DNA from: a virus
Reading direction: 5' to 3' (one strand)
IMG/VR virus record: IMGVR_UViG_3300041809_000940
Coordinates: 1 to 42,491 of that record
Length of the DNA: 42,491 nucleotides
Of the stretch, positions 1 through 42,491 are shown one piece after another (position 1 is the stretch's first letter; every line of letters begins with the position of its first letter). The position numbers were made by a program, and so were the translations under genes. Below the pieces are notes generated by a model that made no database searches, had not been told where the DNA came from, and saw nothing but the letters and a program-made list of their open reading frames with translations.

Positions 1-186
1 GAGCAGCGCGTCACAAAAGACGGCGATGTAGTTGATATCTCTCGCGAATTGCCTCCAGACCCTGATGCAGCGATCGCCTGGTTAGCCAATCGTCAGCCAG
101 AAGAGTGGCGGCGAAAAGATCGAGATGACGTCTCGCAAGTTAATATTCAGATCAACCTTGTCGGCACAACAACACCAGATAAGTGA
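1..186 (+). CDS. terminase small subunit-like protein, C-terminal fragment
   Basis: The reading frame is open from base 1 and stops at TGA 184-186, leaving 61 residues. It contains PDPDAAIAWLANRQPEEWR, closely resembling the C-terminal helix motif (PDP..AIFWLKNR.P..WRDK) common in small-terminase-type phage proteins, followed by a polar tail. In those phages the small subunit recognises packaging sites and hands DNA to the large subunit, which lies about 3.1 kb downstream here. The N-terminal DNA-binding part is outside the window. The call rests on one recognisable motif and on position, so another phage DNA-binding protein is possible. Confidence 0.6.
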   Translation, partial: EQRVTKDGDVVDISRELPPDPDAAIAWLANRQPEEWRRKDRDDVSQVNIQINLVGTTTPDK

Positions 187-333
187 CGCAACCACGCCGG
201 AATCTGATACTTTGTATACTTAATACTCATCGTACATAATGTTCCTTATCAGCCCCTAGGGGGAGGGCCCGAGGCGCGGGGGTCCCGGTGGTAGTCACTA
301 ATCCTCTTCCCGTATTATCCCCATTTTTCAAAA
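187..333. other. GC-rich intergenic stretch between convergent genes
   Basis: About 150 bases separate the stop of the small-terminase-like gene from the stop of the minus-strand HNH gene. Around 255-295 it holds G/C runs with small palindromes (CCCCTAGGGG, then GGGCCC and GGTCCC-type arms). A bidirectional stop signal is possible, but no clean stem followed by a T run is visible. No gene is seen here. Confidence 0.3.
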
Positions 334-861
334 TCATTTGCCTTTTCTCCGTCTTCCCGGTTTCCGCCCATCCCATATAGGAATGACCTTAAACCCTCGG
401 TGATACCTTACATGGTCTCCTTGTGAAGCGAATACCCGTAAATTTTTCAAGTCGTTGTTTTTATCATTCTTATCTTCATGGTGCCCTCGATGTTCAGGTT
501 GAAGATCAAAGTATTGAAGGATAATTTTTCGTGCTTCCCGGCAGTGATAAGATGATGGTTTATAATCTTCCCCAAGAGTTTCAAGATAGGCAAAATAGCA
601 CTCTGAATCGCAGTAGGAGTCCCGAAACCTCCGTGCTCGGCCCCTTCTGACTTTAACAGGTTTTTCACATACCGGGCATATCCGCTCAATGCGCTGGCGT
701 TTAGAAGTATCGACACCAGCCTTTTTCAACATCTTATGAATTGCCACACGGGATACTTCGAGTGCCGCAGCAATATCATTCATACGACCGAACCTGTTTT
801 GGTATTCCTCTATGGCCCACTCTTTTTCTTCATCTGTGAGATTTCGTCTTCGTTCTTTCAT
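334..861 (-). CDS. HNH endonuclease with N-terminal helix-turn-helix
   Basis: 175 aa. Residues about 8-50 look like a helix-turn-helix (MNDIAAALEVSRVAIHKMLK). C62, C65, C84 and C88 form a four-cysteine zinc-binding set. The C-terminal part has the HNH signature: HRGHHEDKN around 125-132, N139-L-R-V-F, and GDHVRYHR around 149-155. Phage HNH proteins of this build are usually homing-type nicking enzymes. A clear ribosome site (GGAGGG, 864-869 on the plus strand) precedes ATG 861. The gene runs against its neighbours and has its own promoter-like sequence, as expected for a mobile gene. A basic lysine/arginine-rich tail ends the protein. Confidence 0.85.
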   Translation of the reverse strand: MKERRRNLTDEEKEWAIEEYQNRFGRMNDIAAALEVSRVAIHKMLKKAGVDTSKRQRIERICPVCEKPVKVRRGRARRFRDSYCDSECYFAYLETLGEDYKPSSYHCREARKIILQYFDLQPEHRGHHEDKNDKNNDLKNLRVFASQGDHVRYHRGFKVIPIWDGRKPGRRRKGK

Positions 862-872
862 AAGCCCTCCTT

Positions 873-908
873 TCCTTATAGGATAGACTTTTGTTTACAC
901 AATGTAAA
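873..908 (-). promoter_or_regulatory. predicted sigma70-type promoter for the HNH gene
   Basis: On the minus strand TTTACA (908-903) is followed after 17 bases by TATCCT (885-880), putting the start of transcription near 873, just upstream of the HNH ribosome site. The -35 has one mismatch and the -10 two mismatches to consensus. The -35 lies inside the 894-908 palindrome. This is pattern recognition only. Confidence 0.45.
894..908. promoter_or_regulatory. 15-bp palindrome, candidate operator
   Basis: TTTACA-CAA-TGTAAA is a perfect inverted repeat with a 3-base spacer. It overlaps the predicted -35 of the HNH promoter, in the intergenic space that also precedes the divergent ribbon-helix-helix gene. 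Size and position suit a repressor site. The regulator is unknown; the ribbon-helix-helix protein next door is one candidate. Confidence 0.4.
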
Positions 909-988
909 TACATACTTTATTATGTTATCCCTCCTCCTCATCTATTACCACCATTTTTGGAAATCTTTTTGTTCTCTGAAAATAATTC

Positions 989-1018
989 TTGACATCAGAT
1001 TACTTCCATGTATATCAT
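989..1018 (+). promoter_or_regulatory. predicted sigma70-type promoter for the ribbon-helix-helix gene
   Basis: A perfect TTGACA (989-994) is followed by the AT-rich -10-like sequence TATATCAT (1011-1018), giving 16-18 base spacing depending on the register. Transcription would start at about 1024-1026, which coincides with the best ATG (1025). TTG 989 could in principle serve as an upstream start codon, but it would translate through the promoter. Confidence 0.5.
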
Positions 1019-1024
1019 TCTCTT

Positions 1025-1180
1025 ATGATACCTGAATTCACCACCCAAATCCTCATCCGTTGTTCTCCCGACCTGAAAAAGAAAGTTTATCTTGCTGCTC
1101 AGATGAAAGGCGTCAGCCTGAGTAAATATCTTCGGGAACTTTTGCTTGAGGTAGTTATGGAAAAGGAGCCTGAAAAGTGA
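1025..1180 (+). CDS. small ribbon-helix-helix (Arc/CopG-like) DNA-binding protein
   Basis: 51 aa from ATG 1025. The pattern is a short strand (TTQILIRCS), a lysine-rich helix (PDLKKKVYLAAQMKG), the turn VSLSKY and a second helix (LRELLLEVV), which is the ribbon-helix-helix fold used by phage and plasmid repressors that bind DNA as dimers. No ribosome site precedes ATG 1025, and the predicted promoter would start the message almost at the ATG. A longer start at TTG 989 is the alternative. Its position beside a palindrome suggests a regulator of this divergent region, which is inference. Confidence 0.6.
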   Translation: MIPEFTTQILIRCSPDLKKKVYLAAQMKGVSLSKYLRELLLEVVMEKEPEK

Positions 1181-1237
1181 CTCTTTTGCTTTTGTCATTT
1201 TCTCCACCTTCACACCTGACTGTGTTATCTTTGTATT

Positions 1238-1274
1238 GGGGTTCAAACTTTGAACGGTTGGAACCCCATTTTTG
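1238..1274 (+). terminator. predicted Rho-independent terminator
   Basis: A perfect 7-bp stem GGGGTTC (1238-1244) / GAACCCC (1261-1267) is followed by ATTTTTG. The 16-base loop could form a smaller internal pairing. It lies about 60 bases after the ribbon-helix-helix stop and would end that transcript before the replication-type genes. Confidence 0.6.
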
Positions 1275-1293
1275 TACGTCAATAAATACAATG

Positions 1294-1351
1294 AGAGGAG
1301 ATCGGGTGGCGCACCCGACAAGGGCCGTGCTCCGGTCGGCCTTTCTCCTCA
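1294..1351 (+). ncRNA. candidate three-way-junction RNA in the leader of the replication gene set
   Basis: Three stems nest exactly. The closing stem is GAGGAGA (1295-1301) with TCTCCTC (1344-1350), 7 bp. The first inner hairpin is TCGGGTG (1302-1308) with CACCCGA (1312-1318), 7 bp. The second inner hairpin is GGCCG (1323-1327) with CGGCC (1337-1341), extendable by AA/TT with one bulge. It lies 37 bases upstream of ATG 1388, so it would sit in the 5' leader of that operon. No known riboswitch class was recognised, and no fold energy was computed. Confidence 0.45.
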
Positions 1352-1387
1352 TCTTACTTAGCCGGACGGCACCCGGAGGTGTCATGG

Positions 1388-1681
1388 ATGCGAAGCAAAT
1401 TCGTAAAAGTTTCGAACATCGTCAGAGACAGCTTTCTTCCGCTGCTGAGTTCAAACGCATGGAAAATCTATTCAGTGATCGAACGGCGCACGTTAGGATA
1501 CCACCGGGAACAGATGAGGGACAGTGTAGCGGACCTGTGTGTGATGACTGGATTAACGAAAAACTCAGTTCTCAAAGGGCTGAGGGAATTGGAGACAGCG
1601 AAATTGATACTTCGGCAAACGACATCCGGGCGGATTTCCTCAGTGATTACAATCGTTATTCCCGACGAATGGAACAGATGA
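1388..1681 (+). CDS. replication protein O-like winged-helix protein
   Basis: 97 aa. It resembles the N-terminal winged-helix domain of phage replication O proteins: a helix (NIVRDSFLPLLSSNAWKIY), the stretch RRTLGYHRE, a recognition-helix region (DLCVMTGLTKNSVLKGLREL) and a wing (LILRQTTSGRISSVITIVI). ATG 1388 is chosen because GGAGGT (1375-1380) is 7 bases upstream; GTG 1379 would overlap that site. Such domains bind replication origins or regulate genes. No helicase-loader half follows, so it is a single-domain version. TGA overlaps the next start (ATGA). Confidence 0.65.
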   Translation: MRSKFVKVSNIVRDSFLPLLSSNAWKIYSVIERRTLGYHREQMRDSVADLCVMTGLTKNSVLKGLRELETAKLILRQTTSGRISSVITIVIPDEWNR

Positions 1682-1887
1682 ATGGTGCAAAAAATGAACC
1701 GTTAGCCTGTTTTGGCGCACCTATTAAGAAAAAGATTGGAGAGTACAAATTCATCATAGAAATGGGCACTTTAGCACATATTCATTCAGATGTGGTCTAT
1801 CCTGACGAGATCACCACAAAGGTTGGGGCTTTTGCTCTCGCTGAAAAACTCGGTCTAATGCTATCTTGGGGGTTTCTCTATGAGTAG
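1678..1887 (+). CDS. hypothetical protein
   Basis: 69 aa, starting in an ATGA overlap with the winged-helix gene and ending inside the next gene, so translation is probably coupled. It has a mixed alpha/beta look (KKKIGEYKFIIEMGTLAH, then AFALAEKLGLMLSWGFLY) with no signal peptide or metal-binding pattern. The same frame stays open far upstream, but that part overlaps the well-supported winged-helix gene and reads as non-coding. No family recognised. Confidence 0.5.
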   Translation: MNGAKNEPLACFGAPIKKKIGEYKFIIEMGTLAHIHSDVVYPDEITTKVGAFALAEKLGLMLSWGFLYE

Positions 1888-2071
1888 CACAATAGCCGGG
1901 AACATCCTTGAATTCAAACCGTGGAAGACTGAGATAGCCCGTTTTCTTTGGGACGGCTACGAAGTTACTCTCCATTCCACCGGACAGGTATTTTTAACAT
2001 ATCCTGATGGGCGCATTTACGCATATTTAGAACTTCCATGTCACTTTGGTTGTATGAAGGAGGTTTTATGA
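1880..2071 (+). CDS. hypothetical protein
   Basis: 63 aa, overlapping the previous gene by 8 bases and the next by an ATGA, within the coupled small-gene set. It contains short predicted strands (YEVTLHSTGQVFLTYPDGRIYAYLEL) and two cysteines near the C-terminus. No family was recognised. Confidence 0.5.
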   Translation: MSSTIAGNILEFKPWKTEIARFLWDGYEVTLHSTGQVFLTYPDGRIYAYLELPCHFGCMKEVL

Positions 2072-2211
2072 AAAAACTCATCCTCACCTGTCTCATCCTT
2101 TTAACCCTTTCTTCATCGGTAGCCTATATCGATTTTGCCTGTATTAACAGGTGCCTGGCTTCCGGCTCTTCCTGGGGGTGGTGTCAGCGGGTATGTTCGT
2201 ATGACCATTAA
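2068..2211 (+). CDS. small secreted cysteine-rich protein
   Basis: 47 aa. ATG 2068 follows the strong site AGGAGG and overlaps the previous stop. Residues 1-19 form a Sec-type signal peptide (MKKLILTCLILLTLSSSVA). The mature part is about 28 residues with four cysteines at 25, 29, 39 and 43 spaced CxxxC-9-CxxxC, which suits two disulfides or a metal site in the periplasm. Similar tiny exported phage proteins exist, but a function is not known to me. It could be a superinfection or envelope factor, which is speculation. Confidence 0.6.
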   Translation: MKKLILTCLILLTLSSSVAYIDFACINRCLASGSSWGWCQRVCSYDH

Positions 2212-2213
2212 GA

Positions 2214-2325
2214 GGGGGGGGGCCTATCGACGTGTCACCCGATGCACAACTATAGGCCGGTCGGGCCTGAGCGGCCCTCTCTTTTTCGGAGGGCCCCCCA
2301 GGACCTTCTGGCGGGAGGGGATAGC
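2214..2325 (+). promoter_or_regulatory. structured leader with mutually exclusive hairpins before the DUF2158-like gene
   Basis: GGCCTAT (2221-2227) pairs with ATAGGCC (2252-2258). After it GGGCC (2263-2267) can pair with GGCCC (2273-2277), or GGCCCTC (2273-2279) can pair with GAGGGCC (2289-2295). These two share bases and exclude each other. A C6 run (2294-2299) could also pair with the G run at 2214-2222 or the ribosome site GGGAGGGG (2313-2320). This is the usual outline of an attenuator or translational switch; the ligand, if any, is unknown. Confidence 0.4.
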
Positions 2326-2499
2326 ATGACATTTCTTCCTGGAAATATTGTACGACTAAAAAGCACCTGTAGAGGCCGGGATATGCTGGTTGAAGAGCCG
2401 GAAAGATCGGACGGCGGGGTAGTTTGTTCATGGCCTGCTGAATATCGGGACTACAGAAATATCGCATGTTTTGATGCTACTCACTTGGAACGCGAATGA
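2326..2499 (+). CDS. DUF2158/YodC-like small protein
   Basis: 57 aa from ATG 2326, preceded by GGGAGGGG (2313-2320). The pattern FLPGNIVRLKS at the N-terminus and GGVVCSW in the middle match the small beta-barrel-like DUF2158 (YodC) proteins, which read F.vGDvVrLKSGGp...V and vvC.W. Its role is unknown in general. A frame extending upstream to 2242 lacks a ribosome site and runs through the structured leader, so the short form is preferred. The stop overlaps the next start (ATGA). Confidence 0.6.
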   Translation: MTFLPGNIVRLKSTCRGRDMLVEEPERSDGGVVCSWPAEYRDYRNIACFDATHLERE

Positions 2500-2921
2500 C
2501 CCGCCGCCTGACTCTTCTTTACGATGTCATCTGGATTCGCCCCGACAAACCCGACGACCACGCGGGTAGTATTTTCATCCCTGAAACTTGTAGAATGAGA
2601 TTGTGGCAGGGCACTATTGTCAATATCGGCCCTGGTCTGCGTCCTGGTTATGACCACCAGCATCTTATTCAGGCTGGTGAAGACCGTGGTAGAATGTACG
2701 TCGCTCGTCGATGGGACGGGAAGACACTGTTCCCTCTCGACGTGAAAGTAGGTGATCGCGTCTTGATGGAACGGGAACAGGCCGAAACGATCAAGGTGGA
2801 TGGGGAATGGCTGTGGATTTGTAGGTATAATAACCTCGTGGCGGTCATTGAGGATGGAGTCCGACACGTAGCCGGCGACTGGTCGCTTTCTGACAAGGTG
2901 GAAATCTGTGATCTGCCCTAA
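2496..2921 (+). CDS. GroES-like co-chaperonin homologue
   Basis: 141 aa, longer than ordinary GroES (about 97). The N-terminal half LYDVIWIRPDKPDDHAG, the mobile-loop-like GSIFIPET (residues 24-31) and GTIVNIGPG (39-47) follow the Cpn10 plan. After an insertion of about 32 residues (48-79), LDVKVGDRVLMEREQAETIK and NNLVAVIED (112-120) complete the second half. A tail of about 20 residues follows. GroES caps the GroEL folding chamber, and phages such as T4 carry their own cap (gp31) for capsid folding. Lying just upstream of the terminase, this one may help coat folding. The hydrophobic tripeptide IFI corresponds to the GroEL-binding residues. Confidence 0.7.
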   Translation: MTRRLTLLYDVIWIRPDKPDDHAGSIFIPETCRMRLWQGTIVNIGPGLRPGYDHQHLIQAGEDRGRMYVARRWDGKTLFPLDVKVGDRVLMEREQAETIKVDGEWLWICRYNNLVAVIEDGVRHVAGDWSLSDKVEICDLP

Positions 2922-2946
2922 ATGTGGTGAAGAAAAATCAGGTTAA
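2908..2946 (+). pseudogene. vestige of a zinc-ribbon protein (12 codons)
   Basis: A GTG start after AAGGTGG opens a frame reading ICPKCGEEKSG and then TAA. CPKCG is the typical first half of a zinc ribbon, but the second cysteine pair is missing. It overlaps the end of the GroES-like gene. It may be a remnant or a chance frame. Confidence 0.25.
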
Positions 2947-3045
2947 GCTCGAACGCGCGTCCTTTGACGTGGGTTGAACGCGCTTCAATGTCCCTCGTGA
3001 GAGAACCGTGGATGTCCTTGATTGTGCAACGAAGAAGGAGAAAGC

Positions 3046-3291
3046 ATGTTCATAGAACTTCTCAACCCCAACGGAACTCCCTTTTCTATTGAGCATTCCT
3101 TGATAAAATACGTTTCTGTTGTTACCGTTCAGACCGAAGAAGGCAGTAAGATCGGGAGCGTTTTTACCGCTACCGGCGTAGGAAATCTTATGACCCTTAC
3201 ATCCTACGAAGAGATTATGCGCTTCCTTCTGCCTAGAAAGAAGGCAAAAACAAGTGCCAGGGTACTGAAATTGGAGAAAAAGGAACCGTGA
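3046..3291 (+). CDS. hypothetical protein upstream of the terminase
   Basis: 81 aa from ATG 3046, behind AAGGAG (3035-3040). It has predicted beta strands (LIKYVSVVTVQTEEG, SKIGSVFTATGVG), a helix (SYEEIMRFLLP) and a basic C-terminus (PRKKAKTSARVLKLEKKE). Its stop overlaps the GTG start of the large terminase (GTGA), so the two are probably coupled. No family was recognised. Confidence 0.5.
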   Translation: MFIELLNPNGTPFSIEHSLIKYVSVVTVQTEEGSKIGSVFTATGVGNLMTLTSYEEIMRFLLPRKKAKTSARVLKLEKKEP

Positions 3292-4697
3292 TTCCCCGCA
3301 AAGGCGCAAAAAAGAAGACGGTGACTTTCGATCTTCCGGGTTACGATGGCTGGCAACCTCGAGCCGACCAGGTTTCTCTCTTTCAATATTTTGAGAATGG
3401 CGGATTAAAGGGCGTGGAGGTAGCCCACAGGCGATGGGGAAAAGACGAGATTGCCCTTCGTCTCTTTCTCTACATGGCCCATAAAAGAATCGGCAACTAC
3501 TGGCATATGCTCCCATTGAATAATCAGGGCCGCAAGGCTATATGGGAATCGGTAAACCCTTTGACGGGCCATCGAAGGATAGATGAAAATTTTCCTGAAC
3601 TTCTCAGAACGGACACCCGCGAAACCGATATGTTTATCCGGTTTAAGTCAGGGTCCACCTATCAAGTCATCGGTTCGGACTCCTATAAAAACCTTCTCGG
3701 TTCTCCCCCTGTAGGCGTCGTTTATTCCGAATTTGGCCTGACAAACCCTATGGCATGGGGGGAAGTGTCTCCTATTCTTGAGCAGAATGGCGGGTGGGCC
3801 ATGTTCATCGGTGTTCCTGCGGGCGATAACCATTTTAAGCGCATCTTTGACTTTGCCAGAAGTGAACTGGGACAAAAGGACGGCTGGTATGCGGAGCTTA
3901 TTGACGCCTATCATAGTCCCGTTTTTACTCTGGAACAACTTGAACGGGAGAAAAGGAATCTTATAGCTACCTTCGGAGAGGACCAGGGGCTTGCCCTTTT
4001 CTCCCAAAACTATGAGTGTCAGTGGGGAACTGTCGTCATCGGTTCCTACTTTGGCAAGCAGATGAAGCAATTATGGTCGGATCGTCACATCACCCGCGTC
4101 CCGTGGCGGCCCGATCTTGAAGTGGAGACTTTTTGGGACCTGGGGGTGGATGACTCGACTTCAATCTGGTTCATGCAGCAGGTAGGCAAGCAATACCTCT
4201 TCATTGATTATTACGAGGCCACGGGCTATGCCATGGGCCATTATGCCAAGGTTTTGAAGGAAAAGCCTTACGTTTACGGCAACCACTGGATGCCTCACGA
4301 TGTTGAACAACGGCACATGAGTCAGGAATCGGAGATAGCACGATCGGTCAGAGAAGTGGCGGAGGCCCTTGGCGTGAAACCTGTTATCACCGTTAGAAGG
4401 CCCCGGAACATGGATGACATTATTTATGTCCACATTCCGGCTATCAGGAATATCCTGCCTTCATGTTGGTTTGACGAGATAAAATGCGCTCAGGGGATTG
4501 CCTGTCTTGAGAATTATGCGGCGGAATATGACGAAGAAAAGAAGGTGCAGAGTAATAGGCCGCTTCATAATTGGTGTTCGCATGGGGTCGATTCTTTCAG
4601 AACGATGGTCGCCGGTTATCGACCCGTTGACACCGCCCGCATTCAATCGGTGTCAGAATATATGCAGAATATAGACCTGCATCCGTTTGGGGGATAA
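3288..4697 (+). CDS. terL: terminase large subunit
   Basis: 469 aa, GTG start coupled to the preceding stop. The ATPase part has the deviant Walker A AHRRWGKDE (46-54) and a Walker B-like GVVYSE (143-148). The nuclease part begins near TFWDLGVDD (281-289), where the first metal-binding aspartate of the RNase H-like fold is expected. The protein is the motor that threads DNA into the prohead and cuts it. Length is normal for the family. The next gene starts three bases after the stop, so the accessory cassette rides on the terminase message. Confidence 0.93.
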   Translation: MIPRKGAKKKTVTFDLPGYDGWQPRADQVSLFQYFENGGLKGVEVAHRRWGKDEIALRLFLYMAHKRIGNYWHMLPLNNQGRKAIWESVNPLTGHRRIDENFPELLRTDTRETDMFIRFKSGSTYQVIGSDSYKNLLGSPPVGVVYSEFGLTNPMAWGEVSPILEQNGGWAMFIGVPAGDNHFKRIFDFARSELGQKDGWYAELIDAYHSPVFTLEQLEREKRNLIATFGEDQGLALFSQNYECQWGTVVIGSYFGKQMKQLWSDRHITRVPWRPDLEVETFWDLGVDDSTSIWFMQQVGKQYLFIDYYEATGYAMGHYAKVLKEKPYVYGNHWMPHDVEQRHMSQESEIARSVREVAEALGVKPVITVRRPRNMDDIIYVHIPAIRNILPSCWFDEIKCAQGIACLENYAAEYDEEKKVQSNRPLHNWCSHGVDSFRTMVAGYRPVDTARIQSVSEYMQNIDLHPFGG

Positions 4698-4699
4698 AG

Positions 4700-5959
4700 A
4701 TGACTATCCTTCACATAACCCCTCACCTTGGCGGCGGCGTCGGTCGCGTCCTTCTTGCCTGGCTAAGAAAGGACAGGAGTTGCAAACATAGCGTGATGTG
4801 TCTTGATTATGCTAACGAGAAAGCCCTTGAAGCTTCTCGTAAGATAGGATTTCGTCTTTATGAAAACGTGCATGTATTCCCAAAACTGATTGAAGAACAC
4901 ATAGAGAAGGCCGACATCGTGCTCATTCATTTCTGGAATCACCCCTTGCTCTATGATTTTCTCGTCAGAGAAACTTTACCACCTGCTAGAATCATTATGT
5001 GGAGTCACATTTCAGGATCGTACCCGCCTTATGTGTTTACCCGGCCACTCCTTCGATACCCTGATTATTTTGTGTTCACAACGCCTTTGAGCTTTGGAAC
5101 AAAAGAAGTACAAGCCTTGGAATCTACCGCCCGGATGCCCGTCATTTGGTCTACTGCCGGGCCGGTTTCTCATGTACAACCACGACCACATAAAGGTTTT
5201 GTCGTCGGCTACATCGGCACGGTAGATTATTGCAAGCTTCATCCTGATTTTCTCAAGATGTGCGCGGCTATAAATATCCCTGATGTTCATTTTGTCGTGT
5301 GTGGTGGCCCATGTGAAAATGAGATCAGAAAAGAAGCTGAGAGCATGGGCATAGGAGATAAATTCACTTTTACCGGCTATGTCGATAATGTAGCGGACTA
5401 CCTTGCAGGCTTTGATGTCTTTGGCTATCCCCTTAACCCGATGCACTATGGAACTTGCGATCAGGCGTTAACTGAGGCGATGGCGGCGGGTGTCCCGCCT
5501 GTGGTTTTGTCAAACCCGATGGAAAGTCACATGGTGCAAAGCGATACGGGATTGGTTGTACAAGATGCCGACATATATGTCAAGACTATGGAATATCTTT
5601 ATCTGAATCCTGCATCGTTGAAACCTCTTTCAGAGAACGCCCGGGCATCAGTCGGAGCAAGGTTTTCTCTTGATAAAATGATTGGAGAATGGAAAGGACA
5701 GTTTGATGAAGCGATGAGTCTGACGAAAACGGCAAGGGAATGGATGGGGCGGGTTAAGGGAGAAAATGTGTTGCCTTCTGATGTTTTCTTGGAATCTCTA
5801 GGGGAATACGGGAAGGATTTTGACCCGATAACTACCAAGAACCTTCGTAATCTTCGGGAGCAACCTATCTGGTCATCGGCAACGCGGGGCACGGCGCATC
5901 ACTATCACTATTTTTCCCCGGAAGATGAACGATTAAAATTGTGGAGTGACCTGACATGA
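4700..5959 (+). CDS. GT-B glycosyltransferase (GT4-like)
   Basis: 419 aa. The N-terminal half begins ILHITPHLGGGVGRV, a glycine-rich loop typical of GT4 enzymes. The C-terminal half has VVGYIGTVDYCKLHPDFL, FTFTGYVDNVADYLAGFDV and QALTEAMAAGVPPVV, the usual nucleotide-sugar-binding EX7E region of GT-B enzymes. Such enzymes transfer a sugar from a nucleotide donor. The C-terminal 80 residues are extra. It starts 3 bases after the terminase stop and overlaps the radical SAM start (ATGA), so it is expressed with the packaging genes. Acceptor unknown. Confidence 0.85.
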   Translation: MTILHITPHLGGGVGRVLLAWLRKDRSCKHSVMCLDYANEKALEASRKIGFRLYENVHVFPKLIEEHIEKADIVLIHFWNHPLLYDFLVRETLPPARIIMWSHISGSYPPYVFTRPLLRYPDYFVFTTPLSFGTKEVQALESTARMPVIWSTAGPVSHVQPRPHKGFVVGYIGTVDYCKLHPDFLKMCAAINIPDVHFVVCGGPCENEIRKEAESMGIGDKFTFTGYVDNVADYLAGFDVFGYPLNPMHYGTCDQALTEAMAAGVPPVVLSNPMESHMVQSDTGLVVQDADIYVKTMEYLYLNPASLKPLSENARASVGARFSLDKMIGEWKGQFDEAMSLTKTAREWMGRVKGENVLPSDVFLESLGEYGKDFDPITTKNLRNLREQPIWSSATRGTAHHYHYFSPEDERLKLWSDLT

Positions 5960-7515
5960 ACGTCCTTCTTGTCGTAGTACCCTACCTGATGAAGCTTGAA
6001 GTTAAGGAACACATGCTTAGAAGTTTCACAGCATTTCCCTATGGTGTGCTGTCCATAGCTTCTTACCTCAAAAAAAATGCGCCCCATGCGAATGTCCGAG
6101 TGCTTGACTGCAACCTTCACAATGACCTTTCTGCCCTGAAAGAGACCCTTAAGGATTTCAGCCCCTCTATCGTCGGGCTTTCCATGATGTTCGATATTTC
6201 TTATAAGCATCTTTCTTCGATCACGGCGATGATCAAAGAGCATGACAGGCGGACTATCGTTGTCCTTGGAGGCTCGGCGGCTACGTCGTCTTACGAAAAT
6301 ATCCTTGAAATGCAACCAGACATCGACGCGATTTGTTATTATGAAGGTGAACGCCCCATGCTCAAGCTGATTAGGAATGATTACCCGGGGATTCTCAATG
6401 ACCCATGGTGGATCACGAGGCAGTCTTTGCTTGAAAAGAGAAGGCCGGAGAAACTATTCGTGTGGAATCTCGATGAGCTTATCGACATTGATTACAGCCT
6501 TGTGAATGTTTCGGATTACGAGATGGTGGAAGCCTTTTCGCCATGTTCCCATAGGATAAAGAACAAGAGGCAGTTTATTTTAGTTACGTCTAGGGGTTGT
6601 AAATTCGGGTGCTCGTTTTGCTTCCATTCTGGCGATCCCGACAAGACGATCAGGTATGCGAGTGCAGAGAAAATTATCTCCCACGTCAAGCACCTTGTCG
6701 ATGATTACGGTATGAACGTTCTGACGATTAACGATGACCAATTGCTACTCAACATGGACCGGGCCAAACAAATCTTTGCGGGTCTTGCCGGCTTAGGAAT
6801 CAGGATTGAGTGCCCAAACGGGCTATCCGTCGCTTTCATGGATGAGGAACTTATCGCCCTGATGAGGGCGGCGGGCATGGACACGGCGACCCTCGCCATA
6901 GAGTCAGGTTGCGCTTATGTTCTCAATAACATCATTCATAAGCCCTTGACTCTCGATAAAGTGAAGCCGGTTGTCGATATTTTGAGAAAATATGACTTCT
7001 GGATTCACGGATTTTTTGTCTCAGGCATACCGGGGGAAACCGACAAGCACCGGGATGAGACGGTAAGATTCATCAAAGAAGTGGGGCTTGATTGGGCGGT
7101 ATTTAATCTTGCAATGGTGTCAAGGGGTAGTGATCTCTTCAGGATGTGCGTACAGAATGGCTACATAGACAAGAACACGAAAATAGGAGACCTTCAGTAT
7201 AGCCGGTATATCATCAACACCCCTGAGTACAGCACGGAGCATGTCACCACGAAGACCTACCGGATGAACCTTGATGTGAATTTCGTGAACAATTACCGGA
7301 TGAAACACGGGGAATATGCCATAGCCGCCGACGCGTTTAGGGATGTCATCAGGAGATATGAGGACCAGGCGTTTGCTTATTATTACCTGGGGAAAGCGCT
7401 ATGGGAGATGGACCGGCATGGGGATGCCGCCGATGCGTTTGAGAAATACACTGAGATTGTTTTAAAAGACCCTTTATGGAAAGCCCACGCCGAATATTTC
7501 GGGCTGGAGACATGA
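5956..7515 (+). CDS. B12-binding-type radical SAM protein with C-terminal TPR
   Basis: 519 aa in three parts. Residues 1-150 look like the Rossmann-type B12-binding domain (LLVVVPYL, VLDCNLHND, VGLSMMFD, VVLGGSAAT). The radical SAM core has GCKFGCSFC with C215, C219 and C222 for a 4Fe-4S cluster, then the TINDDQ strand and ATLAIESG. The last 70 residues are TPR-like (GEYAIAADAFRDVI, FAYYYLGKALWEMDRHGDA). This class includes methylases and other carbon-skeleton chemistry. TPR units usually bind proteins or peptides, hinting at a protein partner. It is coupled to both neighbours by overlapping stops and starts. Confidence 0.85.
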   Translation: MNVLLVVVPYLMKLEVKEHMLRSFTAFPYGVLSIASYLKKNAPHANVRVLDCNLHNDLSALKETLKDFSPSIVGLSMMFDISYKHLSSITAMIKEHDRRTIVVLGGSAATSSYENILEMQPDIDAICYYEGERPMLKLIRNDYPGILNDPWWITRQSLLEKRRPEKLFVWNLDELIDIDYSLVNVSDYEMVEAFSPCSHRIKNKRQFILVTSRGCKFGCSFCFHSGDPDKTIRYASAEKIISHVKHLVDDYGMNVLTINDDQLLLNMDRAKQIFAGLAGLGIRIECPNGLSVAFMDEELIALMRAAGMDTATLAIESGCAYVLNNIIHKPLTLDKVKPVVDILRKYDFWIHGFFVSGIPGETDKHRDETVRFIKEVGLDWAVFNLAMVSRGSDLFRMCVQNGYIDKNTKIGDLQYSRYIINTPEYSTEHVTTKTYRMNLDVNFVNNYRMKHGEYAIAADAFRDVIRRYEDQAFAYYYLGKALWEMDRHGDAADAFEKYTEIVLKDPLWKAHAEYFGLET

Positions 7516-8390
7516 TGGAGTTAAGACGCCTCGGTCGCACAAATCTTCAAGTCTCGGTCTTAGGCTTCGGCGGCGCAGAGATCGGCCAGCAGAATATCGA
7601 ACAGAAATCAGTGGATTATCTTCTCAACATAGCCCTTGATTCCGGCATAAACATCATCGATACAGCGGAATGCTATGGAAATAGTGAAGAATTGATCGGC
7701 CACGCGGTCGGCCATAGAGACGATGTTTTTATCAGCACGAAGTGTGGCCATGCAGAAGAGCCTAATGACAACTGGAAGCCTGAGACAATTCTTTCAGGCA
7801 TTGAGCGTAGTCTTAAAAGACTGAAACGGGATTGGCTTGACCTGATTCAACTTCATTCCTGCCCCTTCGATCTGTTGAAACGAGGCGAGGTCATTGATGT
7901 TTTAGAGAAGGCCCGTGATGAAGGTAAGGTAAGATTTATCGGCTGTTCCGCCGATGGGCAAGCGGCTAAATATGCCATAGAGACAGGAAGATTCGATACT
8001 CTGCAGACTTCTTTCAATATAGCGGACCAGGAGGCATTGACGCTGACCTTTTCCCTTGCCCGAGAGAAAGACATGGGGATCATCGTCAAGCGCCCCTTGG
8101 CTAATGTCGTCTGGAAGCACAAAGAGAAGCCGGGCAACCCGTGGCTGCATAAGTACTGGGAGAGGATACAAAAGCTCGATTATGGGTTTTTGGACTCCTG
8201 CGTCGTGCCTTTACGCTTTGCGTTGTCTCCCGCCGCCGTGTCAACCGTCCTTGTCGGCTCCGTGACGCCAAAACATTTAACGCGGAATGCGGCCTATGCA
8301 TCCTACGGGGCGTTGACCGCCTACAGGTTCATGCAGATTCGCACCCGGTGGAAGAAGTGCGGCGGCGATGAATGGCCGGGAGTGGGATGA
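7512..8390 (+). CDS. aldo/keto reductase
   Basis: 292 aa from ATG 7512 (a second ATG is at 7515), overlapping the previous stop. The (beta/alpha)8 family signature is complete: D50 in IIDTAECYGN, Y55, K77 in ISTKCGH and H115 in LIQLHS form the catalytic tetrad, and VLVGSVTPKHL near the C-terminus matches the NADPH phosphate-binding loop. Such enzymes reduce aldehydes or ketones with NADPH. Several AKRs act on keto-sugars, which would suit the glycosyltransferase next to it, but the substrate cannot be read here. Confidence 0.85.
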   Translation: MMELRRLGRTNLQVSVLGFGGAEIGQQNIEQKSVDYLLNIALDSGINIIDTAECYGNSEELIGHAVGHRDDVFISTKCGHAEEPNDNWKPETILSGIERSLKRLKRDWLDLIQLHSCPFDLLKRGEVIDVLEKARDEGKVRFIGCSADGQAAKYAIETGRFDTLQTSFNIADQEALTLTFSLAREKDMGIIVKRPLANVVWKHKEKPGNPWLHKYWERIQKLDYGFLDSCVVPLRFALSPAAVSTVLVGSVTPKHLTRNAAYASYGALTAYRFMQIRTRWKKCGGDEWPGVG

Positions 8391-8542
8391 AGATGACGAC
8401 CGAATCGGAAAAATATCTTGACAAATCCACAGAACGGGTAAACAATGAAGATAGTAAGGTGACTGTTCCGAAAAAGGAACTGATCGATGCGCTGAAATGG
8501 TTAGCGGCGGCAAAGCGGAAACTTGAGGCGCTTATGAAGTAA
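8387..8542 (+). CDS. small charged helical protein closing the first cassette
   Basis: 51 aa, ATG 8387 overlapping the reductase stop (ATGA); ATG 8393 is an alternative start. It is rich in Lys and Glu, has no cysteine, and its second half (KKELIDALKWLAAAKRKL) should form an amphipathic helix. It is the last gene before the terminator-like hairpin. A role as a peptide substrate of the radical SAM protein was considered, but nothing in the composition supports it. Confidence 0.5.
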   Translation: MKMTTESEKYLDKSTERVNNEDSKVTVPKKELIDALKWLAAAKRKLEALMK

Positions 8543-8590
8543 GGTCATCCACAAATTCCCCTCTCCCCAAGGGTATAATGGGGCCAAAGG

Positions 8591-8630
8591 GTAGCACCGG
8601 GAAACCGGATCGCTACTCTTTTTGTTTTTG
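8591..8630 (+). terminator. hairpin plus T-run between cassette 1 and portal
   Basis: GTAGC (8591-8595) pairs with GCTAC (8612-8616) and CCGG with CCGG around a GAAA-type loop, followed by TCTTTTTGTTTTT. This is a good intrinsic terminator shape, ending directly at the portal start. A perfect TATAAT stands at 8574-8579 but has no recognisable -35 element. The hairpin may separate the accessory cassette from the capsid genes, or attenuate a transcript entering them. Confidence 0.6.
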
Positions 8631-8632
8631 AG

Positions 8633-10966
8633 GTGCCTACGGCTTGGCCCTGGTCAAAGAAACCTATCGAACCTATCTCCCCTGTCGGGGAAAGAACGCC
8701 TGGAGAAGAAGAAAAAGAAAATGAGCGTGATTTTATCGACCACGCTTTGAAAAGAGTCGAGGCCCGCCGTACAATGGACTCAGAAAACCGTACCGAGGCC
8801 ATAGACTCCCTGAAATTTCTTGAAGGTATCAATCAGTGGGATGACGGCGAGAAACAGCGCAGAAAGAATTCAGGCCGTCCCATGCTTCAGATGAACACCG
8901 CTCCAACCTTTACCCATGAGGTCATCGCAGACGGTCACGCAAATAAGTTTCGAGTCAAGGTGCATCCTTCTGACATGGACGGAAACCTTGAAACCGCCAA
9001 AATCAAGGCTGGCATCATCTCTCAGGCAGAATATGTTTCTAGTGCCGATTCGATCTACCTTATGGCCCGGACGTGTATAGTCGAGTGCGGTTTCGGTGCC
9101 TGGCGCGTCCTGACCCGCTATACCCAGGACAACCCCTTTCTTCAGGAAATGTATCTTGATCCTATTTTCAACCCCTTCAATGTCTTTATGGACGTGAACG
9201 CAAACCCGTGGCTTGTTTATGCCGATGCCAACTGGTGTGGGATAACGGGCAAGATTTCAAAAGATTCGTTTGAAGAGTTTTACCCTCATGCGGAACTTCC
9301 GACCGACCGCCTTACCGTGGGATTCGGCATTCAGCAGGAGCATTGGTGGACAAAAGATGATGTGACGGTCCTTGAATTTTACTGGCGCGTTCTCAGAAAA
9401 GAAACACTCTGTCTCATGGATGACTATGATGTGCTCACAGAGAAAGAGGCCAATGAGAAGATAAAGAATTTTCAGGCAGCTATCAAGGCGGAGAATGACC
9501 GGCGAGAGCAACTTATCGAACAACTGAAAGTGCTTCAGGTTGGAAGTCCAGAGGCCATGCAACTGCAACAACAGGTAACTGCTATCCCTCGCCGGACCTT
9601 GCCTGAGATCAAGGATACCACCGAAGCGGAAATCATCAGGGTAAAATATGCCAAGTTGAGTGCCGCAGGGATGATTGAAGGCGGGACAACGGGCGTGGAT
9701 GTCTCAGGAAAATATATCCCTGTTATCCTTGCCACGGGCAGAAAAAGGAACATCGAAGGTAAAATCTATATATCGGGTCTCATCAAGCACGCAAAAGACC
9801 CTATCAGGTTCAAGAACTGGTGGGTGACGAACCTAGCGGAACAATTCGCTATACAGCCTAAGACGCCGTGGTTAGGCACGCCAAAACAGTTCAAGAATTT
9901 CATGCGGGATTACGCAAGGGCCAATCAAGAAAACTGGCCGATGCTGTTCTATAACCCCGAAGTGGTAGAGGGCCAAGTTATCCCCGCGCCTCAAAGGATG
10001 CAACCGCCTAGCTTATCTCCTACAGCGATAGCCATGTCTGAGGTTGCAGAGTCGAATATTCACGACACTATCGGCATGGGGCCGCGAGACGTGGGCGAGA
10101 AAGGGCCGGAGCGCAATGCTGCCGCTATTATCGAGGCCCGCCGTCCATCCGACATCGCCACAAGCGACTTTTCGGAATTTATGAGAAACGCCGTCGCCCA
10201 TTCAGGCCGTGTCATGGAGTCCATGATCCCCGAAGTTTATGATACCCCAAGGGACGTGAGAATCAGAGACCACGAGGGCAATGAAGCATTCGCGCCCATA
10301 AACAAGACTTTGGGTCAGGTAAGACAAACCCTTATTCAGAACCCCAAGGCATATGCGGGTCTTCAGAAAAAGAAAATCAACGATATGGCGAGGCAAAAGG
10401 GCGATAACCACGTCCTGTATAATCTCAAGAAAGGTCGTGGGAACGTCATCATTGACACCGGCCCGGCCATGAGCACGCAGAGACAGGAAGTAGCCCACAA
10501 GTTGATGATGATGGCGCAGGGCAATCCAAGGCTCCATCTCCTTGTCGATGACATTATCCTGAAAGCCCTTGGCGATCCTTACATGGATGAGGCTGCAGAA
10601 CGGGTCAGAACGGCTCTCAAAATGCAGCAGCCGGGGCTTGTGAAACCCATCGAAGGCGAAGAGGAACAGCCCCCGCCTCAACAGCCTATTCCTCCGAAGG
10701 TTCAGGCCGATATTGGCAAGGTGCAGGTCCAGCAGATGAAGGCCAAGAACGAAGAACAGAGAATGCAAAACGACAAGATAAGGGCAGAGACGGAACGGCT
10801 CAAGCTGATGAAAGAATTCAAGGATCAGGACAAGGAAACGAAGCAGATGCTCATGGACCTCCTGAAAGAGCTTTTTTCAGACAAGCATTGGGCCGACGAG
10901 ATAGCGCAACAACGTGGGGTATTACCGGGAGGAGATGGGCAACCCGCTCCTCCTATGCCACAGTAA
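8633..10966 (+). CDS. portal protein, P22 family
   Basis: 777 aa. The region EAIDSLKFLEGINQW, SGRPMLQMNTAPTF, VIADGHANKFRVKV and the downstream core match the P22-type portal family, the dodecameric ring through which DNA enters and leaves. The C-terminal 100 residues are a long charged coiled coil (QVQQMKAKNEEQRMQND), reminiscent of the portal barrel. The GTG start at 8633 is the only plausible start in the open frame upstream of the conserved part, yet its ribosome site (GAGG) abuts it and the terminator T-run precedes it. That is unusual and may limit expression. Confidence 0.9.
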   Translation: MPTAWPWSKKPIEPISPVGERTPGEEEKENERDFIDHALKRVEARRTMDSENRTEAIDSLKFLEGINQWDDGEKQRRKNSGRPMLQMNTAPTFTHEVIADGHANKFRVKVHPSDMDGNLETAKIKAGIISQAEYVSSADSIYLMARTCIVECGFGAWRVLTRYTQDNPFLQEMYLDPIFNPFNVFMDVNANPWLVYADANWCGITGKISKDSFEEFYPHAELPTDRLTVGFGIQQEHWWTKDDVTVLEFYWRVLRKETLCLMDDYDVLTEKEANEKIKNFQAAIKAENDRREQLIEQLKVLQVGSPEAMQLQQQVTAIPRRTLPEIKDTTEAEIIRVKYAKLSAAGMIEGGTTGVDVSGKYIPVILATGRKRNIEGKIYISGLIKHAKDPIRFKNWWVTNLAEQFAIQPKTPWLGTPKQFKNFMRDYARANQENWPMLFYNPEVVEGQVIPAPQRMQPPSLSPTAIAMSEVAESNIHDTIGMGPRDVGEKGPERNAAAIIEARRPSDIATSDFSEFMRNAVAHSGRVMESMIPEVYDTPRDVRIRDHEGNEAFAPINKTLGQVRQTLIQNPKAYAGLQKKKINDMARQKGDNHVLYNLKKGRGNVIIDTGPAMSTQRQEVAHKLMMMAQGNPRLHLLVDDIILKALGDPYMDEAAERVRTALKMQQPGLVKPIEGEEEQPPPQQPIPPKVQADIGKVQVQQMKAKNEEQRMQNDKIRAETERLKLMKEFKDQDKETKQMLMDLLKELFSDKHWADEIAQQRGVLPGGDGQPAPPMPQ

Positions 10967-10978
10967 AAGGAGTAGGTT

Positions 10979-11902
10979 ATGGACAATGATACACCCGTTG
11001 AAGAAATTCAACCAACCGAAACGCCGGGGTCGGTTCCCGGAACAGCAGAAGAACCCGTAGTAGAAACGAAGGAAGGTGGAGAACCCACCCCTGTAGCAAA
11101 ACCGGGAGCGCCTAGCGCGGAAGATGAATTAAAGCGCCAGAGAAAAGAACAGCGTCGTCTTCGGGAAGAAAATCAGCGCCTCAAGGAACAGGCTGCGTAT
11201 GAGCGCGGTCTGCGTGAAGGCATGATTAAGCCTGCTTCGGGAACACCCGTAGCGGCATCCGAAGACAAGCCCCCGGAAAAGCCTGACCCCGACAAGTTCG
11301 AGGGCGGGCAGTACAGCAGGGAATACCTTGAAGCCATGGCCGATTACTCTTCTGATCTGGCAGTTTATAAGACAGGCCAGAAACAGAAAGAGGCCGATCA
11401 GAAAAAGGCGCAGGATGATGGAAACAAGACGCTCATGGAGAATTTTAATGCATTCAAGTCGAGGGTTGCCAGGGCCGCAGAAGAATTTGATGACCCTGAG
11501 ATAGCCGAATGTCTTGAACGAAACGATGCGTCTAACCCGTTCCATGTAGATGCAAGGGTATATCCAACGGCTCCTGCTGTGGTGCTCTTCATCATGGAAT
11601 CAGAACTTGCGCCGAGGCTCATCAGGCATTTCCTCGATAACAGGGCGGAGCTTGAGACTATCTACAAGTCCGCCACACCAGCCGCAGCCATGGCAAAAAT
11701 GGCGCGAGTGGAGGCAAAATTGGAAGCAGAAACGAAACCCGACCAAACAAAAATGAAGAGTGGCGCACCCAAGCCCATAACGCCGATACCGGGCACACCT
11801 GCTCCGGGGTCGGCTACCAAAATAGAACCGGAAGACATGTCGGTGGGGGATTATTTCCATCACTACATGACAAAGTTCTATGGTGGGGGTGCAGCGGCAT
11901 AA
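10979..11902 (+). CDS. scaffolding protein
   Basis: 307 aa between portal and coat, where P22-like phages keep their scaffold. The N-terminus is acidic and proline-rich, then a coiled coil (ELKRQRKEQRRLREENQRLK, about 50-69), a helical middle, and a C-terminus ending DYFHHYMTKFYGGG that could be the coat-binding helix. Scaffolds direct coat assembly and leave the prohead. AGGAG stands 7-11 bases upstream of ATG 10979. Assignment rests on position and composition. Confidence 0.75.
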   Translation: MDNDTPVEEIQPTETPGSVPGTAEEPVVETKEGGEPTPVAKPGAPSAEDELKRQRKEQRRLREENQRLKEQAAYERGLREGMIKPASGTPVAASEDKPPEKPDPDKFEGGQYSREYLEAMADYSSDLAVYKTGQKQKEADQKKAQDDGNKTLMENFNAFKSRVARAAEEFDDPEIAECLERNDASNPFHVDARVYPTAPAVVLFIMESELAPRLIRHFLDNRAELETIYKSATPAAAMAKMARVEAKLEAETKPDQTKMKSGAPKPITPIPGTPAPGSATKIEPEDMSVGDYFHHYMTKFYGGGAAA

Positions 11903-11932
11903 AGCGTCGCTCTTCTCACGGAGGATTGTATT

Positions 11933-13255
11933 ATGGCTCAGAGAATCTTAACCATGTCGATGATTACGACGGGCATCCTGCCGGTGCTCCATGCAAACCT
12001 CGTATTTGCTAAGGGGATTGACAGACACTATGACGCTCAATTTGGCATTTCCGGCGCGATGATCGGCAACACTCTCAACATCAGGCTGCCCAACAGGTAC
12101 TATGTTTCTGACGGTCCTAACCTTCAGGCTCAGGATACCCAAGAGCAGATCGTAGCTTTGACCCTTAACCACCAGTGGCAGGTCAGCACCAACTTCACGA
12201 GTGCCGATTTTACCCTGTCTCTGGATGAATTCAGTCGCCGGATTCTTACCCCGAAATCGGCGGCACTTACCAGCAAGATCGATTACTGGTGCGCTGTGGA
12301 AGCGACCATGAACGCTTTCAACATGGTTGGCACTCCGGGAACATCTCCGGGCGATCAGGCGGTGGCGACAGCAGGCTTTACCAATGCGACGGTTCCGAGG
12401 GTTTACCTCAACGCCGCAAGGTTGCTCGATTACAACAACGTTCCTGCGGATAACCAGAGGCGAATGATCATCACCCCGGATGCTCAGGCATCTTCGGTCG
12501 ATGGTCTCAAGGGCCTCCTGAACGATCAACACCTTGTCGGTGAGCAGTACAGGCGCGGTGTGCTCGGAGAGACTTTCGGCTATGAGTTCGCCATGGATCA
12601 GAACCTGTACGCGATTCAGCCGGGCATCAGGGGCACCAACACACCGTATGTGAACGGCCCCGGTCAGACAGGTCTAAGCCTTTATACGAGCGGCTGGCCT
12701 GCGAACACCAACGTTCTTTATCCCGGTGAAGTCTTCACCATCGCAGGCGTGAATTCAGTCAACCCGGAAAACCAACAGGACAACGGCGCAGCAGCCATGT
12801 TCTGTGTGGGCGGTATGGGCCTTCAGTACGTGAACGGACAGACGCAGTTGCTTCTCACGCCCGTTACGTCCGATGCCAACGGCAATGCGACTATTCCCTT
12901 GGCGTCTCCTTTTAACGGCATAATTGCTGCCGGTCCTCAGATCGCCAATGCTACCGTCACCGCTTCTCCGGCAAACCAGGCGCTTCTTACCATGCTTTAT
13001 CCGACAAACAGCGCCGCTTCCGCCACGACCTATAAGGCGAGCATCGCCATGCATCACGACGCGATGACGCTCGGGACCGCAGACCTGGTGCTTGAGCCGA
13101 ACCTTCAGTTTGGAGCGCGGGATAATTACGACGGCATCAGCATCAGGATCATCAGGCAGTACACAATAGGTACGGACCAGATACCGTGCCGTATCGACGT
13201 TCTTGGCGGAGTTAAGGCCCTGCGGCCCGAATTGCTCTGCAAGATCACGCAGTAG
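11933..13255 (+). CDS. major capsid (coat) protein, P22 family
   Basis: 440 aa. The opening (ILTMSMITTGILPVLHANLV) and later stretches DYWCAVEATMNAFN, QRRMIITPDAQASSVDGL, FAMDQNLYAIQPG and a C-terminus RIIRQYTIGTDQIPCRIDVL match P22 coat (gp5) homologues, an HK97 fold with an inserted domain. It follows the scaffold with a GGAGG site (11920-11924). As the most abundant virion protein it is one candidate target for the neighbouring modifying enzymes. Confidence 0.9.
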   Translation: MAQRILTMSMITTGILPVLHANLVFAKGIDRHYDAQFGISGAMIGNTLNIRLPNRYYVSDGPNLQAQDTQEQIVALTLNHQWQVSTNFTSADFTLSLDEFSRRILTPKSAALTSKIDYWCAVEATMNAFNMVGTPGTSPGDQAVATAGFTNATVPRVYLNAARLLDYNNVPADNQRRMIITPDAQASSVDGLKGLLNDQHLVGEQYRRGVLGETFGYEFAMDQNLYAIQPGIRGTNTPYVNGPGQTGLSLYTSGWPANTNVLYPGEVFTIAGVNSVNPENQQDNGAAAMFCVGGMGLQYVNGQTQLLLTPVTSDANGNATIPLASPFNGIIAAGPQIANATVTASPANQALLTMLYPTNSAASATTYKASIAMHHDAMTLGTADLVLEPNLQFGARDNYDGISIRIIRQYTIGTDQIPCRIDVLGGVKALRPELLCKITQ

Positions 13256-13265
13256 GGGGTGCAGA

Positions 13266-15017
13266 ATGGCATACGATCAACTTACAGAAAACCGGCTCGA
13301 TGGTACTCAGTGCGGCCAGAGTCCTACGGACAAACTCGCCTTTTGGGGTGGTATTCCGATCCCTAGAAGGTCATCCCCGATGGAGGCGACCTTACAGCCT
13401 TTTCAGGGGGGTGTTCTTACCACATATCAGGTGTCTTTCACCCCTACGGCGAGCGTCGCGCCCAATACCTTTGCGGAACAGTATGTGACGGTAACGGGTG
13501 TGGCGACAACTGATTTTGTGATGCACGTCGATAAGCCTACGCTTGACGCGGGCATCAGCCTTGGCGGGCTCAGGGTGTCCACTACCGCGAACTATGTGGG
13601 AATCAACTTCGGCAACGACACCAGCGCTACCGTGACGCCTACGAGCAACCAGACCTACACGATCATAGTGGCAACCGGCCTAAACGTAATTTCAGCTACC
13701 TTGACGCCTTCGGCGGTTCCTCCTAGCTCGGATACTACCACAGAGGGCGTCATGGAACAGACCTTCTCTTTGCCGGGCGGCATCAGCGCGGCAGGGGTGG
13801 CCATTCTCAACGCGGCAGGGCAAATTGCCGGGGTCAGCATAACCAATAACGGCACGGGCTATTATACCCCTCCCGATGTGGTGTTTGCCGCGGGTGTATG
13901 GCCTGTCGAAATCATGTCCGGCACATTGGACGGCCTTGGCGGTGGACTCTCCAGGGGTACGTTTGCCGGTAATACTTACAGCGTTGTAGGCCAATTAGTG
14001 CAAACTGCTCCACCGACCGCGCAGTATCCGGGAGGGTCCGGTGCTTGCGGCATTGGAATTATCGATGGTTCCGGCCATGTAATCGGCGTCCAGATGATTT
14101 CTCCGGGTGCCGGTTATCAGGTGGCCCCTACCGTCACTTTCTCTGGCGGCCAGAACATCTCAATGGGGATGGCAGTTCAGGTCAACAAGAACGCACAGCA
14201 GGCAGGGCTTGGCATATCGAATGTTAGAGTCCCGGCTGACAACCAGATCGCCATTACCTACGTGAACAACACAATCGCCACTATCACGCCGACAGCCGGG
14301 GAGACCTACAAAATTTTGGGTATCAACGGTCTTTCCGCCTATGGTAACATTCTGGACTACGGGGTCTATGTCAGCACAACGGGTGTGAATACATCAACAG
14401 CCGTCGAGAGGGATTTTACCGTCACCGGCATTGCAACGACGGACAAGATCATAGGGATGCAGAAACCGACCATCGCGGCCGGGGTTGTAGTTACCGGCCA
14501 GTTTGTTTCCACGACCAACCAGATCGGCGTGAACTTTGGGAACGTTTCAACTACCGGATCAATTGTGCCAGCCGCTGAAACCTATGACTTCAGCGTTTTC
14601 AGACCGTCGCCGGTAGCACCATGTGTCCTTATTCCGGCCTATCTCACGCCTGCATCGGTCGCGGCCAATACCACGGCAGAACAGAGCTTCACGGTGGTAG
14701 GCATCCCGGCCAACTCTTACGTGAGGGCTATCAAGGGCAGTGCTACGGCGGGCTTGGCGGTAGGTCAGTGCCGGGTCAGCACCACGAACAACATTTACAT
14801 CGGGTACGAGAACGACACGGCGGGAGCCATTGTTCCGCCTGCAGAGTTCTATATGCTCGAAGTCTTCCAGCAGCAGGGGGCAGGGGCTAGTACTGGACCG
14901 ACCGTTACGGCTAACAGGGTATCCGCGCCTTGTTTCCAGACATTGAATATGTTGATCGATGAGGCCAATGATATGCGGAATACGCTCAAGCTCACGGGCA
15001 TCGAGCAGGGGCACTAA
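13266..15017 (+). CDS. repeat-rich structural protein, probable capsid decoration
   Basis: 583 aa from ATG 13266, 10 bases after the coat stop. At least three copies of an all-beta unit of about 75 residues can be read (AEQYVTVTGVATTDFVMHVD...VSTTANYVGINFGN; RDFTVTGIATTDKIIGMQ...VSTTNQIGVNFGN; AEQSFTVVGIPANSYVRAIK...VSTTNNIYIGYEN), plus two GxGYxxxPxVxF motifs. A helical C-terminal tail follows (FQTLNMLIDEANDMRNTLK). It is rich in Thr, Ser, Ala and Val, low in charge, and adjacent to coat. Ig-like head decoration or fibre is the best guess. Thr/Ser richness would also make it a possible glycosylation substrate. Confidence 0.7.
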   Translation: MAYDQLTENRLDGTQCGQSPTDKLAFWGGIPIPRRSSPMEATLQPFQGGVLTTYQVSFTPTASVAPNTFAEQYVTVTGVATTDFVMHVDKPTLDAGISLGGLRVSTTANYVGINFGNDTSATVTPTSNQTYTIIVATGLNVISATLTPSAVPPSSDTTTEGVMEQTFSLPGGISAAGVAILNAAGQIAGVSITNNGTGYYTPPDVVFAAGVWPVEIMSGTLDGLGGGLSRGTFAGNTYSVVGQLVQTAPPTAQYPGGSGACGIGIIDGSGHVIGVQMISPGAGYQVAPTVTFSGGQNISMGMAVQVNKNAQQAGLGISNVRVPADNQIAITYVNNTIATITPTAGETYKILGINGLSAYGNILDYGVYVSTTGVNTSTAVERDFTVTGIATTDKIIGMQKPTIAAGVVVTGQFVSTTNQIGVNFGNVSTTGSIVPAAETYDFSVFRPSPVAPCVLIPAYLTPASVAANTTAEQSFTVVGIPANSYVRAIKGSATAGLAVGQCRVSTTNNIYIGYENDTAGAIVPPAEFYMLEVFQQQGAGASTGPTVTANRVSAPCFQTLNMLIDEANDMRNTLKLTGIEQGH

Positions 15018-15032
15018 GGATCGATCTTGATT

Positions 15033-15066
15033 GGGGAGGGGCGTCTTCTTCCTTCCCCTCCCCTTT
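15033..15066 (+). terminator. strong hairpin, probable terminator
   Basis: GGGGAGGGG (15033-15041) and CCCCTCCCC (15055-15063) form a perfect 9-bp G/C stem with a 13-base loop, followed by TTTC. It lies just after the decoration gene and before the second accessory cassette. The T tract is short, so it may also act as a transcript stabiliser or processing signal. Confidence 0.55.
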
Positions 15067-15085
15067 CAGGGCCTACGGAGCGATA

Positions 15086-16057
15086 TTGAGCAATAAAAGA
15101 CGCCTGAAGTTAGCTCTGGCGGTTTTTGCAAAGAACGAAGAGGATTGCATTAAAGCCTGTATAGAATCCTGTAAGGGCGTGGACCATGTTGTCGTCGTTG
15201 ATACGGGTTCTACCGACAGGACAAAAGAGATCGCAGCGGCTTGCGGGGCCAAGGTTTATGATTACGCATGGCATGACGATTACGGGGCAGCACGGACATA
15301 CAGTCTTAGATGCTGTCCCGATTGGATAGATTGGATTATCAGCCTCGATGCAGATGAACAAGTAGAGAAGGGCGGAATCGAGACGATCAGGAAGACCCTT
15401 GAGGTCATCAACGCCGACCCTGATTTCAATGCCTGTCAGATTCTTCTTTGCAACATTGACCAACAGGAGCAAACGCATTGGTTTGAGAGGGTGGTAAGAA
15501 ACAAGCCGTCAGTTTTCTATTCCTACCCGATAGACGAGTGCTACATCGCTTCTCCTACGGATAAGATAGGAAAGATAACGGACGTGAAGGTGTTTTATAA
15601 AGTGAGATCGGGAATGACGCCTGAAAAACATCTTGCCTTGGTAATCGACTTTCTGAGGCTCAATCCCAATGAAGAACGGATGCAATATGTCGCAGGGCGG
15701 CGTTATTACTCTTGCGGGGACTGTCCTTCAGCGGTCTACTGGTTTGAAAGGTATATCAGGAATAGACAGTCTTTGGGGCTATCTATGGCGACACCGCAGA
15801 TGGTTGACGCTCTGTTCTTCTGCGCCTATGCCCATGTGAAAATGCTTGAGTTTGCGAGGGCCAAAGAACTTCTCACGGCGGCCTGGCAGATCAACAATGA
15901 TTTCAGGGATGCGTGTCTTCTTATGTCTAAAGTGGTAGGGTACGAAGGCGACAAAGAAACCGAGCAGGTCTGGCTGAACAGGGCATTTAAGGCTAACAAC
16001 ACTGGCCTTGTGTACGGTCCATCGAGAACGACTATGGTACAAATGGCGGGACCATGA
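15086..16057 (+). CDS. GT2 glycosyltransferase with C-terminal helical repeats
   Basis: 323 aa. TTG start at 15086 behind GGAG (15077-15080). It begins LALAVFAKNEEDCI and continues VVVVDTGSTDRTKEI and SLDADEQ, the GT-A fold with its DxD-type metal site. The second half is alpha-helical and TPR-like (SAVYWFERYIRNRQ, AKELLTAAWQINNDF). This combination is frequent in bacterial GT2 proteins linked to surface or peptide glycosylation. The stop overlaps the radical SAM start (ATGA), so it is the first gene of a three-gene coupled cassette. Confidence 0.85.
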   Translation: MSNKRRLKLALAVFAKNEEDCIKACIESCKGVDHVVVVDTGSTDRTKEIAAACGAKVYDYAWHDDYGAARTYSLRCCPDWIDWIISLDADEQVEKGGIETIRKTLEVINADPDFNACQILLCNIDQQEQTHWFERVVRNKPSVFYSYPIDECYIASPTDKIGKITDVKVFYKVRSGMTPEKHLALVIDFLRLNPNEERMQYVAGRRYYSCGDCPSAVYWFERYIRNRQSLGLSMATPQMVDALFFCAYAHVKMLEFARAKELLTAAWQINNDFRDACLLMSKVVGYEGDKETEQVWLNRAFKANNTGLVYGPSRTTMVQMAGP

Positions 16058-16998
16058 ATGCTGAGTTTACACCGAGAATAGAATTGCAGGGACGAACGAG
16101 ACTTGAGACGGTCATCCCTCTTAGTACGCCTTTTGTGTTGTTTGTCGATCCCTCCGACGTGTGCAACCTTCATTGCCAATTCTGTCCTACCGGGACGGGA
16201 AAATTGAGCTGGTCGGGCCTTATGGATTTTGCACTATACAGGAAAATCATTGATGACCTGAGCGATTTTGATAGGCCGCTCAAGGTTCTGCGTCTTTACA
16301 AGGACGGCGAGCCTTTGATGAATCCTCGATTTGCCGATATGGTCAGGTACGCGAAAGAACGGGAGGCCTTTCAGATTGACACCACGACGAATGGGACCTT
16401 ACTCAGTCCTGAAAGGAATCTAGAATTGATTTCCGCAGGGCTTGACCGGATAAACATTTCTGTCAACGGTGTACCCTCAAAGGGCTATGTCGAAAACATC
16501 AGGCATCTTTACGAACACCGACAGGGTTGTGTGATGTGCGTTAAAACCATTGGCGATGTCCTATCAGATAGTGAAAAACAGGCATTCCTCGATACTTTCG
16601 GTGATATTTCCGACCGGATATTTATCGAACACCTCGCCCCGTGTTGGCCTGAATTTGACATGAGTTTCATTCCCAATCAGGAAGTAGGGATTTACGGACA
16701 GGCCATTGAACGGGTTGAGGTTTGCCCCTATATCTTCTATTCGATGTCCGTCAATTCCGATGGGGTGGTGAGCGCGTGCTTTCTTGATTGGGCCAGAAAA
16801 TTGACCGTAGGCGATGCAAGGACGGAAAGCCTTAAAGACATTTGGAATGGTGAAAAACTGTCGGTGTATCGAAAACTTCATCTGATGAAAAAACGGGCTG
16901 AAATAGGGATATGTGCGAACTGCGGCCAATTATCCCACGGACTCCCTGATAACATTGACGCCTTTGCCGAACAAATCCTTAAAGAGAGGTTTGCATGA
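16054..16998 (+). CDS. radical SAM protein with SPASM-like C-terminus
   Basis: 314 aa. CNLHCQFC (C37, C41, C44) binds the radical SAM cluster, and LRLYKDGEPLMNP is the family's second strand motif. The C-terminal region VEVCPYIFYSMSVNSDG, VSACFLDW and GICANCG carries the cysteines of a SPASM/twitch-type auxiliary cluster, and GDARTESLKDIWNGEK is the standard linker. SPASM enzymes often act on peptides and proteins, some on sugars or aminoglycosides. No precursor peptide gene is visible beside it. Coupled at both ends by ATGA overlaps. Confidence 0.87.
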   Translation: MNAEFTPRIELQGRTRLETVIPLSTPFVLFVDPSDVCNLHCQFCPTGTGKLSWSGLMDFALYRKIIDDLSDFDRPLKVLRLYKDGEPLMNPRFADMVRYAKEREAFQIDTTTNGTLLSPERNLELISAGLDRINISVNGVPSKGYVENIRHLYEHRQGCVMCVKTIGDVLSDSEKQAFLDTFGDISDRIFIEHLAPCWPEFDMSFIPNQEVGIYGQAIERVEVCPYIFYSMSVNSDGVVSACFLDWARKLTVGDARTESLKDIWNGEKLSVYRKLHLMKKRAEIGICANCGQLSHGLPDNIDAFAEQILKERFA

Positions 16999-18290
16999 TC
17001 GTAGTGAACACCGATAATAAACCGGTTTTTGAAGAAGGCGATAACGTCCGGCAAAAAAGGGCCAAGATCGGTGAGGTTCTTTTTAACGATAAGGCACCCC
17101 TTGTGAGCGTTATTGTCTTGGGATGGAACAGGTCGGATAAGACGAGGATATGCGTGGAGTCCGTGCTGAAATTTACCGAAGGCATCGATTACGAGCTTGT
17201 TTTACTGGACAACGGTTCGACAGATGATACGCTTGATTACTTTCAGAGCGTAGATCATCCAAAAAAAACGATCATCAGGATTACTAAAAATGTTGGGGCC
17301 TTTTTCGGGATGGATACCGGAATGCTCCATTCAAGCGGAAAGTATCTTGCCGAACTTGCTAACGATACTTACGTGACGAAAAATTGGCTGAAAAATATGC
17401 TCAGGTGCGCGGAATCAGACCCATGTATAGGTATGATTAGCCCTCGCTCATCCAATGTGAGTAACCTTCAGAATGCTAATATTTCCTTTCTTGGCCTAGA
17501 AGAGATGCGGCAAAAAACCGCCGAATATAATGTGTCTGACCCAAGGAAATGGCATGAGCGTCTTCGCCTCATTACGATAGCTACACTGTTCAGAAGGGAA
17601 TGCCTGAGTATAATTGGTAGATTCGATTATGGGTTTGTCCATGACTTTGGCGATGATGATATTACCTTTCGTGTCAGAAGGGCGGGTTATAAGGCTATCC
17701 TGTGCGGTGATGTTTTTGTGCATCACGATCATCCCATGGAAGAGAGAAATGAAGCGAAATTTACTGAAGACCTTAAAAAAGGAAAGCTTGATTTCAGAGA
17801 AAAATACCATGGTGTTGATGCTTGGGATGACGTGAATAACTTTGAGCCTGGCATAATGGCGCTGGTTAATCCCGAAGAAAAGCGCGGTCTTCCCTCGATT
17901 CTCGGCATAGACGTAAGGTGCGGCACGCCGATCTTGGAATTGAAAAACAGGTTGCGTTTGGCCGATGTCTTCAACGCCCACCTTGCCGCCTTCACCACTG
18001 AGGCCAAATATTACCCTGACTTACTGACTATCTGCGATGAAGGAAGGGTTTTCGTGGACAGGCCGGAATATCTGAAGTTACGTTTTCAAGCCCCTGAATT
18101 CGATTACGTGGTTTTGGGAAAGCCGATTAATACCTACAGGCAATCGGCTACGCTTATCTCAGACATAAAATCATTGTTGAAACCGGATGGAAAATTGCTC
18201 GTCACGATGGAAGGCAATGGGGCCGACGTTATTCATGGTCTTGCCTCTCCATCAGGAATAGATTTGAAGAGTGTAATAACGCTGCCATAG
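16995..18290 (+). CDS. GT2 glycosyltransferase fused to a methyltransferase-like domain
   Basis: 431 aa. Residues about 35-265 form a GT-A domain (PLVSVIVLGWNRSDKTRICV, LLDNGSTDDTLDYF, then FGDDDITFRVRRAGY). The C-terminal 130 residues look like a degenerate SAM-dependent methyltransferase: LGIDVRCGTPILELKNRL resembles motif I, FDYVVLGKP and LLKPDGKLLVTM resemble the later strands. Glycosyl- and methyl-transfer fusions are known in polysaccharide synthesis. Motif I lacks one expected glycine (RCGTP), so activity of that half is uncertain. Last gene of the second cassette. Confidence 0.8.
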   Translation: MIVVNTDNKPVFEEGDNVRQKRAKIGEVLFNDKAPLVSVIVLGWNRSDKTRICVESVLKFTEGIDYELVLLDNGSTDDTLDYFQSVDHPKKTIIRITKNVGAFFGMDTGMLHSSGKYLAELANDTYVTKNWLKNMLRCAESDPCIGMISPRSSNVSNLQNANISFLGLEEMRQKTAEYNVSDPRKWHERLRLITIATLFRRECLSIIGRFDYGFVHDFGDDDITFRVRRAGYKAILCGDVFVHHDHPMEERNEAKFTEDLKKGKLDFREKYHGVDAWDDVNNFEPGIMALVNPEEKRGLPSILGIDVRCGTPILELKNRLRLADVFNAHLAAFTTEAKYYPDLLTICDEGRVFVDRPEYLKLRFQAPEFDYVVLGKPINTYRQSATLISDIKSLLKPDGKLLVTMEGNGADVIHGLASPSGIDLKSVITLP

Positions 18291-18321
18291 GTGGCGTATT
18301 TCATCATGGAGGTACGGTAAG

Positions 18322-18444
18322 ATGCTGAAGTCCAAAGGCCCGAAAAAAGTGAAAAACCCTACTCACAGCAAGTATGCGGAATATGTGGCGGAGAAAAAGG
18401 TGCCTCACGGTGCCGGGAAGGGAAAGAAGAAGACAAAGAAGTAA
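18322..18444 (+). CDS. very small lysine-rich protein
   Basis: 40 aa, with ATG 18322 preceded by GGAGGT (18308-18313). About one third of residues are lysine (KKVKNPTHSKYAEYVAEKK, GKGKKKTKK). Such basic peptides in late operons may bind DNA or be packaged, but the function is unknown. It lies between cassette 2 and the neck genes. Confidence 0.5.
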   Translation: MLKSKGPKKVKNPTHSKYAEYVAEKKVPHGAGKGKKKTKK

Positions 18445-18467
18445 CGGTACAAAAAAAGGAGTGAATT

Positions 18468-19022
18468 ATGGCAAGCGAATATCCGCTCTATGTCTATGAC
18501 CTGACGCGGCTTGAGCATACTATGATTGTTCACAGCCTCGATGAAGAGAAAGACGCCGCCGAACAGGGTTACACGAGGATTGCCAATCATCCTCTCACGC
18601 CGAAGTCCGAACCTGCCCCGGTGCCTGTCCGTAGTGCCGATGAGAAGTTCCCGATGTGGGTTTACTGGCCTGACGGCACAAGGGCAGGCGTGGTCGTCAA
18701 CAACCAAAAAGAACTTGAGGAAAAGGTGGCTGAAGGCTATTCGGAAAACGTGAAAGCGTTCAGCAAGGCCGTCATCCTGGACAATGAGATTGCTGACCTG
18801 AAGACCCGTCTTGCTCAAAAGACCAAGGAACGCAGAGAAATAAAAGAAGAGTCTCCTGCGCCTCTGAGCATAGTTGAGAATGAGCCGGGAAAGCCTCTCG
18901 TGCAACAGGTGGGGCGTGCTGTCAAGAGTGCCTATAAGTGCCCGACTTGCGGAAAAAGCAACGACAACCTCGGCCAGTATCAGAAATGTGTGGCATCTCA
19001 CAGGACAAAGGCGCAGACATGA
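18468..19022 (+). CDS. hypothetical protein with C-terminal zinc finger
   Basis: 184 aa, with AGGAG upstream of ATG 18468. The N-terminus looks like a small beta domain repeated once (YPLYVYDLTRLEHTMIVHS; FPMWVYWPDGTRAGVVVNN, each followed by EE..A.EGY), then a coiled segment (IADLKTRLAQKTKERREIK) and a C2HC-type finger (CPTCGKSNDNLGQYQKCVASH). It lies between the head genes and the gp4-like gene. A minor structural or assembly role is possible. Confidence 0.6.
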   Translation: MASEYPLYVYDLTRLEHTMIVHSLDEEKDAAEQGYTRIANHPLTPKSEPAPVPVRSADEKFPMWVYWPDGTRAGVVVNNQKELEEKVAEGYSENVKAFSKAVILDNEIADLKTRLAQKTKERREIKEESPAPLSIVENEPGKPLVQQVGRAVKSAYKCPTCGKSNDNLGQYQKCVASHRTKAQT

Positions 19023-19069
19023 GGTAGGTTCCGAAACAACCTTTACAACCGACAAGTGGAGGCATCATA

Positions 19070-19816
19070 GTGCAACTTCAAGCAGTCGATATCGTCAAGG
19101 CAAGTCTGAGAGCAGTAGGGGCCTTAAGGCGAGGTATGCCATTAGACCCCGAAGAAGCTCAAAACGCTCTCCAAGCCCTTAATATCTGGATTGATAGTCT
19201 TGGGGCCAACAACCTCATGCCGCTTGCCAACGTGAAACAAGCATTCTCGCTCACTGGTGGGGAATATATCTACACCATCGGCATCGGCGGCAACTTCAAC
19301 ACGGTCAAACCGACGAGGATAATTGACGGCTTTACCAGGGATACCTATGGAGTAGATCGCACCTTGGAGATCAGAGACATGCAATGGTACGATCTCCAAG
19401 AAGACAAATCTTTCGTGTCGGCTCCCCCTTCCGACCTTGCCTATGACCCCGGACCTACTCAACAGGTGGTTCCGGTGGGCATTGTTTATTTCTATCCCAT
19501 CCCTGATTCTTCTAATACCTATACCGTGTATCTCGGCACGGATAACCCTTTCACGGAATTCACCTATCTTACCGATGTCGTGACATTCCCGGCAGCTTAT
19601 TATCGGATGCTGAAATTCAATCTGGCGGTAGAACTATGGCCTGATTATCACCATCGAGAAGGGCAAATGGTTCCACGGTGGCTTCAGGGGAAAGCAGAAG
19701 AGAGCGTGAGAGAGGTTGAGAGCATGAATGTGTCAACGGCGCGGGTAACTTCCATGATCGACGTTCCCGGCACAAAGACGGGCATTTACAATATCGAGTC
19801 GGATCGGCCTGATTAA
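19070..19816 (+). CDS. tail accessory factor / head completion protein, P22 gp4-like
   Basis: 248 aa, GTG start with TGGAGG 8 bases upstream. The N-terminal helices (AVDIVKASLRAVGAL, PEEAQNALQALNIWIDSLG) and the later TFPAAYYRMLKFNLAVELWP are typical of P22 gp4-type proteins, which close the portal after packaging and anchor the tail. The gene is followed by a gp10-like gene, as in P22. Confidence 0.82.
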   Translation: MQLQAVDIVKASLRAVGALRRGMPLDPEEAQNALQALNIWIDSLGANNLMPLANVKQAFSLTGGEYIYTIGIGGNFNTVKPTRIIDGFTRDTYGVDRTLEIRDMQWYDLQEDKSFVSAPPSDLAYDPGPTQQVVPVGIVYFYPIPDSSNTYTVYLGTDNPFTEFTYLTDVVTFPAAYYRMLKFNLAVELWPDYHHREGQMVPRWLQGKAEESVREVESMNVSTARVTSMIDVPGTKTGIYNIESDRPD

Positions 19817-19827
19817 ATGGTGAGTCA

Positions 19828-21297
19828 ATGCCTGCTATAAATGGTTTTCTTGGGCCAAGTTACAACGGGAGAAGCAGTGAGTTTCTAGCTGCTCGCACTG
19901 TGAACCTGTTTGCAGAATTGGGAACGGTTGATGGCACGAGTAAGACTATTATTTCCCTTGTCGGCCCTATAGGTTCGGCTTTTTACGCCAATGGTGGTGC
20001 TTCTCCAGTCAGGGGAATGTATCCTTGGAACGGCAGTCTCTATGTTGTCGAGGGCAGCACTTTGTCACGTTTTACCGCTAACCTTCAACAAATCATTCTC
20101 GGTACTCTCACAACCAGCGTGGGCCGTGTCCTGATGAAAGACAATGGGCTTACTGCAAGCGGCATAGGCGGAAATCAGCTTATGATTATCGACGGGGCTA
20201 ACGGCTATATTGTCGATACTTCGGACACGTTTTCTATCATTTCCGATGGCGTTTTCCCTGCCAATCCTATTGCTCTTGGCTACATAGACGGATATTTTGT
20301 CGTGGCGGCACAGGGCAGCATGGCGGCTTACTGTTCAACCATTTACAATGGTCTTTCAGGCTATTGGCCGTTTCTGGCAGTTTCTCCTATTCAGGCCGAA
20401 CCGGACATTATCAGGGTCATTCAGAACCTCAACCAGCAACTTTGGTTCATCAAACAATATACCTCTGAAATCTGGTATGACGCGGGAATATCTACGGTTT
20501 TGGGCTTCCCGTTTTCGAGGACAAGCGCCGGGATTATCAACTGCGGTACACCCTCTCCTTTCGGCGTCGTAAGAGCAGATAATAGCCTTGCGTTTCCCGC
20601 GACCCAATGGAACAATGACCAGGGAGAATTTATCGGAATTGTGGAATTGTCTGGGAGCAGCCCGGTCGTTATTTCTCCTCAACCTATAACCTATCAGATG
20701 AGTAAATGGGCACCGTGGACCGATGTATTCGGTTTTTCGTTTTCTCTTGAAGGTCATACTTTTGGTATCTGGACAAGCCCTAGCGCCAACCAGACTTTTA
20801 TGTATGACTTTACCACGCAAATGTGGTTTGAATGGTCATCGTGGACGGGATCGCCTTACATAACCGGACGGCACTTCAGCAATTGTTACGCTTATTTCAA
20901 CGGGATGCATCTTGTAGGCGATTATGCTTCGGGCAACATAAACTATCTAAGTACATCCTTGTACCAGGACTCCGGCAATCCTATAGCGTCTTTGAGAGTG
21001 GGGCCACCAATCTTTGACTCAAACAATTTAGATAACGTGATGATTGAATCGTTTGAGCTAGATGCGGAAATGGGCGTAGGAAATCCCACAACGAGTCTCA
21101 ACCCTCAGATAGCCCTTTCATATTCTGACGACGGCGGACACCGCTGGTCAACGGAAATGCTGAGAGGACTTGGGGCTGCGGGGCAGTATCAGAATCGGGC
21201 CATTTGGAACAATCTTGGGTCATTCGCACAGTTCTTACCACGAGTGGCGATAACGGATAATTGTAGCAGGGTGCTCACAGGGGCCTATGTGAGGTAG
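19828..21297 (+). CDS. packaged-DNA stabilisation protein, P22 gp10-like
   Basis: 489 aa. Opening INGFLGPSYNGRSSEFLAAR and TVNLFAELG, followed by SLVGPIGS, YVVEGSTL and a run of beta blades, matches the P22 gp10 family, a tail hub that holds DNA in the head and seats the spikes. Length is close to the family norm (about 470). It begins 11 bases after the gp4-like stop. Confidence 0.85.
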   Translation: MPAINGFLGPSYNGRSSEFLAARTVNLFAELGTVDGTSKTIISLVGPIGSAFYANGGASPVRGMYPWNGSLYVVEGSTLSRFTANLQQIILGTLTTSVGRVLMKDNGLTASGIGGNQLMIIDGANGYIVDTSDTFSIISDGVFPANPIALGYIDGYFVVAAQGSMAAYCSTIYNGLSGYWPFLAVSPIQAEPDIIRVIQNLNQQLWFIKQYTSEIWYDAGISTVLGFPFSRTSAGIINCGTPSPFGVVRADNSLAFPATQWNNDQGEFIGIVELSGSSPVVISPQPITYQMSKWAPWTDVFGFSFSLEGHTFGIWTSPSANQTFMYDFTTQMWFEWSSWTGSPYITGRHFSNCYAYFNGMHLVGDYASGNINYLSTSLYQDSGNPIASLRVGPPIFDSNNLDNVMIESFELDAEMGVGNPTTSLNPQIALSYSDDGGHRWSTEMLRGLGAAGQYQNRAIWNNLGSFAQFLPRVAITDNCSRVLTGAYVR

Positions 21298-21306
21298 GGA
21301 GGTAAT

Positions 21307-21486
21307 ATGCCAGCAAAATCTAAGAAGCAAAGAAAGGCTATGGCGATTGCAGAGCATCATCCTGAGAAACTATACAAAAAGAACAAGGGACTGAAAAAGA
21401 TGTCCAAATCTCAACTTCACGACTTTGCGGCGACAAAAGAGAAGGGCTTGCCAAAAAAGAAGAAGAGGAAGAAGGCCAAAAAATGA
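21307..21486 (+). CDS. DUF3008-like small basic protein
   Basis: 59 aa, with GGGAGG upstream of ATG 21307. The start PAKSKKQRKAMAIAE and the end KKMSKSQLHDFAATKEKG follow the DUF3008 pattern (PAKSK.Q......SM...L.DFAsTK.KGLP). The family is common in phage genomes next to structural genes, with no proven role. The tail is almost pure lysine. The stop overlaps the GNAT start. Confidence 0.7.
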   Translation: MPAKSKKQRKAMAIAEHHPEKLYKKNKGLKKMSKSQLHDFAATKEKGLPKKKKRKKAKK

Positions 21487-21929
21487 TTAGACCTGGCGAA
21501 GAAAAAGACATCCCTGCCGTTGCTCTTCTCTGGTATCGAATGGCTAAGGAACTGCTTAACGGTACAGCGGGAGAACAGGAGCCATTGTGTGCGTGGTGGG
21601 CGAATATCACCTGGGGGTTGATGAAAAGCGGGAATTATCATCTTTGGCTAGCCGATAAGGATGAAGAGATTATTGGGTTTATCGATTATCTCGATGATGT
21701 GAATCTGATGACCAATGAACTTTTTGCGGCCCTCAGAAGTTATTACGTGATGCCGGAATATCGAAGAACTAAGGCGGCATATTATTTATGGAGTACTTTT
21801 CTTGCCGATCTTAGAGAAAGAAAGTCTCACTATATTGAATCAAATTGTGAGGAAAAAATGGTTGTTTTCTGGAGGAAAAGAGGATTTGAAGTTCTACCGA
21901 GAATCAGGCGGCAGTTGATGGAGGCATAA
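21483..21929 (+). CDS. GNAT-family acetyltransferase
   Basis: 148 aa. The N-terminus MIRPGEEKDIPAVALLWYRM, the central strands WLADKDEEIIGFIDY and LRSYYVMPEYRRTKAAYYLW, and the end MVVFWRKRGFEVLPRI follow GNAT topology. The acetyl-CoA loop reads RRTKAA instead of the usual R/QxxGxG/A, so its activity is open. Phages often carry a GNAT near tail and ejection genes. The target could be a virion protein or a host protein. Confidence 0.7.
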   Translation: MIRPGEEKDIPAVALLWYRMAKELLNGTAGEQEPLCAWWANITWGLMKSGNYHLWLADKDEEIIGFIDYLDDVNLMTNELFAALRSYYVMPEYRRTKAAYYLWSTFLADLRERKSHYIESNCEEKMVVFWRKRGFEVLPRIRRQLMEA

Positions 21930-21930
21930 A

Positions 21931-23004
21931 ATGGCAGTCTTGGGATTAGGTATTTTAGGGGCGGGATTAGCTGGTGCCGGGGCCAATATCTTTGGTTCTA
22001 TCACTGGTTCTAACGCAGCAGAACAAGCCCTTACCGCTGGAGAAGCAGCCAGTGTCTCCGGAATGGAACAATCTCAGAATCAGTATTCGATTCTTCAAAA
22101 CATCCTTGCTCCTTACCTTGCAACAGGTCAAACAGGAACAAGTCTTCTGAATTATCTCATGGGTGGCGCGGCTCCTACTGCTACGGCGGGTCTTACCTCC
22201 GATCAGCAGGCGCAATTGTCTCAGGCGCAACAATATGTCCAAGCTTATACAGCAAATCCAAATCCTGAAATTCAGGCAAAATATGCCGCTCAATATCAAA
22301 ACGCCGTCGACACGATCAACACGCTTACGCAGCAGCAGAATGCAGCCCAGGCTTCCCAGGGATTGCCCGGTGCTGTTCAGAATCTTAATCAACAGGGCTT
22401 TGGCCAAGGTTCTTTGCTCAATACCGCGATGAATCTCACAGGTGGACCCAACGCCTATTCTCAGTTTCAGAACAGCCCCTATTATCAGGCCATGGTGAAT
22501 GCGATGAACCTCGGAACCGGAAACCTCGCGGCTCAGAGTGCGGCAGGCGGAACTTTCGGCTCAGGGACTATGGGAGCGGGTCTCTTGAATCTCGCACAGC
22601 AGACAGGTTCGCAGTATTACGGAGGCTATCAATCAGGCACGGAACAGGCCCTTCAGAACGTCGTAAATATGCTCACAGGGCAGACGAATACAGGGTTAAC
22701 CGGGGCAAGCCAATTAAGCAGCGCATCTAACACGCTTCAAAGCAATACCTCGAACAATCTTAGCAACCTTGCCTCTGTTATCGGGAGCGGTGCCTTGACT
22801 TCAGCGGGCCTTCAGACAGGAGCGGCAACAGGGATAACCAATCAACTTAGCAGTGGGCTGGGAACCTACATGAACTATATGAATTACAGTAACCTCGCTA
22901 ATGCGATTAAGGGCTTAAACGGAGGGACGAATGCAGGTACAAACCTGACGGGGGCACCAACCGCGTCTTCATCTTCTAGTCTTTTAGACCTTTGGGGGGT
23001 ATAA
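21931..23004 (+). CDS. DNA ejection protein, gp7-like
   Basis: 357 aa, starting one base after the GNAT stop. It opens with glycine-zipper sequence (GLGILGAGLAGAGANIFGSI) able to insert into membranes, followed by Gln-, Asn-, Ala- and Gly-rich helical sequence. In P22-like phages the first ejection protein (gp7) follows the tail hub genes and helps form the channel across the envelope. The stop shares a base with the next start (TAATG). The assignment is from position and composition. Confidence 0.65.
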   Translation: MAVLGLGILGAGLAGAGANIFGSITGSNAAEQALTAGEAASVSGMEQSQNQYSILQNILAPYLATGQTGTSLLNYLMGGAAPTATAGLTSDQQAQLSQAQQYVQAYTANPNPEIQAKYAAQYQNAVDTINTLTQQQNAAQASQGLPGAVQNLNQQGFGQGSLLNTAMNLTGGPNAYSQFQNSPYYQAMVNAMNLGTGNLAAQSAAGGTFGSGTMGAGLLNLAQQTGSQYYGGYQSGTEQALQNVVNMLTGQTNTGLTGASQLSSASNTLQSNTSNNLSNLASVIGSGALTSAGLQTGAATGITNQLSSGLGTYMNYMNYSNLANAIKGLNGGTNAGTNLTGAPTASSSSSLLDLWGV

Positions 23005-24590
23005 TGTCTGCTATAACAATGCAGAGTTGGTTGCCTTATCCTAGCCCTTCAAGCATCCTTACGCCCTCGCAGACCATCGGTCCCGCTATTGAAGGCGCTG
23101 AAGAAAACCTGATGAACGTTGAAAATCTCAAAATCCGCAACCGCCGTATGGATATGCAGCAACAGAAAATGGCCGTTGCTCTCGGTAACGCGATAAAAGA
23201 GGAAAATGTCAAACGGCAAAAGCAAGAGCTAGCGTTTCTTACCACGGAATACGAAAAGATTCTCGGTTTTAACGACCCTCGTTACAATGATCAGTTAAAC
23301 CAACTCTCTCAGGAAATCGGTAGGCGAACCGGCATGAAACTGCCTCAGATAACCATGCAGGGCAGCAATAAATTTGATACCGTGCTGAAACTGGACAGAC
23401 AGGGATTAGACAGAGAAGCAGATAAGTTTGATGCTCAGGGAGATCACGAAGAGGCAGAACGGATCAGGAAAACTTATCCCGAAAACGCATCGTATAGCCT
23501 GAAGACCGAGAAGGGCCGAACCGTCGAATTAAAGCCCGTGAAGGACCCGACACAGACGGAAAAGAGTTTGACGCCGGAACAGTTGACGCATGATGAATTG
23601 AGACAGAAGCTAGGACGGGAGCCTACGGCTGCGGAAATTAAAGGCCAGATGGAAAAGGATAAGGTAAGACTTGCGGGAAGTGAGGCCGCAGCGCGAAAGA
23701 GAGGTGGGCTTGCCGGAGAATTTGCAGGGATAGGCGGTATGGGGGCACCAGGCGGGGCTGCTCCTGCCCCTGGTACCCCTGCTGGCCCAGGCATGGGCGC
23801 ACCTACCATTGAAGGAAGAAATGAAGCAGCTTTGCAGCAAGTTCCTGAAAACATGAGACCGACCGTGAAAGCCATGGCAGATTATAGATTCCCTGTGCCT
23901 ACAGGATTTTCTCTCAGAAGTCCCTATTGGCAAACGATGGTGAATTGGGTACAGAAATATGATCCAAGTTTCGATGCGACTCAATATCAAGTCAAATACC
24001 GGCTCAGGCAGGATTTTACTTCCGGCAAGGCCGCTCAGAACCTTCTTGGATTGAATACGGCGGTAGGACATATCGATTCCCTCGTGAACGCTTACAAGGA
24101 TTTAGACCAGAGCAATTGGCCTTCAAAAAACTATGCCACGAATCTCCTTGCAAATCACTTTCCTGTGACGCAAGGGCTTATTGATAGACAGGGAAAACTT
24201 ACCGCCGTTAAGACGAAGTTCAATGCCGTCAAGGGAGAAATGGCGAGCATCTTCAAGAAGAATGGGGCCACGGATCAAGAGATAAAAGCGTGGAGAGATA
24301 CTATCGATGACCCTACTACGGCCACGCCTACCATGTGGAAACACTTCATAGGTAGTTCTCTTGAACTGATGGGATCAAGAATGGAAGCTCTTGAGAATCA
24401 GTATGAACAGGGAATGCAGAGGCCCAAAGACTTCCGTTTCCTATCTGATAAGTCACGTAAAATACTTCACGGGCTTGGCGTGAACGTAGATGCCATTGAC
24501 CCTGTGAATGCCGCTCCGAGCGGGGCTATGGGCGTGGACATAGATGCTATCAATAAAGAACTGGAAAGACGGAAAAAAGGCAGTCAATAA
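23004..24590 (+). CDS. ejection/internal virion protein, gp20-like
   Basis: 528 aa from ATG 23004; a TTG twelve bases upstream is less likely because it sits before the G run that would serve as ribosome site. It is mainly helical with many Gln, Lys and Glu, a low-complexity Gly/Ala/Pro linker near residues 245-275, and a folded C-terminal part (LLGLNTAVGHIDSLVNAYKD, TKFNAVKGEMASIFKKNGAT). Similar sequences are annotated as phage internal proteins. It stands second of three, as gp20 does in P22. Confidence 0.65.
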   Translation: MSAITMQSWLPYPSPSSILTPSQTIGPAIEGAEENLMNVENLKIRNRRMDMQQQKMAVALGNAIKEENVKRQKQELAFLTTEYEKILGFNDPRYNDQLNQLSQEIGRRTGMKLPQITMQGSNKFDTVLKLDRQGLDREADKFDAQGDHEEAERIRKTYPENASYSLKTEKGRTVELKPVKDPTQTEKSLTPEQLTHDELRQKLGREPTAAEIKGQMEKDKVRLAGSEAAARKRGGLAGEFAGIGGMGAPGGAAPAPGTPAGPGMGAPTIEGRNEAALQQVPENMRPTVKAMADYRFPVPTGFSLRSPYWQTMVNWVQKYDPSFDATQYQVKYRLRQDFTSGKAAQNLLGLNTAVGHIDSLVNAYKDLDQSNWPSKNYATNLLANHFPVTQGLIDRQGKLTAVKTKFNAVKGEMASIFKKNGATDQEIKAWRDTIDDPTTATPTMWKHFIGSSLELMGSRMEALENQYEQGMQRPKDFRFLSDKSRKILHGLGVNVDAIDPVNAAPSGAMGVDIDAINKELERRKKGSQ

Positions 24591-27448
24591 TGGCAGATAG
24601 CGCGGTTGACTATTCAACTATTCCTACCGAAGACCTTGAAGCTCTGAAGGCCAGAGATTATGCAAAGGTCAGCACGAAGACCCTTGAATATCTGAAAGCT
24701 CATAGCCCTAAGTCCGGTGGCCTCGTTGCCGGTGCTCCCGAACAACAGGAAATTAAACAGACAGAACCGTGGTACACCGAAGCGATAAGGCCAACACTCC
24801 AATACAGTGGCCTTGCGGCAGGGGCAACAGCAGGGGCGGCTCTTGGTGCTGGTGCAGGCACAGCAGTAGAACCAGGAGGGGGAACTGCGGCAGGGGCAGT
24901 TGCAGGAGGGATAAGAGGCGCAGGTCTTGGTTATTCTATGGGTGGTCAGCTTGCCGATATAGTGAGAGAACATCTGGGATGGAAGAAGCCCGAACCTCTG
25001 AAGGAAAGAGGCACAAGGGCCGCTTACGATGTGGGTACAGGAATGATTATTCAGGGTACGGGAGAGCTTGGCGGCGCATTTCTTAGTGGTGCTGCGAAGG
25101 AAATCTCCCCTGAGCTTGCAGAGACGCGGGAACTGTTCAAGAAGTTTAAGATCAAGCCCCTTCCTTCTGAAATCTCTCCTTCCAGAACAAAAACCATGAT
25201 TGAAGGTGTGCTGTCTTACACGCCTGCATCTGGTGACGTGTTTTATAAGCGCAGCCTAGAGCGCATTGCTCAAAACGACAAACTCATGGAACAGTTGATA
25301 GATAAGAAAGCTCCTAAGGATACTCTTGAATATGTAGGGCATCTCATTAAACGGGATGCCAGGGCGGTCCTTGAGAAATATTCCAACAAGAAGGCCGATG
25401 AAATACAGGGCATGGTAGACGGCCTCATTCAGCGATACGGGATTGCCACAAAATCTGAAGCAGGGCAGACATTCAGTGAGATCATGGAATCAAACAGAAT
25501 GGGCCGGAAGATGGACATAAAACAGCTTGAGGCTGACCTTCAAGAGACGCTACCTCAGAAGGGGGCCGACAAGATTACCATATCACCGGAAACGATAGAT
25601 GCGATGAGGAAACTGCGGAAATCGGAACTTGCCAAAATCCCACCCTTGAGAAATGACAAAGTCCTTGATGTGCTCAATGCCTATCTGCCGAAGAAAGGGA
25701 AACTCCCTGACAATCTGGCAAAGCTCATCCAGAAAAACCCTCAGATACTTGAGAAAGACCCGAAATTAAAAGTCATCGTAGACCAATACGAATCCGGCAA
25801 ACCTGTGGTGAGGACATGGGAAGGGCTAAGACAAGATCGGTCCGAACTTCTCGACATGGAGAGCAGTATCTATGCCAAGGAACATCAAGGCACAAAAGAG
25901 TCCCATGTGTGGGATGCCGTAGCGAAGCGTCTTGACGCGGAAATGGAAGGTTATGCTGAGAAGCAAGGCGAACCGATATGGCAGAAGTATCAGGCCGCTA
26001 GAGAAGCAACTAGAACGATGCATGAGATTTATGATAAAGACCTTCTGAAGATAATGAATAAAAAGCCCGAAGAGATTGTTGACAGCATCATCAGGGGCGG
26101 TGAGAAGGGGCTTACCACCCTGAGACAGATAAAAGATGCCGTGGGTGAAAGCGGCATTGTCCCTCTCAGACAGGGATTTTTCAAGAAGCAATTAAATGAC
26201 GCCACGGTAAATGGAGTGCTTTCGCCTGAACGCTTGGCAAAAGGAATGGCTAAGATCGGCGATGACATGAAGGCTGAACTTCTCACGCCTGGGCAGCGTT
26301 CTATGCTTGACCGTATCGCTAACCGGGGCATAGAAATTAATCAGAAGGTAGGCCGTCATACCATAGATTTCCTTGAGTCCGTTGCGGGAACATCGAATGA
26401 AAAGATTGTCGAGCAACTATTAAAACCTGAAAACATCCAGAATGTCCGTCTTCTCAAGAGATTTTTCCCTGAAAAGGTCGATCAGGTGACTTCGAGCTTC
26501 CTTGAAAATCAGATATTCAAGCGTGGCGGTGCCGGAAATATGATGCCTGTCAGTTCTTCCAAAAACTTTTACAGGTATCAGACGGTGCTCAAAGAACTCA
26601 TGCCGCCTGAGAGGTTCAAGGATTTATCGGACTTCCTCAAGATGGGCCGCTATTCTACGCACATAGAGAAGCTTGCTGAGAATGCTTCACAAACGGGTCA
26701 GATACTCATAGGCCACGGGCTGATGAGACGGTTTTTCACGGGGTTAGGCCAGATAGCGACAGGGCAATTAAAATCAGGCATTACTACGGAGGCCAAATTA
26801 GCTGGCGAACTCACATTAGGCAAGGTGCTGGCGAAGATTTATACGAGTGATTTAGCGGCCAGATATTTTACCAGCGCCATGAAATTATCGCCGGACAACC
26901 CTGAAGCTATCAGCAACTTCATTAAGGCTATAAGCGTTTTAGAGGTAAGTGAAGAGCCTGGGGCGAAACAGGCAGGGCAAACGGCTCCTGTACCTGAGCC
27001 CCGTCAGGAAGGTGGCCCTGTGCAGCCAGGCAAGCCCTATGTCGTCGGGGAAAAGGGACCGGAAGTCATTGTGCCTCAACAGGCAGGGACGGTAGTGCCG
27101 AATCAGGGGGCGGGGCAACCTGCCGCTAAAGCTCCTCCCGCTAATGAATTTTCTCCCTTCCTTCGCGCCTCAATAATGGTTAATGGTCAGCACTTTGACG
27201 GAGATCCCGGAGATACGCACGTAGATATTCTTTTGGAGAAGGGTTTGAAAGACGGTGAACGCGGTTTCGTTACACCTGATGGACAATTCCTTAATCGAAC
27301 ACAGGGAAAAGAGTATTTGAAGAAGAATATGCCTGATGTCTATAAGGAATGGGTCAAGATCAATGAGGAAGGGGAACATGGTGAGCTTCACATTCAGGAT
27401 TTGATGAAGGCTGTTGACAAGGTCAAGCGCAGGAACAAAGAAAAATGA
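24590..27448 (+). CDS. large ejection/internal virion protein, gp16-like
   Basis: 952 aa, sharing one base with the previous stop. A membrane-active glycine/alanine stretch lies near residues 64-125 (AAGATAGAALGAGAGTAVEP, GGIRGAGLGYSMGGQ). A long helical body follows. Near 825-850 is GGPVQPGKPYVVGEKGPEV, a motif seen near the ends of tape-measure and ejection proteins. The last 100 residues form a separate domain (DPGDTHVDILLEKG, TPDGQFLNRTQGKEY). The protein is expected to leave the capsid with the DNA. The stop overlaps the ATP-grasp start. Confidence 0.7.
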   Translation: MADSAVDYSTIPTEDLEALKARDYAKVSTKTLEYLKAHSPKSGGLVAGAPEQQEIKQTEPWYTEAIRPTLQYSGLAAGATAGAALGAGAGTAVEPGGGTAAGAVAGGIRGAGLGYSMGGQLADIVREHLGWKKPEPLKERGTRAAYDVGTGMIIQGTGELGGAFLSGAAKEISPELAETRELFKKFKIKPLPSEISPSRTKTMIEGVLSYTPASGDVFYKRSLERIAQNDKLMEQLIDKKAPKDTLEYVGHLIKRDARAVLEKYSNKKADEIQGMVDGLIQRYGIATKSEAGQTFSEIMESNRMGRKMDIKQLEADLQETLPQKGADKITISPETIDAMRKLRKSELAKIPPLRNDKVLDVLNAYLPKKGKLPDNLAKLIQKNPQILEKDPKLKVIVDQYESGKPVVRTWEGLRQDRSELLDMESSIYAKEHQGTKESHVWDAVAKRLDAEMEGYAEKQGEPIWQKYQAAREATRTMHEIYDKDLLKIMNKKPEEIVDSIIRGGEKGLTTLRQIKDAVGESGIVPLRQGFFKKQLNDATVNGVLSPERLAKGMAKIGDDMKAELLTPGQRSMLDRIANRGIEINQKVGRHTIDFLESVAGTSNEKIVEQLLKPENIQNVRLLKRFFPEKVDQVTSSFLENQIFKRGGAGNMMPVSSSKNFYRYQTVLKELMPPERFKDLSDFLKMGRYSTHIEKLAENASQTGQILIGHGLMRRFFTGLGQIATGQLKSGITTEAKLAGELTLGKVLAKIYTSDLAARYFTSAMKLSPDNPEAISNFIKAISVLEVSEEPGAKQAGQTAPVPEPRQEGGPVQPGKPYVVGEKGPEVIVPQQAGTVVPNQGAGQPAAKAPPANEFSPFLRASIMVNGQHFDGDPGDTHVDILLEKGLKDGERGFVTPDGQFLNRTQGKEYLKKNMPDVYKEWVKINEEGEHGELHIQDLMKAVDKVKRRNKEK

Positions 27449-28761
27449 GGATAGACGACAAAAAAGCCCTCTTCATTGATTACGGTTACTCCACATACCT
27501 TTGTGATCGCATAGCACGGGAATATGGAAAGGTTTGGTACTACAGGCCAGACTGGAAGAGCTTCTTTCCAACAGGAGATAAACAGATTACGGGCACAGGT
27601 TTCAAAAACTTTGAGTGCATTTACGATGTCCACAAATATATTCCAAAAGCCGACATTATCATCTTCCCGGCTCTCTACGATGCGGATTGGCAAGAAGCTC
27701 TTGTAAATGAGGGGCATCTTGTTTTTGGAAGCAGATGGAGTCAATGGACAGAAATAGATAAGTGGCTTTTTTACAACCTGCTAATGTCTGAGACAGGCAA
27801 AGCAGACCAAGATATTTTAAAAAAGTATGGACTTAACAAATTCAAGCTAAATCTTCCTGTTGCCGAAACTATACGATTAATTGGCTTTGATAACCTCGAA
27901 GAAATGCTCCAGGAACTAAAGGGCGAATGGTACTTAAAAACTACGACAAGAAAACGTGGAGACATAGAAACCCGAAAGTTTGTGGGATTTAAGAAATTCA
28001 GGACTATTCTCAGAGAGCTTGCTTATAATACAGAATATCAGGCCGACACCACCGAATATTTACTGACCAAAAAAATCAATAGTAAGTGTGAGAGCGGCTA
28101 TGATGAATATCAGATCGATGGTCAATCCTCTCCATATTTGACGATAGGCAACGAAGCCAAAGACGAAGGTTATGTGTGCAAGGTTGTAAAACTTGAAGAG
28201 CTTCCCTCTATTCTTAATAAGGTTAGAGAAGCCATGGCCCCCGTTTATGAATTTTTGGGACAACGAGGGAAGCATTCAACGGAAATCAGAATTACTACTA
28301 ATGGCGATCCTTATTTCATTGATGATACTCAAAGAGAGCCTTCGCCCCCAGGAGAATTATGGTCAGAGCTTTTCACTTTTCCTGGAGAAGATATATGGGA
28401 TGTGGCAAGCGGTAAGTTGCCAAAAATGAAGCATGAAAAAAAATATGCAGCTCAGATAATGCTTCATTCCGATTGGCTTGTAAAGAACTGGGTGCCAGTA
28501 TCTTATCCCAAGGGCATATCTCAATTTGTGAAACTTAGAAATAACTGTTTCATTGGCAAGGACGAATATTGTTTACCTTTTGATGAAGAAAAAACGCTCG
28601 GAGCTATTATCGGCTTGGGCGACACAAAAGAAGAAGCTATAGAGGAATGTAAGTCGAATGTAGAGGAATTTTGGGGCGAGCAGGTTCATTATAAGATAGA
28701 GGCTTTTGATGAGATTTTGGAGGCGATCAAGTGCGGAACGCAGTTCGGAATAACGCTATAA
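27445..28761 (+). CDS. ATP-grasp ligase-like protein (PurD-like)
   Basis: 438 aa. The middle and C-terminal parts follow the ATP-grasp plan of GAR synthetase-like proteins: GEWYLKTTTRKRGD in the lysine/loop region, STEIRITTNGDPYFIDDTQR for the metal-binding acidic and arginine residues, and a C-terminal DEEKTLGAIIGLGDTKEEAI domain like that closing PurD. The N-terminus (ALFIDYGYSTYLCDRIA, KADIIIFPALYDADWQ) is a Rossmann-like preATP-grasp region. These enzymes join a carboxylate to an amine or thiol using ATP. A true purine role is unlikely for an isolated late phage gene; peptide or protein ligation is possible. Confidence 0.72.
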   Translation: MRIDDKKALFIDYGYSTYLCDRIAREYGKVWYYRPDWKSFFPTGDKQITGTGFKNFECIYDVHKYIPKADIIIFPALYDADWQEALVNEGHLVFGSRWSQWTEIDKWLFYNLLMSETGKADQDILKKYGLNKFKLNLPVAETIRLIGFDNLEEMLQELKGEWYLKTTTRKRGDIETRKFVGFKKFRTILRELAYNTEYQADTTEYLLTKKINSKCESGYDEYQIDGQSSPYLTIGNEAKDEGYVCKVVKLEELPSILNKVREAMAPVYEFLGQRGKHSTEIRITTNGDPYFIDDTQREPSPPGELWSELFTFPGEDIWDVASGKLPKMKHEKKYAAQIMLHSDWLVKNWVPVSYPKGISQFVKLRNNCFIGKDEYCLPFDEEKTLGAIIGLGDTKEEAIEECKSNVEEFWGEQVHYKIEAFDEILEAIKCGTQFGITL

Positions 28762-29183
28762 CAAAGTGGATCGATAATCTAAGAACGATTTATACGAGAA
28801 TCGGAAAGACTAAACATGGTGTTGGAGTTATCGCAATACGCCACATTCCTGTGGGTACAGACCCATTTCAGGGAGACATATCATCTCTTTTGGCAATTCC
28901 TAAAGCGGTTATTGACGCTCTTAAAATTACTCCAGAACTAGCAGAAATGATAAATGATTTCTGCCCTCTTAAAAAGGGTCTCTACCAAGTCCCCTTGGAT
29001 GGATTCAACAATATAGGCGTTGGTTGGTATTTGAACCATTCTAATACTCCAAACATGGTTACTTATGATGGGAGTCTTACCTTCATTGCCGCAAGAGATA
29101 TTATGAAGGGAGAGGAACTTACTATAAATTATAATACCTACGATGACCAAAAAGATAATTTTGAGGAGGCTTGGCGCTTATGA
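28731..29183 (+). CDS. SET-domain protein methyltransferase
   Basis: 150 aa, GTG 28731 with GGAGG (28719-28723) inside the end of the ATP-grasp gene, which it overlaps by 31 bases. The C-terminus carries the SET hallmark GWYLNHSNTPNMVTYDGSL followed by ARDIMKGEELTINYNTYDD; NHSxxPN and GEELxxNY form the SAM-binding pseudoknot and contain the active-site tyrosine. The N-terminus GVGVIAIRHIPVGT matches the first SET strands. Family members methylate lysine side chains of proteins. It precedes the tail fibre gene, so fibre or other virion proteins are possible targets. Confidence 0.8.
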   Translation: MRNAVRNNAITKWIDNLRTIYTRIGKTKHGVGVIAIRHIPVGTDPFQGDISSLLAIPKAVIDALKITPELAEMINDFCPLKKGLYQVPLDGFNNIGVGWYLNHSNTPNMVTYDGSLTFIAARDIMKGEELTINYNTYDDQKDNFEEAWRL

Positions 29184-30679
29184 ACCTTTCTTTGTGTCCT
29201 CCATTAAAACAACAGTTCTTTTTCCCTGGAACTTCCATCCCATTATCTGGAGGCTTTGTGTGGGTAGTTCAGGCAGGTACAACCGGCCTTGGCTCACCTA
29301 CCGCTACCTATACGGATTCGACCGGGCTTACTCTCAATCCCAATCCAATCATCCTTGACAGCAATGGCCAATGCTCGATCTGGCTTCCAGGCTATGTGAA
29401 GATTTACGTCTTTCTTCCGACCGACACGACCTACTCTAATCCGATCTATTCCATTGATAATGTCTCATCTCAGGCCGACATTCAGTTCTCATCTCTTCAA
29501 TGGGTGCCCCAAGGACAGGCTACTTACATAAGCCCAACGCAATTCTCCATGTCTGGCAACGAGACGAGCATCTTTAGCCCCGGGACCGCAGTTCAGGCCA
29601 CAATTGCAGGCGGCTTAATCTATGGCATTATTCAAAGTTCATCTGTTTCTGGTACCCCACAGGTTACTACCGTCAAGGTTTCATGGTTTTTGACGGGCCT
29701 TGATTCTTCTTTTACTTCTGTATCAACCGGCCTTGTATCGGGCGGGGTTACTGGTTCCGTACCCCTGCTGCCCCCCATCGTCATCCCTGCGGCCAGCGGC
29801 ACTTATACCCTGACCTATGCTTCCGTTTTCCAGACATTTATCATACCCTCCACTCTCTCGGCAAACCTCTCAATTGTCTTGCCTTCAGCGTCTAATGTTC
29901 CGCCTGGGTCGTTCATAAATCTCAGAAACGAATATTTAGGGTCTGCTTATAGCGTGCAGATAACAGGAACTGTGGACGGGATAACGAATCCCTGGATGAT
30001 TGGAGTAAACTGGCAGATAACGAGTGATGGAACCAACTGGATTTCGGTGGATACGCAGCAGCCTGTTATCCCTGTGACTCTTCCTGTCGGCACCAGCGCA
30101 TATACCTTAACCAGAAACTTTGTCATAATACCGAGCGGTCTTACGCAGAATTTAACCGTTACATTGCCGTCAGTTTCAGCGGTACAGCCTGGAGTGCCCT
30201 TGAGAATCAGGAATGAATATCTTGGCACATCTTTTACTGTACAATTTTCCGGCACTATAGACGGAGTGTCTAGTCCCTATATGCTAGGCTGCGATTGGGA
30301 ACTCTTGACTGATGGGACGTACTGGTATGGTAGGGTGACGCCGGTTCGAACTGTCAATATCGCCTATAGTGCCAATAACGTAGGCTCTTCGGGAGATACA
30401 TCGACCACATGGGCGTCGTTACAGACTTCTTTGGTTACATTAGGCGTACCGGCAGCGGCAAGGGCAGTCTTCGGTTTTGCCAACATGACCACGAGCGGAA
30501 CAGGATATCTAGCTCCCGTAGCGACGTCAACAGGGGCATTGTCTACAGGATACGGGGTTGTGGCTATAGGTGCGCTCACGGTAACGCCATGGAGAGTGGT
30601 GCTTGCGAGTCCACAGCTTTTATACTATCTCGTGACGGCGAACTATTTGGACATTACTTTAACAGGATATGAACTCTAA
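29180..30679 (+). CDS. tail fibre / tailspike-like protein
   Basis: 499 aa from ATG 29180, with GAGGAGG (29163-29169) upstream and a 4-base overlap with the SET gene. The N-terminal FFFPGTSIPLSGGFVWVVQA, TATYTDSTGLTLNPNPI and LDSNGQCSIWLPGYVKI is the head-binding-type domain common to phage fibres. Two later repeats match each other (INLRNEYLGSAYSVQITGTV and LRIRNEYLGTSFTVQFSGTI, each followed by DG). The C-terminal 90 residues are a separate beta domain. It probably binds the tail hub at one end and the cell surface at the other. Confidence 0.78.
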   Translation: MNLSLCPPLKQQFFFPGTSIPLSGGFVWVVQAGTTGLGSPTATYTDSTGLTLNPNPIILDSNGQCSIWLPGYVKIYVFLPTDTTYSNPIYSIDNVSSQADIQFSSLQWVPQGQATYISPTQFSMSGNETSIFSPGTAVQATIAGGLIYGIIQSSSVSGTPQVTTVKVSWFLTGLDSSFTSVSTGLVSGGVTGSVPLLPPIVIPAASGTYTLTYASVFQTFIIPSTLSANLSIVLPSASNVPPGSFINLRNEYLGSAYSVQITGTVDGITNPWMIGVNWQITSDGTNWISVDTQQPVIPVTLPVGTSAYTLTRNFVIIPSGLTQNLTVTLPSVSAVQPGVPLRIRNEYLGTSFTVQFSGTIDGVSSPYMLGCDWELLTDGTYWYGRVTPVRTVNIAYSANNVGSSGDTSTTWASLQTSLVTLGVPAAARAVFGFANMTTSGTGYLAPVATSTGALSTGYGVVAIGALTVTPWRVVLASPQLLYYLVTANYLDITLTGYEL

Positions 30680-30681
30680 GG

Positions 30682-31485
30682 ATGACGACGCTTCCTAACA
30701 ATCCCGATGTTTCAGCCCCACTAAGCACTGCTGCATGGCAACAGTGGTTAAGCCAATTAACAAACGGGATAAATAATTCGACGGCGAGCTTAAATGCCCT
30801 TATCACCTTGTTGATCGGGGCCGGTACATCCGGGCAGGTTTTGACATCGCAGGGAGCAAATAATTCACCTGACTGGGTCACGCCATCTTTATCCATTAAT
30901 ATTCAATCTTTCACAAACAGTGGCACCTATACTCCCACGTCAGGCATGACATTCTGTATTGCCTTTGCCTGGGGAGCGGGTGGAGGTGGTGCGGGAGCGG
31001 GGGGAAACGGTGGCAATGGTGGCAATGGTGGCAATACGACCCTTGGTAGTGCCCTCACCGCGCACGGCGGCAGTGCCGGGACAACGAATGCTTCCGGGGC
31101 AGGCGGTTCGGGCAGCACAAACAAGGTGCATATATCCGGGCAACCGGGGCAAAGCGTATCTGGGCCTATGGCGAGTTTGCTTAATGGTTTGCTTAATGCG
31201 AGCGCCAATTTTACTCTTGGTACGCCTACATCGGGCGGCTCTGCTTTCGGGTCTGCTTCTCCAGTCGAGCCGGGTGTTGCCGGTAATGCGCCAGGGCAAG
31301 GCGGTGGAAGTATTGGGAGCGAGGGCACCTCTGGCGCAGGAGGGGGGGGCGAATACGTGGCGGACATCTTTACTGCGGCGCAGATCGGGGCATCGCAAAC
31401 CGTGACCATCGGGGCGGCTGGTACGGCAGGAAGCCTCGGAACGGTGGGCTACGCGGGTTACATGTTCATAATCGAGTTTGGTTGA
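30682..31485 (+). CDS. glycine-rich tail adhesin
   Basis: 267 aa, starting two bases after the fibre stop. After a helical N-terminus (AAWQQWLSQLTNGINNSTAS) the sequence becomes strongly glycine-rich (WGAGGGGAGAGGNGGNGGNG and further G runs), ending TVTIGAAGTAGSLGTVGYAG and FIIEFG. Polyglycine-rich sheets form the receptor-binding tips of several phage adhesins. The Gly-run region is a likely spot for host-range change. Confidence 0.65.
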   Translation: MTTLPNNPDVSAPLSTAAWQQWLSQLTNGINNSTASLNALITLLIGAGTSGQVLTSQGANNSPDWVTPSLSINIQSFTNSGTYTPTSGMTFCIAFAWGAGGGGAGAGGNGGNGGNGGNTTLGSALTAHGGSAGTTNASGAGGSGSTNKVHISGQPGQSVSGPMASLLNGLLNASANFTLGTPTSGGSAFGSASPVEPGVAGNAPGQGGGSIGSEGTSGAGGGGEYVADIFTAAQIGASQTVTIGAAGTAGSLGTVGYAGYMFIIEFG

Positions 31486-31495
31486 TGGAGGAACT

Positions 31496-32596
31496 ATGAG
31501 ACACATTCTGTTAGCACTTTTTATCCTTGCCATGCTCGCCGGGACAGTACACAGTCAGCAGCAATGTTGGGTGCCCGATCCGAACCACCCTGGCATGAAT
31601 ATTAACATCTGCAATCCCGCGACACCAAATCAGTGGATTATCTCTCTAAACAAAACCTTCTCTATTTTGAACACACTTACCTTAAAAGGCTTAGACAACC
31701 AAATTATAGACTTCAGCGGGTTGCCTCAAGGTACTCAAAAGCTCGGTACAGCCGCCCTTGCATCAGCACAAGCCTTTCAGCCTTCAGGCGGGGCACTTAA
31801 TCTCGTCGGCATAGACATTTCATCGACAATCACAAACGGGACCGGCAGCAAAACATTTAGCGTGGCAACCGGATTAGGCTTTATAACTGGTATGGTTGTT
31901 ACGGCCATCGAGACGGCTAACCCGGCAGTCTACATGCAAGGGTCAGTCACTTCTTATTCAGGGACCACCCTTGTAGTAAATATGACCTATTCTCAAGGCA
32001 GCCACACGGGAACCGGGTGGACCATCCAAATTTCAGGTCCGCAGGGACCACAAGGAACACCAGGGACGGGCAGCGTCCCGATAGGCACGCTTGAATTTGG
32101 CGACTATGCATCATTACCGACAAACTACCTGTGGGCAAGCGGCCCATCTTTTACGGCCTGTGTCTCAAATTCGACGTATGCCACGCTTTACGCTGCTATA
32201 GGCGATACGGATACGGCTATAAATGGATGTGTGCAAGGTACTACTTTTGGAATTCCGAACATGAGCGGGGTTTTCCCTCTAGGCACAAGTGGCAGTTATG
32301 CTCTCGGAGCAAAGGGCGGGTCGGCGACACATACGCAGGCAGCAGGCGAGGTCGGTCCGGTGACGGTTGCGATTACTATTACCGATCCGGGGCATTTACA
32401 TAGTTTGCCAAACCAGACTGCAAGCCCAAGCATAGGGGCAGGGGTAACACAATCGACTGCAACAGGAACGGTGTCATATACAGGGACAGCATACACCGGC
32501 ATTACAGCAACCGGCACAGGGGGGAATTCTAGCCCGACACCGATGAATATAATGAACCCGTATTCTGCACGCAACTGGGTGATAAGATTTCAGTAG
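31496..32596 (+). CDS. exported tail-collar-like protein
   Basis: 366 aa, ATG 31496 with GGAGG (31487-31491). Residues 1-20 form a Sec signal peptide (MRHILLALFILAMLAGTVHS). The middle contains collagen-like triplets (GPQGPQGTPGTG). The C-terminus from about 200 follows the phage tail-collar fold (GDYASLPTNYLWASG, FGIPNMSGVFPLG, NPYSARNWVIRFQ). Collar domains end many fibres, but an export signal on one is unexpected. The protein may be a surface or periplasmic decoy, or the N-terminus may serve membrane attachment during assembly. Confidence 0.68.
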   Translation: MRHILLALFILAMLAGTVHSQQQCWVPDPNHPGMNINICNPATPNQWIISLNKTFSILNTLTLKGLDNQIIDFSGLPQGTQKLGTAALASAQAFQPSGGALNLVGIDISSTITNGTGSKTFSVATGLGFITGMVVTAIETANPAVYMQGSVTSYSGTTLVVNMTYSQGSHTGTGWTIQISGPQGPQGTPGTGSVPIGTLEFGDYASLPTNYLWASGPSFTACVSNSTYATLYAAIGDTDTAINGCVQGTTFGIPNMSGVFPLGTSGSYALGAKGGSATHTQAAGEVGPVTVAITITDPGHLHSLPNQTASPSIGAGVTQSTATGTVSYTGTAYTGITATGTGGNSSPTPMNIMNPYSARNWVIRFQ

Positions 32597-32625
32597 TGAT
32601 AGCAAGGAGTTACATAGGAGGTAAC

Positions 32626-33009
32626 ATGAAAAAGTTTTTTGCTTTCGTAATTGTCACTATTCTGATTTTAGGATTATCTATATCTTCCTTCGCGCAGACA
32701 CCCACTATCACTTCTCTCGGTGGCAATCCCGCGTCCGGGCAGGTGACTTGTGGTAACACTGCGACTTTGCTTTATTCACCAAACCCCACGGGTCCGCCTT
32801 TCTATGGTCGCCTCTCCATTACTTTTCAGAACCAATCCACCCAGCCCGTCTATATCGCGCCCCGGTCCGACATCAGCACGAGCAATGCGGGCATTCTGCT
32901 GGGTACTCAGTATCAATCTGTGACGTTGGACAGGTCGAATGGAAACATGACGTGGTACTGTATCACCGGAAGCAGCACGGCGACAGTAGGGTTTACAGAG
33001 GAGCGATGA
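32626..33009 (+). CDS. exported small beta-rich protein
   Basis: 127 aa; ATG 32626 is preceded by AGGAGGT. Residues 1-24 form a signal peptide ending SSFAQ. The mature part is beta-rich (GRLSITFQNQSTQPVYIAPR, QSVTLDRSNGNMTWYCI) with two cysteines near 46 and 115 that could form a disulfide. No family was recognised. It lies in a run of signal-bearing genes behind the adhesin. Confidence 0.55.
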   Translation: MKKFFAFVIVTILILGLSISSFAQTPTITSLGGNPASGQVTCGNTATLLYSPNPTGPPFYGRLSITFQNQSTQPVYIAPRSDISTSNAGILLGTQYQSVTLDRSNGNMTWYCITGSSTATVGFTEER

Positions 33010-33011
33010 GC

Positions 33012-33770
33012 ATGAAAAAGCTATCCGTCCTCATTCTATCTCTCGTTTTGGCTTTTCCGATAGTCGCAATGGCTTCAGGGATAAGCTCCCCTGTCATCAA
33101 TGGCGGCTCTCAGACGCTTGCCCAGGTCGATGCTCATGCTGCCGTCACCACCGGCTCAATAGCCACCATCAACGCGACACCGACGAATGGCGGGACGGGC
33201 TACGCGGCCAATGACACCGGCACAATAACCACCGGCAACGGTGATGCGACCTATAAGGTTCTGACAGTCGGCGGGACGGGCGGGAGCGTCGTACAGACGG
33301 TCGCCCTCGTCTATTCCGGTACGGGCGGCTACACAGTGGCGACCGGGCAGGCCACGACCAAGGGCGGCTCTCAGGCGGGCTCTGGTACTGGCCTTACGAT
33401 CAATGTAACGGCGGTAGGGCTTTCCACGGCGAATGTGAGCAACACTCAGGTCAACCAGTACGGACAGGCGGCCTCACCCGTGACTAATTACCTCCCTTCG
33501 GCAATCGCGGGGCTATCTTTCATAACGACCATCGGGACGGCGCAGACCTCGCAGGCGTGGTCCCTAGCGGGCAACTCAGGCATCCAGAACGGGGCATCGG
33601 GGGATGTTATCTACCTGACCGGCGTTGCAGGCATAGCCGGTTCGAGCCACGGCGTACAGATCGTATCTCCTGCAGTGGGAGCGGAAATAGTCTGCAAGAC
33701 CGCGCAGACAGGGGCAACGTCTTTTGCCTGGTTCTGTGTGCCTACGGTCGGCGCATGGGCAGCATATTGA
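33012..33770 (+). CDS. exported repeat protein, fibre-like
   Basis: 252 aa from ATG 33012; AGAGGAG (32997-33003) is 8 bases upstream, while ATG 33006 would be too close. Signal peptide about 1-22 (MKKLSVLILSLVLAFPIVAM). The mature part is Gly-, Thr- and Ala-rich with the pattern GGTGYAANDTGTITTGNG and VYSGTGGYTVATGQA, a repeat found in phage fibres and decoration proteins. The C-terminal 80 residues look like a small beta domain (SGDVIYLTGVAGIAGSSHG). It may be a surface-exposed adhesin part. Confidence 0.6.
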   Translation: MKKLSVLILSLVLAFPIVAMASGISSPVINGGSQTLAQVDAHAAVTTGSIATINATPTNGGTGYAANDTGTITTGNGDATYKVLTVGGTGGSVVQTVALVYSGTGGYTVATGQATTKGGSQAGSGTGLTINVTAVGLSTANVSNTQVNQYGQAASPVTNYLPSAIAGLSFITTIGTAQTSQAWSLAGNSGIQNGASGDVIYLTGVAGIAGSSHGVQIVSPAVGAEIVCKTAQTGATSFAWFCVPTVGAWAAY

Positions 33771-33780
33771 GAGGTTCGAC

Positions 33781-34065
33781 ATGAGACAACGATATCTTAT
33801 CCTTGCTATGGTATTCTTCGCCCTGGCTCTCGCCATAGCCGTTTTTGCTCAGGGTATGCCTGATGATTATGCCCCTCCTCCTCCGCCTACCTGTGACGTG
33901 ACGGTTGAAGCCTTCATGGTTCCCGGTGTCCTCTACATGCGTTGCGGACCGGTCCCAAGCCCCTGCACCTGTACCGTGACCTTCCCGCAGGGGCAGACGA
34001 GCGCGGGGCTTAACATCATGCCGGATAGTGACGTGACGGTAAATATCGTCGGAGGTGGACAATGA
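33781..34065 (+). CDS. small exported proline- and cysteine-containing protein
   Basis: 94 aa from ATG 33781 behind GAGGT. Signal peptide 1-24 (MRQRYLILAMVFFALALAIA). The mature part starts with a proline run (DDYAPPPPPTCDV) and has four cysteines (TCDV, YMRCG, PCTCTV). The stop overlaps the next start (ATGA). No family was recognised. Confidence 0.55.
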   Translation: MRQRYLILAMVFFALALAIAVFAQGMPDDYAPPPPPTCDVTVEAFMVPGVLYMRCGPVPSPCTCTVTFPQGQTSAGLNIMPDSDVTVNIVGGGQ

Positions 34066-34274
34066 GTTATGAAACGAAGCAGATAATAACTCCGTCTTGC
34101 GGAACGCTCCTTTTCGATACTGCAACAGGGTTTTATACCGAATCTTCTCTTGATTTAAGGGCATATTACCATGTCTGGCCGACAACAAAAATGTCTTGGT
34201 TTGAGCATATCAGATTGCGGCTCAGAATGAAATGGATTGAGGTTAAAGTCAGGTGGTCGCTGTGGACCCGATAA
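34062..34274 (+). CDS. small protein sharing a segment with the next gene
   Basis: 70 aa, ATGA-coupled to the previous gene. Residues about 16-35 (TLLFDTATGFYTESSLDLRA) match the segment HLDSATGFYTDGSLDLRP of the following gene, so this looks like a truncated or partial paralogue of its N-terminal domain. The last 28 residues are basic (MSWFEHIRLRLRMKWIEVKV). It overlaps the next gene by 22 bases. It may be a remnant of duplication. Confidence 0.5.
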   Translation: MSYETKQIITPSCGTLLFDTATGFYTESSLDLRAYYHVWPTTKMSWFEHIRLRLRMKWIEVKVRWSLWTR

Positions 34275-35005
34275 CTCGACGCCGTTTTATACGAGATGCG
34301 GCAACCGGCCTTTTCCTGCCGCTCGGCATGGGCAAGATAGCCAAAGCAGGCGTCGCCATTCTCGGCGGGGGAGGCTTTCAGACTAAAAGTTTCTCTTCCG
34401 TTACCGGCCACCTCGACTCTGCCACCGGCTTCTACACAGATGGCTCATTGGATTTGCGGCCCTATGTCGGCAGGTTTGCCACATTCACTGCCTCCGCAGG
34501 CAACACGATCAAGTTCAAGATCGGGGGGCAGAGCGCGAGCGGGGAGACCTATGGGAGCAACTTAAGCATCCTTTCCAGCCTGAATTTCCAATCTGGATGG
34601 ACTGCTGCTGGTGCAAGTATTGCGTCTGCTAACACATATACAACCACGTCCGCTGGAGGAATTTATTCGTACCCAACTCTTGCTTTTGGTGCGTTGTTCA
34701 TCTCCTCTGTATCTGGGAGTGCTCCGGGGACGTTCTTATTATGCGATACCACGCTGACCACTAGATACAACACAAACCTTAATGGCACTACGCAATATGA
34801 GACTTGTCTCAACGCTAACAGTTTATTTTTCTATTCAACTGGTAATGGAACAACAACGATAACAAGTGCTTATTTAAAGCAAGTCCTCACCCCGAGCAAC
34901 GGCAGCACGAGCGGCAGCTATGGGGCCTATTTCAATGGAGCGGCGATAGTGACGGGAGCGCCGTTTGATGCGGCATCATGGACCGTAACCATTACGGCAA
35001 ATTGA
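34253..35005 (+). CDS. fibre-like protein with a twin-arginine-type N-terminus
   Basis: 250 aa, GTG start at 34253 (or GTG 34262). The N-terminus ITRRRFIRDAATGLFLPLG matches the Tat signal rule (S/T-R-R-x-F-L-K followed by a mildly hydrophobic stretch). Next comes LDSATGFYTDGSLDLRPYVG and a beta-rich, Ser-, Thr- and Gly-rich body. Tat export carries folded proteins across the inner membrane. Whether this works as a signal or is a structural N-terminus cannot be decided from sequence. Confidence 0.55.
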   Translation: MVAVDPITRRRFIRDAATGLFLPLGMGKIAKAGVAILGGGGFQTKSFSSVTGHLDSATGFYTDGSLDLRPYVGRFATFTASAGNTIKFKIGGQSASGETYGSNLSILSSLNFQSGWTAAGASIASANTYTTTSAGGIYSYPTLAFGALFISSVSGSAPGTFLLCDTTLTTRYNTNLNGTTQYETCLNANSLFFYSTGNGTTTITSAYLKQVLTPSNGSTSGSYGAYFNGAAIVTGAPFDAASWTVTITAN

Positions 35006-35013
35006 GGTGAATA

Positions 35014-35229
35014 ATGAGTTGGTTCGGTAAAATCTTCAATGCACCCTGCATCACCCTCCGTTGCCGAGACGTGGCGGCGGCGATGCTCGAATATTTTCAG
35101 GGACAGGACGGGCTGACAGTAGTAACTGGAACAAGGGCAAGCGATGGCCTACGCCACTGTGAGGTGCGGCTGGGCATCAAAGCCTATACCCTGCGCGATT
35201 GGACCGTGGATGAGATTGGGAGGGCATAA
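35014..35229 (+). CDS. hypothetical protein
   Basis: 71 aa, ATG 35014 behind GAGGTG. It has an alpha/beta look (CRDVAAAMLEYFQGQDGLTV, then HCEVRLGIKAYTLRDWTVDE) and no signal peptide. Its 3' end carries the first copy of a 23-bp direct repeat. No family was recognised. Confidence 0.5.
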   Translation: MSWFGKIFNAPCITLRCRDVAAAMLEYFQGQDGLTVVTGTRASDGLRHCEVRLGIKAYTLRDWTVDEIGRA

Positions 35230-35232
35230 AGG
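35210..35232 (+). repeat. 23-bp direct repeat, copy 1
   Basis: Starts ATGAGATTGGGAGGG and ends CATAAAGG, identical to 35846-35868. Here it covers the stop of the 71-aa gene and the ribosome site of the next gene. In the second copy it is read in a different frame. Confidence 0.85.
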
Positions 35233-35634
35233 ATGACGAACAATATCACAGCGACCGCAAATATCACGCATTCGACTGTTTCGCTCCCGGCAGGGTTTGC
35301 CGCCAATCTCGACAGTCTGACCAATCCACAGAACTACCTTCTTGCCACGGTCGATAACAGCAACGGCACATGCAAGGGGTATCTCTACCAGATCCTCGGC
35401 GGGGCGTATGCAGCTCCGGTAATCAGCGGAACGATCACCTATGTTGCCGGGGCCGCGCTGACACTGGCTCACACGGTAAGCGCCGGGGTCCACACCTATA
35501 CCCTGACCTACAATGGCATTCAGGTCGGCACTTATGTCGTGACGGATTGGCGGATTTTACAGAACAATCTTTACGCGAAGTTCAGCACGGATGCGAGTGG
35601 CATCGTGGTGGGGTTTAGCGTGACGGGATACTAA
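35233..35634 (+). CDS. beta-rich hypothetical protein, last gene of the fibre block
   Basis: 133 aa; ATG 35233 follows the repeat that supplies GGGAGGG as ribosome site. It consists of beta strands (ATANITHSTVSLPAGFAANL, PQNYLLATVDNSNGTCKGYL, HTYTLTYNGIQVGTYVVTDW). No signal peptide. A small structural or carbohydrate-binding fold is likely. No family was recognised. Confidence 0.5.
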   Translation: MTNNITATANITHSTVSLPAGFAANLDSLTNPQNYLLATVDNSNGTCKGYLYQILGGAYAAPVISGTITYVAGAALTLAHTVSAGVHTYTLTYNGIQVGTYVVTDWRILQNNLYAKFSTDASGIVVGFSVTGY

Positions 35635-35668
35635 TTTAATACGGCGACAAGCGGCACGGAGGGAGATG

Positions 35669-35872
35669 ATGGAAGAACTCTTGAAGCAAATAGGTCCTTT
35701 GGCAGCATATCTGGCCTTGGCGGTTATCGGTTTCTTCATCGCCCGGACCCTCCATCAGATCGATATGAGCCAAAGAGAACTGTGGAAGCACATCGATGAG
35801 CATACTAAGGAAATCGCATTACTCCGTGGAGAACATGACAATCAGATGAGATTGGGAGGGCATAAAGGGTAA
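35669..35872 (+). CDS. small membrane protein with a cytoplasmic helix, holin/XhlA-like
   Basis: 67 aa from ATG 35669 (ATG 35666 gives one more residue; GGAGGG at 35658-35663 favours the second). One transmembrane segment (IGPLAAYLALAVIGFFIART), then an amphipathic, charged helix (RELWKHIDEHTKEIALLRGE). Small proteins of this type before the lysin are often holin accessory proteins. It precedes the SleB-like lysin, from which a 41-bp border containing an inverted repeat separates it. Confidence 0.5.
   Translation: MEELLKQIGPLAAYLALAVIGFFIARTLHQIDMSQRELWKHIDEHTKEIALLRGEHDNQMRLGGHKG
35846..35868 (+). repeat. 23-bp direct repeat, copy 2
   Basis: Identical to 35210-35232. Here it encodes the C-terminal residues of the small membrane protein, and it directly abuts the 44-nt inverted repeat beginning at 35870. 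Confidence 0.85.
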
Positions 35873-35913
35873 ACTACCCCGCAGCAAGCAACGGGGTTTC
35901 CGCGCCCAAATTT
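35870..35913 (+). repeat. inverted repeat of about 43 nt, left copy
   Basis: Runs from the stop TAA of the membrane protein to the base before the lysin ATG. It matches the reverse complement of 38926-38967 with two one-base length differences. It contains a hairpin (CCCCG, 10-base loop, CGGGG) but no clear ribosome site for the lysin. Confidence 0.85.
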
Positions 35914-36387
35914 ATGATGACCCCCGACGACAAAGCCCTTTATATGACCCTGCATGTCTTCGACCTTGCAGCCCTGACATGCATTGGTGAGGCAGAAGAC
36001 CAGGGCCAGGCTGGACAGGTGGCCGTGCTCTCGGTCATCAAGAATCGACATGACCTTTGGAAGCAGACCTACCAGACGGTATGCTTGGGAGCCGGACAGT
36101 TCGAGTGCTTCGACAAGGAGGGGCTGAAGCTGGTGCAAATTGCCAGAGGTATGCTCGGCACAGGAGACCCCTTCGTGATGACGCCTACACAGACTCAGAT
36201 TGTCGGGCTGGCTGAGACGGTTCTCACAGGAGAGACGGCGAGCAATGTGGGACTATCTACCTTCTATAAAAGATTTGATGCCCCTTCGCCCTGGTTCGAG
36301 AAAGAGATTGCGGCGGGGAAGTTTGTAGAGCACAGCCGGATAGGTGAGCATGTGTTCTATGAGGAGACGAGATTTAAGGAGACGTGA
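35914..36387 (+). CDS. SleB-type cell wall hydrolase (endolysin)
   Basis: 157 aa (ATG 35914 or 35917). The segment LTCIGEAEDQGQAGQVAVLS and VIKNRHD is the start of the SleB/hydrolase_2 domain, with the catalytic glutamate about residue 26, and AGQFECFDKEG is its second conserved stretch. These enzymes cut peptidoglycan glycan strands. No signal peptide, so release would need the neighbouring membrane proteins. Residues about 120-139 (RFDAPSPWFEKEIAAGKFVE) are shared exactly with the convergent lipoprotein at 37561-37830, coded by a perfect inverted repeat. No strong ribosome site is seen. Confidence 0.8.
   Translation: MMTPDDKALYMTLHVFDLAALTCIGEAEDQGQAGQVAVLSVIKNRHDLWKQTYQTVCLGAGQFECFDKEGLKLVQIARGMLGTGDPFVMTPTQTQIVGLAETVLTGETASNVGLSTFYKRFDAPSPWFEKEIAAGKFVEHSRIGEHVFYEETRFKET
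36270..36332 (+). repeat. 63-bp perfect inverted repeat inside the lysin gene, left copy
   Basis: Identical to the reverse complement of 37676-37738. It is read in the same frame in both genes. A further 16-base shared string (TGGGACTATCTACCTT) lies just upstream here (36248-36263) but just downstream in the other copy (37655-37670), so the copies are permuted. Confidence 0.9.
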
Positions 36388-36388
36388 C

Positions 36389-36490
36389 ATGCTTGAATGG
36401 TTAATCGTGATAGCTTTGAAGCATTACATCCTCTACAGCATCGGCTTGTTCTTGGTCGGGGTACTTGTAGGAACAATTATTTGGAAATAA
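36389..36490 (+). CDS. 33-aa single-span membrane peptide
   Basis: ATG 36389, preceded by AAGGAGACG, opens a 33-residue protein that is nearly all membrane segment (YILYSIGLFLVGVLVGTIIW). It follows the lysin by one base. Its size and position suit a pinholin- or antiholin-like lysis peptide, but this is inference. Confidence 0.5.
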   Translation: MLEWLIVIALKHYILYSIGLFLVGVLVGTIIWK

Positions 36491-36503
36491 AGGAGGTAAC
36501 GAC

Positions 36504-36830
36504 ATGACCGATTGGATAGTTCTACAGGCAATAAACCATTACGTACCAAAGGAATACATGCCGATCATCCTGATTGTGCTTTCATTCTTTCTGGCCCTTG
36601 AACAGTGGTTGGCTTCGACAAACAGGATAAAGGCGAACAGCACCTTGCAGATGATTGTTAACTTTGTGCAGTATTTTATAGCAAAGGAGAAGGGCGATGG
36701 AACGCTCAACCTTAACGGACAGTCCAAAGGAAGTGGAACCGGGGGGAATCCTGGGGCAGATAGTGGAAGCAGCCAAGGAAGTGGAGCAGGGAGCATCGAC
36801 GGAAGCAGGACAGGAAATTCCGGGAGCTGA
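36504..36830 (+). CDS. membrane protein with Gly/Ser-rich tail, lysis region
   Basis: 108 aa; ATG 36504 is preceded by AGGAGGT. One transmembrane segment lies near residues 20-36 (PIILIVLSFFLALEQWL), followed by an amphipathic helix (TLQMIVNFVQYFIAKEKG) and a Gly/Ser/Asn-rich tail of 40 residues. The tail overlaps another frame with its own ribosome site (36697-36912), and one of the two may be the selected one there. Holin or holin-associated role is possible. Confidence 0.5.
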   Translation: MTDWIVLQAINHYVPKEYMPIILIVLSFFLALEQWLASTNRIKANSTLQMIVNFVQYFIAKEKGDGTLNLNGQSKGSGTGGNPGADSGSSQGSGAGSIDGSRTGNSGS

Positions 36831-36912
36831 GACAGAGCAGGAGAAGGTAGAGAGCGTGGATAAAAAAGGGGTGAGCCTAGTAGTCGGGCATACATTTCAC
36901 TTTAGTATATAG
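36697..36912 (+). CDS. acidic hypothetical protein overlapping the previous gene
   Basis: 71 aa in the +1 frame relative to the preceding gene, ATG 36697 behind AAGGAGAAGGG. It is glutamate-rich and probably helical (GILGQIVEAAKEVEQGASTE, QEKVESVDKKGV). It overlaps the Gly/Ser tail of the upstream gene by 134 bases and ends two bases before the stop of the convergent gene. The good ribosome site supports it; the unusual overlap argues for caution. Confidence 0.4.
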   Translation: MERSTLTDSPKEVEPGGILGQIVEAAKEVEQGASTEAGQEIPGAETEQEKVESVDKKGVSLVVGHTFHFSI

Positions 36913-36913
36913 A

Positions 36914-37099
36914 TTAGTCCTTATACTTGATGATATGGAGAATAGCCGATGGTGGAATCCAGTATCGAGCATCGTTTTCCTGTGTGAAATCCATTCTCTC
37001 ATTGATCCAGAAACCGTCTGCAAAGATGCTAATGCCCCTTTCTGATGAAACGGTTCTTTCCTCGCCACAAAACAGGAATTTGCATTGATAATTTGTCAT
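36914..37099 (-). CDS. small conserved-looking phage protein
   Basis: 61 aa, ATG 37099 behind GGGAGG. Two cysteines at the start (QCKFLFCGEERTV), then ADGFWINERMDFTQENDARY and WIPPSAILHI. The pattern of aromatic and polar residues looks like a folded beta domain, and similar small proteins occur in phage genomes, but I cannot name a family. It ends the minus-strand block, converging with the lysis genes without an obvious terminator. Confidence 0.55.
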   Translation of the reverse strand: MTNYQCKFLFCGEERTVSSERGISIFADGFWINERMDFTQENDARYWIPPSAILHIIKYKD

Positions 37100-37112
37100 T
37101 TTTTCCTCCCTT

Positions 37113-37137
37113 GCCGGGAGCCTTATTGACCCCCGGC
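37113..37137 (-). promoter_or_regulatory. leader hairpin before the 61-aa gene
   Basis: GCCGGG (37113-37118) pairs with CCCGGC (37132-37137). On the minus strand the hairpin ends about 5 bases before the ribosome site GGGAGG of the gene starting at 37099. Two other minus-strand genes nearby show the same layout. Confidence 0.4.
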
Positions 37138-37153
37138 TTGATGTCTGGTTGTG

Positions 37154-37507
37154 TTACCCGTTTGTCCCGTCTGCCACCTGTGGAGCCGCTGCCGGTGTTG
37201 CTGCCGCTGCCAACTTATTCGCTACTGCTGCCTGGATCGCCGTGATCGCCAGAGGCTCGGCAATGGTGATGCTCTTCGCCGCAAGGCCCTCAATGAGCTT
37301 CATTGCTGCGGCTACCAATTGCGCTCCTGTCATCGTGCCCAGGGCTGTGTCCGCCATGTCGGCGACGAGGGTTTCAGCGTCGGCAAGCACCGTGGGACCG
37401 ATGCCTGTCTCAAACTGACTGATGAGGTTGCCAAAGTGAGATTCGATTGCTCCCTTGAGGTTGTCGATAAATGCTTCCACCTTTTGCCAGAAAGTCTGCG
37501 TTGCCAT
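37154..37507 (-). CDS. alanine-rich helical hypothetical protein
   Basis: 117 aa, ATG 37507 behind GGAGG. Helical throughout (TFWQKVEAFIDNLKGAIESH, GAQLVAAAMKLIEGLAAKSI, EPLAITAIQAAVANKLAAAA), ending in an alanine/proline tail. No clear membrane span or signal peptide. Similar short phage proteins are found in lysis and late regions, but no function is recognised. Confidence 0.55.
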   Translation of the reverse strand: MATQTFWQKVEAFIDNLKGAIESHFGNLISQFETGIGPTVLADAETLVADMADTALGTMTGAQLVAAAMKLIEGLAAKSITIAEPLAITAIQAAVANKLAAAATPAAAPQVADGTNG

Positions 37508-37520
37508 AACGTCCTCCTTA

Positions 37521-37555
37521 TTTGATATGCCCTCCCCAAAGAGGAGGGGTAGTGC
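37521..37555 (-). repeat. hairpin leader repeat, copy 1
   Basis: On the plus strand it reads GATATGCCCTCCCC, AAAGAGGAGGGG, TAGTGC. It shares GATATGCCC, AGGGGTAGTGC and the adjacent CCTCCTTATT with 37848-37880. CCCTCC pairs with GGAGGG to form a hairpin just upstream of the ribosome site of the gene starting at 37507. Confidence 0.7.
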
Positions 37556-37560
37556 CTATG

Positions 37561-37830
37561 TTATTGACAAGTTGCAATTCTACCGTCCGGCATATATTTC
37601 ACTGTTGCACCTGACAGGAACTGAAGATATTTCACTCCATCTATGCATGTCTCTAAGGTAGATAGTCCCAGCCTTTGCTCTACAAACTTCCCCGCCGCAA
37701 TCTCTTTCTCGAACCAGGGCGAAGGGGCATCAAATCTTGATGAGCCTTCTATGTTCGCGCATCCTCTTTGGACACTGCCACAACCAACAAGTATAAGACA
37801 CATTACCAAAAGCATCAATTTTCGTTTCAT
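37561..37830 (-). CDS. small lipoprotein carrying a segment of the lysin
   Basis: 89 aa, ATG 37830 behind AGGAGG. Residues 1-17 form a lipoprotein signal with lipobox LVGC (MKRKLMLLVMCLILVGCGS), so the mature protein should be anchored at C17. Residues about 32-51 (RFDAPSPWFEKEIAAGKFVE) are identical to part of the SleB-like lysin. The rest (LGLSTLETCIDGVKYLQFL, VKYMPDGRIATC) is separate and holds two cysteines. It may act in the outer membrane at lysis (Rz1-like position) or be a recombinant product. Confidence 0.6.
   Translation of the reverse strand: MKRKLMLLVMCLILVGCGSVQRGCANIEGSSRFDAPSPWFEKEIAAGKFVEQRLGLSTLETCIDGVKYLQFLSGATVKYMPDGRIATCQ
37676..37738 (-). repeat. 63-bp perfect inverted repeat inside the lipoprotein gene, right copy
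   Basis: Reverse complement of 36270-36332, with no mismatch over 63 bases. The two copies enclose 1,343 bases (36333-37675). Confidence 0.9.
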
Positions 37831-37847
37831 GTGTTCCTCCTTATTCG

Positions 37848-37880
37848 ATATGCCCTTCTCAAAAGAAGAGGGGTAGTGCT
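37848..37880 (-). repeat. hairpin leader repeat, copy 2
   Basis: Related to 37521-37555 with several base changes, yet able to form a hairpin again (CCCTTCT pairing with AGAGGGG, including a G-T pair). It lies upstream of the ribosome site of the lipoprotein gene. Keeping a stem despite changed bases suggests that the RNA fold matters. Confidence 0.65.
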
Positions 37881-37972
37881 TGTCTTTGTCGAGTCATCAC
37901 CTCCTTATTTTGCCTCGTGACGGGCTTTCCTGTATGTACTTGTCCACAAATGCCGCAAACAGGAATAAACAT
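37859..37972 (-). CDS. possible 37-aa protein with a CxxC pair
   Basis: ATG 37972 lies 10 bases after AAGGAGG and opens a 37-residue frame beginning MFIPVCGICGQVHTG and rich in Gln, Arg and Lys later. It runs through the second hairpin leader and stops in it. A second tiny frame starts at a neighbouring ATG. Either could be a leader peptide; both are weakly supported. Confidence 0.3.
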   Translation of the reverse strand: MFIPVCGICGQVHTGKPVTRQNKEVMTRQRQALPLFF

Positions 37973-38002
37973 TACACATCACCTCCTTCGGTAGGGTACG
38001 GG

Positions 38003-38260
38003 TTAAGTGGTTTTACTCCACAACTTTCTTGTATCCGTCATCCTCTGTAAGTGCTGTGGTATTTGTTCCCTTACGGTACTCAAAAAACTTCTCAAGCCCC
38101 GCTCATAGGGTACCAAAGCCCTACCAAGGTGGTCATAGAAATACTTAATGAATTCATCAGCACTATATCCTGTAAGAGCATCAAGAGCACGGGCCTCTTC
38201 CTCCGTGATAGTGAACGAAATAGTGAATTCCATCTTACACCAAGATTTTATTTCACTCAT
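38003..38260 (-). CDS. conserved phage hypothetical protein
   Basis: 85 aa from ATG 38260 behind AAGGAG. It reads MEFTISFTITEEEARALDAL, then GYSADEFIKYFYDHLGRALV, PYERGLRSFLSTVREQIP. This strand-then-helices layout recurs in small phage proteins of similar length next to lysis or recombination genes; no function is known to me. An upstream ATG at 38287 lacks a ribosome site. Confidence 0.6.
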   Translation of the reverse strand: MSEIKSWCKMEFTISFTITEEEARALDALTGYSADEFIKYFYDHLGRALVPYERGLRSFLSTVREQIPQHLQRMTDTRKLWSKTT

Positions 38261-38333
38261 ATTCCTCTCCTTCCCCCGCCAATGCAAGGGCTATTTAAGT
38301 TTACCACAATCCCTCTTGCTCTCCCGATCTTTC

Positions 38334-38468
38334 CTATAATCCGTATTTCTCCATCAAGTACCTGACTCCCATCTCCTGTATCGCCCCATAGTAGCCGATT
38401 CCGCTCAAGCACAGGTCCAGCAATTCCTTGTCGTGATCGGTCAGCCAGAGCCAAAAGTGGTCAGTCAT
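38334..38468 (-). CDS. 44-aa hypothetical protein
   Basis: ATG 38468 overlaps the stop of the upstream gene (ATGA). The sequence (MTDHFWLWLTDHDKELLDLC, then SGIGYYGAIQEMGVRYLMEK) should be helical. The overlap supports translation. No family recognised. Confidence 0.5.
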   Translation of the reverse strand: MTDHFWLWLTDHDKELLDLCLSGIGYYGAIQEMGVRYLMEKYGL

Positions 38469-38779
38469 CTCTTCCACCTTCTCGGTGTCTGATTACCTTT
38501 TGAAATAGACGGGCCTGCAACATCCGGCATCTTAGTCCCGCAAGGAAGTTTATCGGCTATGCCGGAGTTCCCAGGCCCAATCTCCATTATCCCTTCTTCC
38601 CGTGGCTTCCAATCCGGGTCGATAATCCCTGCCTCACATATCGCCAGTTGTCGCCGCTCGCTGTTCTCTACCTGTTTGCCCTTTATGCCATAGACAGTCG
38701 GCAAGCCAAGCTCGCACTTACAGGGTGAACGACGAGCATCTAATCGACTGCATATAGAACAAGCCCAGGGAAATGCCAA
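38465..38779 (-). CDS. small cysteine-rich protein, zinc-binding candidate
   Basis: 104 aa, TTG 38779 with AAGGAG 8 bases upstream, just after the preceding stop. The N-terminus ACSICSRLDARRSPCKCELG carries CxxC and CxC pairs fit for zinc binding. The rest is unremarkable, with a basic end (TPRRWKR). It is coupled to its downstream neighbour. No family was recognised. Confidence 0.5.
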   Translation of the reverse strand: MAFPWACSICSRLDARRSPCKCELGLPTVYGIKGKQVENSERRQLAICEAGIIDPDWKPREEGIMEIGPGNSGIADKLPCGTKMPDVAGPSISKGNQTPRRWKR

Positions 38780-38780
38780 T

Positions 38781-38909
38781 CTAACGCTCCTTCTCCAAAA
38801 TAACTCGACACGGCACTACTCGATAGCCACAGACTTCCCACATCCTCGTATTCTGTAGCGTCGTCGGGTCAATTACCTTCACCCAAGAACGGTCTAACGT
38901 TAACAACAT
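38781..38909 (-). CDS. hypothetical protein
   Basis: 42 aa from ATG 38909, with only a weak purine stretch upstream. The frame is open further upstream through the inverted repeat, but no good start is found there. Sequence MLLTLDRSWVKVIDPTTLQN and WEVCGYRVVPCRVILEKE resembles beta strands. An ATG at 38925 in another frame would give only 18 residues. Confidence 0.35.
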   Translation of the reverse strand: MLLTLDRSWVKVIDPTTLQNTRMWEVCGYRVVPCRVILEKER

Positions 38910-38925
38910 CTTCTTCTGTTTCCAT

Positions 38926-38967
38926 AATTTGGGCGCGGAACCCCGTTGCTTGCTGCGGGGTAGTTTA
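38926..38967 (-). repeat. inverted repeat of about 43 nt, right copy
   Basis: Reverse complement of 35870-35913 apart from two single-base length differences. As in the left copy, it starts in the TAA stop of the gene before it (158-aa gene) and ends next to an ATG (38925). Confidence 0.85.
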
Positions 38968-39441
38968 TGAGCGCTCCTCTTCTTTCCCCGGCAGAGCCAG
39001 CACCATGCGGGGCATCCGTTTTGTTTCATAAGCCTGTGCAATCTGCGGCTTCATCCAATCTCCCACGGTTTCACCATCAGGCAAAACGATATTAGCCATG
39101 AAAGCATCCTCAAAGACTTCTATTCCGTCATCGACCGATACCAACTTGCCCTTGATCGCCAGAAAAAGAGCACGCCATTTTTGGCGCACAGCTTGTTCAT
39201 ACGCCTGTTCAACTTGTCTTGGGCTACGTGCGTAGCCTCTTGACGGCGTCTCGGTGAAATCTTCTCGGTTCGGCAGTTTCAGCATAAACTTCAGCCTGCG
39301 GCCATGCATCTCAAACATCACCTGAGCGAAAGACCCTTGCCAGCCATAAAGAAAGCCGGAGGCTCCGAACCTTATTAGAGTTCGCTCAATTTCAAGGCGA
39401 GATTTATCAGAAGAGACTTCAGTGTTTTGGGCGTAACGCAT
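38965..39441 (-). CDS. conserved phage hypothetical protein (recombination region)
   Basis: 158 aa, ATG 39441 behind GGGGGGAG. The sequence begins with DKSRLEIERTLIRFGASGFL and YGWQGSFAQVMFEMHGRRLK, then VEQAYEQAVRQKWRALFLAI and FEDAFMANIVLPDGETVGDW. Proteins of this kind are widespread in phages and prophages near recombination or replication genes, without assigned function. Confidence 0.68.
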   Translation of the reverse strand: MRYAQNTEVSSDKSRLEIERTLIRFGASGFLYGWQGSFAQVMFEMHGRRLKFMLKLPNREDFTETPSRGYARSPRQVEQAYEQAVRQKWRALFLAIKGKLVSVDDGIEVFEDAFMANIVLPDGETVGDWMKPQIAQAYETKRMPRMVLALPGKEEERS

Positions 39442-39521
39442 CTCCCCCCCCCTATCTTTGCCTTCTCGACCCCGGAAACGACCCCACAGAGGCGTACAGG
39501 GCGGTCAGCGGGTCAGTCTAG

Positions 39522-39530
39522 ACTATAGCA
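39522..39530 (-). promoter_or_regulatory. possible extended -10 promoter element
   Basis: On the minus strand TGC followed by TATAGT forms an extended -10 box, about 80 bases upstream of the gene starting at 39441. No convincing -35 is present. It could start a transcript of the distal minus-strand genes. Confidence 0.3.
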
Positions 39531-39566
39531 CATTCTTTGCCATCCACCTTTCTCCGGATGAGGGGG

Positions 39567-39851
39567 CTATAGATTCTTTCGTCCCTCAATATATGTTTGC
39601 ATGAATTCTTCAAATTCAGTTCCATCTTCAGCGCACCAGTCGGTCCACCCTGTATCCTCTTCCTGATAAACTACAAGACCCCCCGCATTTGAATAGTCAG
39701 GCTTGATATTATTCTCATACTGAAAGAGATCATACATCGCAAGAGCATCACATAGAATTGCGCCCTCTTGCGGTGTTTTAACGGGATATTCAAACGCCTT
39801 CATGGGCACTTGAGGAACCCACCAAACCTTGAGGTCACCGATTTTTGCCAT
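39567..39851 (-). CDS. conserved phage hypothetical protein
   Basis: 94 aa, ATG 39851 behind GGAAGGGGG. The sequence DLKVWWVPQVPMKAFEYPV, AMYDLFQYENNIKPDYSNAG and GLVVYQEEDTGWTDWCAEDG is acidic with many aromatics. Related proteins of similar size (VPQVPM.PF...NN.KPDY.NAGGL) occur in several phages. The role is unknown. Confidence 0.6.
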   Translation of the reverse strand: MAKIGDLKVWWVPQVPMKAFEYPVKTPQEGAILCDALAMYDLFQYENNIKPDYSNAGGLVVYQEEDTGWTDWCAEDGTEFEEFMQTYIEGRKNL

Positions 39852-39920
39852 TTCCCCCTTCCTCCCGGCGTCACTCTCAGCGAACGCCCTGCTGCCCGAT
39901 GCATTCGGCGTGCTAAACCT

Positions 39921-40886
39921 TTATATCAGACCACCCTTCTGTTCTTTGGCCTTCTTCAATCCTTCGATAAAATCCTGTAATTCTTGAATCGTTGCCGTGT
40001 TCACATTAAGTTTACGGCTGTTGTAATAATCCCTATAATCAGCCGGGTTTATAGTGTCTTTCAGTCTGTTTATTTCTTTGATAAGTTCATCACGGGTCTT
40101 GAGGACACCGTTTTCACCGGACGGATTAGGAGGTTCTTTCTTCGGCGGCTCACCATCGGCTTTCTTTGTCGCGCCCTTAGCCCATTCAGCCAGGCGCTTA
40201 CCTGTATCTACTGTAATCGGCTCATTGTCCACAAAGACGGTCTTGAAACTCTCTTTCGTCCACTTCGTGACATGCAGCCGGTGCTCGTGGTCAATCCAGC
40301 CGTGAACCATCATTTCAAAAAGGATGTCCTCAGACTGTTTTGGTTCCACAACTTCAGCCCGGACCCAATCTTTTTTCCCGCCTTCCTTGATTATCTGCTT
40401 CATCGGGTACTTTGCTCTCATACAGAGAATAACGAGCGGAACAGAAGTAGACAGGAGCTTCAAAACAAACTCCCTCGCATGTAAAATCTTGGGCTGTTGC
40501 CAGACCAGCACACCTTTCTTCCCTTCGGCTTCATTATGCGCCGCCATATCAAGGACGCCGCCACTCGACTCCCATTCATGTGAGCCACTGTCCACGATGA
40601 GAACTTGCAGCCCCGCCCCGCCCGCCTCTGTAATTGCCTCACCGTATACTTTAGGAGAAAAATTGTCTCTGATCGGTAATACCTTATAGCCACCGACAAC
40701 GGGGTCGTCTGCGTAGACTTCCCCCCGTCCCGATTCTGTTTCAATCATGCCGACCTTAGACATATCCCCCGCAAAGCCTTTAGCGAGGAGCAAAGCACTT
40801 TTGGTCTTGCCACAGCCACTCTCAGAGTACAACCCTATGAGTGGCTTTGCCTCTGAAGTGATCGCCGGTCTAAAGTGAAATCCCAC
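39921..40886 (-). CDS. RecA-like P-loop ATPase (AAA_24 / Sak4-like)
   Basis: 321 aa, GTG 40886 with AGGAGG upstream. Walker A is SESGCGKTK (21-29) and Walker B is VLIVDSG (95-101). The body has the single-domain RecA-like layout of phage Sak4-type proteins, which support single-strand annealing recombination. A linker and a C-terminal helical domain (LKTRDELIKEINRLKD, TIQELQDFIEGLKKAKEQ) are extra. It lies next to a RecE-like nuclease, which favours a recombination role. Confidence 0.75.
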   Translation of the reverse strand: MGFHFRPAITSEAKPLIGLYSESGCGKTKSALLLAKGFAGDMSKVGMIETESGRGEVYADDPVVGGYKVLPIRDNFSPKVYGEAITEAGGAGLQVLIVDSGSHEWESSGGVLDMAAHNEAEGKKGVLVWQQPKILHAREFVLKLLSTSVPLVILCMRAKYPMKQIIKEGGKKDWVRAEVVEPKQSEDILFEMMVHGWIDHEHRLHVTKWTKESFKTVFVDNEPITVDTGKRLAEWAKGATKKADGEPPKKEPPNPSGENGVLKTRDELIKEINRLKDTINPADYRDYYNSRKLNVNTATIQELQDFIEGLKKAKEQKGGLI

Positions 40887-41355
40887 GTTGTTTCCTCCTT
40901 TTCATTTGGGTCTGAGAGCTACAACTTGAATGAACATACCGGACTTTTTCTTTTCTCATATTTTTCGGGTCATCGTATTTATGGCAAAAGGGACATCTTA
41001 TCCAGTTTGCATGGCCCGTGGCTTTTAGGGCGTCCATTCTCATGTGAATTATGCGATGATAGCCGTAAGACTGACACGCGACCAGATTGCTATTTTCGTT
41101 ATGGCTCCTATCCTCGTCAGCATGGTGTACTGCTGAGCCTTTTGGCAACGGATGTCCTAATGCGGTCTCCACAATCTGTCTATGTTCCCGTGTTTTGTCG
41201 TTCATCGTGTAGCCGTTCGACTTCCAGCCACTCCCATTAGGGGCGCGTTTTGTAACAAGAGGATCGCCGTGACGTTTCCATCTGTTGTAGTGTTTGTGGC
41301 AATACCCTTTTGCATCGTGGTCCTCGTGGCAACCTTCAACGGAACACCCCTTCAT
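40870..41355 (-). CDS. HNH homing-type endonuclease
   Basis: 161 aa, ATG 41355 coupled to the nuclease stop (ATGA). The N-terminus has a small Cys/His motif (CSVEGCHEDHDAKGYCHKHY). The HNH core reads EHRQIVETALGHPLPKGSAV, HHADEDRSHNENSNLVACQS and YGYHRIIH. A second zinc motif follows (CPFCHKYDDPK). Its place between nuclease and ATPase genes, overlapping the latter by 17 bases, suggests insertion into a pre-existing recombination pair. Confidence 0.85.
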   Translation of the reverse strand: MKGCSVEGCHEDHDAKGYCHKHYNRWKRHGDPLVTKRAPNGSGWKSNGYTMNDKTREHRQIVETALGHPLPKGSAVHHADEDRSHNENSNLVACQSYGYHRIIHMRMDALKATGHANWIRCPFCHKYDDPKNMRKEKVRYVHSSCSSQTQMKRRKQRGISL

Positions 41356-42233
41356 AAATCCTCCTCTTTATAGAGCAATTCCAACGCAAACCGTTTCATT
41401 TCCCAAGCCGCAAGAGCATAAGCCGGTGTATCGATCGTACAGACCTTCAAAGGGTATCCCGGCCATACTCCCGTTGCCATGCATTTCTGCCATATCCATA
41501 GGCCCATCTTTATTCGGTCGTCACCCAAAGTTTCCATCCATTGTGGGGGCAAATCTATAAGAGAACAGGCATAAGGCGGCTCAGTTTCCTGAAAGAAAAA
41601 GACAGAACTCGGTTCCTTGCCCGTGACCGCTTTAACCCCTCGCCGGTAAAGTGCTTCTGCGATGTCATAGTCCATATTGAGAACAAGCCGGTCAATGGTT
41701 GCCGGGTTTACAGAAACACGCGATGTCTTATAATGGAGCACGGCAGAAAGGTCTGGCGCTATTGCATCCGGTCTGATCTTACACCATGTTTCATCCTCTG
41801 TCCAAAAGATAGACCGTTCTGACAGCCAGCCAGCCATGTGAACATCTGAAAGAGCGATAGTTTGATTGGCAATCTCTACCATCGTTTTAACTCGCTCATA
41901 CTGTTCCCTGAGCAGAGGTATTCTCCCTTCGGCTCGTGCATCAGCCCGCGCTTGTTTCGTCTCTTTTTTCATCCAGTTATCGGCTTCAATGACCGTAGCA
42001 TTATCAATGCCTTCAAGAAAAAGAGAATGCCCGGCCTTCCCTATATCGAACTTATCGTCGGGCTCTTCCTTATAATCGGGGTTGAGCGCAGGGTGATTCG
42101 TCCAGGCATGAAGAGGCGACTTGTTCAGAATGTCTTTACAGACACCAGAAGAAAAACAAGGTTTTATGCAGACATTAGCTGAATGGTATTCTTCTTCAGT
42201 TATCTGGTAGATTCCGGGAGCGTCTACCATCAT
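41352..42233 (-). CDS. RecE-like exonuclease (PDDEXK, DUF3799 family)
   Basis: 293 aa (ATG 42233 or 42230). The N-terminus GIYQITEEEYHSAN, SSGVCKDILNKSPLHAW and DIGKAGHSLFLEG is typical of putative RecE/exodeoxyribonuclease VIII relatives. The catalytic part has WCKIRPDAIAPDLSAVLHYK, where the family usually has an acidic residue two before the lysine; here it is histidine (CAT). NMDYDIAEALYRRGV is the following helix. It is expected to chew 5' ends for annealing with the ATPase gene. The substitution puts activity in doubt. Confidence 0.75.
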   Translation of the reverse strand: MMVDAPGIYQITEEEYHSANVCIKPCFSSGVCKDILNKSPLHAWTNHPALNPDYKEEPDDKFDIGKAGHSLFLEGIDNATVIEADNWMKKETKQARADARAEGRIPLLREQYERVKTMVEIANQTIALSDVHMAGWLSERSIFWTEDETWCKIRPDAIAPDLSAVLHYKTSRVSVNPATIDRLVLNMDYDIAEALYRRGVKAVTGKEPSSVFFFQETEPPYACSLIDLPPQWMETLGDDRIKMGLWIWQKCMATGVWPGYPLKVCTIDTPAYALAAWEMKRFALELLYKEEDL

Positions 42234-42392
42234 GCTTTCTCCTTGAGCAGGGCAAGCCTGTCACATTCCGCCTCTAGTTCTTCAATCCGTGCCGCCGCAT
42301 CGTCGGCCACCTGGTCATAATGAAGCCGGACATATTCGAGGTCCCGAAGGCGCTCAAGCAAAGTCATGTCAATGGGGAGTTTATCGGTCATG
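42230..42392 (-). pseudogene. short gene apparently broken by a frameshift
   Basis: ATG 42392, preceded by AAGGAG at 8 bases, gives MTDKLPIDMTFA and stops. If one base is dropped from the four-T run (minus strand, near 42361-42364) the frame continues as LLERLRDLEYVRLHYDQVAD, AAARIEELEAECDRLALLKE to TGA 42230-42232, overlapping the nuclease start in the usual ATGA. Alternatively TTG 42361 begins a 43-aa protein. A sequence error, a real mutation or ribosomal slippage would all explain it. Confidence 0.45.
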
Positions 42393-42414
42393 CGCTTTTC
42401 TCCTTCTTCGCTAT

Positions 42415-42491
42415 CATTTCACTTTTCCACCCTTAGCCACCCAAAGAGCCTCAAGCAGTTCGATACCACGTAACTTCGGTTCGCCAGGAAC
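42415..42491 (-). CDS. partial hypothetical protein running off the window
   Basis: A minus-strand frame enters at the right edge, reads about 25 residues (including GEPKLRGIELLEALWVAKGG) and ends near 42415, shortly before the next ribosome site. Too little is left to identify. Confidence 0.3.

Follow-up and report, generated by a model that had tools for sequence, protein, structure and literature searches.

A candidate virion glycosylation module with radical SAM enzymes in the head gene region of a P22-like phage

Genes at the locus

The window (the whole stretch of DNA that was analyzed, a virus record of 42,491 bases) carries a P22-like head module. Six enzyme genes are interspersed with the head genes at two sites, a first cassette between the genes for TerL and the portal and a trio behind a head-fibre-like gene. 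The features, in map order, are as follows.

3288-4697, TerL, head module
4700..5959 (+), GT1-type glycosyltransferase (GT1; Pfam Glycos_transf_1, 3e-18)
5956..7515 (+), B12-binding radical SAM protein with C-terminal TPR (Pfam; CxxxCxxC at residue 215)
7512..8390 (+), aldo/keto reductase (AKR; Pfam Aldo_ket_red, 1.9e-40)
8633-10966, portal, head module
10979-11902, scaffold, head module
11933-13255, coat, head module
13266..15017 (+), 583-aa head-fibre-like protein, directly behind the coat gene, with homologues at the same place in related phages
15033..15063 (+), hairpin with a 9-bp GC-rich stem (arms 15033-15041 and 15055-15063), between the head-fibre-like gene and GT2a
15086..16057 (+), GT2a, GT-A glycosyltransferase with C-terminal TPR-like repeats (Pfam PF00535, 6.5e-14)
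16054..16998 (+), BtrN-type (twitch) radical SAM protein ("SPASM"; Pfam Radical_SAM, 4.7e-15, and SPASM, 9.4e-14)
16995..18290 (+), GT2b, GT2 with a C-terminal domain like a degenerate methyltransferase (Pfam GT2, 7.6e-17)
19828-21297, head-closure protein, preceded by a 184-aa protein and a 248-aa protein after the trio

For the aldo/keto reductase gene, the ATG at 7512 was taken as the start in place of 7476, which gives a 4-bp overlap with the stop of the gene before it. The trio at 15086-18290 was confirmed as three ORFs, with a 4-bp overlap at both junctions, and the window holds exactly two radical SAM genes. An earlier note on this DNA had placed the trio behind a strong hairpin. The hairpin exists, but its stability is not above that of dinucleotide shuffles (fold z, −0.9) and a T tail is almost absent; with shuffles doing equally well, it was dropped as a special element. 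The junction between the head-fibre-like gene and GT2a is not an assembly artefact, since a contig from another sample (L008), 99.98% identical to the window over 10328-15155, crosses the same junction.

Enzymes of the trio and of the first cassette

The description of GT2a as a GT2 protein with helical repeats agrees with its Pfam match and TPR-like repeats. Its DXD motif is intact (D88-A-D90), and it combines this GT-A domain with C-terminal repeats in the manner of the SunS/GmaR family of GT2 enzymes. The GT2a family profile matches GmaR, a flagellin glycosyltransferase, at 2e-27 and SunS, a peptide glycosyltransferase, at 8e-20; these are strong matches, in which the alignment spans only the glycosyltransferase domain and the beginning of the helical region. 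Against the SunS S-glycosyltransferase model TIGR04195, GT2a scored 29.5 bits, below the curated equivalog cutoff of 350. Judging from the TPR repeats and the neighboring gene, the acceptor of GT2a may be a protein or peptide.

The radical SAM protein of the trio has the motif CNLHCQFC (C37, C41, and C44; CxxxCxxC) and four further cysteines, C224, C242, C287, and C290. BtrN, the twitch radical SAM dehydrogenase of butirosin synthesis, is the first structural match of its profile (1e-19). C242, C287, and C290 align with BtrN cysteines, and the fourth auxiliary cysteine fits by spacing. No cysteine follows C290, so the protein has the site for one auxiliary cluster, unlike the two of typical peptide maturases, and the seven-cysteine SPASM motif is absent. 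It differs from BtrN in its greater length and its gene neighborhood. The earlier label "SPASM-type" therefore holds for the Pfam family domain but not for the enzyme type, which is the BtrN-like twitch type with CxxxCxxC and one four-cysteine auxiliary cluster. By analogy with BtrN, the protein might dehydrogenate an alcohol group of a sugar or cyclitol.

GT2b is a clear GT2 protein; its reported fusion to a methyltransferase-like domain fared less well, as no family matches the C-terminal domain significantly (best in Pfam, Anamorsin_N, E 0.087; PMT-2, E 0.065). Over 94% of its length it is 41 to 46% identical to genes adjacent to SPASM genes in Lachnospiraceae-type clusters (L016, L028, L045, and L051).

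In the first cassette, the nearest solved relative of the B12 radical SAM protein is AprD4 (6fd2; 2.5e-20). With 64.6 bits it falls below the cutoff of 500 for the AprD4-type diol dehydratase model NF033070, and it reaches no cutoff of a characterized B12 radical SAM equivalog in NCBIfam.

The head-fibre-like protein

The 583-aa protein has a conserved N-terminal motif, DG..G...TDK..F(Y/W)G..PI..R, and its AF2 model (mean pLDDT, 70) is a string of predicted beta-sandwich domains followed by a C-terminal helix. A Foldseek search with this model returned nothing useful. Serine and threonine make up 19.6% of the protein, against ∼10% in the enzymes. The earlier description of the upstream structural protein as Thr/Ser-rich is correct in that comparison but not a distinction within the phage, as the tail-region proteins reach 22 to 26%. 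By adjacency and co-occurrence (see below), the head-fibre-like protein is the best acceptor candidate; the tail-region proteins richer in Ser and Thr are possible alternatives.

One module rather than two cassettes

A related phage, L007, whose coat protein is 53% identical to that of the window, has the gene order portal, GT2b, SPASM, GT1, B12 radical SAM, AKR, scaffold, coat, a 554-aa homologue of the head-fibre-like protein, and GT2 with TPR. Five of the six enzyme genes of the window thus form a single run with 4-bp overlaps, and the gene for GT2 with TPR is the only one of the six that follows the head-fibre-like gene in the window and in L007 alike. The aldo/keto reductase is 78% identical to the L007 gene (L007@11584) directly behind the B12 radical SAM gene of that phage. 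GT2b is 59% identical to its L007 counterpart, found in L007 alone among the viral contigs searched, and GT1 is 63, 41, and 41% identical to proteins neighboring SPASM in L007, L002, and L003, respectively. SPASM, GT1, and B12 radical SAM genes also occur together in L002, L093, L094, L096, and many bacteria.

Because the five enzyme genes are contiguous in L007, the split in the window appears to reflect rearrangement of a single module, and the idea of two independent cassettes was dropped. The earlier note's two glycosyltransferase-radical SAM pairs at separate sites are separate in the window but belong together judging by L007. The note had also held that independent occurrence of the cassettes would count against a joint role; they co-occur in L007, other phages, and bacteria.

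GT2a stands apart from the other enzymes. Its identity between the window and L007 is only 28%, against 59 to 73% for SPASM, GT2b, GT1, and the B12 radical SAM protein, so that it either evolves faster or was replaced. In addition, the DXD motif is missing in three GT2a relatives (L007, L111, and L121), all still beside the head-fibre-like gene, and this loss is the main internal difficulty for a reading as virion glycosylation.

The slot behind the coat gene

From IMG/VR, 80 coat relatives were collected. Together with the window, L004, and L007, they gave 50 loci with a complete slot, in which one contig spans the coat gene and the conserved head gene that comes next. The head-fibre-like gene was called by the common N-terminal motif, plus the C-terminal helix where checked. 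Of the 22 loci with this gene, all 22 also carry a gene of glycosyltransferase, radical SAM, or Maf-like type in the slot, and among the 28 loci that lack it, five with just a single Ig-like domain included, only four have a sugar gene in the slot. The association has a Fisher p value of 1.7e-10 on the raw loci and of 3e-5 once coats are merged at 70% identity. Mapped on the coat tree, the two traits require five changes each and the slot family 10; the four independent pairs, too few for significance, give a mean of 3.1 in the same direction and none opposite.

The slot contents vary in family. GT2a is found in the window, L007, L111, and L121. A second family (X) has the DxD motif FFDADTMIHPD and often occurs with an epimerase and a radical SAM protein; a third (Y) is phrog_1574. 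Neither X nor Y has a Pfam or PDB sequence match. With the model of family X (pLDDT, 54), Foldseek returned weak matches, of which the PBCV-1 capsid glycosyltransferase was the best (E 0.016). From the DxD motifs, the fold pattern, and this one weak match, we infer that X and Y are putative glycosyltransferases. The slot of L004 holds a nonulosonic-acid-like set: a cytidylyltransferase, DegT, NeuB (6e-74), SPASM, two B12 radical SAM proteins, and a protein that matches PF01973 at 1.3e-9, a moderate match above the cutoff, with no NCBIfam or PDB match. The Maf flagellin glycosyltransferases belong to PF01973.

Cellular relatives and flagellin

A scan of GTDB genomes for homologues of the SPASM protein gave 80 loci. 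Their conserved neighborhood consists of nucleotide-sugar and methyltransferase genes, with RfbF, RfbG, RmlC-type, C-methyltransferase, DegT, FkbM, GT1, and B12 radical SAM proteins as conserved neighbors. Linkage to flagellin was assessed in 30 loci, mostly on long contigs, that were picked before the flagellin search; 25 of the genomes have flagellin. In 13 of these 25, no more than 25 kb separates the SPASM gene from a flagellin gene, where 0.9 is expected from flagellin gene number and genome size (P about 2e-13, a value that assumes independent genomes, which these are not fully). Roughly half of the SPASM copies in cellular genomes have no flagellin gene nearby.

Two of the nearest clusters, L009 and L013, have as the last gene of the operon one for a protein of 1,027 to 1,029 aa with two GT2a-like domains, and a flagellin gene follows directly. 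Both operons have SPASM and GT1 in common with the phage, and L013 also has the B12 radical SAM protein, 57 to 58% identical to that of the window and 6 kb from flagellin. The bacterial arrangement, with a GT2-TPR gene beside the gene of its acceptor, flagellin, is therefore a parallel to the phage arrangement, with GT2-TPR beside the head-fibre-like gene. In FlmG there is experimental precedent for binding of the flagellin acceptor by the TPR part (PMC7591256). The flagellin linkage tells what the relatives do and not what the phage enzymes do. Viral sequences are scattered on the tree of the SPASM family (eight changes, at least six on supported branches), and phages and bacteria have therefore probably swapped the gene repeatedly.

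Proposed mechanism and alternatives

The reading that we favor, with moderate confidence, is that the six enzyme genes are one glycosylation module, kin to flagellin glycosylation operons and redeployed on the phage particle. From the gene content, the intact motifs, the common module, the flagellin linkage of cellular relatives, and the association with the head-fibre-like gene, we infer the existence of a glycan, its acceptor, the order of steps, and the substrate of each enzyme. Modification in the cytoplasm during head assembly, with radical SAM tailoring, is the most economical reading. Host nucleotide sugars would serve as donors, and must do so because genes for nucleotide-sugar synthesis are absent from the phage. 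GT2a would hold the acceptor with its TPR region, in the manner of FlmG, and attach the first sugar to Ser or Thr of a freshly synthesized virion protein, for which the 583-aa head-fibre-like protein is the most likely candidate. The glycan may then be lengthened by GT1 and GT2b. The BtrN-type protein could oxidize a sugar hydroxyl and the B12 radical SAM protein dehydrate or C-methylate a sugar carbon, after which the aldo/keto reductase would reduce the keto group formed. The head surface would then carry a deoxy or branched sugar. The earlier suggestion of a split system that modifies the virion gains from the synteny, the co-distribution with the head-fibre-like gene, and the kinship with flagellin operons, but loses the word split, as the window holds a rearranged single module.

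A tentative extension concerns the P22-like coat lineage as a whole, which might carry a swappable head glycosylation locus repeatedly captured from flagellin-type operons. The head-fibre protein and its own glycosyltransferase would be kept and the tailoring enzymes (cobalamin and twitch radical SAM) exchanged, and virions would show radical-tailored glycans like those of the host flagellum.

The module might instead glycosylate a surface protein of the host, such as flagellin, blocking superinfection or altering motility, and leave the virion alone. The nearest cellular operons do work beside flagellin genes, and the acceptor would come from a flagellated host. We consider this unlikely, as both the window and L007 have the genes among those for head structure and their presence follows a structural gene across relatives, with a slot family that varies at a constant place. 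Alteration of the host O-antigen or capsule, as by serotype-converting phages, is distinctly unlikely. RfbF, RfbG, RmlC, and DegT, which adjoin the SPASM homologues, also make O-antigen sugars, but neither the GtrA flippase nor the membrane-bound glycosyltransferase of GtrABC serotype conversion was found in the window, which may be a fragment of a genome; membrane segments are absent from all module proteins, and no lysogeny gene was recognized among the proteins scanned.

Passenger genes in a tolerant insertion site of the late operon, with no role in the virion, would fit the highly variable slot contents, some of which are unrelated to sugars, such as the HNH genes of L134 and L144, and the lost DXD motif of the three GT2a relatives. 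This is very unlikely, given that the insert is nearly always sugar related and follows the head-fibre-like gene and that motifs in the window are intact.

A role of the radical SAM protein on peptides, RiPP-like or directly on a residue of a virion protein and independent of sugars, had been hinted at in the remark that SPASM enzymes often act on peptides. The Pfam SPASM-family match and weak NCBIfam peptide-maturase matches point that way, but those listed are all far below cutoff. The cysteines suffice for one auxiliary cluster, the best structural relative, BtrN, uses an aminocyclitol, and the homologues are embedded in nucleotide-sugar operons. On these grounds a peptide-maturing SPASM enzyme was rejected, and peptide modification in general is most improbable. 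Hypermodification of phage DNA, the least probable reading of all, would draw on the use by phages of glycosyltransferases and radical chemistry on DNA bases, but no thymidylate-synthase-like hydroxymethylase was found in the window, the nearest relatives belong to the sugar and protein-glycan enzymes, and the location is the head-structure region; like O-antigen conversion, it was dropped when supporting genes were not found.

Relation to known systems

Virion glycosylation has been documented in few phage groups. In mycobacteriophages (Che8 and cluster O; Freeman et al. 2023), cited in PMC11256854 and PMC11600133, phage glycosyltransferases modify capsid and tail-tube proteins, and cluster O adds an O-methyltransferase. 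The window likewise encodes its own glycosyltransferases (GT1, GT2a, and GT2b). It adds twitch and B12 radical SAM enzymes and a reductase, whereas those papers mention no radical SAM enzymes there, and its proposed acceptor is a separate head-fibre-like protein. Flagellin glycosylation (FlmG of Caulobacter, PMC7591256; Maf, PMC11339370; GmaR of Listeria) shares with the phage a TPR-bearing cytoplasmic glycosyltransferase and a protein acceptor, but flagellin operons have nucleotide-sugar synthesis genes and a different neighbor.

The statement that such a system is undescribed must be narrowed, as virion glycosylation by phage enzymes is known from mycobacteriophages. Radical SAM sugar tailoring of virions and the slot pattern appear to be new; a literature search of open-licence papers found no description of radical SAM-linked virion glycosylation. 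If the favored reading is correct, virion glycosylation extends to uncultivated P22-like phages, includes radical SAM chemistry on sugars, and originated in flagella-decorating machinery, which suggests a variety of glycan types on phage surfaces comparable to that on flagella. The analysis provides concrete candidate acceptor/transferase pairs and proposed functions for unnamed families (slot families X and Y, the latter phrog_1574).

Among INPHARED phage records, the SPASM protein has no close relatives, only ∼25% identical ones in Campylobacter phages. Phages CP220 and CPt10 (PMC2853527) resemble the window in having several radical SAM genes, with one such distant relative; their clusters are given no function in that paper and, unlike those of the window, are not tied to a head gene. 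The ∼25% identical relative is annotated as BtrN in two records.

Sugar genes beside the head-fibre-like gene

Directly behind the head-fibre-like gene of L004, a phage locus with a related coat gene, lies a gene set that resembles a nonulosonic-acid module. Two of its products, encoded in tandem, are related to each other (53% identity), and the first matches PF01973. Genes of phrog_1574, a family of the slot between the coat gene and the next conserved head gene, are found together with head-fibre-like genes, and the products of the L126 member and its relatives look like putative GT-A glycosyltransferases. At the DXD site, DADE is kept in the GT2a glycosyltransferase of the window and in cellular relatives; in the relatives from L007, L111, and L121 it is replaced by NAGER or GAGER, with loss of the motif, and the head-fibre-like gene still adjoins them.

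Features of loci with related coat genes
L004:5452-14212, cytidylyltransferase, two B12 radical SAM genes, DegT, SPASM, NeuB, methyltransferase, tandem protein pair
L007:16701-17669, GT2a relative without DXD
L111:11036-12016, GT2a relative without DXD
L121:8194-9177, GT2a relative without DXD
L126:5564-6412, phrog_1574 member (plus relatives)

The slots of L173, L174, L176, and L168 hold single Ig-like domain proteins (104 to 106 amino acids) and contain no sugar gene.

Candidate alternative acceptors and other open reading frames

As an alternative to the head-fibre-like protein, candidate acceptors are encoded in the tail region (window 29171-35005), a series of proteins with 22 to 26% Ser+Thr, very scarce Lys/Arg, and no Pfam match.

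Elsewhere, window 2496-2921 encodes a protein with a C-terminal GroES/Cpn10 match (counterpart at L007 3284-3760), and a short, Lys-rich, 40-amino-acid open reading frame (18322-18444) lies directly 3' of the GT2b gene.
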